A DNA stretch of 47,328 nt from Bacteroidia bacterium (GTDB taxonomy: Bacteria > Bacteroidota > Bacteroidia > Bacteroidales > Azobacteroidaceae). Shown here one piece after another: positions 1 through 47,328 of this stretch. Every line of letters starts with the position of its first letter. Position 1 is the first letter of the stretch. The position numbers and the translations under genes are program-made. Below the pieces are notes generated by a model. That model was not told where the DNA came from. It saw nothing but the letters and a program-made list of their open reading frames with translations, and ran no database searches. The stretch spans positions 1 through 47,328 of the forward strand of contig BNWW01000009.1 in NCBI GenBank assembly GCA_025999115.1. The letters run 5' to 3'.

Positions 1-2
1 GG

Positions 3-185
3 TTTGTAATAACCGTTGCCATGTTGCTGCTGTTTGCAGCAGGTTCGCTTTATTTCACCGTTTCATCCATTTACCATATTGGCAAATCAAAGGGTGAGCA
101 AATACAGATAGAACAAATCCGGCGCATTGAATTTGACTTGCAGCAACAGGAAACGGACAGTATTAAACAATTAAAACGATTTTAG
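3..185 (+). CDS. traL: Conjugative transposon TraL-like protein, C-terminal part
   Basis: Only the last 60 codons are in the window; the frame is open from base 3 to the TAG at 183-185. It has a hydrophobic segment (about residues 1-20 of the fragment) followed by the sequence TVSSIYHIGKSKGEQ and a charged, Gln-rich tail. This layout, one membrane span then a short charged tail, placed directly before traM, matches the small TraL protein of Bacteroides conjugative transposons, thought to sit in the inner-membrane part of the mating apparatus. The TraM start codon follows the stop by 1 nt, so the genes are surely co-transcribed. The identification rests on position and on the tail motif; a short TraK end is the less likely alternative. 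Confidence 0.7.
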   Translation, partial: FVITVAMLLLFAAGSLYFTVSSIYHIGKSKGEQIQIEQIRRIEFDLQQQETDSIKQLKRF

Positions 186-186
186 C

Positions 187-1461
187 ATGAATGAAAATGA
201 AAGTAACGAAAAGAAAACAGACGGAGCCGAAAAAAAGGAACTGACTCCGCAGCAAATTCAGAAACGGAAGAAGATGCTGGTTTACCCGCTATTCTTCCTC
301 GTTTTTGCAGGGGCGATGTGGCTTATCTTCGCTCCGTCGGGAAAAAAGGAAGCGGAACAGGCGGACGGTTTTAATCCGGATATTCCACTTCCGGTAGAGA
401 ACGGAATTACCGCTAACAAACGGGATGCCTACGAGCAGGAAGTCCAAAAAAACAGGGAACTGGACAAGATGCGTTCCTTGCAGGATTTTTCTTCGATGTT
501 TGAAGGAACGGAACAGGCGGAAATGGAAAAACAGCCGGAACGGACAACGGCCTCGCCCATCGAGTCATCGGCAAGCGCCTACCGGGATGTGAACAATCAA
601 TTGGGGCATTGGTACGATGAACCTGCCACGGAAATGGACGAACAGTCGCAGCTTGCGCTTGAATTTCGCATTCAGGAACTGGAACGCAAGCAGGAAGAGG
701 AGAACGAAAGGAAAAATTCGGTGGACGAACAGTTGGCAATGGTGGAAAAATCCTATCAGATAGCCGCCAAATATATGCCCGTCGGACAGCCGCAGGCCGA
801 TGTTTCCACCACTCCTGCTGAAATGGCACCAGGGAAAAAAGCGGTTGCACAACCGGTGTCGCAAGTACAACACAATGTAGTGTCGCTGCTTTCCGCCCCG
901 ATGGATGATTCCGTATTTGTCGCCCAATACAGCAAGCCCCGCAACCTCGGATTTAATACAGTGGCAGGCAGTGAAACGGTAATGGCCAAAAATAGCATCA
1001 GGGCATGTGTCTATAAAACGGCGACCATTACCGACGGGCAGGAAATCCAGCTTCGTACATTGGAGGCGATTGAGGCGGGCGGTTACCGGATACCGGCAAA
1101 TGCGGTTATCAGCGGAACTGCCAAAATCGGCGGCGAACGGCTTGATATTGTTATCACTTCCATCCAGTATGCCGGTAATATTATTCCGGTTGAACTGCTG
1201 GCCTATGACATGGACGGGATGCGGGGCATCTCCGTTCCGGGGTCGGAAGAACTGAACGCCGCCAAAGAAATGGCGGCAAACATGGGGTCGTCGGCAGGGA
1301 CAAGCATCTCCATTTCCGACAATGCAGGCTCGCAGCTTGCCGCCGACCTCGGCAAAGGCCTGATACAGGGCGCATCGCAATACCTGAACCGTAAATTCCG
1401 GACGGTCAAGGTAACGCTTAAAGCGAATTACCGGGTATTGCTTTTACCGCCGTTGCAGTAA
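187..1461 (+). CDS. traM: Conjugative transposon protein TraM (VirB10-like)
   Basis: This 424-residue protein has a charged cytoplasmic head, a single membrane span at about residues 30-50 and a long Gln/Glu-rich periplasmic linker (about 60-200). The globular C-terminal domain (about 270-424) contains IRACVYKTATITDGQEIQLR and ends in a VTLKANYRVLLLPP strand. This is the layout of TraM in CTnDOT-type elements, where it plays the role of VirB10: spanning the periplasm and linking the inner-membrane and outer-membrane parts of the type IV secretion channel. Length is in the usual range for the family. The start lies 1 nt after traL, and traN, traO and traQ follow on the same strand, so it belongs to the transfer operon. 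No sign of damage. Confidence 0.93.
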   Translation: MNENESNEKKTDGAEKKELTPQQIQKRKKMLVYPLFFLVFAGAMWLIFAPSGKKEAEQADGFNPDIPLPVENGITANKRDAYEQEVQKNRELDKMRSLQDFSSMFEGTEQAEMEKQPERTTASPIESSASAYRDVNNQLGHWYDEPATEMDEQSQLALEFRIQELERKQEEENERKNSVDEQLAMVEKSYQIAAKYMPVGQPQADVSTTPAEMAPGKKAVAQPVSQVQHNVVSLLSAPMDDSVFVAQYSKPRNLGFNTVAGSETVMAKNSIRACVYKTATITDGQEIQLRTLEAIEAGGYRIPANAVISGTAKIGGERLDIVITSIQYAGNIIPVELLAYDMDGMRGISVPGSEELNAAKEMAANMGSSAGTSISISDNAGSQLAADLGKGLIQGASQYLNRKFRTVKVTLKANYRVLLLPPLQ

Positions 1462-1508
1462 AAAAATCACTAAAAAATCTTTTTATAAACATTTAAAACA
1501 ATTTCAAA

Positions 1509-2438
1509 ATGAAACAGTTTCTTTTAATGCTTGCCATCGTTGCAAGCCTGTTTACAACCGTTTCCGCGCAGGAAACACCCACTACGGGGGATTTATTCGA
1601 GGGGCTGACACGTCCGCTTACTTTCAACCGGATGATACCGCCTTACGCTTTGGAAGTAACGTTTTCAAAGACTGTGCACATTATTTTTCCGGCGGCTATC
1701 CGCTACGTCGATTTGGGGTCGATAGACCTGCTTGCGGCAAAAGCGGATGGCGTGGAAAATGTACTCCGGGTAAAAGCTTCCACGCAAGGCTTTAAAAAAG
1801 AAAGCAACCTTTCGGTCATTACCGATGACGGCAGCTACTTTACCTTTAATGTGAAATATGCAGACGAGCCTGTCAAGTTATCTGTGGAAATGGCTGATTT
1901 CCTGCACAGTGGGAATGTGATAAATAAACCGGGGCATGAAATACCCGTGTTCCTGACCGAACTGGGAAGCGAGCCGCCCATGCTTGTCAAACTGATAATG
2001 CAGTCTATTTACAAAAGCAACAGGCAAAAGATAAAGCACATCGGGAGCCGGAAGTTTGCCATACAATACCTGCTGAAAGGGATTTATACCCACAATGATT
2101 TATTTTTCTTCCACGTGCAACTGAAAAACACTTCCACCGTTTCCTTTGATGTGGATTATGTGACTTTTAAGGTTGTGGATAAGAAAATTGCCAAGCGGAC
2201 AAGTATTCAGGAACAAATCATCCATCCGCTTCGGGCATACAACAACATGACCGTAGTTGAAGGAAACAAAGACGAAAGGATGATCTTCACGCTGCCGAAA
2301 TTTACGCTGCCGGATGACAAGCAACTGATTGTTGAGTTAAGCGAAAAGGACGGCGGGCGCAACCAAACTTTTATGGTGGAAAATGCCGACCTGATTCGTG
2401 CAGAAGTGATTAACAACCTGGAAGTAAAAATAAAATGA
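1509..2438 (+). CDS. traN: Conjugative transposon protein TraN (VirB9-like)
   Basis: This 309-residue protein has a clear N-terminal signal peptide (MKQFLLMLAIVASLFTTVSA, cleavage after AQ likely). The mature part has the TraN features: an early TFSKTVHIIFPAAIRYVDLG motif and a beta-rich body with FDVDYVTFKVVDKKIAKRT near residue 215. TraN proteins of Bacteroides elements (DUF4138 family) are periplasmic or outer-membrane-associated components that pair with TraM, comparable to VirB9. The traN stop overlaps the traO start (ATGA at 2435-2438), a typical translational coupling. A 47-nt gap separates it from traM. It appears intact. Confidence 0.92.
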   Translation: MKQFLLMLAIVASLFTTVSAQETPTTGDLFEGLTRPLTFNRMIPPYALEVTFSKTVHIIFPAAIRYVDLGSIDLLAAKADGVENVLRVKASTQGFKKESNLSVITDDGSYFTFNVKYADEPVKLSVEMADFLHSGNVINKPGHEIPVFLTELGSEPPMLVKLIMQSIYKSNRQKIKHIGSRKFAIQYLLKGIYTHNDLFFFHVQLKNTSTVSFDVDYVTFKVVDKKIAKRTSIQEQIIHPLRAYNNMTVVEGNKDERMIFTLPKFTLPDDKQLIVELSEKDGGRNQTFMVENADLIRAEVINNLEVKIK

Positions 2439-3019
2439 AAGCAACATCTGTTTTATTAACACTTGCGATATGCTTTGCCCTTGCGGGTGAAGCATACGCA
2501 CAGCGCAGTTTGCCGGGTATGCGGGGCATACAGCTAACAGGCGGCATGGTGGACGGCTTTTATAATTCCGGTAATCACAATGAATCAGGATATTATTTCG
2601 GGGCTGCGATGGCGACTTATGCCAATTATTCCAACAAGTGGGTATTGGGTGCGGAGTATATGCAAAAGTATTATCCGTACAGGGATACGCGGATTCCGCT
2701 ATCCCAATTCACAGGCGAAGGGGGCTATTATTACAATTTCCTTTCGGATGCCAACAAGATTTTTTTCTTTTACCTGGGCGGCTCGGCGCTTGCCGGATAT
2801 GAAACAAGCAACCGGGGAGAGAAGATACTCTTTGACGGCTCTACGCTCAACGCTAAGGATGCCTTTGTCTATGGTGGTGCAATCTCATTGGAATTGGAAA
2901 CCTGCCTCACAGACCGCCTTATATTGCTTCTGACGGGGCGGGAACGTTTCCTTTGGGGAACATCAACCGGACGTTTCCATACACAGTTCGGCATCGGATT
3001 TAGATATATAATTAATTAA
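2435..3019 (+). CDS. traO: Conjugative transposon protein TraO
   Basis: This 194-residue protein has a signal peptide ending at AYAQ (about residue 23). The remainder is rich in Gly, Tyr and aromatic alternation (GGYYYNFLSDANKIFFFYLG), and ends in the aromatic strand FGIGFRYIIN, as in outer-membrane beta-barrel proteins. Together with its place right after traN this fits TraO of Bacteroides conjugative transposons, a small barrel-like component of the mating pore. The start overlaps the end of traN by four bases. The traP primase gene that follows traO in CTnDOT is absent; traQ comes next after 7 nt. Confidence 0.88.
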   Translation: MKATSVLLTLAICFALAGEAYAQRSLPGMRGIQLTGGMVDGFYNSGNHNESGYYFGAAMATYANYSNKWVLGAEYMQKYYPYRDTRIPLSQFTGEGGYYYNFLSDANKIFFFYLGGSALAGYETSNRGEKILFDGSTLNAKDAFVYGGAISLELETCLTDRLILLLTGRERFLWGTSTGRFHTQFGIGFRYIIN

Positions 3020-3026
3020 AAAACAA

Positions 3027-3452
3027 ATGAATATGAAAAAGACATTATCATACTTCTTATATACGATGCTCATAGCGTGCATCGTCTGTGCCTGTAGTGA
3101 CGAGCTTAGTATTAATCAAGTGTATTCTTTTGATTTGCTCACTATGCCTGTACCTAAAAAAATCATGCAAAACGAAACGGTGGAAATCCGTTGCGAACTT
3201 GTGCAGGAAGGCGAGTACAGCGAGGCGCAACACTTTATCCGCTACTTTCAAAACACTGGAAAAGGCGAATTAAGGTTGGATGGAACGGTTTTTCTGCCTA
3301 ATGACCTTTATCCGCTCACAAAAACGGTGTTCCGGTTGTACTATACTTCGTTATGTTCAGAGCAACAAACGATTAGTGTATATATTGAGGATGGGTTTGG
3401 GCAAGTGATAGAAAAAACGTTCAGTTTTCAGAATGACAAGCCGGAAGAATAA
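3027..3452 (+). CDS. traQ: Conjugative transposon protein TraQ (DUF3872-like)
   Basis: This 141-residue protein has a short hydrophobic leader ending in a Cys (IVCAC followed by SDE), which suggests a lipoprotein. The mature domain has an immunoglobulin-like beta pattern: PVPKKIMQNETVEIRCEL, then FIRYFQNTGKGELRLDG, then YPLTKTVFRLYYT. This is the pattern of TraQ (DUF3872) in Bacteroides conjugative transposons. The start could be the first ATG (3027) or the in-frame ATG two codons later. It is the last gene of the tra operon: a strong hairpin terminator begins 32 nt after its stop. The exact role in mating is unknown. Confidence 0.87.
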   Translation: MNMKKTLSYFLYTMLIACIVCACSDELSINQVYSFDLLTMPVPKKIMQNETVEIRCELVQEGEYSEAQHFIRYFQNTGKGELRLDGTVFLPNDLYPLTKTVFRLYYTSLCSEQQTISVYIEDGFGQVIEKTFSFQNDKPEE

Positions 3453-3483
3453 AAAGATTAACAGTAATTTTTCCCTTTCCACT

Positions 3484-3520
3484 AAGAACCTGCCGAATTT
3501 TGGCGGGTTCTTATTTTTTT
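3484..3520 (+). terminator. Intrinsic terminator ending the tra operon
   Basis: An 11-bp stem (AAGAACCTGCC at 3484-3494 with GGCGGGTTCTT at 3502-3512, one G-U pair) with a 7-nt loop is followed by TTATTTTTTT. It lies just after traQ. The stop codon of the convergent gene at 3511 lies inside the right arm, so the hairpin may end transcription from both sides. Confidence 0.88.
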
Positions 3521-3957
3521 ACAGCTTCCCTTGTTTTCCGGGCACAGGCTTCATCCAATCCGGTAAAAGTATCATGAGCGATGCCGGTAAGTTCCTCCAA
3601 CTGATTATTAAAATCACTTTCCATGTCAATATCACTATGAAATTGGAGGCAGGCGCGGGCCGGATACTTTACGGACAAAATATATACGTAACCATCACGC
3701 ACAGCTATATCAATATAGCCGGAACCGGCAGCAATATAAACCACTTGTTCAAAGGGCATCCGGTATCTTGAAACGGTTGGGTGGACATCGTAAATCAAAG
3801 GGTTCCGCCTTTGAAAGTATATCGCATCATCGTCCAATACAACAGAATGAAGTTTCATTACAGGCAAGAGTTTTTCTAAAAGAATTTTCTTGCTGACGGC
3901 AGGCAATCCTTGCAAATAAACAGTGGAGACGGTTCTTTTATTAGCATTCATATTCAT
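3511..3957 (-). CDS. Hypothetical protein of the conjugative element
   Basis: This 148-residue protein has no signal peptide and no motif I recognise. The middle region (YRMPFEQVVYIAAGSGYIDI, then VRDGYVYILSVKY) looks like an alternating beta-sheet with a Gly-rich turn; the C-terminus is charged. It starts with an ATG overlapping the stop of the upstream gene (ATGA at 3954-3957), so the two are translationally coupled and share the structured leader at 4259-4477. In Bacteroides elements, small genes downstream of traQ are often element-specific regulators or entry-exclusion factors, but nothing here shows such a function. Confidence 0.72.
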   Translation of the reverse strand: MNMNANKRTVSTVYLQGLPAVSKKILLEKLLPVMKLHSVVLDDDAIYFQRRNPLIYDVHPTVSRYRMPFEQVVYIAAGSGYIDIAVRDGYVYILSVKYPARACLQFHSDIDMESDFNNQLEELTGIAHDTFTGLDEACARKTREAVKK

Positions 3958-4214
3958 TTATATGGATGCTGATTTAATGCAGCAACACTACATTTTCTCA
4001 TAACATCGCGCAACTCTCTAAGGCGATGAATAAACAGGGCGCTGTCTTCATGCAAACATATTTTCGGAGTCAAGTCTGCAATTTGTAACTCAATCATTGT
4101 CTGTGCATAGTTGAAAGCCAATTCATCCAAAAAGTCAGCGTATCCATTTGGGGTAAAACCCTCAAGATTCAGCATATTGGCTAATGGCTCAAGATTAATA
4201 GCTGTTGTTTCCAT
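3954..4214 (-). CDS. Hypothetical small protein behind a structured RNA leader
   Basis: This 86-residue, mostly helical acidic protein (LANMLNLEGFTPNGYADF, later FIHRLRELRDVMRKC) has no signal peptide or membrane span. I do not recognise the family. It is the first gene after a roughly 260-nt leader with a clear Bacteroides-type promoter. The leader contains nested complementary segments and a terminator-like end, so its expression may be conditional. Just upstream of the start (4234-4253) another small hairpin, GTCGTT/AACGAC, may affect ribosome access. It is coupled by a 4-nt overlap to the 148-residue gene downstream. Confidence 0.68.
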   Translation of the reverse strand: METTAINLEPLANMLNLEGFTPNGYADFLDELAFNYAQTMIELQIADLTPKICLHEDSALFIHRLRELRDVMRKCSVAALNQHPYK

Positions 4215-4258
4215 AAAACGGTATTTATTTTTTGTCGTTAGCCCCCAAACGACTTATT

Positions 4259-4477
4259 TAAAAACGAAAAGCGTGGGACTTCACAACTATATTCGTCACT
4301 GAGGTCTTAGGAAACCTGATAAACCAAACAAGTATGAAGTTGCCCACGCTATAAACGCAGGCATCAACTTCTTACTCTCGGTCTATCAATGAAAGTTCCT
4401 AAGTTTCAGTGACCAGAATAAAAGCTAACGCTTTTCTAAAATATTTTGAATCGGAACGCTATCCGATTAATAATTAC
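4259..4477 (-). ncRNA. Candidate structured RNA or attenuator leader with pseudoknot-like pairing
   Basis: On the minus strand this segment begins about 5 nt after a promoter -7 box. It holds: a 5' hairpin (4449-4455 with 4462-4468); a hairpin AAAAGC/GCTTTT (4420-4435); a broken helix made of GTCACTGA/TCAGTGAC (4295-4302 with 4406-4413), TTAGGAA/TTCCTAA (4307-4313 with 4396-4402) and TGATA/TATCA (4317-4321 with 4384-4388); and an inner hairpin GAAGTTG/CAACTTC (4336-4342 with 4365-4371). The strand 4335-4350 can also pair with 4270-4283 (8 bp plus 6 bp). That second pairing crosses the broken helix and is followed by a T-rich run (4269-4259). Both pairings of the same strand look like alternative folds of a switch, or a pseudoknotted small RNA with its own terminator. 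No known riboswitch class is recognised. Confidence 0.5.
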
Positions 4478-4481
4478 CTTG

Positions 4482-4513
4482 CAAATATAGTGACAATCGC
4501 CGGAATGTACAAA
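4482..4513 (-). promoter_or_regulatory. Bacteroides-type promoter for the structured RNA and two small genes
   Basis: Read on the minus strand, a TTTG box (4513-4510) and a TATATTTG box (4489-4482) are separated by 20 nt. This fits the Bacteroides consensus TTTG / TAnnTTTG. Transcription would start near 4477 and run left through the structured leader into the genes at 4214 and 3957. Confidence 0.7.
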
Positions 4514-4559
4514 TTTACATGGTTTACAATCTGATTTTCACTAATAAGACAGGAAAATC

Positions 4560-4940
4560 TTATTGATTGACGTAGGCAACATCAGTAGATAATGTTTTCC
4601 CCTCTGCCGTACTCTCTTTCAGGACTTTGTTTCCATCAAGGAGTTGAATTTTCATACTTCCGTTTTCCCCGTCTGTGGTAGAGCCTGTTGCACCTGCACC
4701 CATAGCCACTTTGTAAGAAATCTCTTTCGTCCAACTGTTTACTGAAAGGTCGGAATAATCTTGCATTTCCCCTGTACCGTTATTGATTATCACTGATTGG
4801 ATAACAAGATTGGCTGACCCTGTGATTTTTACGGTAACTGTTCTTGTTTCTGATAAATCCGGTTCATTGCTGTCATCGCCACAAGAATTAAGAGAAACAA
4901 TTAAGAATGAACACAATGCGAAAAACATACACTTTCTCAT
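4560..4940 (-). CDS. Putative lipoprotein of unknown function
   Basis: This 126-residue protein has a classic lipoprotein leader: MRKCMFFALCSFLIVSLNSC, with the lipobox LNSC followed by GDDSNEPDL. The acidic stretch right after the Cys is of the kind often seen in exported surface lipoproteins of Bacteroidota. The rest is beta-rich (TVTVKITGSANLVIQ, SWTKEISYKVAMGAG) and may form one Ig-like domain, with a late KIQLLDGNKVLKES strand. No catalytic motif is visible. It is a single-gene unit between the structured RNA and the pcfJ operon, with a possible operator at its promoter (4989-5014). A role in surface exclusion would be only a guess. Confidence 0.75.
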   Translation of the reverse strand: MRKCMFFALCSFLIVSLNSCGDDSNEPDLSETRTVTVKITGSANLVIQSVIINNGTGEMQDYSDLSVNSWTKEISYKVAMGAGATGSTTDGENGSMKIQLLDGNKVLKESTAEGKTLSTDVAYVNQ

Positions 4941-4988
4941 GAGTTTGTTATTTTAAATTAATGTGTTGATTATCAAACACATTTTTGT

Positions 4989-5014
4989 CAAAGGTAATCA
5001 ATTAAATTACCTTT
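4989..5014 (-). promoter_or_regulatory. Promoter -7 box overlapped by a palindrome (possible operator)
   Basis: On the minus strand TACCTTTG (4996-4989) matches the TAnnTTTG box and lies 49 nt before the lipoprotein start. A perfect 9-bp inverted repeat, AAAGGTAAT (4990-4998) and ATTACCTTT (5006-5014) with a 7-nt spacer, covers this box. That is a good position for a repressor site. A matching TTTG at the -33 distance is not evident. Confidence 0.4.
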
Positions 5015-5056
5015 CTACGGTTTTTTGCTTCTTTTTTGTCCGCCGGTGGCTCACTG

Positions 5057-5086
5057 AAAAAAGAAGCAGGCGGAATTAACCGCCTG
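5057..5086 (-). terminator. Intrinsic terminator of the pcfJ operon
   Basis: A perfect 7-bp stem, CAGGCGG (5067-5073) and CCGCCTG (5080-5086), with an AATTAA loop, is followed on the minus strand by CTTCTTTTTT. It begins 13 nt after the pcfJ stop. Confidence 0.85.
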
Positions 5087-5098
5087 TTGTGTGGCATT

Positions 5099-6370
5099 TT
5101 AGGCAGCCATCCTTTTTTTTCGTTTGAACAGCCGGATGTTCTTTTCTACAAGATTGATAATCTGCTCGTGGTATTCGGTGCTTGTATTGCATACACCCCT
5201 GCTTTGCAGTACTTTCAATCGGGACAACGATAATTCAACGGTTTCCATCCGTTTCCCGTCCACGCAAGCGGAAAGGATAAGGGAGTCGGATTTCAAATGA
5301 TAGTCGCTTGCAAACACACAATGATGCATTATATCCCCCTCTTTCATAATATCATCTACGCTTTCAAGTGTCCGCACCTCAATAAGTCCGTCCGAAAAAA
5401 TGATGCCGAAATATTTTGATTTCATTTCCTTGAAACGGTTTTCGTCTTCCAATGCCTTTTGCCTTGCTTGTTCCCTGCGTTCCTGTTCTATCCGTTCCTT
5501 TTTCTTCTTGACATATTTGTCGTGTCCGGCTGTTAAATCATCGGGACACACATATTTTGCATTATGCAGGTCTTTCCCGAAAAAACGCAATAAATCAATA
5601 TAATCCCGCCATATCGAGGCATCTTTAATTTTATAGTTGTTTCGGATACAGATTTTTATGGATGCCCAATAGCTATTTATATGATGGAAATTCCCTGCAA
5701 AAAATCTCAAAAGGTTTATTTCCCCTGCTTTCAACAATGTTTCCGCCCTGTTGTCCGCCAACAGGGAATAAAATAAATCAAATGGCGTAATGTCATGGCA
5801 TTGTCCCTTGTACCCGCTTCGTTTGATTTCGGGTATCAGGCGTTGGCGCGGATAAATTGAGGCAGGGATGAGATTGTACAGAGGCTTTTCGGAGCGTATT
5901 TCAAACGTCGATGAAAAACTCCATGTATCGGCAAAATACCCCATCGGCCTTAACCGTGCCAGTGTAACATATTTTCCATTGGGCGCTATCCACCGTTGCA
6001 CCACTTCCGAATGGAAGTAATGCGCTTTTTCGCCTGCTTTGGCATAATACTGAATGTAGAAGAAACGCAAAACTTGAAAACCTCCGCAAGCGGTAACGAT
6101 GCAGAAATATTCGCTCTGCTTGAATACCCGTTGCCTTGTGCCGGTAACCAGTAATTTAGCGCCACAGCGGGGACAGGTACATTGTTCCCCTGTGGTGGTG
6201 TCAATCCACGTATGACCGCATTCCATGCAGGATATAACGCCTTTTTTCGTTCTTCTTCCAATATGTGCAATACAGTTCATATATGCCCATTTTACTTGCG
6301 TTTCGGATATGGACGGCAGTTTTTTACTTAATTCAAAAACCTGTTTCTGAAATTTATTTTTCGGTTTCAT
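5099..6370 (-). CDS. pcfJ: PcfJ-like protein
   Basis: This 423-residue protein has an N-terminal zinc-ribbon-like region (CMECGHTW, then CTCPRCGAKLL) at about residues 48-75. A central domain follows, then a Lys/Glu/Arg-rich coiled coil near 285-315, and a C-terminal PcfJ-type region with the MHHCVFASDYHLKSDSLIL motif. PcfJ-like proteins are named after a gene of the enterococcal pCF10 conjugation locus and are common in Bacteroidota conjugative elements beside a PcfK-like gene; their biochemical role is not established. Here pcfK lies directly upstream (1 nt between stop and start), supporting both calls. It is the last gene of a leftward operon of accessory genes ending at the terminator at 5057-5086. 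Confidence 0.88.
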   Translation of the reverse strand: MKPKNKFQKQVFELSKKLPSISETQVKWAYMNCIAHIGRRTKKGVISCMECGHTWIDTTTGEQCTCPRCGAKLLVTGTRQRVFKQSEYFCIVTACGGFQVLRFFYIQYYAKAGEKAHYFHSEVVQRWIAPNGKYVTLARLRPMGYFADTWSFSSTFEIRSEKPLYNLIPASIYPRQRLIPEIKRSGYKGQCHDITPFDLFYSLLADNRAETLLKAGEINLLRFFAGNFHHINSYWASIKICIRNNYKIKDASIWRDYIDLLRFFGKDLHNAKYVCPDDLTAGHDKYVKKKKERIEQERREQARQKALEDENRFKEMKSKYFGIIFSDGLIEVRTLESVDDIMKEGDIMHHCVFASDYHLKSDSLILSACVDGKRMETVELSLSRLKVLQSRGVCNTSTEYHEQIINLVEKNIRLFKRKKRMAA

Positions 6371-6371
6371 C

Positions 6372-6782
6372 TTAAAACAGTCTTAATTGGTTGATTCCTG
6401 CGGCTTGTTTTGTTTTCGGTTTGCTTAGAGGTTGTTTCATTTTATAATAACACTCGTCCTGCACCCTTTGTATAGCCTCTTTACGCGCCTGTGACTTTTC
6501 TTCTGCGCTAAGTTTTACGGTATGATTGACGACTACGTTGCAATCAATAGGTTTGCCTGTATCAATGCCGTCTTCATCAAAGTAATGTACCGCCATCGAA
6601 AAGATTTCATCGTCTGCGAATCCGTTGCAACCGCTTTCTTGAACGGTATTAAGAATATAGGTTATGCAGTCGGCTATATTCTTGTCCGGTTTTCTGAATG
6701 AAACGGCAAATAGTGTATCGTCCATAGCTCGCTGTACCAAATAGGATTGGATTGTCTGTTTAAAATGGATTGTTGTTTTCAT
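6372..6782 (-). CDS. pcfK: PcfK-like protein
   Basis: This 136-residue protein starts MKTTIHFKQTIQSYL and has the PcfK features: the CITYILNTVQESGCNGF segment, then DDEIFSMAVHYFDED, and a basic C-terminal tail (KMKQPLSKPKTKQAAG) likely to contact nucleic acid. It is the usual partner of PcfJ in Bacteroidota mobile elements and ends 1 nt before pcfJ. No membrane span or signal peptide is present. The conserved pairing suggests that the two act together during transfer or maintenance, but the mechanism is unknown. Confidence 0.87.
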   Translation of the reverse strand: MKTTIHFKQTIQSYLVQRAMDDTLFAVSFRKPDKNIADCITYILNTVQESGCNGFADDEIFSMAVHYFDEDGIDTGKPIDCNVVVNHTVKLSAEEKSQARKEAIQRVQDECYYKMKQPLSKPKTKQAAGINQLRLF

Positions 6783-6795
6783 ATTGCTTTGTTTT

Positions 6796-7086
6796 TTATA
6801 TTTTTACAATGTGTATGTTGATGTATTTTTTGTTGCTTGTTGATTTTAGAATGGATGCGTCTTTTTCTCCCTCATCCAAAGTTTTGAAAAAATTTGCGTT
6901 GATATAGTGCATTTTCTCACTGCTGTATTTCCGAACAACAGCATCACTTCCACAATACTTATATATCTCAAAATAAGCACCTTTAACCACCACATCCGTA
7001 TAAACTACGGCATATTTACACGCCTTGTCAATTCCTTGAAACAATTCAGCGGTGTTCTCTTTAAATTCTTTATCCCTGTAACTCAT
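6796..7086 (-). CDS. Hypothetical small protein
   Basis: I chose the ATG at 7086 (MSYRDKEFKENTAELF) over the upstream ATG at 7146: the longer version would overlap the preceding gene, while the chosen start lies 10 nt after its stop. The 96-residue product is soluble with a mixed alpha/beta pattern (YAVVYTDVVVKGAYFEIY). No known family is recognised. It sits in the leftward accessory operon just before pcfK. Confidence 0.65.
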   Translation of the reverse strand: MSYRDKEFKENTAELFQGIDKACKYAVVYTDVVVKGAYFEIYKYCGSDAVVRKYSSEKMHYINANFFKTLDEGEKDASILKSTSNKKYINIHIVKI

Positions 7087-7096
7087 AACTTTATGT

Positions 7097-7495
7097 TTAT
7101 TTAATTTCCGTACCAAACATTTTGTTAAACATCTCGACAAGCTCACCTCTTTTCAATGTGTCCCAATAAATTGAGGCAACGTGATACGGGTCAATATGCC
7201 CAATCTGAAAACCCATATCGGATTTGGTTAGCCGTTTTTCTTCCTGTATCTGCTTTAGCGTGGCAGGAAATAGCTTGTTAAAACGTTTCTTCTGCAACCA
7301 TTTATCACGTTTTTCCCTGCACTCCTCCAAAGTCGAGGCAACTGTTGAAAACAAATTGCCGTTTGTATGGCGATAATCATATTGATAAAAAAGTGTATTT
7401 GTATGGTGTACAGGTCGGAATGTCGTATAATTTTCTGTACCTGTCGCACAAACGGAACATCCGTTTTGATTGATTGAATTTTCTGTATTTGTCAT
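7097..7495 (-). CDS. DUF3873-like protein
   Basis: The 132-residue product has the features I associate with DUF3873 proteins of Bacteroides elements: a short N-terminus with a Cys-containing CSVCATGTENYTTF segment, then TLFYQYDYRHTNGNLFSTVA and a CREKRDKWLQ helix. The C-terminal third is an additional helical region. Function is unknown. The spaced Cys residues (CSVC) could bind a metal, but only one pair is present. It is preceded by three small genes and followed by pcfK/pcfJ, so it is part of the accessory operon. Confidence 0.75.
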   Translation of the reverse strand: MTNTENSINQNGCSVCATGTENYTTFRPVHHTNTLFYQYDYRHTNGNLFSTVASTLEECREKRDKWLQKKRFNKLFPATLKQIQEEKRLTKSDMGFQIGHIDPYHVASIYWDTLKRGELVEMFNKMFGTEIK

Positions 7496-7516
7496 AATAT
7501 TTGATATTTAGTATGT

Positions 7517-7702
7517 TTATTTTACTGAAGAATAGGGTTTAAAATGCTCTGGAAAAGCAATCTCCAATTTTGCCTGATTGCCTGTTGAGCCTTTTTTGTA
7601 AGCATCCCTGATAGCTGATTCAAAACTGCCCATAAACTGCTTTCCGTGACCATCTAAATTGAAATAAAAATTATTGTCTTCTTTTATACTCTTTGTTTCC
7701 AT
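7517..7702 (-). CDS. Hypothetical 61-residue protein
   Basis: A short soluble protein (METKSIKEDNNFYFNLDG...) with a helical middle, SFESAIRDAYKKGSTG, and no recognised motif. It starts with an ATG 56 nt after the end of the 39-residue gene and lies 21 nt before the DUF3873-like gene. Position inside the operon and normal codon use support it as a gene; the function is unknown. Confidence 0.6.
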   Translation of the reverse strand: METKSIKEDNNFYFNLDGHGKQFMGSFESAIRDAYKKGSTGNQAKLEIAFPEHFKPYSSVK

Positions 7703-7758
7703 GATTTTTGTTTGTTGTGGGGGCAGGGTGTATGCCTGCCCCCTTGTTTATACTCCTG

Positions 7759-7878
7759 TTATCTGTTCTTTTTGTTAATGTAGGATGCCATTGCCCGGCG
7801 TTCATCGGGCGTCAGGTCGGAAATGTCACAGCAATAGCGGGCATGGGTGTAATTTGATAACTTTTTTGTACTTGCCAT
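7759..7878 (-). CDS. Very small hypothetical protein (39 residues)
   Basis: A complete 40-codon frame: it starts MASTKKLSNYTHARYCCDIS and continues DLTPDERRAMASYINKKNR before TAA. The composition (a Cys pair, then a short amphipathic helix with a DERR motif) is protein-like rather than random. It fills what would otherwise be a gap in a tightly packed leftward operon, 49 nt after the 187-residue gene. Similar tiny proteins with an LTPDERR-type helix occur in Bacteroides elements, but I cannot name this one. Confidence 0.55.
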   Translation of the reverse strand: MASTKKLSNYTHARYCCDISDLTPDERRAMASYINKKNR

Positions 7879-7927
7879 AATTGTAGATGTTAATATATTA
7901 ATAATAAAATAATTGTGATAATGATGT

Positions 7928-8491
7928 TTATTTTCTCTTCATGCTTATTTCCCCCTGCAACCGGTATGAAAATTTTGCGCTGTATATACCAACTTGTTTT
8001 TTGAGTTCTGCCCAAGCCAATTGTTCTTCGTCATATTGTAGCAGGTCATTTTCACAAAGTGCTTTTTGATTTTTAAGATATTCTTTTGCATCCGTGAGCA
8101 TCAGGTCTATGGTTTCCTTTGCATCTATCCGCCTTTGAGAGGGTGTAATTAGCCTGATTTCAATTTTATATTCATCTACATCCCTGCACCCATAAGGGAT
8201 AGTCCTTTCAAAAGTTCTGTTTTGATAATCGCCTATCTGGATTCTCTGACAGTCATTGTATTTGTCATATTCCAAACTGAATGCCAACTTTTTAAGGGTG
8301 TTTTCTTTTTTGATTGCGTTAATCAGTCGGATGTTTGCTACTTTCTTGTCAAATTGGCGAATACATTGCCCGCAAATTTCCAATGCAGCTAATAGATTGG
8401 CATAGACCTCTATTTGTTGATTTGTCTTATTTGTGAAATTTTGTTTCTCTGCCGTTTGTCCGTTGTTCTTTGTTGAAATTGACTTTGTCAT
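7928..8491 (-). CDS. Hypothetical protein, helical
   Basis: I place the start at the ATG at 8491 (MTKSISTKNNGQTAEKQNF). The frame stays open to 8629, but that extension overlaps the upstream membrane-protein gene and has an AT-rich, non-protein-like translation. The 187-residue product is charged and mostly helical, with a long coiled region (ANLLAALEICGQCIRQF; later KEYLKNQKALCENDLLQYDE) and no membrane span. I do not recognise the family. Eleven nt separate it from the gene before it. Probably an element-specific accessory protein. Confidence 0.65.
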   Translation of the reverse strand: MTKSISTKNNGQTAEKQNFTNKTNQQIEVYANLLAALEICGQCIRQFDKKVANIRLINAIKKENTLKKLAFSLEYDKYNDCQRIQIGDYQNRTFERTIPYGCRDVDEYKIEIRLITPSQRRIDAKETIDLMLTDAKEYLKNQKALCENDLLQYDEEQLAWAELKKQVGIYSAKFSYRLQGEISMKRK

Positions 8492-8502
8492 AATGATAAT
8501 TG

Positions 8503-8772
8503 TTAAAATATTAATAATAAAATAATTACTGTAAGTATGATAATTGGAACAAGGGTAAAAACAAGCGACAAAACCAAACCCAAAAGACGTACTGTCAGTT
8601 TCAATAGTTGGTATCCAAGAATTACACACAGTATGGTAGAGAAAGTCGCACCCAGAACCTGTATAAGCCCCACAATCAATGTTATCCCAAGAATGTACAA
8701 ACCAATTTTTATGTAGATTCTCGAAGCGAGGGAGTTTTGTTTCAATATTTTTTCTTTGTTTCTATTTATCAT
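8503..8772 (-). CDS. Small membrane protein
   Basis: Taking the ATG at 8772 (MINRNKEKILKQNSLAS), the product is 89 residues with a short basic head and two or three hydrophobic spans (IYIKIGLYILGITLIVGLIQ, then a long Leu/Ile/Val-rich C-terminal half). An ATG 24 nt upstream would add MTQKKKKV. It is the first gene of the leftward accessory operon that ends with pcfJ. Function unknown. Confidence 0.6.
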   Translation of the reverse strand: MINRNKEKILKQNSLASRIYIKIGLYILGITLIVGLIQVLGATFSTILCVILGYQLLKLTVRLLGLVLSLVFTLVPIIILTVIILLLIF

Positions 8773-8796
8773 GACTTTTTTTTTCTTCTGCGTCAT

Positions 8797-9125
8797 CTGT
8801 CGCGTCGGTCGTTTTTTGTTTCATCGGCGATTCAGGTGTAGGGTTTAGGTCTGTCAAGTTTTTTGACAATAAAATACGCTCGCCCGAAGTATGAGGGAAA
8901 GAGGAAGATTTTTTGCAAAACCCGAAGGGCTTGAACTTTACTGACCGTTAAAAACCCGTAAACACCTTTGCCGAATGACAACAAAAATGACCGATGATGA
9001 CGCCCTTAGATGACAAAAGCAAAGAGGAATGATAATAAAGAGAAACAAAAAAAGAAAAAATATATTATTCTTTTTAAAAAAGATGTTATCGCTTGAACAA
9101 GAGCGATTAACAGCGGACGCAAAAA
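8797..9125. other. Non-coding stretch upstream of the accessory operon
   Basis: No credible reading frame on either strand. It is A-rich in its right half. TGTCAA (8852-8857) and TTGACA (8863-8868) form a 6-bp inverted repeat about 80 nt upstream of the membrane-protein start, a possible operator. No clear TAnnTTTG promoter is visible. The region between the transfer and integration modules is where a transfer origin is often found, but I see no recognisable nic site. Confidence 0.4.
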
Positions 9126-9183
9126 GAAAGTATGCGAAAACATTGCCTGTTATTTACGGCAGGTAATGTTTTCGCATTCTTTC
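9126..9183. repeat. Long imperfect hairpin (24-bp arms)
   Basis: The left arm 9126-9149 and right arm 9160-9183 pair over 24 positions with one mismatch and one G-U, around a 10-nt loop. The core GCGAAAACATT occurs on the left and AATGTTTTCGC on the right. The GC-rich flanks GCGG and CCCGC could extend the structure. No T-tract follows on either side, so it is not an ordinary terminator. It could be a protein-binding or transfer-related site, a small palindromic insertion or a stable RNA hairpin. Confidence 0.7.
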
Positions 9184-9270
9184 GCGCCCGCTCCCGAAGA
9201 ACTCTTTCCGTTATTAAGCCGGAACGGATGGTACGGTAGTGCGGTGTATAACGGAATGTGTCCATAGGGT

Positions 9271-9305
9271 AAAAAGCCCTGAATAACGGTTGTCATCAGG
9301 GCTTT
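9271..9305 (-). terminator. Intrinsic terminator of the RhuM-like gene
   Basis: A 10-bp perfect stem, AAAGCCCTGA (9273-9282) with TCAGGGCTTT (9296-9305), and a 13-nt loop. On the minus strand the right side ends in CTTTTTACC, giving a U-run. It starts 3 nt after the stop codon. Confidence 0.85.
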
Positions 9306-9308
9306 CAA

Positions 9309-9668
9309 TTAATTGAGTGATAGCATAAAAGGCGGTTTACAAAATGCTTTCATAAGCCATTCCCTAAAAGCTCGCGATTCAAAAGACGGTATCCGGTAAC
9401 TGATGTAAATTATAACATCCATATTGTATAAAGTCGTTTCACAGATACGTCCCTTATGTTCAAACTGTTGAATACGGGCAACATCTTTTTCGCAGAGTAT
9501 TCCGGTTTGAAAGATTGCCCGGATATTGTTTTCGACCGTCTGCTCATAGGTGTTGAACAAATCCGCCATCTGGCAAGTTGAGAGCCATAAGTTGCCGTTT
9601 ACCAATTTCACATTGACAACAAACTGCTGCTTGTCGTTTTCTTTGATTTTTATATTTCCTGTTTCCAT
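9309..9668 (-). CDS. RhuM-like protein (short form)
   Basis: The 119-residue product resembles the N-terminal part of the RhuM/virulence-protein family: VNVKLVNGNLWLSTCQMADLF resembles the usual leader into a helix-turn-helix, followed by VENNIRAIFQTGILCEKDVA, and YNMDVIIYISYRI as the usual YNLDxIIxVGYR-like motif. Full-length RhuM proteins are around 300 residues; short forms like this are frequent beside integrases of Bacteroidota conjugative elements. The C-terminus (FREWLMKAFCKPPFMLSLN) departs from the family after the FREWL motif, so it may be a truncated gene. Its role is unknown; DNA binding is plausible. It lies just downstream of the integrase. Confidence 0.75.
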   Translation of the reverse strand: METGNIKIKENDKQQFVVNVKLVNGNLWLSTCQMADLFNTYEQTVENNIRAIFQTGILCEKDVARIQQFEHKGRICETTLYNMDVIIYISYRIPSFESRAFREWLMKAFCKPPFMLSLN

Positions 9669-9692
9669 AATGCTTTTTTAATGACTTAATTT

Positions 9693-10922
9693 TCAATTAC
9701 TTTCATACATGTTTTCAATCCCATTCAATTTCCCTGCCAATTTATTCATATCATTACTGATTTTATTGTCGGTAATACGGGCATAAATTTGTGTCGTTTG
9801 AAGTTTCGTATGGCCCAACATTTTGCTAACCGTTTCAATTGGAACACCTTTTGATAGGGTGGTAGTGGTAGCGAAGGTATGACGTGCAAGGTGAGTTGTG
9901 AGGTTTTTATCTATTTCGCACAAAGTTCCAATCTCTTTCAGATAAGCATTCATCTTTTGGTTACTCATTGTAGGTAGCAATGCTTCTTTCGGCAATTTTC
10001 CTTTATATTTTTCAAGTATCATAAGAGGTACTTTTAATAAGGGCACGGTAACTTTAACATTGGTTTTGTGCCGTTTAGTCATTATCCAAAGATTGTCGTC
10101 GAAAGAAGTACGAATATTTTCTTTGGAAAGACCCATTACATCAACAAAAGCTAAGCCTGTGAAACAGCAGAAGATAAATATATCCTTGACGTGTTCCAAC
10201 CTTTCAATAGAAAAACTTTTTTGCATTAGCTTTTGTAATTCTTCATCGGATAAATAACCCCTGTCCACTTTCTTAAATGTGATTTTATAGTTATGGAAAG
10301 GGTCTGCCGTTATCCAACCGTTATTCTTTGCCGTCAGAATAATGGTTCTGAAATATTGCATGAATTTGGCTGTTGTGTTCTCTCCACAACCACAATCAGA
10401 ACGCAGGTAGTTTTCAAAATTTGTAACGAACTGATAATTAATTTCCCGCAGAGCAATATCCTTGATATTGCAACGGGCTTGCATGAAACTTTCCAACCGG
10501 CGATAGGCGCGGTCGTATTTTTCAATGGTAGTTTTAGATTTGCTAATACCTTCTAATCTTTTCAAATTTACATTGTATTGAGCGAAAACGCCCAATAAGG
10601 TTTCTTCTCTCGTCTTTATTCCCAAGAAGGCATTACGAATTTTTTCAGGAGAAACCATTACATCTTCTTTTTCTATTGCCCGGTAATGGTTCATCAATGA
10701 AGACCGTAAATTTTCCAGCAAAGCATTTAACCTTGCAGCCTCCATGCTTTTACCGGCAGCTTTGCTACCTTTCGTATCCCAAAGTTCCGGCTCAATCTCT
10801 AATTTGGAGCTGAATTGGCACAGTTCGCCATTCAAAGTGATTCGAATCATAATACCCGCTTTACCGGTTTTGCTTACGTAGTTTTTCCTTACGTAAAAAA
10901 GGATTTTAAATGTACTGCTCAT
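9693..10922 (-). CDS. int: Tyrosine recombinase / integrase of the conjugative element
   Basis: The 409-residue product has an N-terminal arm-binding-type domain (about 1-90), a SAM-like core-binding domain (about 110-205: YDRAYRRLESFM, FENYLRS) and a catalytic domain (about 220-400). Catalytic residues visible: H344 and R347 in THLARHTFAT, H371 in LGHTKLQTTQ and the nucleophile Y380 in QIYARI; Lys lies in TKRHKT (281-287). The first Arg of the family is replaced: the motif is TGLAFVD with Ala at 258. Loss of this Arg is also known in IntDOT of CTnDOT, so the enzyme need not be inactive. It faces away from the tRNA-Asp gene, and an array of TGTAACG motifs lies between them, as expected for an element inserted at a tRNA 3' end. 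Confidence 0.93.
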   Translation of the reverse strand: MSSTFKILFYVRKNYVSKTGKAGIMIRITLNGELCQFSSKLEIEPELWDTKGSKAAGKSMEAARLNALLENLRSSLMNHYRAIEKEDVMVSPEKIRNAFLGIKTREETLLGVFAQYNVNLKRLEGISKSKTTIEKYDRAYRRLESFMQARCNIKDIALREINYQFVTNFENYLRSDCGCGENTTAKFMQYFRTIILTAKNNGWITADPFHNYKITFKKVDRGYLSDEELQKLMQKSFSIERLEHVKDIFIFCCFTGLAFVDVMGLSKENIRTSFDDNLWIMTKRHKTNVKVTVPLLKVPLMILEKYKGKLPKEALLPTMSNQKMNAYLKEIGTLCEIDKNLTTHLARHTFATTTTLSKGVPIETVSKMLGHTKLQTTQIYARITDNKISNDMNKLAGKLNGIENMYESN

Positions 10923-10972
10923 AACATGAATTGTTTTTTATACCTTGCGTCTGCATTGGTCAAAAAAGTTTC

Positions 10973-11243
10973 TGTAACGATTTTTGTAACGATTTACGGC
11001 TTCTGTAACGTTTCTGTAACGATTTCTAAAATTCACTGTAATGGCTGACTGTGAATTGCAACAAGCTGTAAATAACCCTGCTAAATCTACAACAACTCTT
11101 TGTAACGATTTACATCTGCAAAGGTAAAGTTTATAAATAGTTTATGAGCTACTTGGACGTGGACAATGTGAGACAATTCAAGGACTTATGAAGGAAATCG
11201 TTACAGAAATTAATCTGATTTTCCTGTAACGAATTTGTAACGC
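10973..11243. repeat. Array of TGTAACG motifs, probable integrase/excision binding sites
   Basis: The motif TGTAACG, often followed by ATTT, occurs at 10973, 10985, 11004, 11015, 11101, 11225 and 11236 on the plus strand and once inverted at 11195-11205 (AAATCGTTACA). One further copy lies past the tRNA gene at 11522. Clusters of short repeats next to an integrase gene and an attachment site are typical of arm-type sites for the integrase or excisionase. The first copies lie just upstream of the integrase start and may also regulate it. The segment 10923-11368 holds no gene. Confidence 0.65.
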
Positions 11244-11300
11244 AACTCTGTCCTTTTTTGGCTTTTTAATGACTTTTACGTGTCCGTTGAGAGGAATAAA

Positions 11301-11332
11301 AAATCCCGTAAAACCTTGATTTTACGGGATTT
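11301..11332 (-). terminator. Intrinsic terminator of tRNA-Asp
   Basis: A perfect 13-bp stem, AAATCCCGTAAAA (11301-11313) with its complement at 11320-11332, and a 6-nt loop. On the minus strand it is followed by TTTATTCC. It lies 36 nt past the tRNA 3' end and would also stop readthrough into the element. Confidence 0.85.
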
Positions 11333-11368
11333 GTCTGCGTTTGTCCTTCTTGTGTCTGAAGGCTTCTG

Positions 11369-11442
11369 CGGTATGGACGGGACTCGAACCCGCGACCCCC
11401 TGCGTGACAGGCAGGTATTCTAACCAGCTGAACTACCACACC
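11369..11442 (-). tRNA. tRNA-Asp (anticodon GTC)
   Basis: A complete 74-nt cloverleaf on the minus strand: acceptor GGTGTGG pairs with CCATACC (one G-U), discriminator G, D-arm with AGCTGGTTAGA, anticodon stem CCTGC/GCAGG around CTGTCAC (anticodon GTC, bases 11408-11406), and T-loop GGTTCGAGTCC. CCA is not encoded. Its 3' end faces the integrase and the motif array, so it is the likely integration target; the integration has left the gene whole. Confidence 0.96.
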
Positions 11443-11460
11443 ATTTTCAAATTGTGGATG

Positions 11461-11468
11461 CAAAGATA
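11461..11468 (-). promoter_or_regulatory. Promoter -7 box of tRNA-Asp
   Basis: On the minus strand TATCTTTG matches TAnnTTTG exactly and lies 18 nt before the tRNA 5' end. The -33 element is less clear; a TTGCAG-type sequence occurs upstream near 11487-11493. Confidence 0.6.
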
Positions 11469-11659
11469 CTGCTTATTTTTGATTCTGCAAGCAATTTTAT
11501 GAGATTTTTATGCAATTTTTTTGTAACGCTTGAAAATGAAGCAATTGCGGAAAGGAACCCACTTTTCGTTCTTGTTCAATAACAATACAAGTTATATGTA
11601 TTTTGGGAACAATTGTACAAAATCATCGTACTAACGTTTTTTCCAAACGCTATTTTTTC

Positions 11660-11667
11660 TAATTTTG
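11660..11667 (+). promoter_or_regulatory. Promoter -7 box of the cellobiose phosphorylase gene
   Basis: TAATTTTG fits TAnnTTTG and lies 33 nt before the start codon. A T-rich stretch near 11637-11642 is at about the distance of the -33 box. The rest of 11443-11659 holds the tRNA promoter and one stray TGTAACG motif at 11522. Confidence 0.5.
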
Positions 11668-11700
11668 CCGACTGAAAAAAAATTTTAATACTACATCAAT

Positions 11701-14151
11701 ATGAAATTCGGTTTTTTCGACGATCAACAACGTGAATATGTCATTACTAATCCGCAAACGCCATGGCCGTGGATTAATTACCTGGGGAATGAAGATTTTT
11801 TCTCCTTAATCTCCAATACGGCAGGAGGTTACTCCTTTTTTAAAGATGCTAAATTTCGCCGCATCACACGCTATCGCTACAATAGTGTCCCGATGGACAA
11901 CGGCGGCCGCTATTTCTATATCAACGACAACGGAACGGTTTGGTCGCCGGGATGGAAGCCTTGCAAAACGCCGCTCGATAAATATGAATGTCGCCACGGA
12001 ATGAACTACACCCGTATTACCGGCGCTAAAAACGGTATCGAAGCCGAAGTCTTGTTTTTCGTACCGCTGAAAACGTGGGCGGAAGTGCAAAAAGTGAAAC
12101 TAACCAATCAAACCGCTGAAACCAAGCGATTTAAATTGTTTTCTTTCACCGAATGGTGCCTCTGGAACGCCGCCGCCGATATGGAAAACTTCCAACGAAA
12201 TTTCTCAACCGGCGAAGTCGAAATCGAAAATTCGGTCATTTACCACAAAACGGAATACAAGGAACGCCGCAACCACTACGCTTATTACAGCGTGAATGCG
12301 CCGGTTCAAGGCTTCGACACCGACCGCGAATCGTTCATCGGTTTATACAACGAATTTCGCGACCCACAGAATGTAATCGCCGGAAAACCAAGTAATTCCG
12401 TCGCTCACGGCTGGTCGCCCATTGCCTCGCATTACCTCGAAATCGAATTGAAGCCGAATGAAACGCGCGAATTAGTCTTCCTTTTGGGCTATTGCGAATA
12501 CGAAAATTCTGCGGAAAAATTTGAATCCAAAGGAGTTATCAATAAAAAACAAGCGAAGGAAACGATTGCCAAATTCGATACGCCGGAAAAAGTAAACCGC
12601 GCCTTCGACGAACTGAAACAGTATTGGGACGATTTATTAAACCGCTATGTATTAACAAGTAACGACGAAAAATTAGACCGCATGGTCAATATCTGGAATC
12701 AATACCAATGTATGATTACCTTCAACTTTTCACGTTCGGCCTCATTTTTCGAGTCAGGCATCGGCCGCGGCATGGGTTTCCGCGATTCCAATCAGGATTT
12801 GGTGGGCTTTGTACATCAAATTCCATCGCGCGCAAGACAACGCATCATCGACATTGCCTCCACGCAATTCCCCGACGGCGGCTGCTATCATCAATATCAA
12901 CCGCTGACGAAACGCGGCAATAACGACATCGGCGGAGGCTTCAACGACGACCCTATGTGGTTGATTTTCGGAACGGTAGCTTATCTGAAAGAAACCGGCG
13001 ATTTCTCCATTTTGGACGAAGCGATTCCTTTCGACAATGAAAAAGGTTCGGAACAATCGTTGTTTCACCATTTGACCGTATCTTTCAACCACGTAATCAA
13101 CAATTTAGGCCCGCATTTGTTGCCCTTAGCCGGCCGCGCCGACTGGAACGACTGCCTCAACCTGAATTGCTTTTCATGGAATCCCGACGAATCATTCCAA
13201 ACGACTGAAAATCAAACGGAAGGCTCAAAAGCCGAATCGCTGATGATTGCCGGTTTATTCATCGTTTGCGGACAAGATTATGTGGATTTATGCCGTCAAA
13301 CCGGGAAAAACGCCGAAGCCGGCCGCGCCCAAAAATACGTGGATGCCATGGTCGAAGCCGTCAAACAACACGGTTGGGATGGCGATTGGTTCCTCCGCGC
13401 CTACGATTTTTACGGCAATAAAATCGGCAGCAAAGACAACGCCGAAGGCAAAATTTTCATTGAATCACAAGGATGGTGCGCCATGGCAAAAGTGGGTCTT
13501 TCCGATGGAATGCTCAAACAAGCGCTCGATTCGGTTAAAACGTATTTGGATACACCGCACGGCATTGTCTTAAACAATCCCGCTTTTTCGGAATACGTGG
13601 TCGAATACGGCGAAATATCCACTTATCCGGCCGGATACAAGGAAAACGCAGGTATCTTCTGCCACAACAACCCGTGGATTATCATTGCCGAAACCATTTT
13701 AGGCAGAGGCGATTACGCATGGGATTACTACCGGAAAATCTGCCCGTCCTACACCGAAGAGGTATCCGATTTGCACAAAACGGAACCTTACGTTTATTCG
13801 CAAATGATTGCCGGAAAAGATGCGTTCCGTCCGGGAGAGGCCAAAAATTCGTGGCTCACAGGCACCGCCGCTTGGAATTATTATGCCATCACACAATATA
13901 TTTTGGGCATCCAACCGACTTACGAAGGCTTGAAGATTGACCCGTGCATTCCTGCCGCTTGGCCGGGCTTCAGCGTAAAACGGGAATTTCGTGGGGCGAC
14001 GTATCATATCGAAATCAAAAATCACGGCGGACAAAAAAGAGTTAAACAATTGATTGTGAACGGACAAGCGATTGAAGGAAATGTAATTCCTTTGCTGGCG
14101 GAAGGGTCGGTTAATCAAGTGGAAGTGGTTTTGTTACAAGATATTAAATAG
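11701..14151 (+). CDS. Cellobiose phosphorylase (GH94)
   Basis: The 816-residue protein splits cellobiose with phosphate into glucose 1-phosphate and glucose (EC 2.4.1.20), saving ATP in the use of cellulose breakdown products. The whole length follows the family: N-terminal beta-sandwich ([29 protein letters not shown]), then an (alpha/alpha)6 barrel with [55 protein letters not shown] and the [10 protein letters not shown] motif (Asp481/Asp484, the region of the general acid), and late [13 protein letters not shown] and [14 protein letters not shown] motifs. There is no signal peptide, so it is cytoplasmic and would act on imported cellobiose. The exact match to cellobiose-type motifs makes chitobiose or cellodextrin phosphorylase less likely. 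It has its own promoter and no obvious operon partner; a GH3 glucosidase lies 11 kb away. Confidence 0.94.
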
Positions 14152-14188
14152 TTTTTATGGTCATATTAAATAAACTCTTGTTAAAAAA

Positions 14189-14220
14189 TTTGCAAATTTA
14201 AAAACTATTTCGTTTCTTTG
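14189..14220 (+). promoter_or_regulatory. Promoter for the sigma factor / rpe / comEC gene group
   Basis: TTTG (14189-14192), a 20-nt spacer and TTTCTTTG (14213-14220, one mismatch to TAnnTTTG). The start codon of the sigma-factor gene is 89 nt downstream. The intergenic segment 14152-14308 shows no gene. Confidence 0.5.
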
Positions 14221-14308
14221 TCCCCGAAACAAAAATCAAATTGTTAAATTTTAAAAAATATTGCCTATTGAACTTGTCATTACGCTTTAAACATTAATAC
14301 AAAAAGTA

Positions 14309-14902
14309 ATGATTCAATTGAAAAAAATGACCGATGAAGAATTGGTTACGGCTTATGCCCAAGGCAATAATGAAGCTTTTGATATTCTCCTTAACCGGCA
14401 CAAAAGCGGCGTTTATTCCTATATTTATTTCATTGTTCGCAACCGGGAAATGACGGAAGACATTTTCCAAGATACTTTTGTGAAAGCGATTACAACCATC
14501 AAACAAGGTCGCTACACCGAGAACGGTAAATTCCGCGCTTGGATTAATCGCATCGCCCATAATCTGATTATCGATTATTACCGTCAGGAAAAGAACGAAC
14601 AAACCATCTCCAACGACGACTGCGAAGTGGACTTGCTTAACAACGCCAAATTAGCCGACGGCACTATCGAAGATGCCATGATAAAAGATCAAATCCTCTC
14701 GGATGTAAAAAAACTCATCAATTATCTGCCCGATAATCAAAAAGAAGTGCTTTTGTTGCGCTATTATCAGGATTTAAGTTTCAAGGAAATAGCTGATATT
14801 ACGGGAGTCAGCATCAATACGGCTTTGGGTCGGATGCGTTACGCCATCCTCAATATGCGCCGGATGGCCGAAGAAAAAAACATGATTCTGACTATGGATT
14901 AA
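14309..14902 (+). CDS. ECF-type RNA polymerase sigma factor
   Basis: The 197-residue protein has region 2 (AFDILLNRHKSGVYSYIYFI, MTEDIFQDTFVKAITTI, then FRAWINRIAHNLIIDYYR) and region 4 (LPDNQKEVLLLRYYQDLSFK followed by EIADITGVSINTALGRMRYA, the helix-turn-helix that reads the -35 element). An acidic linker joins them. No anti-sigma gene is adjacent, unlike the FecI/FecR-type pairs common in Bacteroidota, so it may be of the stand-alone class. The next frame, a 57-codon gene, follows 78 nt downstream and rpe after that. Target genes cannot be deduced. Confidence 0.93.
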   Translation: MIQLKKMTDEELVTAYAQGNNEAFDILLNRHKSGVYSYIYFIVRNREMTEDIFQDTFVKAITTIKQGRYTENGKFRAWINRIAHNLIIDYYRQEKNEQTISNDDCEVDLLNNAKLADGTIEDAMIKDQILSDVKKLINYLPDNQKEVLLLRYYQDLSFKEIADITGVSINTALGRMRYAILNMRRMAEEKNMILTMD

Positions 14903-14980
14903 TTTTTCCGAACCGGCGATACAATATATCGGTTCATCTTCCGTTTTTCATACATAGCAAAAATTAAATTCGATTTGCCT

Positions 14981-15154
14981 ATGTATAAAAGATTTACACA
15001 AGATGATGATTGTTATCCGGTCATGAAAGAGAAAACTTCCCTTTTAAATTTGAATCCTCATCCCGCCACCATAGCGTTTTTATTGCAATTCGCTTGCGCC
15101 TTTCATGTTGAAAAAGACTTGCCGGCCGGCATGTCGGGTTTTATGTTGAATTAA
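14981..15154 (+). CDS. Small hypothetical protein (57 residues)
   Basis: A complete frame starting MYKRFTQDDDCYPVMKEKTS, with a central LNPHPATIAFLLQFACAFHV segment and ending in TAA 12 nt before the rpe start. The NPxPATIxFLxxFA pattern resembles small proteins found after ECF sigma genes in other Bacteroidales, from memory only. It lacks a signal peptide. It could be an anti-sigma-like partner or simply a conserved small protein; neither is shown here. The position inside the operon supports it as real. Confidence 0.6.
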   Translation: MYKRFTQDDDCYPVMKEKTSLLNLNPHPATIAFLLQFACAFHVEKDLPAGMSGFMLN

Positions 15155-15166
15155 AAAAAACAATTG

Positions 15167-15820
15167 ATGATGTTGTTGGCGCCTTCCTTGTTATCAGCCG
15201 ATTTTCTGCATCTCGACCAAGAGATTGCTATGATCAATCAAAGTGAAGCCGATTGGCTGCATTTGGATGTGATGGACGGTGTGTTTGTCCCGAATATCTC
15301 GTTGGGATTTCCGTTGATTGCGCAATTGTCGAAACAAATCCGCAAACCGATGGACGCGCATTTGATGATTGTGGAGCCACAAAAATTTATTCCACAATTC
15401 CGCGATTTCGGCGTGCATATTCTGACTGTGCATTATGAAGTTTGTATGCATCTGCACCGGGTGATCAGGCAAATTAAAGAAGCCGGAATGAAAGCGGGCG
15501 TAGCGCTCAATCCGCATACACAGGTAGAAACACTGACCGATATTTTACCCGATTTGGATATGGTATTGATTATGTCGGTCAATCCCGGTTTCGGGGGACA
15601 AAGTTTTATCCCTCAATCACTTAACAAAGTAGCGCGTTTGCGGAAGATGATTGAAGACGACAAATTGGAAACATTGATAGAAGTCGATGGCGGCATCAAT
15701 TTCGATACAAGCTTGTCGATGATGGAAGCGGGCGCCGATGTATTGGTTGCCGGAAACTACATTTTTAAATCACAAAATCCATTGGAAACAATTTCTAAAA
15801 TGAAAAAAATGAAAGTCTAA
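15167..15820 (+). CDS. rpe: Ribulose-phosphate 3-epimerase
   Basis: This 217-residue TIM-barrel enzyme interconverts ribulose 5-phosphate and xylulose 5-phosphate in the pentose phosphate pathway. Family signatures are all present: LLAPSLLSADF at the N-terminus, DWLHLDVMDGVFVPNIS with metal-binding His and Asp, DAHLMI, VLIMSVNPGFGGQSF, EVDGGIN and the phosphate-binding GADVLVAGNYIF near the C-terminus. I start it at the ATG at 15167; a second ATG follows directly and a TTG precedes it. It lies 12 nt after the small gene and 41 nt before comEC, as one likely transcription unit. Confidence 0.96.
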   Translation: MMLLAPSLLSADFLHLDQEIAMINQSEADWLHLDVMDGVFVPNISLGFPLIAQLSKQIRKPMDAHLMIVEPQKFIPQFRDFGVHILTVHYEVCMHLHRVIRQIKEAGMKAGVALNPHTQVETLTDILPDLDMVLIMSVNPGFGGQSFIPQSLNKVARLRKMIEDDKLETLIEVDGGINFDTSLSMMEAGADVLVAGNYIFKSQNPLETISKMKKMKV

Positions 15821-15861
15821 ATTAAAAACAGCTATTTAGTTAAGACATAATCATTTAAGCT

Positions 15862-17406
15862 ATGAAACAGTTGCATCAAATACCTTTTATGAGGTTGGTC
15901 GTATTTGTTATTTCAGGTATTGTAATTCAATCGCAAAAACCTTGTTCTTCGGGATTGTTGATCGTTTTGTTAGGGCTTGCATTCCTGTTTTTTATTGGGG
16001 CATATCTTCCAAAATTCAAGAAAAATTATCCGTTCCGATTTTTATTCGGCATGGGATTGGCGTTGTTGCTATTTGTGGTAGCGGCATTTCTCACTCGTTT
16101 GGCTTGGCAGGAGTCGGAATGGCCGGGCGATGCAAAAACGCATTTTTACAAGGCGCAAATTATCGACGAACCAGAGCGTAAACCCAAAACGTGGCGTTGC
16201 GATTTGCAAATCCGGTCGGCCAACAGCAGCGTTTTTTCATCTGTAAAAAACAAAAAAATCCGGTTGTACATCCCGGTAGATGCTCGTTCCGAAACACTTC
16301 GAGCGGGCGATTGCTTGGCATTCTCCGGCAGTTTAAAGGTGGCGGAAAAATACTTGCATAAACAATCGTTGGCAGCTACGGGATTTATTCGTGCCGGCGA
16401 TTGGCAATTGATTTCCGAACCCCAAGCGCCGTTTTCGATTCGGATAAAAGCTTTGTCGGTTCGCAGACAATTATTGTCCCAATTGCACCAAATCATTCCC
16501 GACAAAGATTCTTTTGCTTTGGCAGAGGCTTTGGTATTCGGTTATCGGAATGATTTAGACGAAGAACTGCAGCAATCGTTCCGGAACATCGGTGCGGCGC
16601 ATATTTTAGCAATCAGCGGCACGCATTTTGCCATCGTGTTCGGAATCGGCTATGGATTATTGGCATTTTTGGGCAATTATCCGCGCAGTAAACGACTGAA
16701 ACAAGCCATTTTATTGCCTTTAATGTGGGTTTTCGCCTTTTTGACCGGATTTTCGCCTTCGGTAGTACGCTCGGTTTTGATGCTTTCGGTGTGGGGCATT
16801 GGCGAAGCATTGGGACGTCGCGCTTTAACACTCAACACGGTAGTTGCAACAGGATTCATCATGTTGGTTTTCAATCCTTTGTATCTATTCGATGTCGGAT
16901 TTCAATTAAGTTTTGCGGCAGTCATTTCTATTTTGCTTCTCAATCCGTATTTTCTCCGCTTATATCAATCCAAAAATTTGATAATCAAATATATATGGAA
17001 TTTATCGTGTGTATCGGTTTCTGCGCAAATCGGTGTATTGCCGCTGTCGATTTATTATTTTCATCAATTTCCGGTTTTCTTTTTGCTGACCAATGTATTG
17101 TTGTTGCCTTTGGTTTCCGCAATTCTGTTTTTGGTTCCATTTTCAATGTTAATCAATTATATTTTAGGAAATTACAATTGGATAATGTGGCCGGTGCAAC
17201 AAAGTTTAGCGGCTTTTATATCCATCGCCCGACGGCTTGACAATTTACCTTACGGTTCGATTCAAAACTTGGATTGGAGTTTGATGAATACGGGAGCAGC
17301 CTTGGGTATCACCCTTTTATTAGCATTATTATTTATTCGAAAACGCATGATTTATGCTTGTTTGTTGCTCGTATTATTAGGTACATGGATGGTCTTTGCT
17401 GCTTAG
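15862..17406 (+). CDS. comEC: ComEC/Rec2-type competence protein, apparently shortened
   Basis: This 514-residue multispan membrane protein has the DUF4131-like N-terminal region and the Competence domain with its hallmark SFRNIGAAHILAISGTHFAI (about residues 235-255), then TGFSPSVVRSVLMLSVWGIG and many hydrophobic helices. ComEC forms the channel for single-stranded DNA uptake. Related Bacteroidota proteins known to me run on for 150 or more residues after the last helix, but this frame stops directly after it (LLVLLGTWMVFAA). The stop overlaps the stop of a convergent transposase-nuclease remnant, so the 3' end was probably replaced. The membrane channel part is complete, but full function is uncertain. 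It follows rpe on the same strand. Confidence 0.87.
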   Translation: MKQLHQIPFMRLVVFVISGIVIQSQKPCSSGLLIVLLGLAFLFFIGAYLPKFKKNYPFRFLFGMGLALLLFVVAAFLTRLAWQESEWPGDAKTHFYKAQIIDEPERKPKTWRCDLQIRSANSSVFSSVKNKKIRLYIPVDARSETLRAGDCLAFSGSLKVAEKYLHKQSLAATGFIRAGDWQLISEPQAPFSIRIKALSVRRQLLSQLHQIIPDKDSFALAEALVFGYRNDLDEELQQSFRNIGAAHILAISGTHFAIVFGIGYGLLAFLGNYPRSKRLKQAILLPLMWVFAFLTGFSPSVVRSVLMLSVWGIGEALGRRALTLNTVVATGFIMLVFNPLYLFDVGFQLSFAAVISILLLNPYFLRLYQSKNLIIKYIWNLSCVSVSAQIGVLPLSIYYFHQFPVFFLLTNVLLLPLVSAILFLVPFSMLINYILGNYNWIMWPVQQSLAAFISIARRLDNLPYGSIQNLDWSLMNTGAALGITLLLALLFIRKRMIYACLLLVLLGTWMVFAA

Positions 17407-17600
17407 ACACGCACATCCGCATATTCCAATACACTTTTACGATATGTTTTCATTTCTTTATTTGTTAATTGTTTCACTTCTGCCGTTTCAAATAATTTGT
17501 CGAATATTTTACCTTGAATTTCCGGCGGTCGAATTTCCATATTCGCCAAATGTTTCATGCAGTACAACAATCGTTTAATGTATTTAAAGTCATAGTGTAA
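17403..17600 (-). pseudogene. C-terminal remnant of a PD-(D/E)XK nuclease family transposase
   Basis: On the minus strand a frame open from about 17600 to the TAA at 17405-17403 reads KRLLYCMKHLANMEIRPPE, then IFDKLFETAEVKQLTNKEM and YRKSVLEYADVRV. This is the recognisable C-terminal region of the Rpn/PDDEXK_2 transposase-nuclease family common in Bacteroides (about 250-300 residues when complete). The N-terminal nuclease part is missing and a different, AT-rich frame takes over upstream. Its stop overlaps the comEC stop, suggesting that its insertion or a later deletion cut comEC short. Confidence 0.7.
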
Positions 17601-17715
17601 ATAATAATGGCGCAGAGATAGGGGATATTTTTAAAAATTTTACCAAAAACGATAAAAAATCCTTGATAATTCAATATTTGGCACAATATTTGCATGACTT
17701 CATCATCATAATGAC

Positions 17716-17723
17716 TATTTTTG
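17716..17723 (+). promoter_or_regulatory. Possible promoter -7 box of the DGR target gene
   Basis: TATTTTTG matches TAnnTTTG. A TTTG lies 23 nt upstream, slightly far for a -33 box. The start codon is about 240 nt downstream, leaving a long AT-rich leader. The rest of the 360-base gap 17601-17960 shows no gene and no clear RNA structure. Confidence 0.35.
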
Positions 17724-17960
17724 CAAAATAATAAGCAAGTAAAGGTACACACATTTTGTTGAAAGTGTTATCATAATGAAGAAAGAAATTTTAGACAAAC
17801 ATATTTTCCTAAACAGGAATGACCAAGGATTCGGCGCTTATTTTTAATACTTTCTTAAACCGAAGTGGATGTTGTGAAACATTTACTTATTTTTTGTCAT
17901 CCTGTTTTTTAAATTAAAAACTAAAAGTTTATTATAAACAACAATTAATTTTTTTAGAGT

Positions 17961-19403
17961 ATGAAAAAGAAAAGTTTTCAGTTAATGATGTTCCTGCTTA
18001 TTGCAGGTTTAATGAGTGTAAATGCACAGGTGCGCATCGGCGGTTCCTCTGAACCCAGTCCTGATGCAATTTTGGATTTGAACCCCGACGGGAGTGTGCC
18101 TGCAACAAAAGGTTTGTCTTTGCCAAGAGTGGAATTACAAAGCGAAGTAGCACCCGACCCGCTTTCCGCTCATGTTAAAGGAATGATGGTGTATAACCTG
18201 ACAACTACCGGCGGTTTGAATGAAGGCATTTATGTGAATACCGGCGCCGGTTGGCAATTGCTCTCTAACGGTACCATTGCTCCGGGCGAACCGATTGTGT
18301 TTCTACGTAATCCCGGTTTTGCTTGGTTAGGTCTTAACGGGAATGCAACCGATACTTTGTTTATTGAAGTGGCAAACCCAAGTGAGAACATACTTTCCTA
18401 CCAATGGTATCAAAAGTTTACCGATGGAAGTTCTACACCGGTAGCAGGAGCTATCAAAGACACGCTTTTTGTTGAGAAAGGAAAGTATGGGATTCCGGCC
18501 AATCCGGGAGCAACTTCCGAGACTTACCAATATTATTGTGTGGTTATTGACGGAATCCATGCACAATATGGAATTAGCGGAACAGGACGTGTAGCTGCCG
18601 GCGTTGGCGCCCGACTTTCCGGCGGAAAATGGTTGCGCTTCATGTCCTTTAACTTGGGAGCGGATGAAAATATGACACTCGACCAGCAAATAGCCTACCA
18701 ACTGAAAGCGGCGAACGCCGGAGCCGCCAATGATAAAAATTACGACCCAACAGTTTACGGCGACTGGTATCAATGGGGACGAAAAAAAGATGGACATCAA
18801 GACCGGACGGTGCCGGCTTCGGGAACTTATATCCAATTGTTGAAAGCGCCAAACGGCGCAGGTACCGACAGTTTAGATACCAAAGGACAAATTAAAACCG
18901 CTCACCCCACCCTGCTTACTCAATTTATTCAACGCGATGGTGGTTCGACTTTCGATTGGCGGCAATATAACGAAACAGCAGACAATTCGATTACTGCTCC
19001 TAAAAATGAGTGGACTTGGGGAAGCCCGATAAATGGCGTTACTACGCTTGATCCTTGCAGAAGTGAATATGGCGCACCTTGGCGCGTACCCACCCAAAGC
19101 GAATGGGCGCAAATTGTAAGTAATAATAGTTGGGTGTGGGTCGATGGCGGAACGAATGGAATTTCAGGCTATCGCGTACAGCCGGGCGGTCAAAATAAGC
19201 CGGCCACGATTTTCTTGCCTGCCGCCGGCCTCCGCAGCCGTAGTACGGGAGCAATGTTCAGTGTCGGAGCCGCCGGCCTCTATTGGAGTAGCTCGCCTAC
19301 GGGTACTGATTCGTTCGGCTTGCACTTTAATAGCGGTAGCATTAGTGGCGCCAACACGTACAGTCGCTCGAGCGGGTTCACTGTTCGCTGTGTCGCAGAA
19401 TAA
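17961..19403 (+). CDS. Secreted FISUMP-domain protein, target of a diversity-generating retroelement
   Basis: The 480-residue protein has a signal peptide (MKKKSFQLMMFLLIAGLMSV, cleavage probably after NAQ). A beta-rich N-terminal part with the ILDLNPDGS...KGLSLPRVEL motif is followed by an Ig-like region (about 110-210). A FISUMP/C-type-lectin-like domain comes last (WLRFMSFNLGAD, YGDWYQWGRKKDG, YGAPWRVPTQSEW, then YWSSSPTGT). The last 65 residues (about 416-480) are the variable repeat of a DGR: 15 codons differ from the template, all by change of template adenines (residues 424, 426, 428, 433, 434, 438, 440, 450, 453, 455, 462, 467, 468, 471, 473). Such targets are surface or secreted ligand-binding proteins; the ligand here is unknown. 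There is no lipobox and no C-terminal sorting domain. Confidence 0.92.
   Translation: MKKKSFQLMMFLLIAGLMSVNAQVRIGGSSEPSPDAILDLNPDGSVPATKGLSLPRVELQSEVAPDPLSAHVKGMMVYNLTTTGGLNEGIYVNTGAGWQLLSNGTIAPGEPIVFLRNPGFAWLGLNGNATDTLFIEVANPSENILSYQWYQKFTDGSSTPVAGAIKDTLFVEKGKYGIPANPGATSETYQYYCVVIDGIHAQYGISGTGRVAAGVGARLSGGKWLRFMSFNLGADENMTLDQQIAYQLKAANAGAANDKNYDPTVYGDWYQWGRKKDGHQDRTVPASGTYIQLLKAPNGAGTDSLDTKGQIKTAHPTLLTQFIQRDGGSTFDWRQYNETADNSITAPKNEWTWGSPINGVTTLDPCRSEYGAPWRVPTQSEWAQIVSNNSWVWVDGGTNGISGYRVQPGGQNKPATIFLPAAGLRSRSTGAMFSVGAAGLYWSSSPTGTDSFGLHFNSGSISGANTYSRSSGFTVRCVAE
19207..19400 (+). repeat. DGR variable repeat (VR)
   Basis: The 194 bp align without gaps to the template repeat 365 bp downstream. 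I count 20 differences, all where the template has adenine: for example AAC becomes CTC, AGC, TTC, GCC, GGC, CAC or TAC, and AAT becomes AGT or GAT. No template C, G or T is altered. All 15 changed codons change the residue. The final 24 bp up to the stop (ACTGTTCGCTGTGTCGCAGA plus its surroundings) are identical and would serve as the 3' homology for initiation. The stop codon TAA follows directly. Confidence 0.95.
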
Positions 19404-19466
19404 ATTCGATTGATTTGTCTTTTTGACTATTTAAAAAAAATTAGATTTTTATGGGTATTTTAGAAA

Positions 19467-19518
19467 AAATCGTTCATTATTAACGATTTGGCAGGGGATG
19501 GCGGGTCAAGCCCGCCAT
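19467..19518. repeat. Two hairpins between VR and TR, one a dispersed-repeat-like palindrome
   Basis: AAATCGTT (19467-19474) pairs with AACGATTT (19482-19489). ATGGCGGG (19498-19505) pairs with CCCGCCAT (19511-19518) around TCAAG. The first could end the target-gene transcript or, lying 66 nt past VR, resemble the DNA hairpins found after the VR in some DGRs. The second looks like a short repetitive palindrome of the kind scattered in many genomes. Confidence 0.6.
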
Positions 19519-19571
19519 GACAATACCCTCCGGTAAAGCATGAAAAAAATCAGTGTTTACTTTTTATAAAG

Positions 19572-19765
19572 CGATTTTCTTGCCTGCCGCCGGCAACCGC
19601 AACCGTAATACGGGAGCAATGAACAATGTCGGAGCCAACGGCAACTATTGGAGTAGCTCGCCTACGGGTACTAATTCGTTCAACTTGAACTTTAATAGCG
19701 GTAGCATTAATGGCGCCAACACGAACAATCGCTCGAACGGGTTAACTGTTCGCTGTGTCGCAGAA
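19572..19765 (+). repeat. DGR template repeat (TR)
   Basis: This 194-bp sequence is the unaltered copy of VR. At the variable positions it has AAC or AAT (14 codons, Asn if read) and one TTA. The clustering of AAY codons maximises the range of residues reachable by adenine mutagenesis: the usual design of a TR. It lies between the target gene and the reverse-transcriptase remnant, the standard order. It happens to be open in frame, giving an Asn-rich 84-residue translation, but it has no plausible translation start and should be regarded as template RNA, not a gene. Confidence 0.94.
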
Positions 19766-19788
19766 CTTAACATCGAGACTTGGGTCGG

Positions 19789-20025
19789 ATGGATCAGTTG
19801 TTATTAGATTTGTTTCAGGCATATTATGATGCTCGTAAGCATAAACGAAACACATGGGAGCATTGCCGGCTGAAACTGCATCCGAACAAGATTTATTTGC
19901 AGCATTACCGGAAAGGATTTACTTTTTTGGGAGCGTACATCTTGCCGCACAGGATATATATCGGCAACCGGACGAAAAAGAAATTTATTGAGATGATTGG
20001 GCAGACGAAGCAATTCAAAAGAATT
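19789..20025 (+). pseudogene. DGR reverse transcriptase, internally deleted remnant
   Basis: Starting at the ATG 23 nt after TR, the frame begins MDQLLLDLFQAYYDARKHKRNT, the typical beginning of a DGR reverse transcriptase in Bacteroidota. It then jumps at WEHC directly to the C-terminal thumb-side region (LKLHPNKIYLQHYRKGFTFL, later LPHRIYIGNRTKKKF). Everything between is gone, including the fingers, palm and the YxDD catalytic box. Roughly 75 recognisable residues remain of a protein usually above 350. The junction keeps the reading frame, and no stop occurs before ettA, so a fused product is formally possible. Enzyme activity is excluded. Confidence 0.87.
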
Positions 20026-20033
20026 TTTATTGA

Positions 20034-20067
20034 TTTGTGTGTAATTGGGAAATTTCATGTAAATTTG
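20034..20067 (+). promoter_or_regulatory. Promoter of ettA
   Basis: TTTG (20034-20037) and TAAATTTG (20060-20067) are separated by 22 nt. They lie just past the reverse-transcriptase remnant and 18 nt before the ettA ATG, showing that ettA has its own promoter and does not need the upstream frame. Confidence 0.6.
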
Positions 20068-20085
20068 CGCCTCAATTCAAAAATT

Positions 20086-21774
20086 ATGGCAGACGATAAA
20101 AAAATTATTTTTTCGATGGTAGGCGTTACTAAAACGTTTCCTCCTCAAAAACAAGTGCTTAAAAATATTTATCTTTCGTTTTATTACGGCGCGAAAATCG
20201 GAATTATCGGTTTGAACGGTTCCGGAAAATCGACTTTACTGAAAATTATTGCCGGCGTGGAAAAGGAGTTTCAGGGCGATGTGGTGTTTTCGCCCGGATA
20301 TTCGGTCGGCTATCTTGAACAGGAACCAAAATTGGACGATACGAAAACCGTAAAGGAAATCGTTCAAGAAGGCGTTCAGGACATTATGGACACGCTGAAA
20401 GAATACGAAGCCATCAACGAAAAATTCGGTCTGCCGGAATATTACGAAGATGCGGACAAAATGGACCAATTATTTGCCCGCCAAGCGGAATTGCAGGATA
20501 AAATCGATGCGACCGATGCGTGGAATATCGACTCGAAACTCGAACGGGCGATGGATGCTTTGCGCTGTCCGCCCGAAGATCAGATTGTAGGCACTTTGTC
20601 GGGAGGAGAACGCCGCCGAACCGCTTTGTGCCGCTTATTGTTGAAACAACCCGACATTCTTTTACTCGACGAACCGACCAACCATCTGGATGCCGAATCG
20701 ATCGATTGGCTCGAACAACACCTCCAACAATACGCCGGAACTGTGATTTGCATCACGCACGACCGCTATTTTTTAGACCATGTGGCTGGTTGGATTTTGG
20801 AACTCGACCGAGGCGAAGGCATTCCTTGGAAAGGCAATTATACTTCGTGGCTCGAACAAAAAACCACCCGCATGGCGCAAGAAGAAAAGCAGGCCAGCAA
20901 ACGCCGCAAGACTTTGGAACGCGAATTGGAATGGTCGCGGATGGCGCCGAAAGCCCGTCAGGCCAAAGGGAAAGCGCGTTTAAATTCCTACGAACAATTA
21001 TTGAATCAAGATACGAAAGAGCGCGAAGAAAAACTCGAAATATTTATTCCCAACGGCCCTCGTTTAGGGAACAAAGTAATCGAAGCGATTGATGTAGCTA
21101 AATCGTTCGGTGATAAATTGTTATACGATAAATTGAATTTTATGCTTCCACCGAACGGCATTGTAGGCATTATCGGGCCGAACGGTGCGGGAAAAACCAC
21201 GCTTTTCCGCTTGATTATGGGCTTGGATACACCCGACAAAGGTACGTTTGATGTGGGAGAAACGGTACAAATCGGTTATGTCGATCAATCGCATACCAAC
21301 ATTGATCCGAACAAATCGGTCTTTGAAGTGGTTTCCGGCGGAACGGAATTTATCCGCGTGGGTGGAAAAGAAGTCAATTCGCGCGCTTATTTGGGACGTT
21401 TCAATTTTACCGGAGCCGATCAGGAAAAGAAATGCGGCGTACTTTCCGGCGGCGAGCGCAACCGGTTGCATTTGGCATTAACGTTGAAATCGGAAGCCAA
21501 TGTTTTGTTGCTCGACGAACCGACAAACGACATCGACGTCAATACCTTACGTGCAATGGAAGAAGGTTTGGAGAATTTTGCCGGTTGCGCCGTGGTTATT
21601 TCGCACGACCGGTGGTTTTTAGACCGGATTTGTACGCACATCCTTGCTTTTGAAGGGGATTCGGAAGTGTTTTTCTTTGAAGGGAGTTATTCGGAATATG
21701 AAGAGAATAAGAAACAGCGCTTGGGGAATGTGGAACCGAAACGAGTTAGGTATAGGAAGTTGATGGCGGATTGA
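20086..21774 (+). CDS. ettA: Energy-dependent translational throttle protein EttA (ABC-F)
   Basis: The protein from the ATG at 20086 is 562 residues (MADDKKIIFSMVGVTKTFPP), the usual EttA length; the frame is open further upstream through the retroelement remnant, but that part is not EttA. It has two ATP-binding cassettes: Walker A GLNGSGKST, signature LSGGERRRTALC, Walker B ILLLDEPTNHLDAES, a linker with the conserved ELEWSRMAPKARQAKGKARL, then Walker A GPNGAGKTT, LSGGERNRLHLA and LLLDEPTNDIDV, and a late EPKRVRYRKL tail. EttA binds the ribosomal E site and gates the first peptide bond according to energy state. It has no membrane spans. It is convergent with the helicase-nuclease gene (17 nt between stops). 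Confidence 0.95.
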   Translation: MADDKKIIFSMVGVTKTFPPQKQVLKNIYLSFYYGAKIGIIGLNGSGKSTLLKIIAGVEKEFQGDVVFSPGYSVGYLEQEPKLDDTKTVKEIVQEGVQDIMDTLKEYEAINEKFGLPEYYEDADKMDQLFARQAELQDKIDATDAWNIDSKLERAMDALRCPPEDQIVGTLSGGERRRTALCRLLLKQPDILLLDEPTNHLDAESIDWLEQHLQQYAGTVICITHDRYFLDHVAGWILELDRGEGIPWKGNYTSWLEQKTTRMAQEEKQASKRRKTLERELEWSRMAPKARQAKGKARLNSYEQLLNQDTKEREEKLEIFIPNGPRLGNKVIEAIDVAKSFGDKLLYDKLNFMLPPNGIVGIIGPNGAGKTTLFRLIMGLDTPDKGTFDVGETVQIGYVDQSHTNIDPNKSVFEVVSGGTEFIRVGGKEVNSRAYLGRFNFTGADQEKKCGVLSGGERNRLHLALTLKSEANVLLLDEPTNDIDVNTLRAMEEGLENFAGCAVVISHDRWFLDRICTHILAFEGDSEVFFFEGSYSEYEENKKQRLGNVEPKRVRYRKLMAD

Positions 21775-21791
21775 TTTTGCAAGTATTCTTA

Positions 21792-24700
21792 TCAATTGGC
21801 GGATTCAACCCTTCTTTCCTCCACATACCACAAATACCCTTCTACCTGCGGATAATGCATGCTTTCGAGCAAATCCATGTATTGCCGCACTTGCTTTTGG
21901 TGGTTTTTGTGCGCTTGGCCGAATTTATAATCGATAATCAGGGTTTTATCGTCCGACAATAAAACGCGGTCGGGACGTTTGCTCACGACTTCACCGTTTT
22001 CTTCCATAATAATCGAATGTTCCTGATAACTTTTGTAAGTTCCATCAAACCAATCATTTACATTTGATTCTTCGATGGCTTCCCGGATTTTTCCGACATA
22101 ATTTTCTTTTTCTTGCGGTTGAATCAATCCTTGCACAATGAGGTTGTCAATGGCTTTTTCGATGGCATCAAAATGGGAAATTTGTTCGAAAAGCGCGTGC
22201 ATGATGTTGCCGTATGCTACATATTTTTCTTTTTTTCCGGATTCTCCGCTAACAAATTCGCGCGATTGGTTCGATTGTTTGAAAATGGATTTTCCGGCTT
22301 GAAATTCGTTGGAAATAAAATGGGCGGCTTTGATTTGCGGGTTCTGTTTCAATGGGTTATCTTGATTTTTTTGACCGACGGCTGAAGCCGACGGCAATAA
22401 ATGGCCGATCTCGAAATGGTGGGTGTCTTCATCATTATTTTCTTTTAAATCGGAAAAGGATAATTGGAGGAGACCGGAGGCGGTGGAAATTTTATCTTCC
22501 GATAAATTCTTTTTGAATGTTCCGATAATCAACAGATTGCGTTCAGCGCGGGTAAATGCCACGTATAATAAATTGAGCGTATCCATCCACGATTGAACGG
22601 TTTCTTCCATGTATTCAGGTGCAAAAACGGTGTTGGCCATGCTTGAAACGTAATTGACCGGCAACAAGGCTACATCGTACAAGCCCTCTTTGGCGCCGCA
22701 CCACAAAGCCGGTGCAAACTGCGGATTGATTTTCCAATCGCAATACGGCACAATGACGGTCGAAAATTGCAAGCCTTTCGATTTATGCACCGTCATAGCG
22801 CGGATGCCGGTTGCGTTGGCGCCGGTGGGAATGGTGCGGATTTGCAATTCGTCGTCCCAATATTGTAGAAATTGGGGCAAATCGGCCGGTTTTTCGTTTA
22901 AATATTGCTTTAAGGCATCGTAAAAGGCGAAAAGATAGGCCGATTGGCCTTCGATTTTTTCTAATTTTAGATGACGGTATAGATAGCCAATTAGTTCAAA
23001 CAGAGGCATTTTATTTAAATGGAGAATCAAGAATCGAGAATCGAGAATCGAGAATGGGGATAGTAGGGAGTTTAATTGGGTTTGGCTGATGGCATTTTCC
23101 GGGTCGACAACAATTTTCAACGCTTCGATCAGGATTTTTATGGCGGGCGACGATTTCAATTGGAAGGCTTCGTCGGAAAGAATATCCAAATAATGTTGCG
23201 CGGCCATCTCCGGAAAATCGTTTTTCAGCGAAGCCAAATAATCGGCTAAGGCAATGATTTCGTTGTTCTTACGTGTTAAAATACAAATCTCCCGAACCGG
23301 AATTTGATGTGCATACAATTCTTGGATTTTTTGGAAAACCGCTTGTTTCATCGCATCGGCCGAAGTCATTTCTTCGCTATCGTTTTCGATAAAATCGATG
23401 GAAACAAAACCGCTTTCTTCCTGTTTATGAGCGTGTTGCACCAAATTTTTGGCGCTGTAAGCCGAAAGGAAAGGCGAATCCGATGTTGTATTTAATTTAT
23501 TGATATACAATTGATTGAGCTTTTCTGCGGCGGAAAGGAAAAAGGCGTTGTTAAATTCGACAATGCGTTTATGGCTTCGGAAATTGGTATCCAAATGTTC
23601 GATTTTGGCCGGTAATTCCTGTTCGATCCGGTTCAAAATACGCCAATCGCCGTTGCGCCAACGATAAATCGCTTGTTTCACGTCGCCCACAATCAAACTG
23701 AAATGATTATCCGCTATAATGTTGGATAACAGGGATTTAAAGTTTTGCCATTGCAAGCGTGAAGTATCCTGAAACTCATCAATCATGACGTGTTGGATGT
23801 CTGCACCGATCTTTTCGTAGATAAAAGGAGCATCCGAACCGTCAATCATTTCGTTCAGAAAACGGGCGGTATCGGAAAGCATAAACCGGTTATTTTCAGC
23901 ATTTTGCAATTCAATTTCTTTGGTAATATCCCAAACCAGACCCAATTGATGCAGGTTTTCGGTAATCAGTTGCGAAGTGAGCATCCGGATTTGCATTTGC
24001 AAAGTCTCCTGTAAAAGGGGAATCAGGTCGTTTTCGGCCAAATTTTGGATATCCATCCGTCGGGCATGTGATTTGGTTGTCCAAGCAGTTGCATCGGAAG
24101 CGCAATTCAAAATCGTTGCGCTTACATTCGCTGAAAAATCGCCCGCCGCCAATTTTTGGAAAAATGCGATGGGAAGGCCTTTACGAATAAAATCATCGGC
24201 CGACAATTGGTGTGCATCCAAGAGCGATTGTATTTTCAGTAATATATTGACAAAGAACGTTTTACATTCTATTTTAATTTGATTTTGTTGTTGTTTCAAA
24301 TCGCGAAACAAGTGGGGATTGGCTTCGATCTGACGGCGCAAAACCAACTCATTTTCCTGAAAAAATTCGTTGTAAATGCAACGGCTGAATTGGAAAATTT
24401 CCTGTTCGATGCGCCAATTATGCGCCTCATCCATGCGGTGTTCGATGTAGGTAGTCAGCCATTCCAAAATTTGCTTGTTTTGATTGGCTTTTTCGATCGT
24501 GGCATGAACGGCCTCGCTCAACACTTTTTCGGTATTCATTTCGAGGCCGAATTTGGAACCGGCGCCCAATTCCCGCGCCAGATTTCGTAATACTTTTTGG
24601 AAAAAACTGTCAATGGTTGTAATATTCAACCGGCTGTAATCGTGTAAGACAGCATTCAGGACAAAACCTGCTTTTTCACGAATCCGTTTTTCGTCCCAAT

Positions 24701-24959
24701 CATGGTTTTCGGCAGTCAGTTTTTTTTGTAATGATTGCAAAAATCCTTGCGAATCGGCCGTATGGAAAGCCAAACCGTATAATTCGGCCAAGATGCGGTC
24801 TTTCATTTCGCCGGTCGCGTCTTTTGTGAAAGTTACGGCTAAAATATTCCGGTAAGCATCTTGTTTATAAGAACTTAATAACTCCCGGATGTATTCCAGC
24901 GCCAAGGTATAGGTTTTTCCCGAACCGGCGGAAGCCTTGTAAATTTTCAATTTCGACAT
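21792..24959 (-). CDS. AddA/RecB-like UvrD-family helicase with C-terminal nuclease domain
   Basis: The 1055-residue protein has Walker A at 9-19 (ASAGSGKTYTL), motif Ia NILAVTFTKDATGEMKDRI, Walker B in HVMIDEFQDTSRLQWQNF, DVKQAIYRWRNGDW, NFRSHKRIVEFNN, and late motifs TVHKSKGLQF and LLYVAFTRAERNLLI. A C-terminal nuclease motif, PDRVLLSDDKTLIIDYKFG, fits PD-(D/E)XK. It should process double-strand DNA ends for recombination. The partner nuclease subunit that often sits beside it is not in the window; instead a GH3 gene lies 12 nt upstream and would share the transcript. A tandem heptamer run lies inside the coding region at 23024-23055. Confidence 0.9.
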   Translation of the reverse strand: MSKLKIYKASAGSGKTYTLALEYIRELLSSYKQDAYRNILAVTFTKDATGEMKDRILAELYGLAFHTADSQGFLQSLQKKLTAENHDWDEKRIREKAGFVLNAVLHDYSRLNITTIDSFFQKVLRNLARELGAGSKFGLEMNTEKVLSEAVHATIEKANQNKQILEWLTTYIEHRMDEAHNWRIEQEIFQFSRCIYNEFFQENELVLRRQIEANPHLFRDLKQQQNQIKIECKTFFVNILLKIQSLLDAHQLSADDFIRKGLPIAFFQKLAAGDFSANVSATILNCASDATAWTTKSHARRMDIQNLAENDLIPLLQETLQMQIRMLTSQLITENLHQLGLVWDITKEIELQNAENNRFMLSDTARFLNEMIDGSDAPFIYEKIGADIQHVMIDEFQDTSRLQWQNFKSLLSNIIADNHFSLIVGDVKQAIYRWRNGDWRILNRIEQELPAKIEHLDTNFRSHKRIVEFNNAFFLSAAEKLNQLYINKLNTTSDSPFLSAYSAKNLVQHAHKQEESGFVSIDFIENDSEEMTSADAMKQAVFQKIQELYAHQIPVREICILTRKNNEIIALADYLASLKNDFPEMAAQHYLDILSDEAFQLKSSPAIKILIEALKIVVDPENAISQTQLNSLLSPFSILDSRFLILHLNKMPLFELIGYLYRHLKLEKIEGQSAYLFAFYDALKQYLNEKPADLPQFLQYWDDELQIRTIPTGANATGIRAMTVHKSKGLQFSTVIVPYCDWKINPQFAPALWCGAKEGLYDVALLPVNYVSSMANTVFAPEYMEETVQSWMDTLNLLYVAFTRAERNLLIIGTFKKNLSEDKISTASGLLQLSFSDLKENNDEDTHHFEIGHLLPSASAVGQKNQDNPLKQNPQIKAAHFISNEFQAGKSIFKQSNQSREFVSGESGKKEKYVAYGNIMHALFEQISHFDAIEKAIDNLIVQGLIQPQEKENYVGKIREAIEESNVNDWFDGTYKSYQEHSIIMEENGEVVSKRPDRVLLSDDKTLIIDYKFGQAHKNHQKQVRQYMDLLESMHYPQVEGYLWYVEERRVESAN
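23024..23055. repeat. Tandem heptamer repeat inside the helicase-nuclease gene
   Basis: GAATCAA followed by three GAATCGA units and a partial GAAT. It encodes the poorly conserved-looking stretch SILDSRFLILHL (about residues 634-648). Because the unit is 7 bp, gain or loss of one unit would shift the reading frame. Confidence 0.75.
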
Positions 24960-24971
24960 ACGAAAAATGGA

Positions 24972-27368
24972 TCATTCAATCACTGTAAATTTTCCCGTTT
25001 GCTGCACGTTCTTCGACGAATTTCCTACGAAAACGGTAAAAGTTCCCGGTTCCACAACAAATTGATTATCGCGGTTCCACAAACCCAAATCTTGTGATGT
25101 GAGCGTAAAATCAAGCGTTTTTTCTTCGCCGGGTTGAAGCGAAACGCGCTCGAAACCGCGAAGCATTTTGTCGTAAGTTGTTACCGAACTCACATCGTCG
25201 CGGAAATAGAGTTGCACCACTTCATCGCCGGCGCACATTCCTGTATTGCGGACTTTCACGCTTAAATGGATAGTTTCATTGGGATGGATTTCTTTTTTAT
25301 CCAATTGTAAATCGCTGATAGTGAATGTTGTATAACTTAATCCGTAACCAAACGGATACAACGCGCCACTAACCCGCACCCGTCCTTTGGTATCGGAACC
25401 CGGTTTGAACGGAAAGGCAAACGGAATTTGTCCGACCGATTTCGGAAAAGTAACCGCCAATTTTCCACCCGGATTATAGTCGCCCCACAAAATTTGAGCC
25501 GCAGCCGCGCCCATAAATTCGCCCGGAAACCATCCGTGAACAATGGCGGGAATGTATTTATCCGCCCAATTAATCGTAGCGGCTCGTCCATCGATTAGAA
25601 GCAACACAACAGGCGTTCCGGTCGCATAAACGGCTTCGAGCAATTGTTGCTGGCGACCGGTCAAATCCAAATTGGAACGGGAATATTCTTCGCGCACCGT
25701 TTTTTCATTGCCGCCCAAAACTAAAATCGCCACTTCCGAACGTTTGGCCAAATCGACGGCTTCGTTTATTAAATATTGTTCTTCTTCATCCAATGGAATG
25801 GTATAAAGTTCACTTTCCGGAAAATATGGATCGATAATTTCGCAACCTTTAGCATATTGCACATTGGCGCCCGGTAAATAATTTTTTATTCCTTGATAAA
25901 CGGTTTGAATGGGTGCATTCGCCGGACCGTAACGACAAACCAAGTTTTGCACTTCACCGGCATTCGGACCGATAACCGCAATTTTTTTCAGATTTTTGGG
26001 CAACGGCAATAGTCCTCTCCCTGTGAGGGAGTTAGAGGGGGTTTCATTTTTCAACAAAACAAACGATTGCAAAGCTGCTTGCATCGAAAGCGCTTGATGT
26101 TCGGCATTATGCACCGTTTGCGCCACCGTTTGCGCATCGCCTTTGTAAGGATTATCGAACAAGCCCATCCAAAATTTCACTTTTAAAACATCTTTCACGC
26201 GCGAATCCACCGTTTCCATGCTGACTTTTCCTTGCGCAATGGCTTCTCGCAGAGGCAAAATATAATGTTGCGGCAACGTAAAATTGGTGCGGACATTCAA
26301 ACCGGCATTGATCACTTGCGCCGCCACATCTGCCGAATCAGGCGCCACACGATGTTTCGACATCAGGTATTCCACCGCTTCGCTATCAGAAACGACATAA
26401 CCTTTGAATCCGTATTGATTGCGCAAAATATCGGTCAGAAAATATTTATTTCCGGTAATGGGAATCCCGTCATAATCGTTATACGAACTCATCACGCCCA
26501 ACGCATGACCCTCGACAAAAGCTTTGCGGAAAGGTTCCAAATACAGCGTGCGCATTTCACGGGGAGCGACGTGCGGGTCGGTTCGCGTTTCTTCATCGCG
26601 GCCACCCACGGGAACGGAATAAACGGCAAAATGTTTGGGCGTCGAAACCAATCCGTGCGCTTGCAAGGTTTGAATGGTTTGCAATCCGAGTTCGCCGACC
26701 AAATACGGATCTTCGCCATAAGATTCCACTACCCTGCCCCAGCGCGGATCTTGCGCAATATCCAAAATCGGCGAATAGATATTGGTATAACCCAAGGACA
26801 AGGCTTCTTCTGCGATAACACGGGTGATTTCGGCAATCAACGAACGGTTCCACGTGGCGCCTTGTCCACATTGCGCAGGAAACATCGTGGCTCGGTCGTG
26901 GCATAATCCACGAATGCCTTCGTTGGTAAAATCGACCGGAATACCTAAGCGTGTTTGCTCCACAAACCACCGCTGAACGGTTTGCCGGTTATTGACACTT
27001 ACCAGCCATGGAAAAGAAATAGATGAACCGAAGTCGCCGAGACCGTTGGCCTGTTCGTCGATATTGGCGATGCCGTCTTTCCAGATTTCAGTTTTCCAGA
27101 GCGGCGTGGGCAGCGAATCTTTCAACACCCGTCCCGAACCGTAAAGCGTGGCCAATTGGCAGGTTTTTTCTTCCAAAGTCATCTGTTTCAATAGATTAGC
27201 TACTCTATCATCTATCGGCGCCGTAGTATCTTCATACAAATCTTTAATTCCGTTTTTATTGAAATCAATCCATGTTTCGTGATAAATTTTCGCTTTTTTC
27301 TGTGCATCAGCGGGAGTTATGAAAAGTAAACATCCCATTAAAAAACTAAAACAGACCGTTATTTTCAT
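24972..27368 (-). CDS. Glycoside hydrolase family 3 protein, probable beta-glucosidase
   Basis: The 798-residue protein has a signal peptide (cleavage probably after ADAQ, residue 23), so it acts in the periplasm or outside. A DFNKNGIKDLYED segment near 35-47 resembles a calcium-binding repeat. The GH3 domain follows: NIYSPILDIAQDPRWGR, ESYGEDPYL, KHFAVYSVPVGGRD and the nucleophile Asp328 in YVVSDSEAV. Next is the C-terminal alpha/beta domain with VLGGNEKTVREEYSR, and a fibronectin-III-like domain at the end (LSVKVRNTGMCAGDEVVQLYF). Substrate cannot be fixed from sequence; beta-glucosidase or beta-xylosidase activity fits the family. Four nt separate it from the antiporter gene. A repeat-derived segment is inserted at about residue 441-453 (26012-26045). 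Confidence 0.92.
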   Translation of the reverse strand: MKITVCFSFLMGCLLFITPADAQKKAKIYHETWIDFNKNGIKDLYEDTTAPIDDRVANLLKQMTLEEKTCQLATLYGSGRVLKDSLPTPLWKTEIWKDGIANIDEQANGLGDFGSSISFPWLVSVNNRQTVQRWFVEQTRLGIPVDFTNEGIRGLCHDRATMFPAQCGQGATWNRSLIAEITRVIAEEALSLGYTNIYSPILDIAQDPRWGRVVESYGEDPYLVGELGLQTIQTLQAHGLVSTPKHFAVYSVPVGGRDEETRTDPHVAPREMRTLYLEPFRKAFVEGHALGVMSSYNDYDGIPITGNKYFLTDILRNQYGFKGYVVSDSEAVEYLMSKHRVAPDSADVAAQVINAGLNVRTNFTLPQHYILPLREAIAQGKVSMETVDSRVKDVLKVKFWMGLFDNPYKGDAQTVAQTVHNAEHQALSMQAALQSFVLLKNETPSNSLTGRGLLPLPKNLKKIAVIGPNAGEVQNLVCRYGPANAPIQTVYQGIKNYLPGANVQYAKGCEIIDPYFPESELYTIPLDEEEQYLINEAVDLAKRSEVAILVLGGNEKTVREEYSRSNLDLTGRQQQLLEAVYATGTPVVLLLIDGRAATINWADKYIPAIVHGWFPGEFMGAAAAQILWGDYNPGGKLAVTFPKSVGQIPFAFPFKPGSDTKGRVRVSGALYPFGYGLSYTTFTISDLQLDKKEIHPNETIHLSVKVRNTGMCAGDEVVQLYFRDDVSSVTTYDKMLRGFERVSLQPGEEKTLDFTLTSQDLGLWNRDNQFVVEPGTFTVFVGNSSKNVQQTGKFTVIE
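26012..26045. repeat. Palindromic repeat inserted in the GH3 coding region
   Basis: CTCCCTcaCAGGGAG-type palindrome flanked by CCCTCT and AGAGG (plus strand GTCCTCTCCCTGTGAGGGAG, then TTAGAGG). It encodes ETPSNSLTGRGLLPLP, replacing or extending a loop between ALQSFVLLKN and KNLKKIAVIGPNAG. It resembles dispersed repeats of other genomes and keeps the frame. Confidence 0.65.
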
Positions 27369-27371
27369 TTT

Positions 27372-29624
27372 TCAGGATACTTTAATAATTTCGTTTTTTA
27401 GCAATTTAATATTACCGTCTTCGCCCACAATCCAAAGTATATCTCCCTCTTCAAAAGCTAAATCAAGTCCCGGATTGAGAATTGAAAAATTATTCCGTTC
27501 AATACCCACCACCAATAAATCGTATTTTTCCTGCAAACCCGAAGAGCGAATCGTTTTATCAATCAGGGACGAGCCGGCTTCAATTTCGATTTGCCGCAAC
27601 ACAATTTCATCGATCGGAGCGTCTTTGCGAACCGCATATTTTTGACGTTTTTCTACAATCGCATCATCCAAGGCGGCAATTTGTTTATCCGTTCCGAAAA
27701 CAATCAAGTGATCGTTGGGATAGATGCGTTCGTCGCCGTTCGGAATGTTTATGCGCGTATCTCCTCTCACAATCGTTACAATATCGACACCGAAAGTTTG
27801 ACGGAATTTCGTTTCTTTCAATGTTTTACCGACAATCGAAAAGTTGGGATCGATTAAGAAATCGGATAAATGCAAGTCGCGTTCCAACAAGTGATCGGTA
27901 AAACCTTGGGTAATCGGTTTTTGCGATTTTTCAAACTCTTCCTTTTCGTTCAGGTTTTCGTTGAAACGGCGTTCGAGTTTGATGGTTTGATTCCGCAAGC
28001 GGCGAGAGGCCAAGAACAAAAACACAAGAACCAAAGCCACGGCAAATGCAACTACAAAATTGGTATGGAACAAGCTCAAAAGCACATACATAATCAATCC
28101 GCAACACAACAAAATCCGTATCACGATCGTAAAAATCAAGGGGCCGCGGTAGGTTTTATTTTTCTGCCAAAGTTGGAGAAATTCTTGGGAATGATCATTT
28201 TTAATAATAATCATGTGGATAAACGGCGAAATCAGCAGTAGAATTATGGCGGCAGACAACAAATCGCCTTTCCAATCGGGCAACAACTGATGCACCATCG
28301 GAACACCATATTGCAATGAAAAAATCACAATGATAATGCAAAGGATATAGAAAAAGAGTGCATTCACAACTATTTTCTTTAAAAAACGCTGCCATACGCT
28401 TTTCTGATTCACCGTTTGTGCGCCGGAAGTTTTGTTCAGTGTATTTTGCCAATTTTCGGGTAAAACCCGTTCCAAAAAACGGCACATCGGATCGGAAAGT
28501 TTCATCATATAAGGCGTAACAAAAATAGTAACAACCGAAGCCGATACAATTATTTGATACAGAGACGTTTCAATTACACCCATACTAATGCCCAAACCGG
28601 CAATGATGAAGGAAAATTCGCCGATTTGTGTCAGCGAAAATCCAGCGGAAACAGCCGTCCGCAAGTTTTGTCCGGCTAATAAAACGCCGGTGGTAGCGAA
28701 AATCATCTGTCCAAAAATCACTACTGCGCTGATAATCAATATCGGAAGAATGTATTCGCCCAACGAAGTTACTTGAATCATCATCCCCACGGAAACAAAA
28801 AAGATAGCGCCGAAGAAATTTTTGATGGGATGCATCATTTTATCGATTCGTTCGCCGTCTAATGTTTCGGACAAAATCGAACCCATGATAAACGCGCCCA
28901 AAGCGGCGGAAAAACCGGCCAAAGTAGCCAAATAAACCATTCCCAAACATAAAGCCAAGGAAATAATCAATAAAGATTCGTCGTTGAGGAAACGTTTGGC
29001 TTTCCGTAAAAAAGTGGGAATGAGAAAAGTTCCCAATAAAAACCAAACCAACAGGAAAGTAATCAATTTGAACAAACTAATCATCATTTCCGTTCCCTGA
29101 AACTGTTGGCTCACGCCGATAGTGGAAAGTAACACCATCAACAAAACGGCCACCAAATCTTCGATAATCAACATTCCAAGGACGATTCCTGCAAAATTTT
29201 TCTTTGTTAAATGCAAATCTTCAAACACTTTAATGATGATCATGGTCGATGACATACAAAGCATGGCGCCGAGAAAAAGACTTGTCATGTGGCTCCATCC
29301 GAAACACAAACCGGTCAAATAACCCAAGCCAATCATAGAAACCACCACAAAAATCGTGGAAATAAAAGCCGTCGCCCCCACTTTCATCAATTTTTTGAAG
29401 CTAAACTCCAAACCCAAACCAAAGAGAAGAAAAACAATTCCGATTTCCGCCCACGTTTCCACCGCCTCGTATTCGGGCGTGTGTTTGGAAATAAAGAATG
29501 AAAGAATGATTCCGGCCACAATATAAGCCAGCACTACCGGTTGTTTCAACCATTTAAATAACAAGGAACAAACTCCTGCAACGGCCAATATTAAGGCCAA
29601 ATAAGTAATTAATGATTCTGACAT
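27372..29624 (-). CDS. Kef/CPA2-type cation:proton antiporter with RCK C-terminal domains
   Basis: The 750-residue protein has a long membrane domain of the monovalent cation:proton antiporter-2 type (LKQPVVLAYIVAGIILSFFI near the N-terminus; IGIVFLLFGLGLEFSFKKLM; LCMSSTMIIIKVFEDL; LAGFSAALGAFIMGSILSET). Further hydrophobic helices follow around 415-560. The C-terminal cytoplasmic part holds two TrkA-C-like modules: FRQTFGVDIVTIVRGDTRIN with YPNDHLIVFG, and YDLLVVGIERNNFSILNP with FEEGDILWIVGE. It probably exchanges K+ or Na+ for protons. It is the first gene of a leftward group continuing into the GH3 and helicase genes; its promoter is divergent from that of the PPTase gene. Confidence 0.9.
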   Translation of the reverse strand: MSESLITYLALILAVAGVCSLLFKWLKQPVVLAYIVAGIILSFFISKHTPEYEAVETWAEIGIVFLLFGLGLEFSFKKLMKVGATAFISTIFVVVSMIGLGYLTGLCFGWSHMTSLFLGAMLCMSSTMIIIKVFEDLHLTKKNFAGIVLGMLIIEDLVAVLLMVLLSTIGVSQQFQGTEMMISLFKLITFLLVWFLLGTFLIPTFLRKAKRFLNDESLLIISLALCLGMVYLATLAGFSAALGAFIMGSILSETLDGERIDKMMHPIKNFFGAIFFVSVGMMIQVTSLGEYILPILIISAVVIFGQMIFATTGVLLAGQNLRTAVSAGFSLTQIGEFSFIIAGLGISMGVIETSLYQIIVSASVVTIFVTPYMMKLSDPMCRFLERVLPENWQNTLNKTSGAQTVNQKSVWQRFLKKIVVNALFFYILCIIIVIFSLQYGVPMVHQLLPDWKGDLLSAAIILLLISPFIHMIIIKNDHSQEFLQLWQKNKTYRGPLIFTIVIRILLCCGLIMYVLLSLFHTNFVVAFAVALVLVFLFLASRRLRNQTIKLERRFNENLNEKEEFEKSQKPITQGFTDHLLERDLHLSDFLIDPNFSIVGKTLKETKFRQTFGVDIVTIVRGDTRINIPNGDERIYPNDHLIVFGTDKQIAALDDAIVEKRQKYAVRKDAPIDEIVLRQIEIEAGSSLIDKTIRSSGLQEKYDLLVVGIERNNFSILNPGLDLAFEEGDILWIVGEDGNIKLLKNEIIKVS

Positions 29625-29646
29625 GCGTTGTTTTTATATTTAAAAG

Positions 29647-29682
29647 TTTACAAATGTACGAAAAATAATTAATTTTGTCAAA
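29647..29682. promoter_or_regulatory. Overlapping divergent promoters
   Basis: Minus strand: TTTG (29682-29679), 20 nt, TACATTTG (29658-29651), for the antiporter operon. Plus strand: TAATTTTG (29670-29677) with a TTTA at 29647-29650 at -33 distance, for the PPTase gene. The two sets overlap, so the RNA polymerases would compete. Confidence 0.6.
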
Positions 29683-29694
29683 ATTTTAAACTCA

Positions 29695-30300
29695 ATGCTA
29701 TCCATTTCCCCTATAATTGGAAGTTCCGAAATGTTGCTCAATCAATTGGAAAAGAAAGAGTTGTATCATTCTGCCGTCGAGCGAATGTGCGAAAGCCGTT
29801 TGCGCGAATGGCTCGCCGTGCGTGTTTTATTCAAAAATATATTCGGGGAAGAAAAAGAAATCGCCTATACGGCGTTCGGAAAACCATATTTAACGGATGG
29901 TTCGTATCACATCGGCATCAGTCATACGAAAGGATTTATAGCGGTGGTTTGGGATAAAAACAATCCGGTATCGGTTGATATTGAACGAATAACACAAAAA
30001 GTCGAAAACATCCGGACACGCTTTTTGAATGAAGCGGAAGAAAGCCGGCTCTCCGAAGATAACCGGCTGATTCATTTGTTGTTGCATTGGTCGGCCAAAG
30101 AAACTTTATTCAAACAGTTGGATGAAAACGATATTGAATTGAAAACGCAACTGCACATCCATCCGTTTGAACCGGTGTTAAACCGGTGGGCGACTTTCAC
30201 GGCGCATGAAACGCGAACCTCTGAGCAACAATCGTTTACGATTTCCTATTTGGTTACGGACGATTATGTGCTTACTTCAATTGCGCCAAACGTTCCTTAA
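29695..30300 (+). CDS. 4'-phosphopantetheinyl transferase (Sfp type)
   Basis: The 201-residue enzyme would move phosphopantetheine from CoA to carrier proteins. Motifs: GKPYLTDGSYHIGISHTKGF with the ISHT substrate motif, VSVDIERI with the Mg-binding Asp and Glu, and LLLHWSAKETLFK with the conserved W-x-x-KE. The usual Bacteroidota length is about 200. No polyketide or peptide synthetase genes are nearby, so it may serve the fatty-acid carrier protein. It overlaps the convergent TPR gene by 29 bp at its 3' end. Confidence 0.92.
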   Translation: MLSISPIIGSSEMLLNQLEKKELYHSAVERMCESRLREWLAVRVLFKNIFGEEKEIAYTAFGKPYLTDGSYHIGISHTKGFIAVVWDKNNPVSVDIERITQKVENIRTRFLNEAEESRLSEDNRLIHLLLHWSAKETLFKQLDENDIELKTQLHIHPFEPVLNRWATFTAHETRTSEQQSFTISYLVTDDYVLTSIAPNVP

Positions 30301-33268
30301 TTAATCCCGGAATATCATCGCCGGTCGCCTTATAACTCGCCTGCAAACTTTCGAGGTATTGGCGGGCTTTCAGTTTATCGTTTTCCGATGCGAAAATATC
30401 CGATAATAAGATGAAACTTTTTGCCAACCAATATTGATGTGGCGTTGCCTGCTTTGCATAATCTTGGATGATGGCTTTGGCTTCTTTATTGTTGTGCGAA
30501 TCGAAAGCGTATTGCGCCAACAGGTATTTGGCTTCGGCTCCGAAAACGGTTCGCGTATCGGCTGCCAAAACCGCCAAATCGGATTGCGCTTTTTGTTTTT
30601 CGTCTAAAGCCCAATACGCTTTTACGCGATAATAGCGGGCTTCGTTTTCGATTTCAGGATTCAAATTCGATTCTTTCAACAATTCGTTGGCCGCACTCAA
30701 CATCGCATAATATTCATTGATATGAGCTGCAGAACGCAATATTCCCAAAAATCCGGCTTCACGATTGGCTTTCGTCGCCGCCGTATTTTTCAGTTGATTA
30801 TAGGATTCCATCGCCGCTTTGTAGTCCTGATTTTTATATTGAATTTCGGCCGTTCGACCAATGGCTTCTTCCGAAAATTGCGTATTTCCTGCGGATAGAA
30901 CCTGTTCATATTGCTGTTGAGCCGAAGCATAATTTTTTTGTTCGTAATCGATATGGGCTAAATAATGATGCGCTTGTGTGGTGTATGCGCCTTTCGGAAA
31001 CGATTTTAGATAATTTTCAAAGGCTTTTCGCGCGGGTTGGATTTGGCCTTTTTGGAAAAGACGTTCGGCTGCCAAATAAGTCAAAGAATCGTGTTCGGTG
31101 GCTTCAAATTGAACATTACCTCCCAACGATTTTACATAATCGGAATAGGCATTGACGTCATTTTGATCAAAATAAATAGATTTCAAATCCTGCAAGGCTT
31201 CTTTGGCTTCGTCGCTTCCGGGATACTTTTTGACTACGTTTTGATAAGCCGCAATGGCTTTATCCGTTTGATTATCATTGTAATACAATAATCCGATTTG
31301 CAAACCGGCGCTTCGAGCCTGTTGCCGGCCGGGATAGGTTTCCACTAATTTTTGGTAAACGGCAATCGCGTCTTGCGAACGTTTTAACAAAACCAGCGCG
31401 CGCCCTTGTTCATACAAAGCATCGGGCAGATACAGCGAATTTGGAAATTCGTTTACCAAACGTTCCGTCAGCTTCACTTTCCCCGGATAATCTTTTTGCA
31501 ATCCCAAGACGTATGCTTGTTGGAACAAAGCGTAATCGCCCGATTCGGGAAGCAAGTCAAACGATTGAGCATAAGCATTTTCCGCTTCTTTGAATTGACG
31601 TTGATAAAAGGCGCAATCGCCCAAACGCAAATTGGCGTCGGCCAAAGTTTTCGTATCCGATTTTTCTTTTTGGATATAATGTTGGAAATAGATTTTCGAC
31701 TGCGCATAATTCGATTGTTTGAAAGCGCAATAACCCAAGCCGTATGAAGCCAAAGCCGATAAGCGAACGGTGGAATTTCCGGTATTCAAAAAAGCCTGGT
31801 AGTCTTGAGCGGCTTGAAGAAAATCTCCTTGCCGAAAATACGATTCACCGCGCCAGAACAAGGCTTGCTGCTTTTCGTTTACGGCATAATCGCCGGCTGA
31901 AACGGCTTGTGTAAAATATTCGACGGCTTTCGCATAATGGCCGTTCGTAAAATCGACCGTTCCAAGATAATAATAGATTTTTTGTTTCGCTTCGAGAATT
32001 TTCCGGCCCGGCTGTTTGATTTTAGCAATTGAAGCCAGAGCCGTATCGTAATTTTTGGTGGTCAAATACACATCTACCAAGGCATCGTTCGCTTGATCGG
32101 CATAGACTGATTTCGGATAAGTATTGACAAATTTTTCCAAAGCCGTAATCGCTTCTCCGAAACCCGAAACCGCGTTTTGATGCAACAACATCGCATAATT
32201 ATACAAAGCCGCTTCCTGCGCCGAAGCATCAAAATTCATACGCGAAGCCGATTCAAAGGCACGCAAAGCTTGTTGAGTATCTCCCGTTTGCAAATAAGAT
32301 TGACCCAAAAAGAGATAAGCGCTTTGTCCCAAAACATCCTTTTCTGGATTGCTTTTATTCAGATAATCAACGGCTTGCGGATATTTTTTCATGTAATAAT
32401 ACGAAGCGCCTAAAAGGTAAAAATCTTTTCCGGACAAAACGGCGTTATTCGCATCGGCCAAAGGTTTAAGGTATTGAACGGTTTTCGGATAATCGTTTTG
32501 CTGATAATAAGATACGCCGACAATTCGTTCGATTTCGGCATTATGAGTATGATTCGGGTAAGTTTTCAACAAGACCAAACCTTCGCGGATGGTTTGTTCG
32601 TAACGTTGTTGCGCAAAATAAATCTGCGCACTATAATATTGAACATCGGATTTGTATTCGGGATGCGATTTCAAGGCGGAAAAACGTTCCAATGCCAAAT
32701 CGTAATTCCGTTCTTTATAAGCGATATAAGCCAAATAATAGGTCGAAGCGGCTTTATATTTTGCACGGTTCCGATTCAACAACGCAAACAAGCGGGTCGC
32801 CTCGGCGTAATTGTCTTTTTCCAAGGCAATCAAAGCCGTTCGATAGGCGTAATCGGCTTGTTCATCGATAGATAAATAATCAATATCGCAAGCGGAAAAC
32901 CAATATTGAGCCATCGTATAATCTTGGCTCGAAAAATAAACCGAACCAAGCAGAAAGGCTATTTGATTCCGGTACGGTGTTTCGGGATAAGTATCCAAAT
33001 ATTCTCGCAAAACCAAGCCTGCATCGCCCCGTCCCTGATGATAAGTCGAAGCGGCCAACAGAAAATCGGCTTCGGCGATCCAATCCGAATGCGGCGCTTG
33101 CTTTTTATATTCCGTGATTTTATCGACGCAACCGGCGAAATTCCGGTCATTAAACATCGCTTTTCCTTCATTGAAAAGCCGTTCGGGCGACCGGTAAGGT
33201 GTAGAACGCTGTGCGACGACCGTAGAAACGACCATCGCACAAACAAGCAAAAAAGCTGTCTTTTTCAT
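30272..33268 (-). CDS. Large periplasmic TPR-repeat protein
   Basis: The 998-residue protein has a signal peptide (MKKTAFLLVCAMVVSTVVAQ). It is then almost wholly tetratricopeptide repeats, for example YYLAYIAYKERNYDLALERF, YLFLGQSYLQTGDTQQALRA, YGLGYCAFKQSNYAQSKIYF and QIGLLYYNDNQTDKAIAAYQ; many units carry the G/A-Y and A-x-x-x-Y spacing. It is probably an exported scaffold for protein interactions; a specific role is not evident. Similar proteins of about 1000 residues are common in Bacteroidales. It follows nrdJ by 13 nt on the same strand, but functional linkage is unclear. Confidence 0.88.
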   Translation of the reverse strand: MKKTAFLLVCAMVVSTVVAQRSTPYRSPERLFNEGKAMFNDRNFAGCVDKITEYKKQAPHSDWIAEADFLLAASTYHQGRGDAGLVLREYLDTYPETPYRNQIAFLLGSVYFSSQDYTMAQYWFSACDIDYLSIDEQADYAYRTALIALEKDNYAEATRLFALLNRNRAKYKAASTYYLAYIAYKERNYDLALERFSALKSHPEYKSDVQYYSAQIYFAQQRYEQTIREGLVLLKTYPNHTHNAEIERIVGVSYYQQNDYPKTVQYLKPLADANNAVLSGKDFYLLGASYYYMKKYPQAVDYLNKSNPEKDVLGQSAYLFLGQSYLQTGDTQQALRAFESASRMNFDASAQEAALYNYAMLLHQNAVSGFGEAITALEKFVNTYPKSVYADQANDALVDVYLTTKNYDTALASIAKIKQPGRKILEAKQKIYYYLGTVDFTNGHYAKAVEYFTQAVSAGDYAVNEKQQALFWRGESYFRQGDFLQAAQDYQAFLNTGNSTVRLSALASYGLGYCAFKQSNYAQSKIYFQHYIQKEKSDTKTLADANLRLGDCAFYQRQFKEAENAYAQSFDLLPESGDYALFQQAYVLGLQKDYPGKVKLTERLVNEFPNSLYLPDALYEQGRALVLLKRSQDAIAVYQKLVETYPGRQQARSAGLQIGLLYYNDNQTDKAIAAYQNVVKKYPGSDEAKEALQDLKSIYFDQNDVNAYSDYVKSLGGNVQFEATEHDSLTYLAAERLFQKGQIQPARKAFENYLKSFPKGAYTTQAHHYLAHIDYEQKNYASAQQQYEQVLSAGNTQFSEEAIGRTAEIQYKNQDYKAAMESYNQLKNTAATKANREAGFLGILRSAAHINEYYAMLSAANELLKESNLNPEIENEARYYRVKAYWALDEKQKAQSDLAVLAADTRTVFGAEAKYLLAQYAFDSHNNKEAKAIIQDYAKQATPHQYWLAKSFILLSDIFASENDKLKARQYLESLQASYKATGDDIPGLIKERLAQLK

Positions 33269-33281
33269 ATTTAGAATATTT

Positions 33282-35819
33282 TTATCCGCATTTGGAGTTG
33301 CCGCAATTGGTGCATCGCAAGCAACCTTCCTGATAAATTAATGTTTCCTGACCGCAGGACGGGCATTTTTGACCTTTGGCCAGTGTTCCTTCCAGAACAT
33401 ATTGTTTCAGAGCGCGCTCCACACCGTTTTTCCACGTGTTGATGTATTGGTCGTTCAATTCCAGACTTTGCACCAATTTGATGACTTGCTCTACCGGCAT
33501 CGCGTAACGCAATACACCCGAAATCAATTTGGCATAATTCCAATATTCGGGATTGAATTTATCCGACAAGCCTTCAATCGTGGTTTTGTGGCCGCGCTTG
33601 TTAGTATATTGGAAGTCGTAACGTTTGATTCCGTGTTCATCCGTGTTTTTGATAATCGTTCCTTTTGTAACATTTTTCGGAAGGAAAATTCCTTCTTCCT
33701 CATCGTTGATACCGGTAAAAATTTCGTAGGGACGACCGTTGAGCAAGCCCACAAATGCAATCCATTTTTCCTTGTTATTCTGAAATTTCACGATTTCGGC
33801 TTCCAATTCGCGCGGACGTTTGGCAACGATAACGGGCGGTTCGTAGCACTCGCAATCTTTTTCCGATTTTTTGTCAATCGACAGCAAAACACCGCCGCGC
33901 GAACCGTCGCGATACACTGTACAGCCTTTACAACCTGATTTCCAAGCTTCAATATAAAGACGATTGACTAATTCTTCGTCCACATCGGACGGTAAATTGA
34001 TAGTTACGCTGATCGAATGGTCGACCCATTTTTGTACGCGACCTTGCATTTTCACTTTTTGCAACCAATCCACATCGTTGGAAGTGGCTTTATAATAAGG
34101 AGATTGAGCGACCAATTCGTCGATTTCTTCCGGCGTATATTTTTTTGCGACGGAAAAACCTTTGGCAATCATCCAATCCACAAATTTGTGGTGGAAAACG
34201 ATGTATTCTTCCCACGAATCGCCGACTTCATCCACGTAATCGACTTTCACGGCAGTATCGTTCGGATTCACTTTCCGGCGGCGCGTATAAACCGGCAAAA
34301 AGACCGGTTCGATGCCCGACGTGGTTTGAGTCATCAGCGAGGTCGTGCCGGTGGGCGCAATCGTCAAACAAGCGATATTGCGACGACCGTATTTTTTCAT
34401 TTCCGCAATCAATTCGGGATTTACGGCTCTCAAACGGTTGATAAACGGATTTTTTTCTTCGCGGGCAAAATCGAAAATCTCGAATGCGCCGCGTTCTTTG
34501 GCCATTTCAACCGACGAACCGTAAGCTGCCAAAGCCAATGTTTTTTGAATTTCTTCCGAAAAACCGGTAGCTTTTTCCGTGCCGTAACGCAAGCCCAGCG
34601 AGGCCAACATATCGCCTTCGGCTGTGATTCCAACACCGGTACGGCGGCCTTTCAATGTTTTGGTGCGGATTTTTTGCCACAACAAACGTTCGGTGACTTT
34701 GATGTCTTTTGATTCGGGATCGGTTTCGATTTTTGCCACAATGGCATCAATTTTTTCGATTTCCAAATCAATAATATCATCCATAATCCGTTGAGCCAAA
34801 GCTACGTGTTTTTTGAATAAATCGAAATCAAAGGTCGCTTGACCGGTAAACGGATTTTTCACGTAAGAATATAAATTGATGGCCAACAGACGGCAACTAT
34901 CGTAGGGACAAAGCGGAATTTCACCACAAGGATTGGTCGAAACGGTTTTGAAGCCCAAATCGGCATAACAATCCGGCACCGATTCCTTGATAATCGTATC
35001 CCAGAACAAAACGCCCGGTTCGGCCGATTTCCACGCATTGTGAACGATTTTTTGCCACAATTCTTTGGCATTTATCTCTTTGCTGTACAACGGATCAACA
35101 CCATTTATCGGATAAGTTTGGAGAAAGGGGCGATCGTCCACCACCGATTCCATAAATTCGTCGGTAATTTTTACGGAAACATTGGCGCCCGTTACTTTTC
35201 CTTCGGTCATTTTGGCATCGATAAACGCTTCGGAATCGGGATGTTTGATAGAAACGCTCAACATCAAGGCGCCGCGGCGACCGTCTTGCGCCACTTCGCG
35301 CGTGGAATTGGAATAGCGTTCCATAAACGGCACCAAACCGGTAGACGTCAAAGCCGAGTTTTTTACCGGCGAACCTTTCGGGCGGATGTGCGACAAATCG
35401 TGCCCTACTCCACCGCGCCGCTTCATCAGCTGCACCTGTTCTTCGTCGATCTTGATGATGGCGCCGTAAGAATCGGCATCGCCATCCAAACCAATTACAA
35501 AGCAATTCGACAGCGAAGCGACTTGATAATTATTGCCGATACCCGTCATCGGGCTACCTTGCGGCACAATGTATTTAAAATGATCGAATAAATCGAATAA
35601 TTGTTGTTCGGAAATCGGATTCGGATATTTTTGTTCGATCCGGGCGATTTCGCTCGCCAAACGCCGGTGCATATCGTCCGGTGATTTTTCATAAATGTTT
35701 CCGAATGCATCTTTCAAAGCGTATTTGTTTACAAACACCTTGGCGGCCAATTCATCGCCCGTAAAATAATCCAACGAAGCCTGATATGCTTCATCAAAAG
35801 AATAAGTAACTTTTTTCAT
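33282..35819 (-). CDS. nrdJ: Adenosylcobalamin-dependent ribonucleotide reductase (class II)
   Basis: The 845-residue enzyme makes deoxyribonucleotides using a B12-derived radical, with or without oxygen. Visible: the N-side redox cysteine in VASLSNCFVIG (C106), RRGGVGHDLSHIRPKGS, the active site NPCGEIPL (N296, C298, E300), TIAPTGTTSLMTQTTSGIEP, and a C-terminal zinc-ribbon-like tail CPSCGQETLIYQEG, CTNCGNSKCG. The extra C-terminal domain (LEAEIVKFQNNKEKWIAFVG) and tail match the longer bacterial NrdJ form. No B12 riboswitch is visible in the 330 bp upstream. It heads a leftward unit with the TPR gene. Confidence 0.95.
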   Translation of the reverse strand: MKKVTYSFDEAYQASLDYFTGDELAAKVFVNKYALKDAFGNIYEKSPDDMHRRLASEIARIEQKYPNPISEQQLFDLFDHFKYIVPQGSPMTGIGNNYQVASLSNCFVIGLDGDADSYGAIIKIDEEQVQLMKRRGGVGHDLSHIRPKGSPVKNSALTSTGLVPFMERYSNSTREVAQDGRRGALMLSVSIKHPDSEAFIDAKMTEGKVTGANVSVKITDEFMESVVDDRPFLQTYPINGVDPLYSKEINAKELWQKIVHNAWKSAEPGVLFWDTIIKESVPDCYADLGFKTVSTNPCGEIPLCPYDSCRLLAINLYSYVKNPFTGQATFDFDLFKKHVALAQRIMDDIIDLEIEKIDAIVAKIETDPESKDIKVTERLLWQKIRTKTLKGRRTGVGITAEGDMLASLGLRYGTEKATGFSEEIQKTLALAAYGSSVEMAKERGAFEIFDFAREEKNPFINRLRAVNPELIAEMKKYGRRNIACLTIAPTGTTSLMTQTTSGIEPVFLPVYTRRRKVNPNDTAVKVDYVDEVGDSWEEYIVFHHKFVDWMIAKGFSVAKKYTPEEIDELVAQSPYYKATSNDVDWLQKVKMQGRVQKWVDHSISVTINLPSDVDEELVNRLYIEAWKSGCKGCTVYRDGSRGGVLLSIDKKSEKDCECYEPPVIVAKRPRELEAEIVKFQNNKEKWIAFVGLLNGRPYEIFTGINDEEEGIFLPKNVTKGTIIKNTDEHGIKRYDFQYTNKRGHKTTIEGLSDKFNPEYWNYAKLISGVLRYAMPVEQVIKLVQSLELNDQYINTWKNGVERALKQYVLEGTLAKGQKCPSCGQETLIYQEGCLRCTNCGNSKCG

Positions 35820-36080
35820 TTTTTCTTTATGACAATATTTTTTTGCGTATAGTTTACCACTACCTACTTGTGTATTTTCAGTCGGTAAAAGTATATATAG
35901 ATTTTGATTTGCGCAAGTTTTTTCTCATAAAAATTAATTGGTTTTTGATAAAGTTTTCCAAAATAAAAATTAAATCATTGGTTGTCAATTAATTAAAATT
36001 TTGATTGGATCGAAAAGTTTTCCAAAAAGTTTTTCGAGTATCAAAAAATTGTTTTTCTTAAAAAATCATTGGACACATAT
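35820..36080. other. AT-rich upstream region of nrdJ with a direct repeat
   Basis: No gene on either strand. The 14-mer AAAGTTTTCCAAAA occurs twice in direct orientation (35950-35963 and 36014-36027), 64 bp apart. On the minus strand a TATACTTTTA segment near 35890-35905 could be the -7 region of the nrdJ promoter. The repeats would be about 130-200 nt upstream of the start and might bind a regulator. Confidence 0.4.
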
Positions 36081-36122
36081 TAAAAACAAAAAACGTCAAT
36101 AGCACAATATGCCATTGACGTT
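36081..36122 (-). terminator. Intrinsic terminator ending the polysaccharide locus
   Basis: AACGTCAAT (36092-36100) and ATTGACGTT (36114-36122) form a perfect 9-bp stem around 13 nt. On the minus strand it is followed by TTTTTGTTTTTAA. It lies 28 nt after the aminotransferase stop. Confidence 0.85.
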
Positions 36123-36150
36123 AGCCGATACGAATAATATTTTCAAAAAC

Positions 36151-37365
36151 TTAATTTGCGATTGCTTCTTCCACTGCCGATATGACTGTCGCAATGACAC
36201 GGTCTATCATTTCATCCGTCATTCCATACCACACCGGCAGGGTTATTTCGCGACTGTAATTATTCCATGCTACCGGATAGTCGCTCATTTTATAAGATTT
36301 TGTCTGAAAAGCAGTTAATAAAGGCAAAGGGCGGTAATGTACGTTTACGGACACCTCTTTATCAAAAATCTTCTGGATAATCGTATCGCGCTGTTGTTCC
36401 GAACTATTTCGTATTCGCAAACAATATAAATGATACGAACTCTTTTTATTACCTGTTTCATAAACAGGAAGTTCTGCCCATTCATAGTTTTTGAAAACAT
36501 TGGAATAACGGTCGAAAATATATTTACGCGCTTTCAGTATTTCCGAATCGTATCTTTCCAATTCAATCAGACCGATAGAGGCGAGAATATCGGTCATATT
36601 CCCTTTGTAACCTGAAGTGATCACATCGTAACGCCATGCGCCTTTTTGCGTTTTTGCCAAAGCGTCTTTGTTTTGTCCGTGTAAAGTAAAGGTGTTCAGG
36701 TATTTATAAATTTCTTCATTATCAAACGGCTGTGGAAGATTTAAGGCGATAGCGCCGCCTTCGGCTGTGGTCAGATTTTTTACTGCGTGAAATGAAAAAA
36801 CCGAAATATCGGCCAAGCTTCCGGCTTTTCGCCCTTTATATTCCGCACCGATAGAATGAGCCGAATCCGACAATATCAAAATCCGGCCTAACTGCTGCTG
36901 TTCGAGGGTATCGGGTATGAAAAGCGACTTTTTTTCTTCCGCCAAAGCAAAAAGTTCGCCGTAATCACAGGGCATTCCGCCCAAATCAACCGGCATAATC
37001 GCTTTGGTATGGTGTGTAATCGCTTGGCGGATATTTTCGATTGAAATATTAAAATCGTCGGGATTGACATCCACCATCACTGGCCTTGCACCGCAATGGA
37101 CAACCACATTAGCCGTTGCGCAATAGGTATAAGCCGGGACAATTACTTCGTCGCCTTTGGTTACGCCAAACCAGCGCAAGGCCATTTCCATTCCCAAGGT
37201 ATTGGAATTGACGGCTAATGTGGCTTTATTGCCGCAATATTCCGTCAGCCGGAATTCAAATTTTTTTGTTTTCGGGCCGGTGGTAATCCAACCGGATTGC
37301 AAAGTGTCGATTACCTCATCGATGATTTTTTGGTCGATATGGGGAGGGGAAAAAGGTATTGTCAT
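36151..37365 (-). CDS. DegT/DnrJ/EryC1/StrS-family sugar aminotransferase
   Basis: The 404-residue PLP enzyme would aminate a keto-sugar nucleotide for surface polysaccharide. The family pattern is clear: FSPPHIDQKIIDEVIDTLQS and GWITTGPKTKKFE at the N-terminus, IVPAYTYCATANVV, the VMVDVNPDDFNI strand, LSDSAHSIGAEYKG, and the PLP Lys196 in FHAVKNLTTAEGG. The insertion PDTLEQQQLG near 151-160 adds a small loop not seen in most members. The substrate (4-keto or 3-keto sugar) cannot be decided, as no dehydratase gene is in view. It is the last gene before the terminator at 36081-36122, separated from the rest of the locus by a pseudogene. Confidence 0.9.
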   Translation of the reverse strand: MTIPFSPPHIDQKIIDEVIDTLQSGWITTGPKTKKFEFRLTEYCGNKATLAVNSNTLGMEMALRWFGVTKGDEVIVPAYTYCATANVVVHCGARPVMVDVNPDDFNISIENIRQAITHHTKAIMPVDLGGMPCDYGELFALAEEKKSLFIPDTLEQQQLGRILILSDSAHSIGAEYKGRKAGSLADISVFSFHAVKNLTTAEGGAIALNLPQPFDNEEIYKYLNTFTLHGQNKDALAKTQKGAWRYDVITSGYKGNMTDILASIGLIELERYDSEILKARKYIFDRYSNVFKNYEWAELPVYETGNKKSSYHLYCLRIRNSSEQQRDTIIQKIFDKEVSVNVHYRPLPLLTAFQTKSYKMSDYPVAWNNYSREITLPVWYGMTDEMIDRVIATVISAVEEAIAN

Positions 37366-37558
37366 TTTATTTTATGATTTTAAATATTGTCAAAATATGA
37401 TTCTAAAATATTCTTTTATGTTGTAATTATTTATATATTTCATATTGTAGTGTATTTTATCGGAAATACGGGCAATAAAAAGATTGTCCCAAAAAGGGAG
37501 AAAATTAAGGTCGAAAAAGCGAGACATAAATCTTTGATTTTACTATCAATCAGTTATT

Positions 37559-38460
37559 TTATGATAGCCATTTCCATACAGGAATGATTTGAATTGTTAA
37601 ACCATCTATTTTTAAAGTTTTTTCTGTTTCATAATTGATAATCAAGAGTTTATCACAGTATTTGTGCCAACTTTTGCGCCCGCCGAAGATACAATATTTG
37701 CTAAACGACTGTATGAAATGGGAGTTTTTACGCTTTCCGCCAATTTTTTCATTAGCAAACGTAGCGCAAAAATATTTTCGATATTGTGCCGTGTGGCAAT
37801 GTCTCCTAAAAATATTTTTTGATAAACACTTGTCAGATAGTCGCGTTTGGCGGCAAGCAATGCTCCTTCGGGAAAACCGCCGAAATGAAAATAATCGCCG
37901 AATTTACGCAACAGCTCCGCTCTGCCTTTGGTGGTTAAAATCGTTTTTTCATCATATAGCGTATTATTGGCTTTCAAAAATTCCTGAAAGCTGTATGGAT
38001 AGACATCAATCGTAATATATCTACCTCCAAGTGTAGTTTGAATGTCGCTACTCAACATTTTTGCATTGCTACCGGTAATATAAATGTGATGTTTGCTATC
38101 GGCAAGGCGGCGGGCAAATTTTTCCCAACCGTCGATAATTTGAATTTCATCAAGAAACAGAATTGGTTTTTTACCGTACATCTCCCAATGAATTTCGAGC
38201 AAAAGGTTCAAATCTTCAGTCTGCATACCCGAAAGCCGCTCATCTTCAAAATTGATGTAGAGCATTTCACGCCAATCTGTTCCGGAACGCAAAAGTTGCT
38301 GCATGCGCTGATAGAGCAAAAATGATTTTCCTGCACGACGAATACCCACAAAGACATAATTTCCAAATTCCTCCAAATTGAAATCTCGCTCAATTATCTG
38401 AAAATTAGAAACTTCATTCTGATTATCGGCGATAACCTCTCTAATGGTTTCTTTATTCAT
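37559..38460 (-). pseudogene. AAA-14/DUF4143 ATPase gene with internal deletion and frame change
   Basis: The first 272 codons give a P-loop ATPase: a GIRRAGKSFLLYQRM Walker A, PILFLDEIQIIDGWEKF Walker B, IYITGSNAKMLSSD, and the start of the DUF4143 part (YFHFGGFPEGALLA, PISYSRLANIVSSAG, KVGTNTVIN). Then it stops (TGA at 37644-37642). In another frame the very next bases give LLIINYETEKTL...DGLTIQIIPVWKWLS and a TAA at 37561-37559, which is the usual C-terminal end of such proteins. Thus about 100 codons of the middle of the C-terminal domain have been lost and the frame broken. A truncated 272-residue product may still be made. It interrupts the polysaccharide operon. Confidence 0.8.
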
Positions 38461-38545
38461 TATCCAATTTTTATTCTATTGACAGAACAAAAGTAGTAAT
38501 TTTTTGTTTTGTGTGCAAAATAATTTCTGAAAGTATTGCCATATA

Positions 38546-39778
38546 TCAATTTATTATGAGTTTTTTTATAGATTCTGTATATTTATTGGTTGCTATAGAG
38601 CGATTCAGGTTTTTAAGAATGAAGTTACGACCATTTTTCCCCATTTCACGACATTCTTCAGGATGATGAAAGCAATATAGAATACCATCCTTAAATGACT
38701 GCTTATCCCCTGCATGAGTAAAAATGCCAGCACGATTGTCTTCAATAATGCTTTTCAATTCATTTTCATCAAAATTGGCAATAACGGGACGTTCGGCGGA
38801 CATAATGCTCCATGTTTTACTCGGCAAAGAATTTTGTCCTGTCCCCGGTTTAGACATAATCAAACCGATATTACCCAAGCTGAAAACATGAGAAATATCT
38901 TCGTATGGTTGAAAAGGCACAATCAGCACATTTTTAATCTGCTTATTTTCAATTATCTCCAAAACTTTATTTGTATAGACCCCTCCGCCGATAAGCACAA
39001 ATTGAATGTCAGGTACTGTTCTCAATTCTTGGGCTATTTCTAACAGCATATCCATGTTTTGCGTCAATCCTATATTGCCACAATAAGTAATGTAAAATTT
39101 GGATTTATCCAGACCGTATTTTTCAAACAGTTTATTGTTTTCCCTCGAAATATCAACGACTTCATTTTCATTTACCCAATTATAAATCACTTCAATTTTA
39201 TCCGCAGGAACGCCTTTTGCCAAAATATTTTGCCGGAAATCTTCGGAAATAACAATGATTTTATCGGCATTTTTATATGTGAAATTTTCTATTTTTCTGC
39301 CTAATCGCCAGATGAATGAATTGTTGTTGGTTATACCTGTACTAACTAACGAATCGGGAAAAATATCCTGCAAGTTATAGACAAACAGGACTTTTTTGAT
39401 TTTTTTCAGCAGGGCAATCATTGCTCCTTGAATCGGCGGAGTACTGGTTGCAAATATTAAATCAATATCTTTCGCCAAACAGCCCTTTGCAAACTGCACG
39501 ATGCAACATAGCGCATAGCGTATCGCTCGAAAAACCGGATTTTTATCTTCGCGAAACATCCAAAAACGATAGATAACCATTTTTTCGTCGTAGAGCGATT
39601 CTGTTTTATGCTGCCGGTAATATTTTCGGATTTCGTCGGAAACGCCTCTCGTTGGCAACGGGACATACATTTCTATTTGGAAACCGGCGCGTATAAAATC
39701 TTCATTCCTGTTGAGGGAGAGGTAGATGCTGGCGGCGGGTTCGGGATGATAATAAGCCGGAAGAAGTAGGATTTTCAT
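38546..39778 (-). CDS. Glycosyltransferase family 4 (WbuB/WcaI-like)
   Basis: The 410-residue cytoplasmic GT-B enzyme transfers a sugar to a lipid-linked or nascent glycan. Seen: MKILLLPAYYHPEPAAS at the start, DLIFATSTPPIQGAMIALL and LFVYNLQDIFPDSLVSTG, typical of the WbuB/WcaI group, VIYNWVNENEV, the GT4 linker ITYCGNIGLTQNMDMLLEIA, and the SLPSKTWSIMSAERPVIAN donor-binding region. No membrane span is needed for function, although a hydrophobic segment lies near 85-125. It is the last gene of the tightly packed stretch 42407-38546; the gap to the neuD-like gene is 4 nt. Confidence 0.9.
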   Translation of the reverse strand: MKILLLPAYYHPEPAASIYLSLNRNEDFIRAGFQIEMYVPLPTRGVSDEIRKYYRQHKTESLYDEKMVIYRFWMFREDKNPVFRAIRYALCCIVQFAKGCLAKDIDLIFATSTPPIQGAMIALLKKIKKVLFVYNLQDIFPDSLVSTGITNNNSFIWRLGRKIENFTYKNADKIIVISEDFRQNILAKGVPADKIEVIYNWVNENEVVDISRENNKLFEKYGLDKSKFYITYCGNIGLTQNMDMLLEIAQELRTVPDIQFVLIGGGVYTNKVLEIIENKQIKNVLIVPFQPYEDISHVFSLGNIGLIMSKPGTGQNSLPSKTWSIMSAERPVIANFDENELKSIIEDNRAGIFTHAGDKQSFKDGILYCFHHPEECREMGKNGRNFILKNLNRSIATNKYTESIKKLIIN

Positions 39779-39782
39779 AAAA

Positions 39783-40448
39783 TTATTTCACCATCCGAAG
39801 AAGTTTTGCCGGATTGCCTGCCCAGATTTCGTTGTTGCCCATATCTTTGGTTAGTACCGCGCCCATGCCCAATGTCGAATAATCGCCGATACTTAAATAT
39901 TCTCTGGCTGTTGCATTCAAGCCGATATGAACTCCTGTACCAAATTTTAAATACGCGCCCACTACTGCTTGCGAAGCAATATGATTAAATTCTCCCAAAC
40001 AAGTATTATGTCCAATGGTTGCTCCTGTCATAATCAAAGCATTAAATCCAATAGTTGCATACGAAGAAATCATCACATAAGGCATTATGACAGATCCTTC
40101 TTTTATTATCGCGTCAGGGGCAACGTATGCCGTCGGATGAATGAAAGTCGCCATTTTTTCTGCACTTAAACCTAAATCATAAAATAAATCTACAAATGCC
40201 TTTCCTCCATCTGTGCGATGCAAACCAAAAAGGAATTTATATCCTTGCTCCCAATATTTTTGCACAATTGCTTTATCCTGTTTTCCAAATACCGGAATTT
40301 CCTGTAAAATATCGCCTGTATCGGCTTTGTCGTTTAAAAAACCTTCTAAAATCAAATCATTACACCCTCTGTTGTTCGCATCTTTTATGGCTTGAGCAAT
40401 AACCGTGCCGCTACCTATGCCACCGATTATTAAAATTTTTTGAGACAT
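39783..40448 (-). CDS. NeuD/PglD-family sugar O- or N-acyltransferase
   Basis: The 221-residue protein has an N-terminal Rossmann-like part (ILIIGGIGSGTVIAQAIKDA, LILEGFLNDKADTG) and a left-handed beta-helix from about residue 105 with hexapeptide repeats (AYVAPDAIIKEGSVIMPYVM; IGFNALIMTGATIGHNTCLG; FNHIASQAVVGAYLKFGTGV) and the late IWAGNPAKLLRMVK tail. This matches sialic-acid O-acetyltransferase NeuD and PglD-like enzymes. Together with the aminotransferase and the phosphoglycosyl transferase in this locus, an N-acetylation step on an amino sugar is the likeliest role. It is packed 2 nt after the CitE-like gene. Confidence 0.88.
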   Translation of the reverse strand: MSQKILIIGGIGSGTVIAQAIKDANNRGCNDLILEGFLNDKADTGDILQEIPVFGKQDKAIVQKYWEQGYKFLFGLHRTDGGKAFVDLFYDLGLSAEKMATFIHPTAYVAPDAIIKEGSVIMPYVMISSYATIGFNALIMTGATIGHNTCLGEFNHIASQAVVGAYLKFGTGVHIGLNATAREYLSIGDYSTLGMGAVLTKDMGNNEIWAGNPAKLLRMVK

Positions 40449-40450
40449 TT

Positions 40451-41344
40451 TTATAACTGTTTATTGTTTTGTAAATAATGTTTTTGTAAAATTTTTTGCG
40501 CCATTTTTACCATAGGCGGGCCGATAAATTTATTATCCTTAACAGCTACACCTTTTCCCTCTTTTACCGCATTTTCTGCCAAATCAATCATTTCTTCCGC
40601 CCAAGTAACTTCATCTTCATTTGGCGAATAATATTGATGACACAAGTGTAATTCTTTCGGATTCAAAATCAACATTCCTTCAAATCCTAATTTTTTTGAC
40701 AAGATGAGATTATTTTCCAAATCCTCCAAATCATGTACTTTAATATGTACCGTATCAATCGGAATTATTCCGCAAGCTCTCGCACCCATTGCAATTTGAG
40801 CGCGAGCCGAAAATATACTCTGACCTTCCGGATCATGCTTTCCTCCCAAGTCGGTAACAAAATCTTCGCATCCAAACGCAACTGCAACCACCCGATTCGG
40901 ACAGACGGAACAAATTTCCTGAATATTCATAACGGCTCCTGTTGTTTCAATCAAAGGAATAATTTTAAATGTTCCAACCGGATAACCTTTTTCGTATTCA
41001 ATTGTTTCCAGCAATTTGCCGAAAAAGTAAATATCTTCCCCTTTTTTACTTTTGGGATACATAAATCCGGTAATACCGGAAACCGTCAATTGATAAACAT
41101 CGCGCAAAAGTTCTCCGCTTTCCCTGTCATTTACACGCGGGAATATGGTGCGGTTTTTAAATTTTCCTTCTTCCAGATATTTTAAAATATTATCTCGTGC
41201 AATTTGTTTGTTTTCAAAAGGTTGTACCGAGTCTTCAATGTCAAACAGTAAAACATCCGCATCTATTTTTGTTGCACTGTTCATCAATCGTTCGCTATGA
41301 GCCGGCACAAACATCAAACTCCTCATTAAATAATCGACACTCAT
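40451..41344 (-). CDS. HpcH/HpaI aldolase, citrate-lyase beta-subunit-like (CoA-ester lyase)
   Basis: The 297-residue TIM-barrel enzyme matches the CitE-like group: RSLMFVPAHSERLMNSATKI, DVLLFDIEDSVQPFENK (Mg-binding Glu/Asp), the Arg in FPRVNDRESGELL, IIPLIETTGAVMNIQEIC and AVAFGCEDFVTDLGGKHD. The family splits or forms beta-hydroxyacyl-CoA esters such as malyl- or methylmalyl-CoA. It is unusual in a polysaccharide locus and is directly coupled to a MaoC-like gene (3 nt gap) and the NeuD-like gene (2 nt gap). The pair may make an acyl group for a sugar. Confidence 0.88.
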   Translation of the reverse strand: MSVDYLMRSLMFVPAHSERLMNSATKIDADVLLFDIEDSVQPFENKQIARDNILKYLEEGKFKNRTIFPRVNDRESGELLRDVYQLTVSGITGFMYPKSKKGEDIYFFGKLLETIEYEKGYPVGTFKIIPLIETTGAVMNIQEICSVCPNRVVAVAFGCEDFVTDLGGKHDPEGQSIFSARAQIAMGARACGIIPIDTVHIKVHDLEDLENNLILSKKLGFEGMLILNPKELHLCHQYYSPNEDEVTWAEEMIDLAENAVKEGKGVAVKDNKFIGPPMVKMAQKILQKHYLQNNKQL

Positions 41345-41347
41345 ACT

Positions 41348-41809
41348 TTAATTATTTTGTTTTTTTACCAATACTTTACGTCGAAACGAAAGTACATTTT
41401 CATTTTTCTGGTTAAGTACAATTGTTTCAACATAAACAATTCCCCTGTCTGTTTTTGTCTTTGATTCCCATTTATCCAACACTTTTGTTCGTGCATAAAT
41501 TGTATCATTAAGAAAGATCGGGTTAAGATGTTTGATTTCTTCATAGCCCAGATTGGCTATTGCTTTTCCGCTAATATCGGGAACCGTAAGACCAACAGCG
41601 AGTGAAAAGACCAATGTTCCAACCACCAAAATCTGTCCATGTTGATTTTTTTCGGCATAATCCAAATTGGTATGAACCGGATGGTGATTCATTGTCAATA
41701 AAGAAAATAAATTATTGTCGCTTTCAAATATGGTTTTTGACAAAACATGATTGATTTCCTCGCCGACAACAAATTCTTCATAATAGGATCCTAATTTACT
41801 TTGTTCCAT
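41348..41809 (-). CDS. MaoC-like hydratase/dehydratase
   Basis: The 153-residue hot-dog-fold protein has the hydratase features: YYEEFVVGEEINHVLSKTI, the active-site segment NLFSLLTMNHHPVHTNLDYA (the usual D-x-x-x-x-H becomes N-x-x-H around HHPVH), GQILVVGTLVFSLAVGLTVP and a late ILNQKNENVLSFRRKVLVKK strand. MaoC-type enzymes hydrate enoyl-CoA or dehydrate beta-hydroxyacyl-CoA; the nearest pattern is the mesaconyl/methylmalyl-CoA branch that works with CitE-like lyases. Its coupling to the CitE-like gene supports a joint two-step conversion. It lies 4 nt after the phosphoglycosyl transferase gene. Confidence 0.85.
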   Translation of the reverse strand: MEQSKLGSYYEEFVVGEEINHVLSKTIFESDNNLFSLLTMNHHPVHTNLDYAEKNQHGQILVVGTLVFSLAVGLTVPDISGKAIANLGYEEIKHLNPIFLNDTIYARTKVLDKWESKTKTDRGIVYVETIVLNQKNENVLSFRRKVLVKKQNN

Positions 41810-41813
41810 TTTA

Positions 41814-42407
41814 TTAATTATTTAACCGATTTATATTTTCCTTTTTTAGCACTGTTTTCAAAGTTTTCAATATGATTTTTATATCAAACAAAAAACTCTC
41901 ATGCTCTGCATAATACGCATCATTACGGTATTTCTCCATCCGCGGAATTGAATTTCGGAAATAAGCCTGACTATAACCGGTAATACCCGGACGAACGTCC
42001 ATCCGTTTGAGCATAAAATCGGTAAAAGTTGATTTATCCTTGACCGGCAATATCGGTCTTGGACCGACAATGCTCATATTGCCAGCTAAAACATTCAGCA
42101 ATTGGGGCAATTCGTCGATGCTTGTTTTTCTCAAAAACTTGCCAATCCGCGTAACACGCGGGTCGTTGTCGCTGTTGTAAGTCCCGCCGTCCGTCGTCCG
42201 AATATCCGGAGCATTCACTTTCATAGTCCGAAATTTGTACATTTTAAATTCTTTAAAATTTTTTCCGGCACGAAGCGCATTGTAAAAAACAGGGCCTCTA
42301 TCGTCGAAATAGATCAGCGGGGCGACTATTAGACCAGTTATTATTAACAATGGTAAACAAAAGAGGGCTATCAGGAAATCTAATAGTCGTTTAAATGATT
42401 GATACAT
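41814..42407 (-). CDS. Initiating phosphoglycosyl transferase (PglC/WcaJ-type bacterial sugar transferase)
   Basis: The 197-residue monotopic membrane enzyme moves a sugar phosphate from a UDP-sugar to undecaprenyl phosphate to start the repeat unit. It has one N-terminal re-entrant membrane helix (LLDFLIALFCLPLLIITGLI), FDDRGPVFYNALRAGKN, FKMYKFRTMKVNA (catalytic Asp-Glu region nearby), RKTSIDELPQLLNVLAGNMS, VGPRPILP and VRPGITGYSQ. Its short form is like PglC rather than the long WbaP type. It is the first gene of the compact stretch 42407-38546. Confidence 0.93.
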   Translation of the reverse strand: MYQSFKRLLDFLIALFCLPLLIITGLIVAPLIYFDDRGPVFYNALRAGKNFKEFKMYKFRTMKVNAPDIRTTDGGTYNSDNDPRVTRIGKFLRKTSIDELPQLLNVLAGNMSIVGPRPILPVKDKSTFTDFMLKRMDVRPGITGYSQAYFRNSIPRMEKYRNDAYYAEHESFLFDIKIILKTLKTVLKKENINRLNN

Positions 42408-42512
42408 AATTATTTTTTATCAAATAAATACACAAGAATAAATAAGCCCATAACAATGTTGTGGATACCTATATTGTGAAATGTAAGATTTATGAAGTAG
42501 TTGATTGAAGGC

Positions 42513-44045
42513 TTATTTATTGATTCGCTTTATCGAATATCCACCCGTTTTTGGTGCGCCGCGAAATTCTATTAGCCCTTCGGCTTTTAGTTTTGATAAA
42601 TATCTTTCTATTGTTCTATGCGGTATATTAACCAACTGTTTAATGCGCTTGCTATTGATATTATCATTGTTTTGAACAAGTTCTAAAATTATTTTTTCAA
42701 TATTACCGCCATTTACACCGCCATTTACGCCGCCATTTACACCGCCATTTACACCGCCATTTATATCTTTATCAACATTTTTTTCTGTTTCTGTCATTTC
42801 AACATATTCAGAGTGAATAAGCAGGGTTATAAGAAATGAAACATCATATTCATCTACTTCAATCGTCGGGGCGGGCGAGCCATTGTCTTTCAACTTGCGA
42901 ATCATTTTTTGGAAACCCGTATTTCGTCCTTCCGTCAGGTCAAGTTCTTTAAGGAAATCGCCTATTCGGCGGTTGCGATAATCGCGGGCTACAATTTTTT
43001 GGTGATTGCGGATTTGATAGTTTACAGGCGGCATCGCCCCCGGATAACTTAAAATAGTGATACGATCAGGATAAATCTGCACTTCTATCGGTTTTCCCAA
43101 ATCGTAACCTTTGTGATAAACTGCATTCGACAACGCTTCTTCAATCGCTTCATAAGGATAATTGTAAAAACGCTTTGCCTCTGCCTGATTGGGAATTTTA
43201 TGTATCTGTTCGTGAATCATATTTTCCTTGATAAAACTCAAGGCATTGCGCAACTGAATATGCAACGCACCTTTGAAATAATGCTCTGTAAAATTGTCGC
43301 CCACATCATCTCTGTGCCAAACCACTTCTATCCAAGTGCGTGGAAAATATTTTTCGGGTTCGTTGGTAAAAAATAACAAGCCGACATTTACGGGCAATAA
43401 AAGTTCATCTGAACCTTTGGCAATGTGCATATTGCGTGTAAGTTCGGCTAATGAAATTTTCTTGCTTTCTTCGTACAAATCGCTTTTTACTTCATGCAGA
43501 TATTGCTGGATAAGAGCTAAATCGAAATCGTCAATAGTCGCTTGACGGTTTATTCTATCGTCAAAAGGCACTCTCGCCGCTAATTCAAACATTCGGTTCA
43601 AATTTTCATCTTTTGCCACAATACTGTTTGAGCCGACACGAACATAATATTGCCGCTGCGATTTTTCGCCAAGCGTAGAAGGCGCAGAGTAGGGACGGTA
43701 ATCGCCTGCAGGACACCATAGTACCAATATATGTTTACCGTCAATTTCATACGGTTGCATTATGGGAAAATAGGCAGGCTGTATTTTGTTGCCCAATTCT
43801 ATCACTTTACTCTGAATAGCATCTAACTGATTGTGCTGTAACCCAATGAGCGGCAATACAGGTATGCCGTTTTTTGCATCAATACCAACCACTATATAAC
43901 CACCGCCCCAATTATGCAAATCGTTGGCAAAGGCGCACATCGAATGTACAATTTCTTCGGGGTTCCAGCCGCTTTTAAATTCGAGCCGTTCCCATTCGAC
44001 GGTTTTGCCGTGTATCAGGTCTTTTATGTTGATTGGTAATGACAT
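42513..44045 (-). CDS. AlbA_2/Schlafen-type ATP-binding regulator with winged-helix end
   Basis: The 510-residue protein starts with the AlbA_2 (divergent AAA-4) domain: VEWERLEFKSGWNPEEIVHS, CAFANDLHNWGGGYIVVGID, and VRVGSNSIVAKDENLNRMFE. A GHKL-like ATP-binding region follows (YPYEAIEEALSNAVYHKGYD, IQIYPDRITILSYPGAMPP-like). A low-complexity linker of NGGV units (42706-42765) comes next, then a winged helix (NINSKRIKQLVNIPHRTIER, YLSKLKAEGLIEFRGAPKTG). Such proteins are often called putative transcriptional regulators and occur in defence and accessory islands. It sits alone between an interrupted acyltransferase pseudogene and the PGT gene and may have been inserted. Confidence 0.85.
   Translation of the reverse strand: MSLPINIKDLIHGKTVEWERLEFKSGWNPEEIVHSMCAFANDLHNWGGGYIVVGIDAKNGIPVLPLIGLQHNQLDAIQSKVIELGNKIQPAYFPIMQPYEIDGKHILVLWCPAGDYRPYSAPSTLGEKSQRQYYVRVGSNSIVAKDENLNRMFELAARVPFDDRINRQATIDDFDLALIQQYLHEVKSDLYEESKKISLAELTRNMHIAKGSDELLLPVNVGLLFFTNEPEKYFPRTWIEVVWHRDDVGDNFTEHYFKGALHIQLRNALSFIKENMIHEQIHKIPNQAEAKRFYNYPYEAIEEALSNAVYHKGYDLGKPIEVQIYPDRITILSYPGAMPPVNYQIRNHQKIVARDYRNRRIGDFLKELDLTEGRNTGFQKMIRKLKDNGSPAPTIEVDEYDVSFLITLLIHSEYVEMTETEKNVDKDINGGVNGGVNGGVNGGVNGGNIEKIILELVQNNDNINSKRIKQLVNIPHRTIERYLSKLKAEGLIEFRGAPKTGGYSIKRINK
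42706..42765. repeat. Five tandem 12-bp units inside the AlbA_2 protein gene
   Basis: CCGCCATTTACA, CCGCCATTTACG, CCGCCATTTACA, CCGCCATTTACA and CCGCCATTTATA in a row. They encode NGGV repeats in the linker between the ATP-binding region and the winged helix. Unit number can change without a frameshift. Confidence 0.9.
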
Positions 44046-44054
44046 TTTAGTCTA

Positions 44055-44370
44055 TTATATTTTTTGTTTTATTCCACCTATTAAAACGTTATTTCCTATC
44101 ACTATTTCTTCCATCGAATAGATAGTCGAACCAGAAATACCGCAGTTACTACCGATCGTTATCTTTCCGCCATATCTGGCAATGATTATTGTGCGTTGAT
44201 AAAGCCCCAATAAATTGGACAGGGGAGACGAATTTATGGTAGCCCCCCGCAAAGAGTATTTTTGACCCAGAGAAGGCGTATATGACTGTAAATCCGTTGA
44301 ATTTCACACTGCCTGACATATTGATCTTGTAAAGCAGATAGTTTACATATATAAGTAGGTATCGTATCAT
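44055..44370 (-). pseudogene. Hexapeptide acyltransferase gene, frameshifted and truncated
   Basis: The first frame, from the ATG at 44370, reads MIRYLLIYVNYLLYKINMSG, then FNGFTVIYAFSGSKILFAGG, and then turns into non-homologous sequence. From a run of six G (44244-44239 region, minus strand) the other frame continues the family pattern: ATINSSPLSNLLGLYQRTII, GGKITIGSNCGISGSTIYSM and EEIVIGNNVLIGG, ending abruptly with IKQKI and TAA. A one-base change in the G run explains the break. The final part of the beta-helix and the C-terminal tail are missing, cut before the AlbA_2 gene. The upstream start overlaps the stop of the next acyltransferase (ATGA). Confidence 0.75.
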
Positions 44371-45011
44371 ATAGTTTTTTGTTTTAATCGTTCTATAGTT
44401 TCAATAGAAATGTCGTCTGATTGAAATAAAGTAATATTTTTTTTTAGATATTTTACAGGAAAATTCCACCATTGTAATTCCAGTAATTTTTCTGTAATTT
44501 CAGATGGAAAACGGTATTTTATAATTTTAGATGGAACTCCAGCTACGACTGCATAAGGCGGAACATTTTTAGTTATAATAGCACCTGCACCGATTACGAC
44601 TCCATCTCCAATTGTAACGCCACCCATTACTATTACGCGGGTGCCAATCCAAACATCGTTTCCGATGGTTATTTTTTGATATTCTTCAAAATGCATTCCT
44701 TTTGTCCATGAAGAACCGGTTCCATTTTTCTTCGCCGTAAAAAGCGAAGAAGTGGAAATATAACTCATTGAATGTCTTCCCATACCAATAAGTGAACTGC
44801 CTGCAATAGAACAGAATTTGCCCATATCAGCACACACGATACTCGTACCTTTACCCACATAAGAATAACTGCCAATGGATGAGCGAAAAATTTTAGCGTG
44901 GCGATATATTCTGGCTGTTCTGCTGATTGTAGAATACCTATCCACCAAAGCCAGTAATGAAACATTGCGACAAAACAGATATTTCAAGAATCCAAACAGA
45001 TATTTAATCAT
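44367..45011 (-). CDS. CatB-related O-acetyltransferase (xenobiotic/sugar acyltransferase family)
   Basis: The 214-residue left-handed beta-helix protein has IFRSSIGSYSYVGKGTSIVC, ADMGKFCSIAGSSLIGMG, then the hallmark ITIGNDVWIGTRVIVMGGVT, IGDGVVIGAGAIITKNVPPY and AVVAGVPSKIIKYRF. It would acetylate a hydroxyl on a sugar of the polysaccharide. The His acting as base (SLIGMGRHSMSYIST) is in place. It overlaps the GT4 gene upstream by 8 nt. Confidence 0.9.
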   Translation of the reverse strand: MIKYLFGFLKYLFCRNVSLLALVDRYSTISRTARIYRHAKIFRSSIGSYSYVGKGTSIVCADMGKFCSIAGSSLIGMGRHSMSYISTSSLFTAKKNGTGSSWTKGMHFEEYQKITIGNDVWIGTRVIVMGGVTIGDGVVIGAGAIITKNVPPYAVVAGVPSKIIKYRFPSEITEKLLELQWWNFPVKYLKKNITLFQSDDISIETIERLKQKTI

Positions 45012-46110
45012 CGTTTAAAACAGATTTTATGGTTTCCAACTGAACGTGTGGATTATATTTCGTATCAATCACTTCATAACATTTTTCACGAATAAAATTT
45101 CTATCCGGATCTTTTTCAAACCATTTTTGGATTGTTTCAACCAACGATAATCCGTCGTTGTATTCAAAGAAATTACCGGTTATACCTTTTTCTATCGCTT
45201 CAAATTCAGGCATCTGATATGGAAAATTATTGTGCGTAACGACCGGTGTGCCGTAAGTCATACTATGAATGGCAGTCAATCCTACATTTCCGGGAGCAAC
45301 ACATAAATCGGCATTGTATATCAGTTCCGACAGTTCTTTTTCGTTGTAAGATGCACCATAAAACCAAACATATTCTTTTATTTTCAACTCGTTTGTTAAT
45401 GATATAAGCTCGTGTTGCATTTCACCGGTTCCAATTAATACGAGATTAAATTTTAGATGCATTTTGTTTAATTCGCTGACGGCGTGCAACAATATGTCAA
45501 GTCGTTTTACTTTGGTCAAACGCCCAACAAAAATTAATGTTTTATGACTGTTTTGGAAATAACGTTCGTATATTGGCGAAGATTTACAATTTCTTCGTAT
45601 TTCTATTTGAGTATCATAATCCAAAGAATTGTAAATAACATGCAATTTTCGGGCATCAAGTCCGGCTTCTATCATCAAACTACGGGCATAATTTCCGTAC
45701 AAAAATATACCTGTAGGCAAATTAAAAAATAAAAATTTGGTAATCAATAACCTCAACTTACTTTCTTTCCCATACCAACCATGCGACCATAAATACATTT
45801 TTTTTCCAAATACTCTTGCCAAAATAATCATAGCCCATGTGGAAAGATAGGCTACATCTCCCAGCATAATATAATGCGTATAATTTTCTCTTAACAACGG
45901 TACTACACCCTGTTGCCATGTAAACCGGCGGAACAGTTTTCTATTCCGCACTTCTTTTTTGAAATGAAACAACAAAGAGTAATCCATTTTTTTGACATCA
46001 CTCATTGTGTCGCCAAAAACAAAATCACACTCTAACTCTTTATCCATGAGCATAAAGATATTTTTGCGGTAGTGCTGAGCATAATTGTAGATTAGGCAAA
46101 TTCTCCCCAT
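45004..46110 (-). CDS. Glycosyltransferase family 4
   Basis: The 368-residue GT-B enzyme shows MGRICLIYNYAQHYRKNIFM at the start, MYLWSHGWYGKES, HVIYNSLDYDTQ, and the donor-binding half KTLIFVGRLTKVKRLDILLH, VLIGTGEMQHELISL, VWFYGASYNEKELSELIYNA and DLCVAPGNVGLTAIHSMTYG with the E/H-rich nucleotide motif. No signal peptide. It is the second gene of the visible locus, 33 nt after a SatX-type acetyltransferase and overlapping the next gene by 8 nt. The sugar and linkage cannot be told from sequence. Confidence 0.9.
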   Translation of the reverse strand: MGRICLIYNYAQHYRKNIFMLMDKELECDFVFGDTMSDVKKMDYSLLFHFKKEVRNRKLFRRFTWQQGVVPLLRENYTHYIMLGDVAYLSTWAMIILARVFGKKMYLWSHGWYGKESKLRLLITKFLFFNLPTGIFLYGNYARSLMIEAGLDARKLHVIYNSLDYDTQIEIRRNCKSSPIYERYFQNSHKTLIFVGRLTKVKRLDILLHAVSELNKMHLKFNLVLIGTGEMQHELISLTNELKIKEYVWFYGASYNEKELSELIYNADLCVAPGNVGLTAIHSMTYGTPVVTHNNFPYQMPEFEAIEKGITGNFFEYNDGLSLVETIQKWFEKDPDRNFIREKCYEVIDTKYNPHVQLETIKSVLNDD

Positions 46111-46143
46111 AAAATTAGTTTAACATTTTTTTATTATTCTAAT

Positions 46144-46722
46144 TCAATATGTATCACTTTCTTTCCACTGACCGTTATCATAATAAATCCATTTATTTTT
46201 TCGTTCCGTGAAATATTTATTATCTAAATTCTCTTTTCGAATAATTCTTGTAGGAGCTTGAACCGCCACCGAATTATCGGGCAAATCGGTATATACCACT
46301 GCATTTGCTCCGATCCTGCAATTATTTCCAATCTTAATATTTCCTATAATTTTAGCGCCTGCACCTATATAAACATTATCCCCTATTTTTGGACTACCAA
46401 ATTTATTTGCTTTATTCAAAGTATTTGAACCAATAGTAACTTGTTGAAAAATCACAACATTTTTTCCGATTTTTGCCTCATTTGAAATAAAAATACCGGA
46501 TATTCCATGAGGAAAACAAGGAATATATGGAATATCAGCATTATGACCAATCCAACTGTTGTTTTTAGCTAATTTTGCTTCATAGTATCTGATGAGTAAC
46601 AAAATGAATAAATTAATTTTTGACTTTTTTAAAAATATTTTCAAATGCCATATAGATTTAAATCGTACACAAACATATAAAGTAATCAAAGGATATAAAC
46701 AATTAAAAAAGAACCGTTTCAT
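46144..46722 (-). CDS. Serine-acetyltransferase-like hexapeptide acyltransferase
   Basis: The 192-residue protein has a membrane-like N-terminal stretch (FFFNCLYPLITLYVCVRF), a helical region and the beta-helix: FPHGISGIFISNEAKIGKNV (with the HG-x-x-G base), VIFQQVTIGSNT, FGSPKIGDNVYIGAGAKIIG, NIKIGNNCRIGANAVVYTD and LPDNSVAVQAPTRII. This is the pattern of the serine O-acetyltransferase/CysE group used for sugar acetylation in capsule loci rather than cysteine synthesis. It is the first whole gene of the leftward locus. Confidence 0.88.
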   Translation of the reverse strand: MKRFFFNCLYPLITLYVCVRFKSIWHLKIFLKKSKINLFILLLIRYYEAKLAKNNSWIGHNADIPYIPCFPHGISGIFISNEAKIGKNVVIFQQVTIGSNTLNKANKFGSPKIGDNVYIGAGAKIIGNIKIGNNCRIGANAVVYTDLPDNSVAVQAPTRIIRKENLDNKYFTERKNKWIYYDNGQWKESDTY

Positions 46723-46793
46723 TGGACGTTATTTTATTAGTGTTATAAATATCTGACAATCAATAAATCTGTTATTTGTTGAATATAAACTTA

Positions 46794-47042
46794 TTATACA
46801 AATAATAAATTGCCCATTTCTTCCAATGCTCTTAACGTATAATATCTTAATAATCCACCATGAGGCGTAAATGTCATTTCGCCAAAATAAACTTTATCTC
46901 CGGTATCATATAAATCCACCCTCACAAAATCAAATCCTTTTGAAAGTATGCGGGCATAGTCTATCATTTTTTCAAGATTTTCCGGTTTTAATGGGTCGTA
47001 TGCTTCTAACTGTAAATGAATCGGATGTGGGAAATAGAGATA
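46794..47042 (-). pseudogene. TupA-like ATP-grasp protein, 3' fragment
   Basis: The frame reads PHPIHLQLEAYDPLKPENLE, then MIDYARILSKGFDFVRVDLY, DTGDKVYFGEMTFTPHGG and ends LEEMGNLLFV with TAA at 46796-46794. This is the C-terminal part of TupA-like ATP-grasp proteins, often found among capsule glycosyltransferases (about 280-320 residues when complete). The 5' two-thirds are absent: the frame closes at 47045, where the sequence is already that of an opposite-strand gene. Confidence 0.75.
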
Positions 47043-47328
47043 TTATTTTTGCTCAAGCAATGAAACAATTTGTGGATAATCCATTCTTTGGAGATTGGTT
47101 TTTATTAGAACATGACGATATGACTTCTTCGCCCCACAATGCTATTGTTGAAGCTTTCTCGTCTTTGGGTATTTTGGGTGGCATATCAGTTATTGTGTTG
47201 TATATAACATTATTAGTTAAGGCATTCAAGATTTTGAAATATAATTCTTATTTATCCTTTTATGCAAGTCTTTGTTTACTTTTAATTTTTTATTCACTAA
47301 CCACCGGAGGCTCTGTAATATATAAACC
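47000..47328 (+). CDS. O-antigen ligase/polymerase-like membrane protein, partial
   Basis: This frame is open from an ATG at 47000 to the window end. The family-like part starts around VGNRDIIFAQAMKQFVDNPF; then SPHNAIVEAFSSLGILGG, the conserved HN motif of Wzy/WaaL-type proteins, and two hydrophobic helices (ISVIVLYITLLVKAF, SFYASLCLLLIFYS). The N-terminal spans are missing, because the region upstream encodes another gene on the other strand. So it is a 3' part of the gene; its end lies outside the window. Confidence 0.7.
   Translation, partial: MLLTVNESDVGNRDIIFAQAMKQFVDNPFFGDWFLLEHDDMTSSPHNAIVEAFSSLGILGGISVIVLYITLLVKAFKILKYNSYLSFYASLCLLLIFYSLTTGGSVIYK

Follow-up and report, generated by a model that had tools for sequence, protein, structure and literature searches.

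A degenerate diversity-generating retroelement retains an adenine-only repeat pair beside a reverse transcriptase stub in a Bacteroidales genome

The stretch of Bacteroidia DNA analysed here (the window, 47,328 nucleotides) contains a locus that is a diversity-generating retroelement (DGR) in origin, and a degenerate rather than a working system. We consider it probable that this DGR has decayed, leaving a repeat pair that differs at adenines only and a reverse transcriptase (RT) stub without its catalytic core, and that the predicted lectin-like tip of the target protein, likely written by the DGR, is now likely frozen. The variable repeat (VR) and template repeat (TR) are kept, with the RT and other machinery broken or missing. 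The adenine-only pair and the position of the VR at the 3′ end of its target are those of an autonomous DGR; the intact RT, the Avd gene (in 14001–24000) and the hairpin of such a system are absent. The features of the locus are as follows.

15862–17406, plus strand: comEC, left flank of the insertion (PF03772); it adjoins ettA in genome G033
17961–19403, plus strand: target gene, 480 aa; an ORF with sub-threshold matches to PF07603 and TIGR02145, and with fold matches
19207–19400, plus strand: VR, forming the final 194 bases of the target gene ahead of its stop codon
19404–19450, plus strand: post-VR stretch, in which the GACTATTTA motif of the related locus L001 is kept and the L001 hairpin is not
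19451–19483, plus strand: putative accessory ORF stub of 10 codons plus a stop, similar to the start of L001 1638–2078
19500–19522, plus strand: palindrome within the deletion scar, of which the first 22 bases recur as a dispersed repeat in relatives
19530–19560, plus strand: pre-TR element, which also precedes the TRs of G001:C72 and G001:C21 and the solitary TR of G048:C373
19572–19765, plus strand: TR, in gap-free alignment with the VR
19789–19854, plus strand: RT codons 1–22, by alignment to full-length RT relatives
19855–20007, plus strand: RT thumb piece (P0002 residues about 271–321), by the same alignment
20086–21774, plus strand: ettA, right flank (TIGR03719, E 1.7e-280)

By pairwise alignment, the VR and TR span 194 columns with 0 gaps and 20 mismatches. 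All 20 fall on template adenines, which make up 52 of the 194 TR sites (hypergeometric p 1.5e-13 for 20 random sites all landing on TR adenines), while none of the 142 non-adenine sites differs (95% upper bound 2.1%). The mismatches change 15 codons, all 15 non-synonymously, with 8, 11 and 1 at codon positions 1, 2 and 3, respectively; 14 of the 16 AAC/AAT (AAY) codons of the TR are changed in the VR. The VR ends at the last sense codon of its ORF, and a BLAST search with the TR found the VR and TR as the sole full-length copies in the whole window. Judged from these sequence features, the two repeats are the VR/TR pair of an Avd-type DGR. The initial annotation had reported a gap-free 194-bp pair with 20 substitutions, each at a template adenine, in 15 codons that all change the residue, with identical non-adenine positions; our rerun of the alignment returned exactly these numbers, and the differences at template C, G or T that it had named as contrary evidence are nowhere in the 194 columns. 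Its further claim, that a DGR diversified this receptor, holds as far as the Avd-type VR/TR pair is concerned and overlooked the loss of the engine, the RT being a stub.

The target protein has a signal-like N-terminus, as judged by eye, and an Ig-like domain predicted by fold matches at residues 110–214. As fold searches with the whole target gave Ig domains, its C-terminal part was folded separately. The predicted fold of this domain, which ends in the VR, matches the C-type-lectin type, with Mtd of phage BPP-1 among the matches. Compared by sequence with solved structures, the target profile returned only two weak matches, to beta-galactosidases. The target has 200 relatives (120 listed), and the alignments took in 36 and 43 rows, the window's own included.

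The RT frame starts 23 bases after the TR with MDQLLLDLFQAYYDARKHKRNT, the start of a DGR-type RT, onto which WEHCRLKLHPNKIYLQHYRKGFTFLGAYI, part of the thumb, is joined straight. Relative to nine full-length relatives, the stub lacks about 248 core residues (P0002 about 23–270), among them the GLPIGNLTSQ and YVDD stretches (GxxxSQ and YxDD motifs), as well as about 70 residues at the C-terminus. These nine were drawn from 190 RT relatives (120 listed), themselves recovered from 192 candidates at E 0.001 in a region-limited protein search; among the matches listed, identity reaches 87% over the matched half of the stub. Five RT queries found no second RT in the whole window. The stub (P0001) has no match in Pfam or NCBIfam at E 1, and its best match in PHROGs is a reverse transcriptase family (E 0.0083; second match E 0.36). 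Five phage records match it with at most 62% identity over 33–46% of its length, and relatives occur on 4 of 9 candidate viral contigs. We set aside a phage origin for the window's copy, whose flanks are comEC and ettA. In the thumb, dN is 0.089 between the window and L001 and 0.090 between the window and L160, against 0.029 between L001 and L160; dS against the window is saturated. The stub is in frame with ettA, in an ORF at 19780–21774 that forms a 664-codon open frame.

What an undamaged relative looks like can be seen in L001 (G001:C72), from Bacteroidia bacterium PG1894_40, where target, accessory ORF, Avd, TR and RT follow one another. Its Avd matches PF22296 (bAvd) above the cut-off and NF033474 below it, and its VR/TR pair differs at 10 sites, all adenines. 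Common to L001 and the window are a related target (52% identity), the TR, the pre-TR element and the RT start and thumb, which are the two RT pieces kept in the window together with about 10 accessory codons. In L001 the accessory ORF, Avd and RT are all full and a 12-bp hairpin follows the VR; not one of these is complete in the window. The accessory ORF, 146 aa in L001, is conserved at about 146–179 residues between target and Avd; in L001 and its relatives it has no Pfam or NCBIfam match. It has 13 matches in 8 of the 45 family genomes (11 near complete), and is also present in 8 of the first 49 loci.

Searches of window positions 14001–24000 by tblastn gave no match for the L001 Avd at E 0.001 and none for the accessory ORF, the 10-codon stub (blastn E 5e-4 against L001 in a two-sequence search) being the sole piece seen. 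The first 22 bases of the palindrome in the scar have 47 exact copies in 10 of the 45 genomes, against 0 for the reversed control. No strong hairpin follows the window VR: the best stem within 80 bases is 6 bp of A/T, with a score reached by 31.6% of random 80-mers. Among other family pairs, the post-VR stem is at least 5 bp in 11/11 and at least 8 bp in 10/11, and the score of the weakest of these ten is reached by 3.9% of random 80-mers. A strong hairpin is also missing from L159, a remote target in G001, and from 18 of 20 dispersed targets in G023, while 5 of 11 targets in G034 have one of 11–13 bp. The hairpin argument is weakened by these targets, and also because the BPP-1 hairpin, described as needed for efficient homing (PMC3240598), is reported to raise efficiency without being strictly required (PMC12875486). 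We reject hairpin loss as proof that a DGR is dead, since remote targets lack a strong hairpin too.

The cassette lies between two genes that are neighbours in G033. Among the 45 genomes of G001's family, the highest comEC identity is to G033 (77%), whose ettA matches at 97% over residues 1–396, where the contig ends. In G033 no DGR separates comEC and ettA, and 2,686 bp of the window (17367–20052) correspond to 59 bp there; neither the RT nor the TR with its flanks has a match in the G033 genome. From this adjacency, which is a comparison with one genome, the cassette would have been either gained in the window's line or lost in that of G033. On the minus strand between comEC and the target, positions 17403–17560 are a remnant similar to the terminal part of a PD-(D/E)XK family transposase (PF12784, E 4e-4, below the cut-off).

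We propose that an L001-type cassette (target, accessory ORF, Avd, TR and RT) settled between comEC and ettA. There its Avd–RT complex would have made cDNA from the TR, introducing errors at adenines, and this cDNA would have replaced the VR. Separate deletions, known from one assembly, would then have taken Avd and most of the accessory ORF, the core of the RT, and its C-terminus. These losses would be so recent that every non-adenine site of the pair is still unchanged.

Loss of this kind is not confined to the window. The family has 14 near-complete Avd loci. At 10 of them the adjacent RT is near full length and free of stops; the other 4 (G001:C34, G012:C415, G016:C144 and G015:C77) have no such neighbour, a proportion that indicates, on present sequences, that DGR decay is common in the family. 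At G012:C415 the RT is in three pieces with stops (15/18 differences of the pair at adenines), and at G016:C144 the contig continues for 928 bp past the TR without an RT (12/13). At G015:C77 an Avd with a stop is followed by a C-terminal RT fragment. G001:C34 (L161/L214, minus strand, L161 3678–3038) is an RT-less cassette in which Avd is followed by an RT thumb fragment; its VR/TR pair has 26 of 27 differences at adenines. A solitary TR on G048:C373 (L187 478–672) has a window-type pre-TR element, with 477 bp of contig before it and a hairpin and housekeeping-type genes after it; neither RT nor Avd was found on this contig. At G034:C127, codons 1–36 of the accessory ORF follow the target and the RT match is weak (E 0.026). 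Further DGR fragments are present at G023:C415 and G031:C103.

Non-adenine differences are as rare in pairs beside broken or missing RTs (5/541 sites at 4 loci, the window's included) as in pairs beside near-full-length RTs (8/960 sites at 8 loci; Fisher p 1.0), in a count that left out G027:C170 and G027:C96 (intact RT) and G027:C114 (one stop), all with no usable VR/TR pair, as well as RTs ended by contig ends; the G001:C32 pair spans 86 bases only. A clean pair thus does not tell a dead system from a live one, and a VR/TR pair that differs at adenines only cannot be taken as proof that a DGR works.

Dispersed targets of the same type also occur in the family. In G023, 20 paralogs (L128–L146), and in G034, 11 (L147–L157), vary in their last 194 bases mostly at template-adenine sites. 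When columns with A in both the window TR and the L001 TR were compared with columns with A in neither, mean entropy was 1.13 vs 0.34 in G023 (20 paralogs, p 2.5e-12) and 1.30 vs 0.56 in G034 (11 paralogs, p 1.7e-12). Neither an RT or Avd nor an accessory ORF or a further VR/TR copy was found in the stretches retrieved around these paralogs, and many of the contigs end inside the target. In an alignment of 16 of the 20 G023 targets, column identity is 0.86 at VR sites with a non-adenine template and 0.84 upstream, which is hardly different and so does not demonstrate repeated homing from one TR. In G001, 19 of the 20 sites that distinguish the remote target L159 from the L001 TR are adenines; for the remote target L163 and the G001:C21 TR the figure is 21 of 28.

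These observations bear on how the window's pair has stayed clean. Since 0 of 142 non-adenine sites differ, either the machinery was lost recently or an RT acts in trans; the same figure is what a working pair would be expected to show, and counts against decay. The locus could be a non-autonomous DGR: a second DGR in the cell would provide RT and Avd, and the TR and VR would remain in use. Retention of the pre-TR element, the TR and the beginning of the RT gene when the protein parts are gone would fit such use, as would G001, where the adenine pattern of L159 against the L001 TR and the presence of four near-full-length DGR RTs in the same genome as the RT-less G001:C34 make use in trans plausible from the sequences; PMC10907252 argues for activity in trans at degenerate loci. 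However, L159 may instead have been copied after diversification, the G023 targets are hardly more alike at non-adenine VR sites than upstream, and G033, the closest relative, has no match to RT or TR. We favour recent decay and place supply in trans second because of this absence of an RT in G033 and because the window VR lacks a strong hairpin, and we regard the non-autonomous reading as unlikely. We give still less credence to a broader proposal, that a TR–VR unit without protein genes is a minimal form which other DGRs in its cell still rewrite with their RT and Avd, and that such units recur in this Bacteroidales family and are missed by surveys that start from the RT.

We rate two further explanations lower still. 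The real genome could have an intact RT and Avd here that short-read assembly skipped, as DGR repeats do break assemblies and many G023 and G034 contigs end inside target genes; such an artefact would nevertheless need several separate gaps, one of them a scar with a dispersed palindrome, and similar stubs are present in other family genomes, which makes it very improbable. A partial duplication of the gene end by ordinary means, with later drift or selection and no DGR involved, would account for two near-identical copies 365 bp apart, but not for differences that all (20 of 20) fall on a single base of one copy, next to an RT-derived ORF. We reject it on the adenine pattern and see next to no chance that it is correct. 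Decay of a once complete DGR is the reading we retain.

Published accounts already describe DGRs in which the RT is dead and the pair clean, as well as degenerate loci for which service in trans is argued (PMC3521204, PMC10907252). The DiGReF survey (PMC3521204) describes inactivated RTs beside adenine-only VR/TR pairs, which its authors infer were inactivated “very recently”. The window resembles these cases in having a dead RT beside a pair with adenine changes only; the RTs described there carry stop codons, frameshifts or insertion elements, whereas the window has deletions that include Avd and most of the accessory ORF. For Thiohalocapsa PB-PSB1, degenerate loci with missing or pseudogenized machinery are described, some argued to be diversified in trans (PMC10907252), from a whole genome and population reads, in contrast to the one contig of the window. 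The window shares its VR/TR logic with the BPP-1 DGR (Mtd, Avd, bRT; PMC3240598, PMC12875486), which is described as active with an RT, Avd and a post-VR hairpin, all three missing here. Remote DGR targets have been described in cyanobacteria (PMC7517822). By title or the start of the abstract, we found no literature on RT-less DGRs of this family. If decayed as we propose, the locus clearly illustrates how a hypermutation system can collapse and yet leave its last product, a single receptor variant, in place. The family presents several stages, namely complete cassettes, an RT-less cassette, a solitary TR, and genomes with 20 or 11 adenine-diversified paralogs and no TR in the stretches retrieved around them, and this set makes the survival of RT-less DGRs in trans directly testable with reads.

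Elsewhere in the window are conjugative-transposon-type genes for TraM (187–1461), DUF4138 (1509–2438) and PcfJ (5099–6370), a tyrosine integrase (9693–10922) and a tRNA-Asp (11368–11442). Positions 187–11442 are probably one end of an integrated element, with the DGR outside it.
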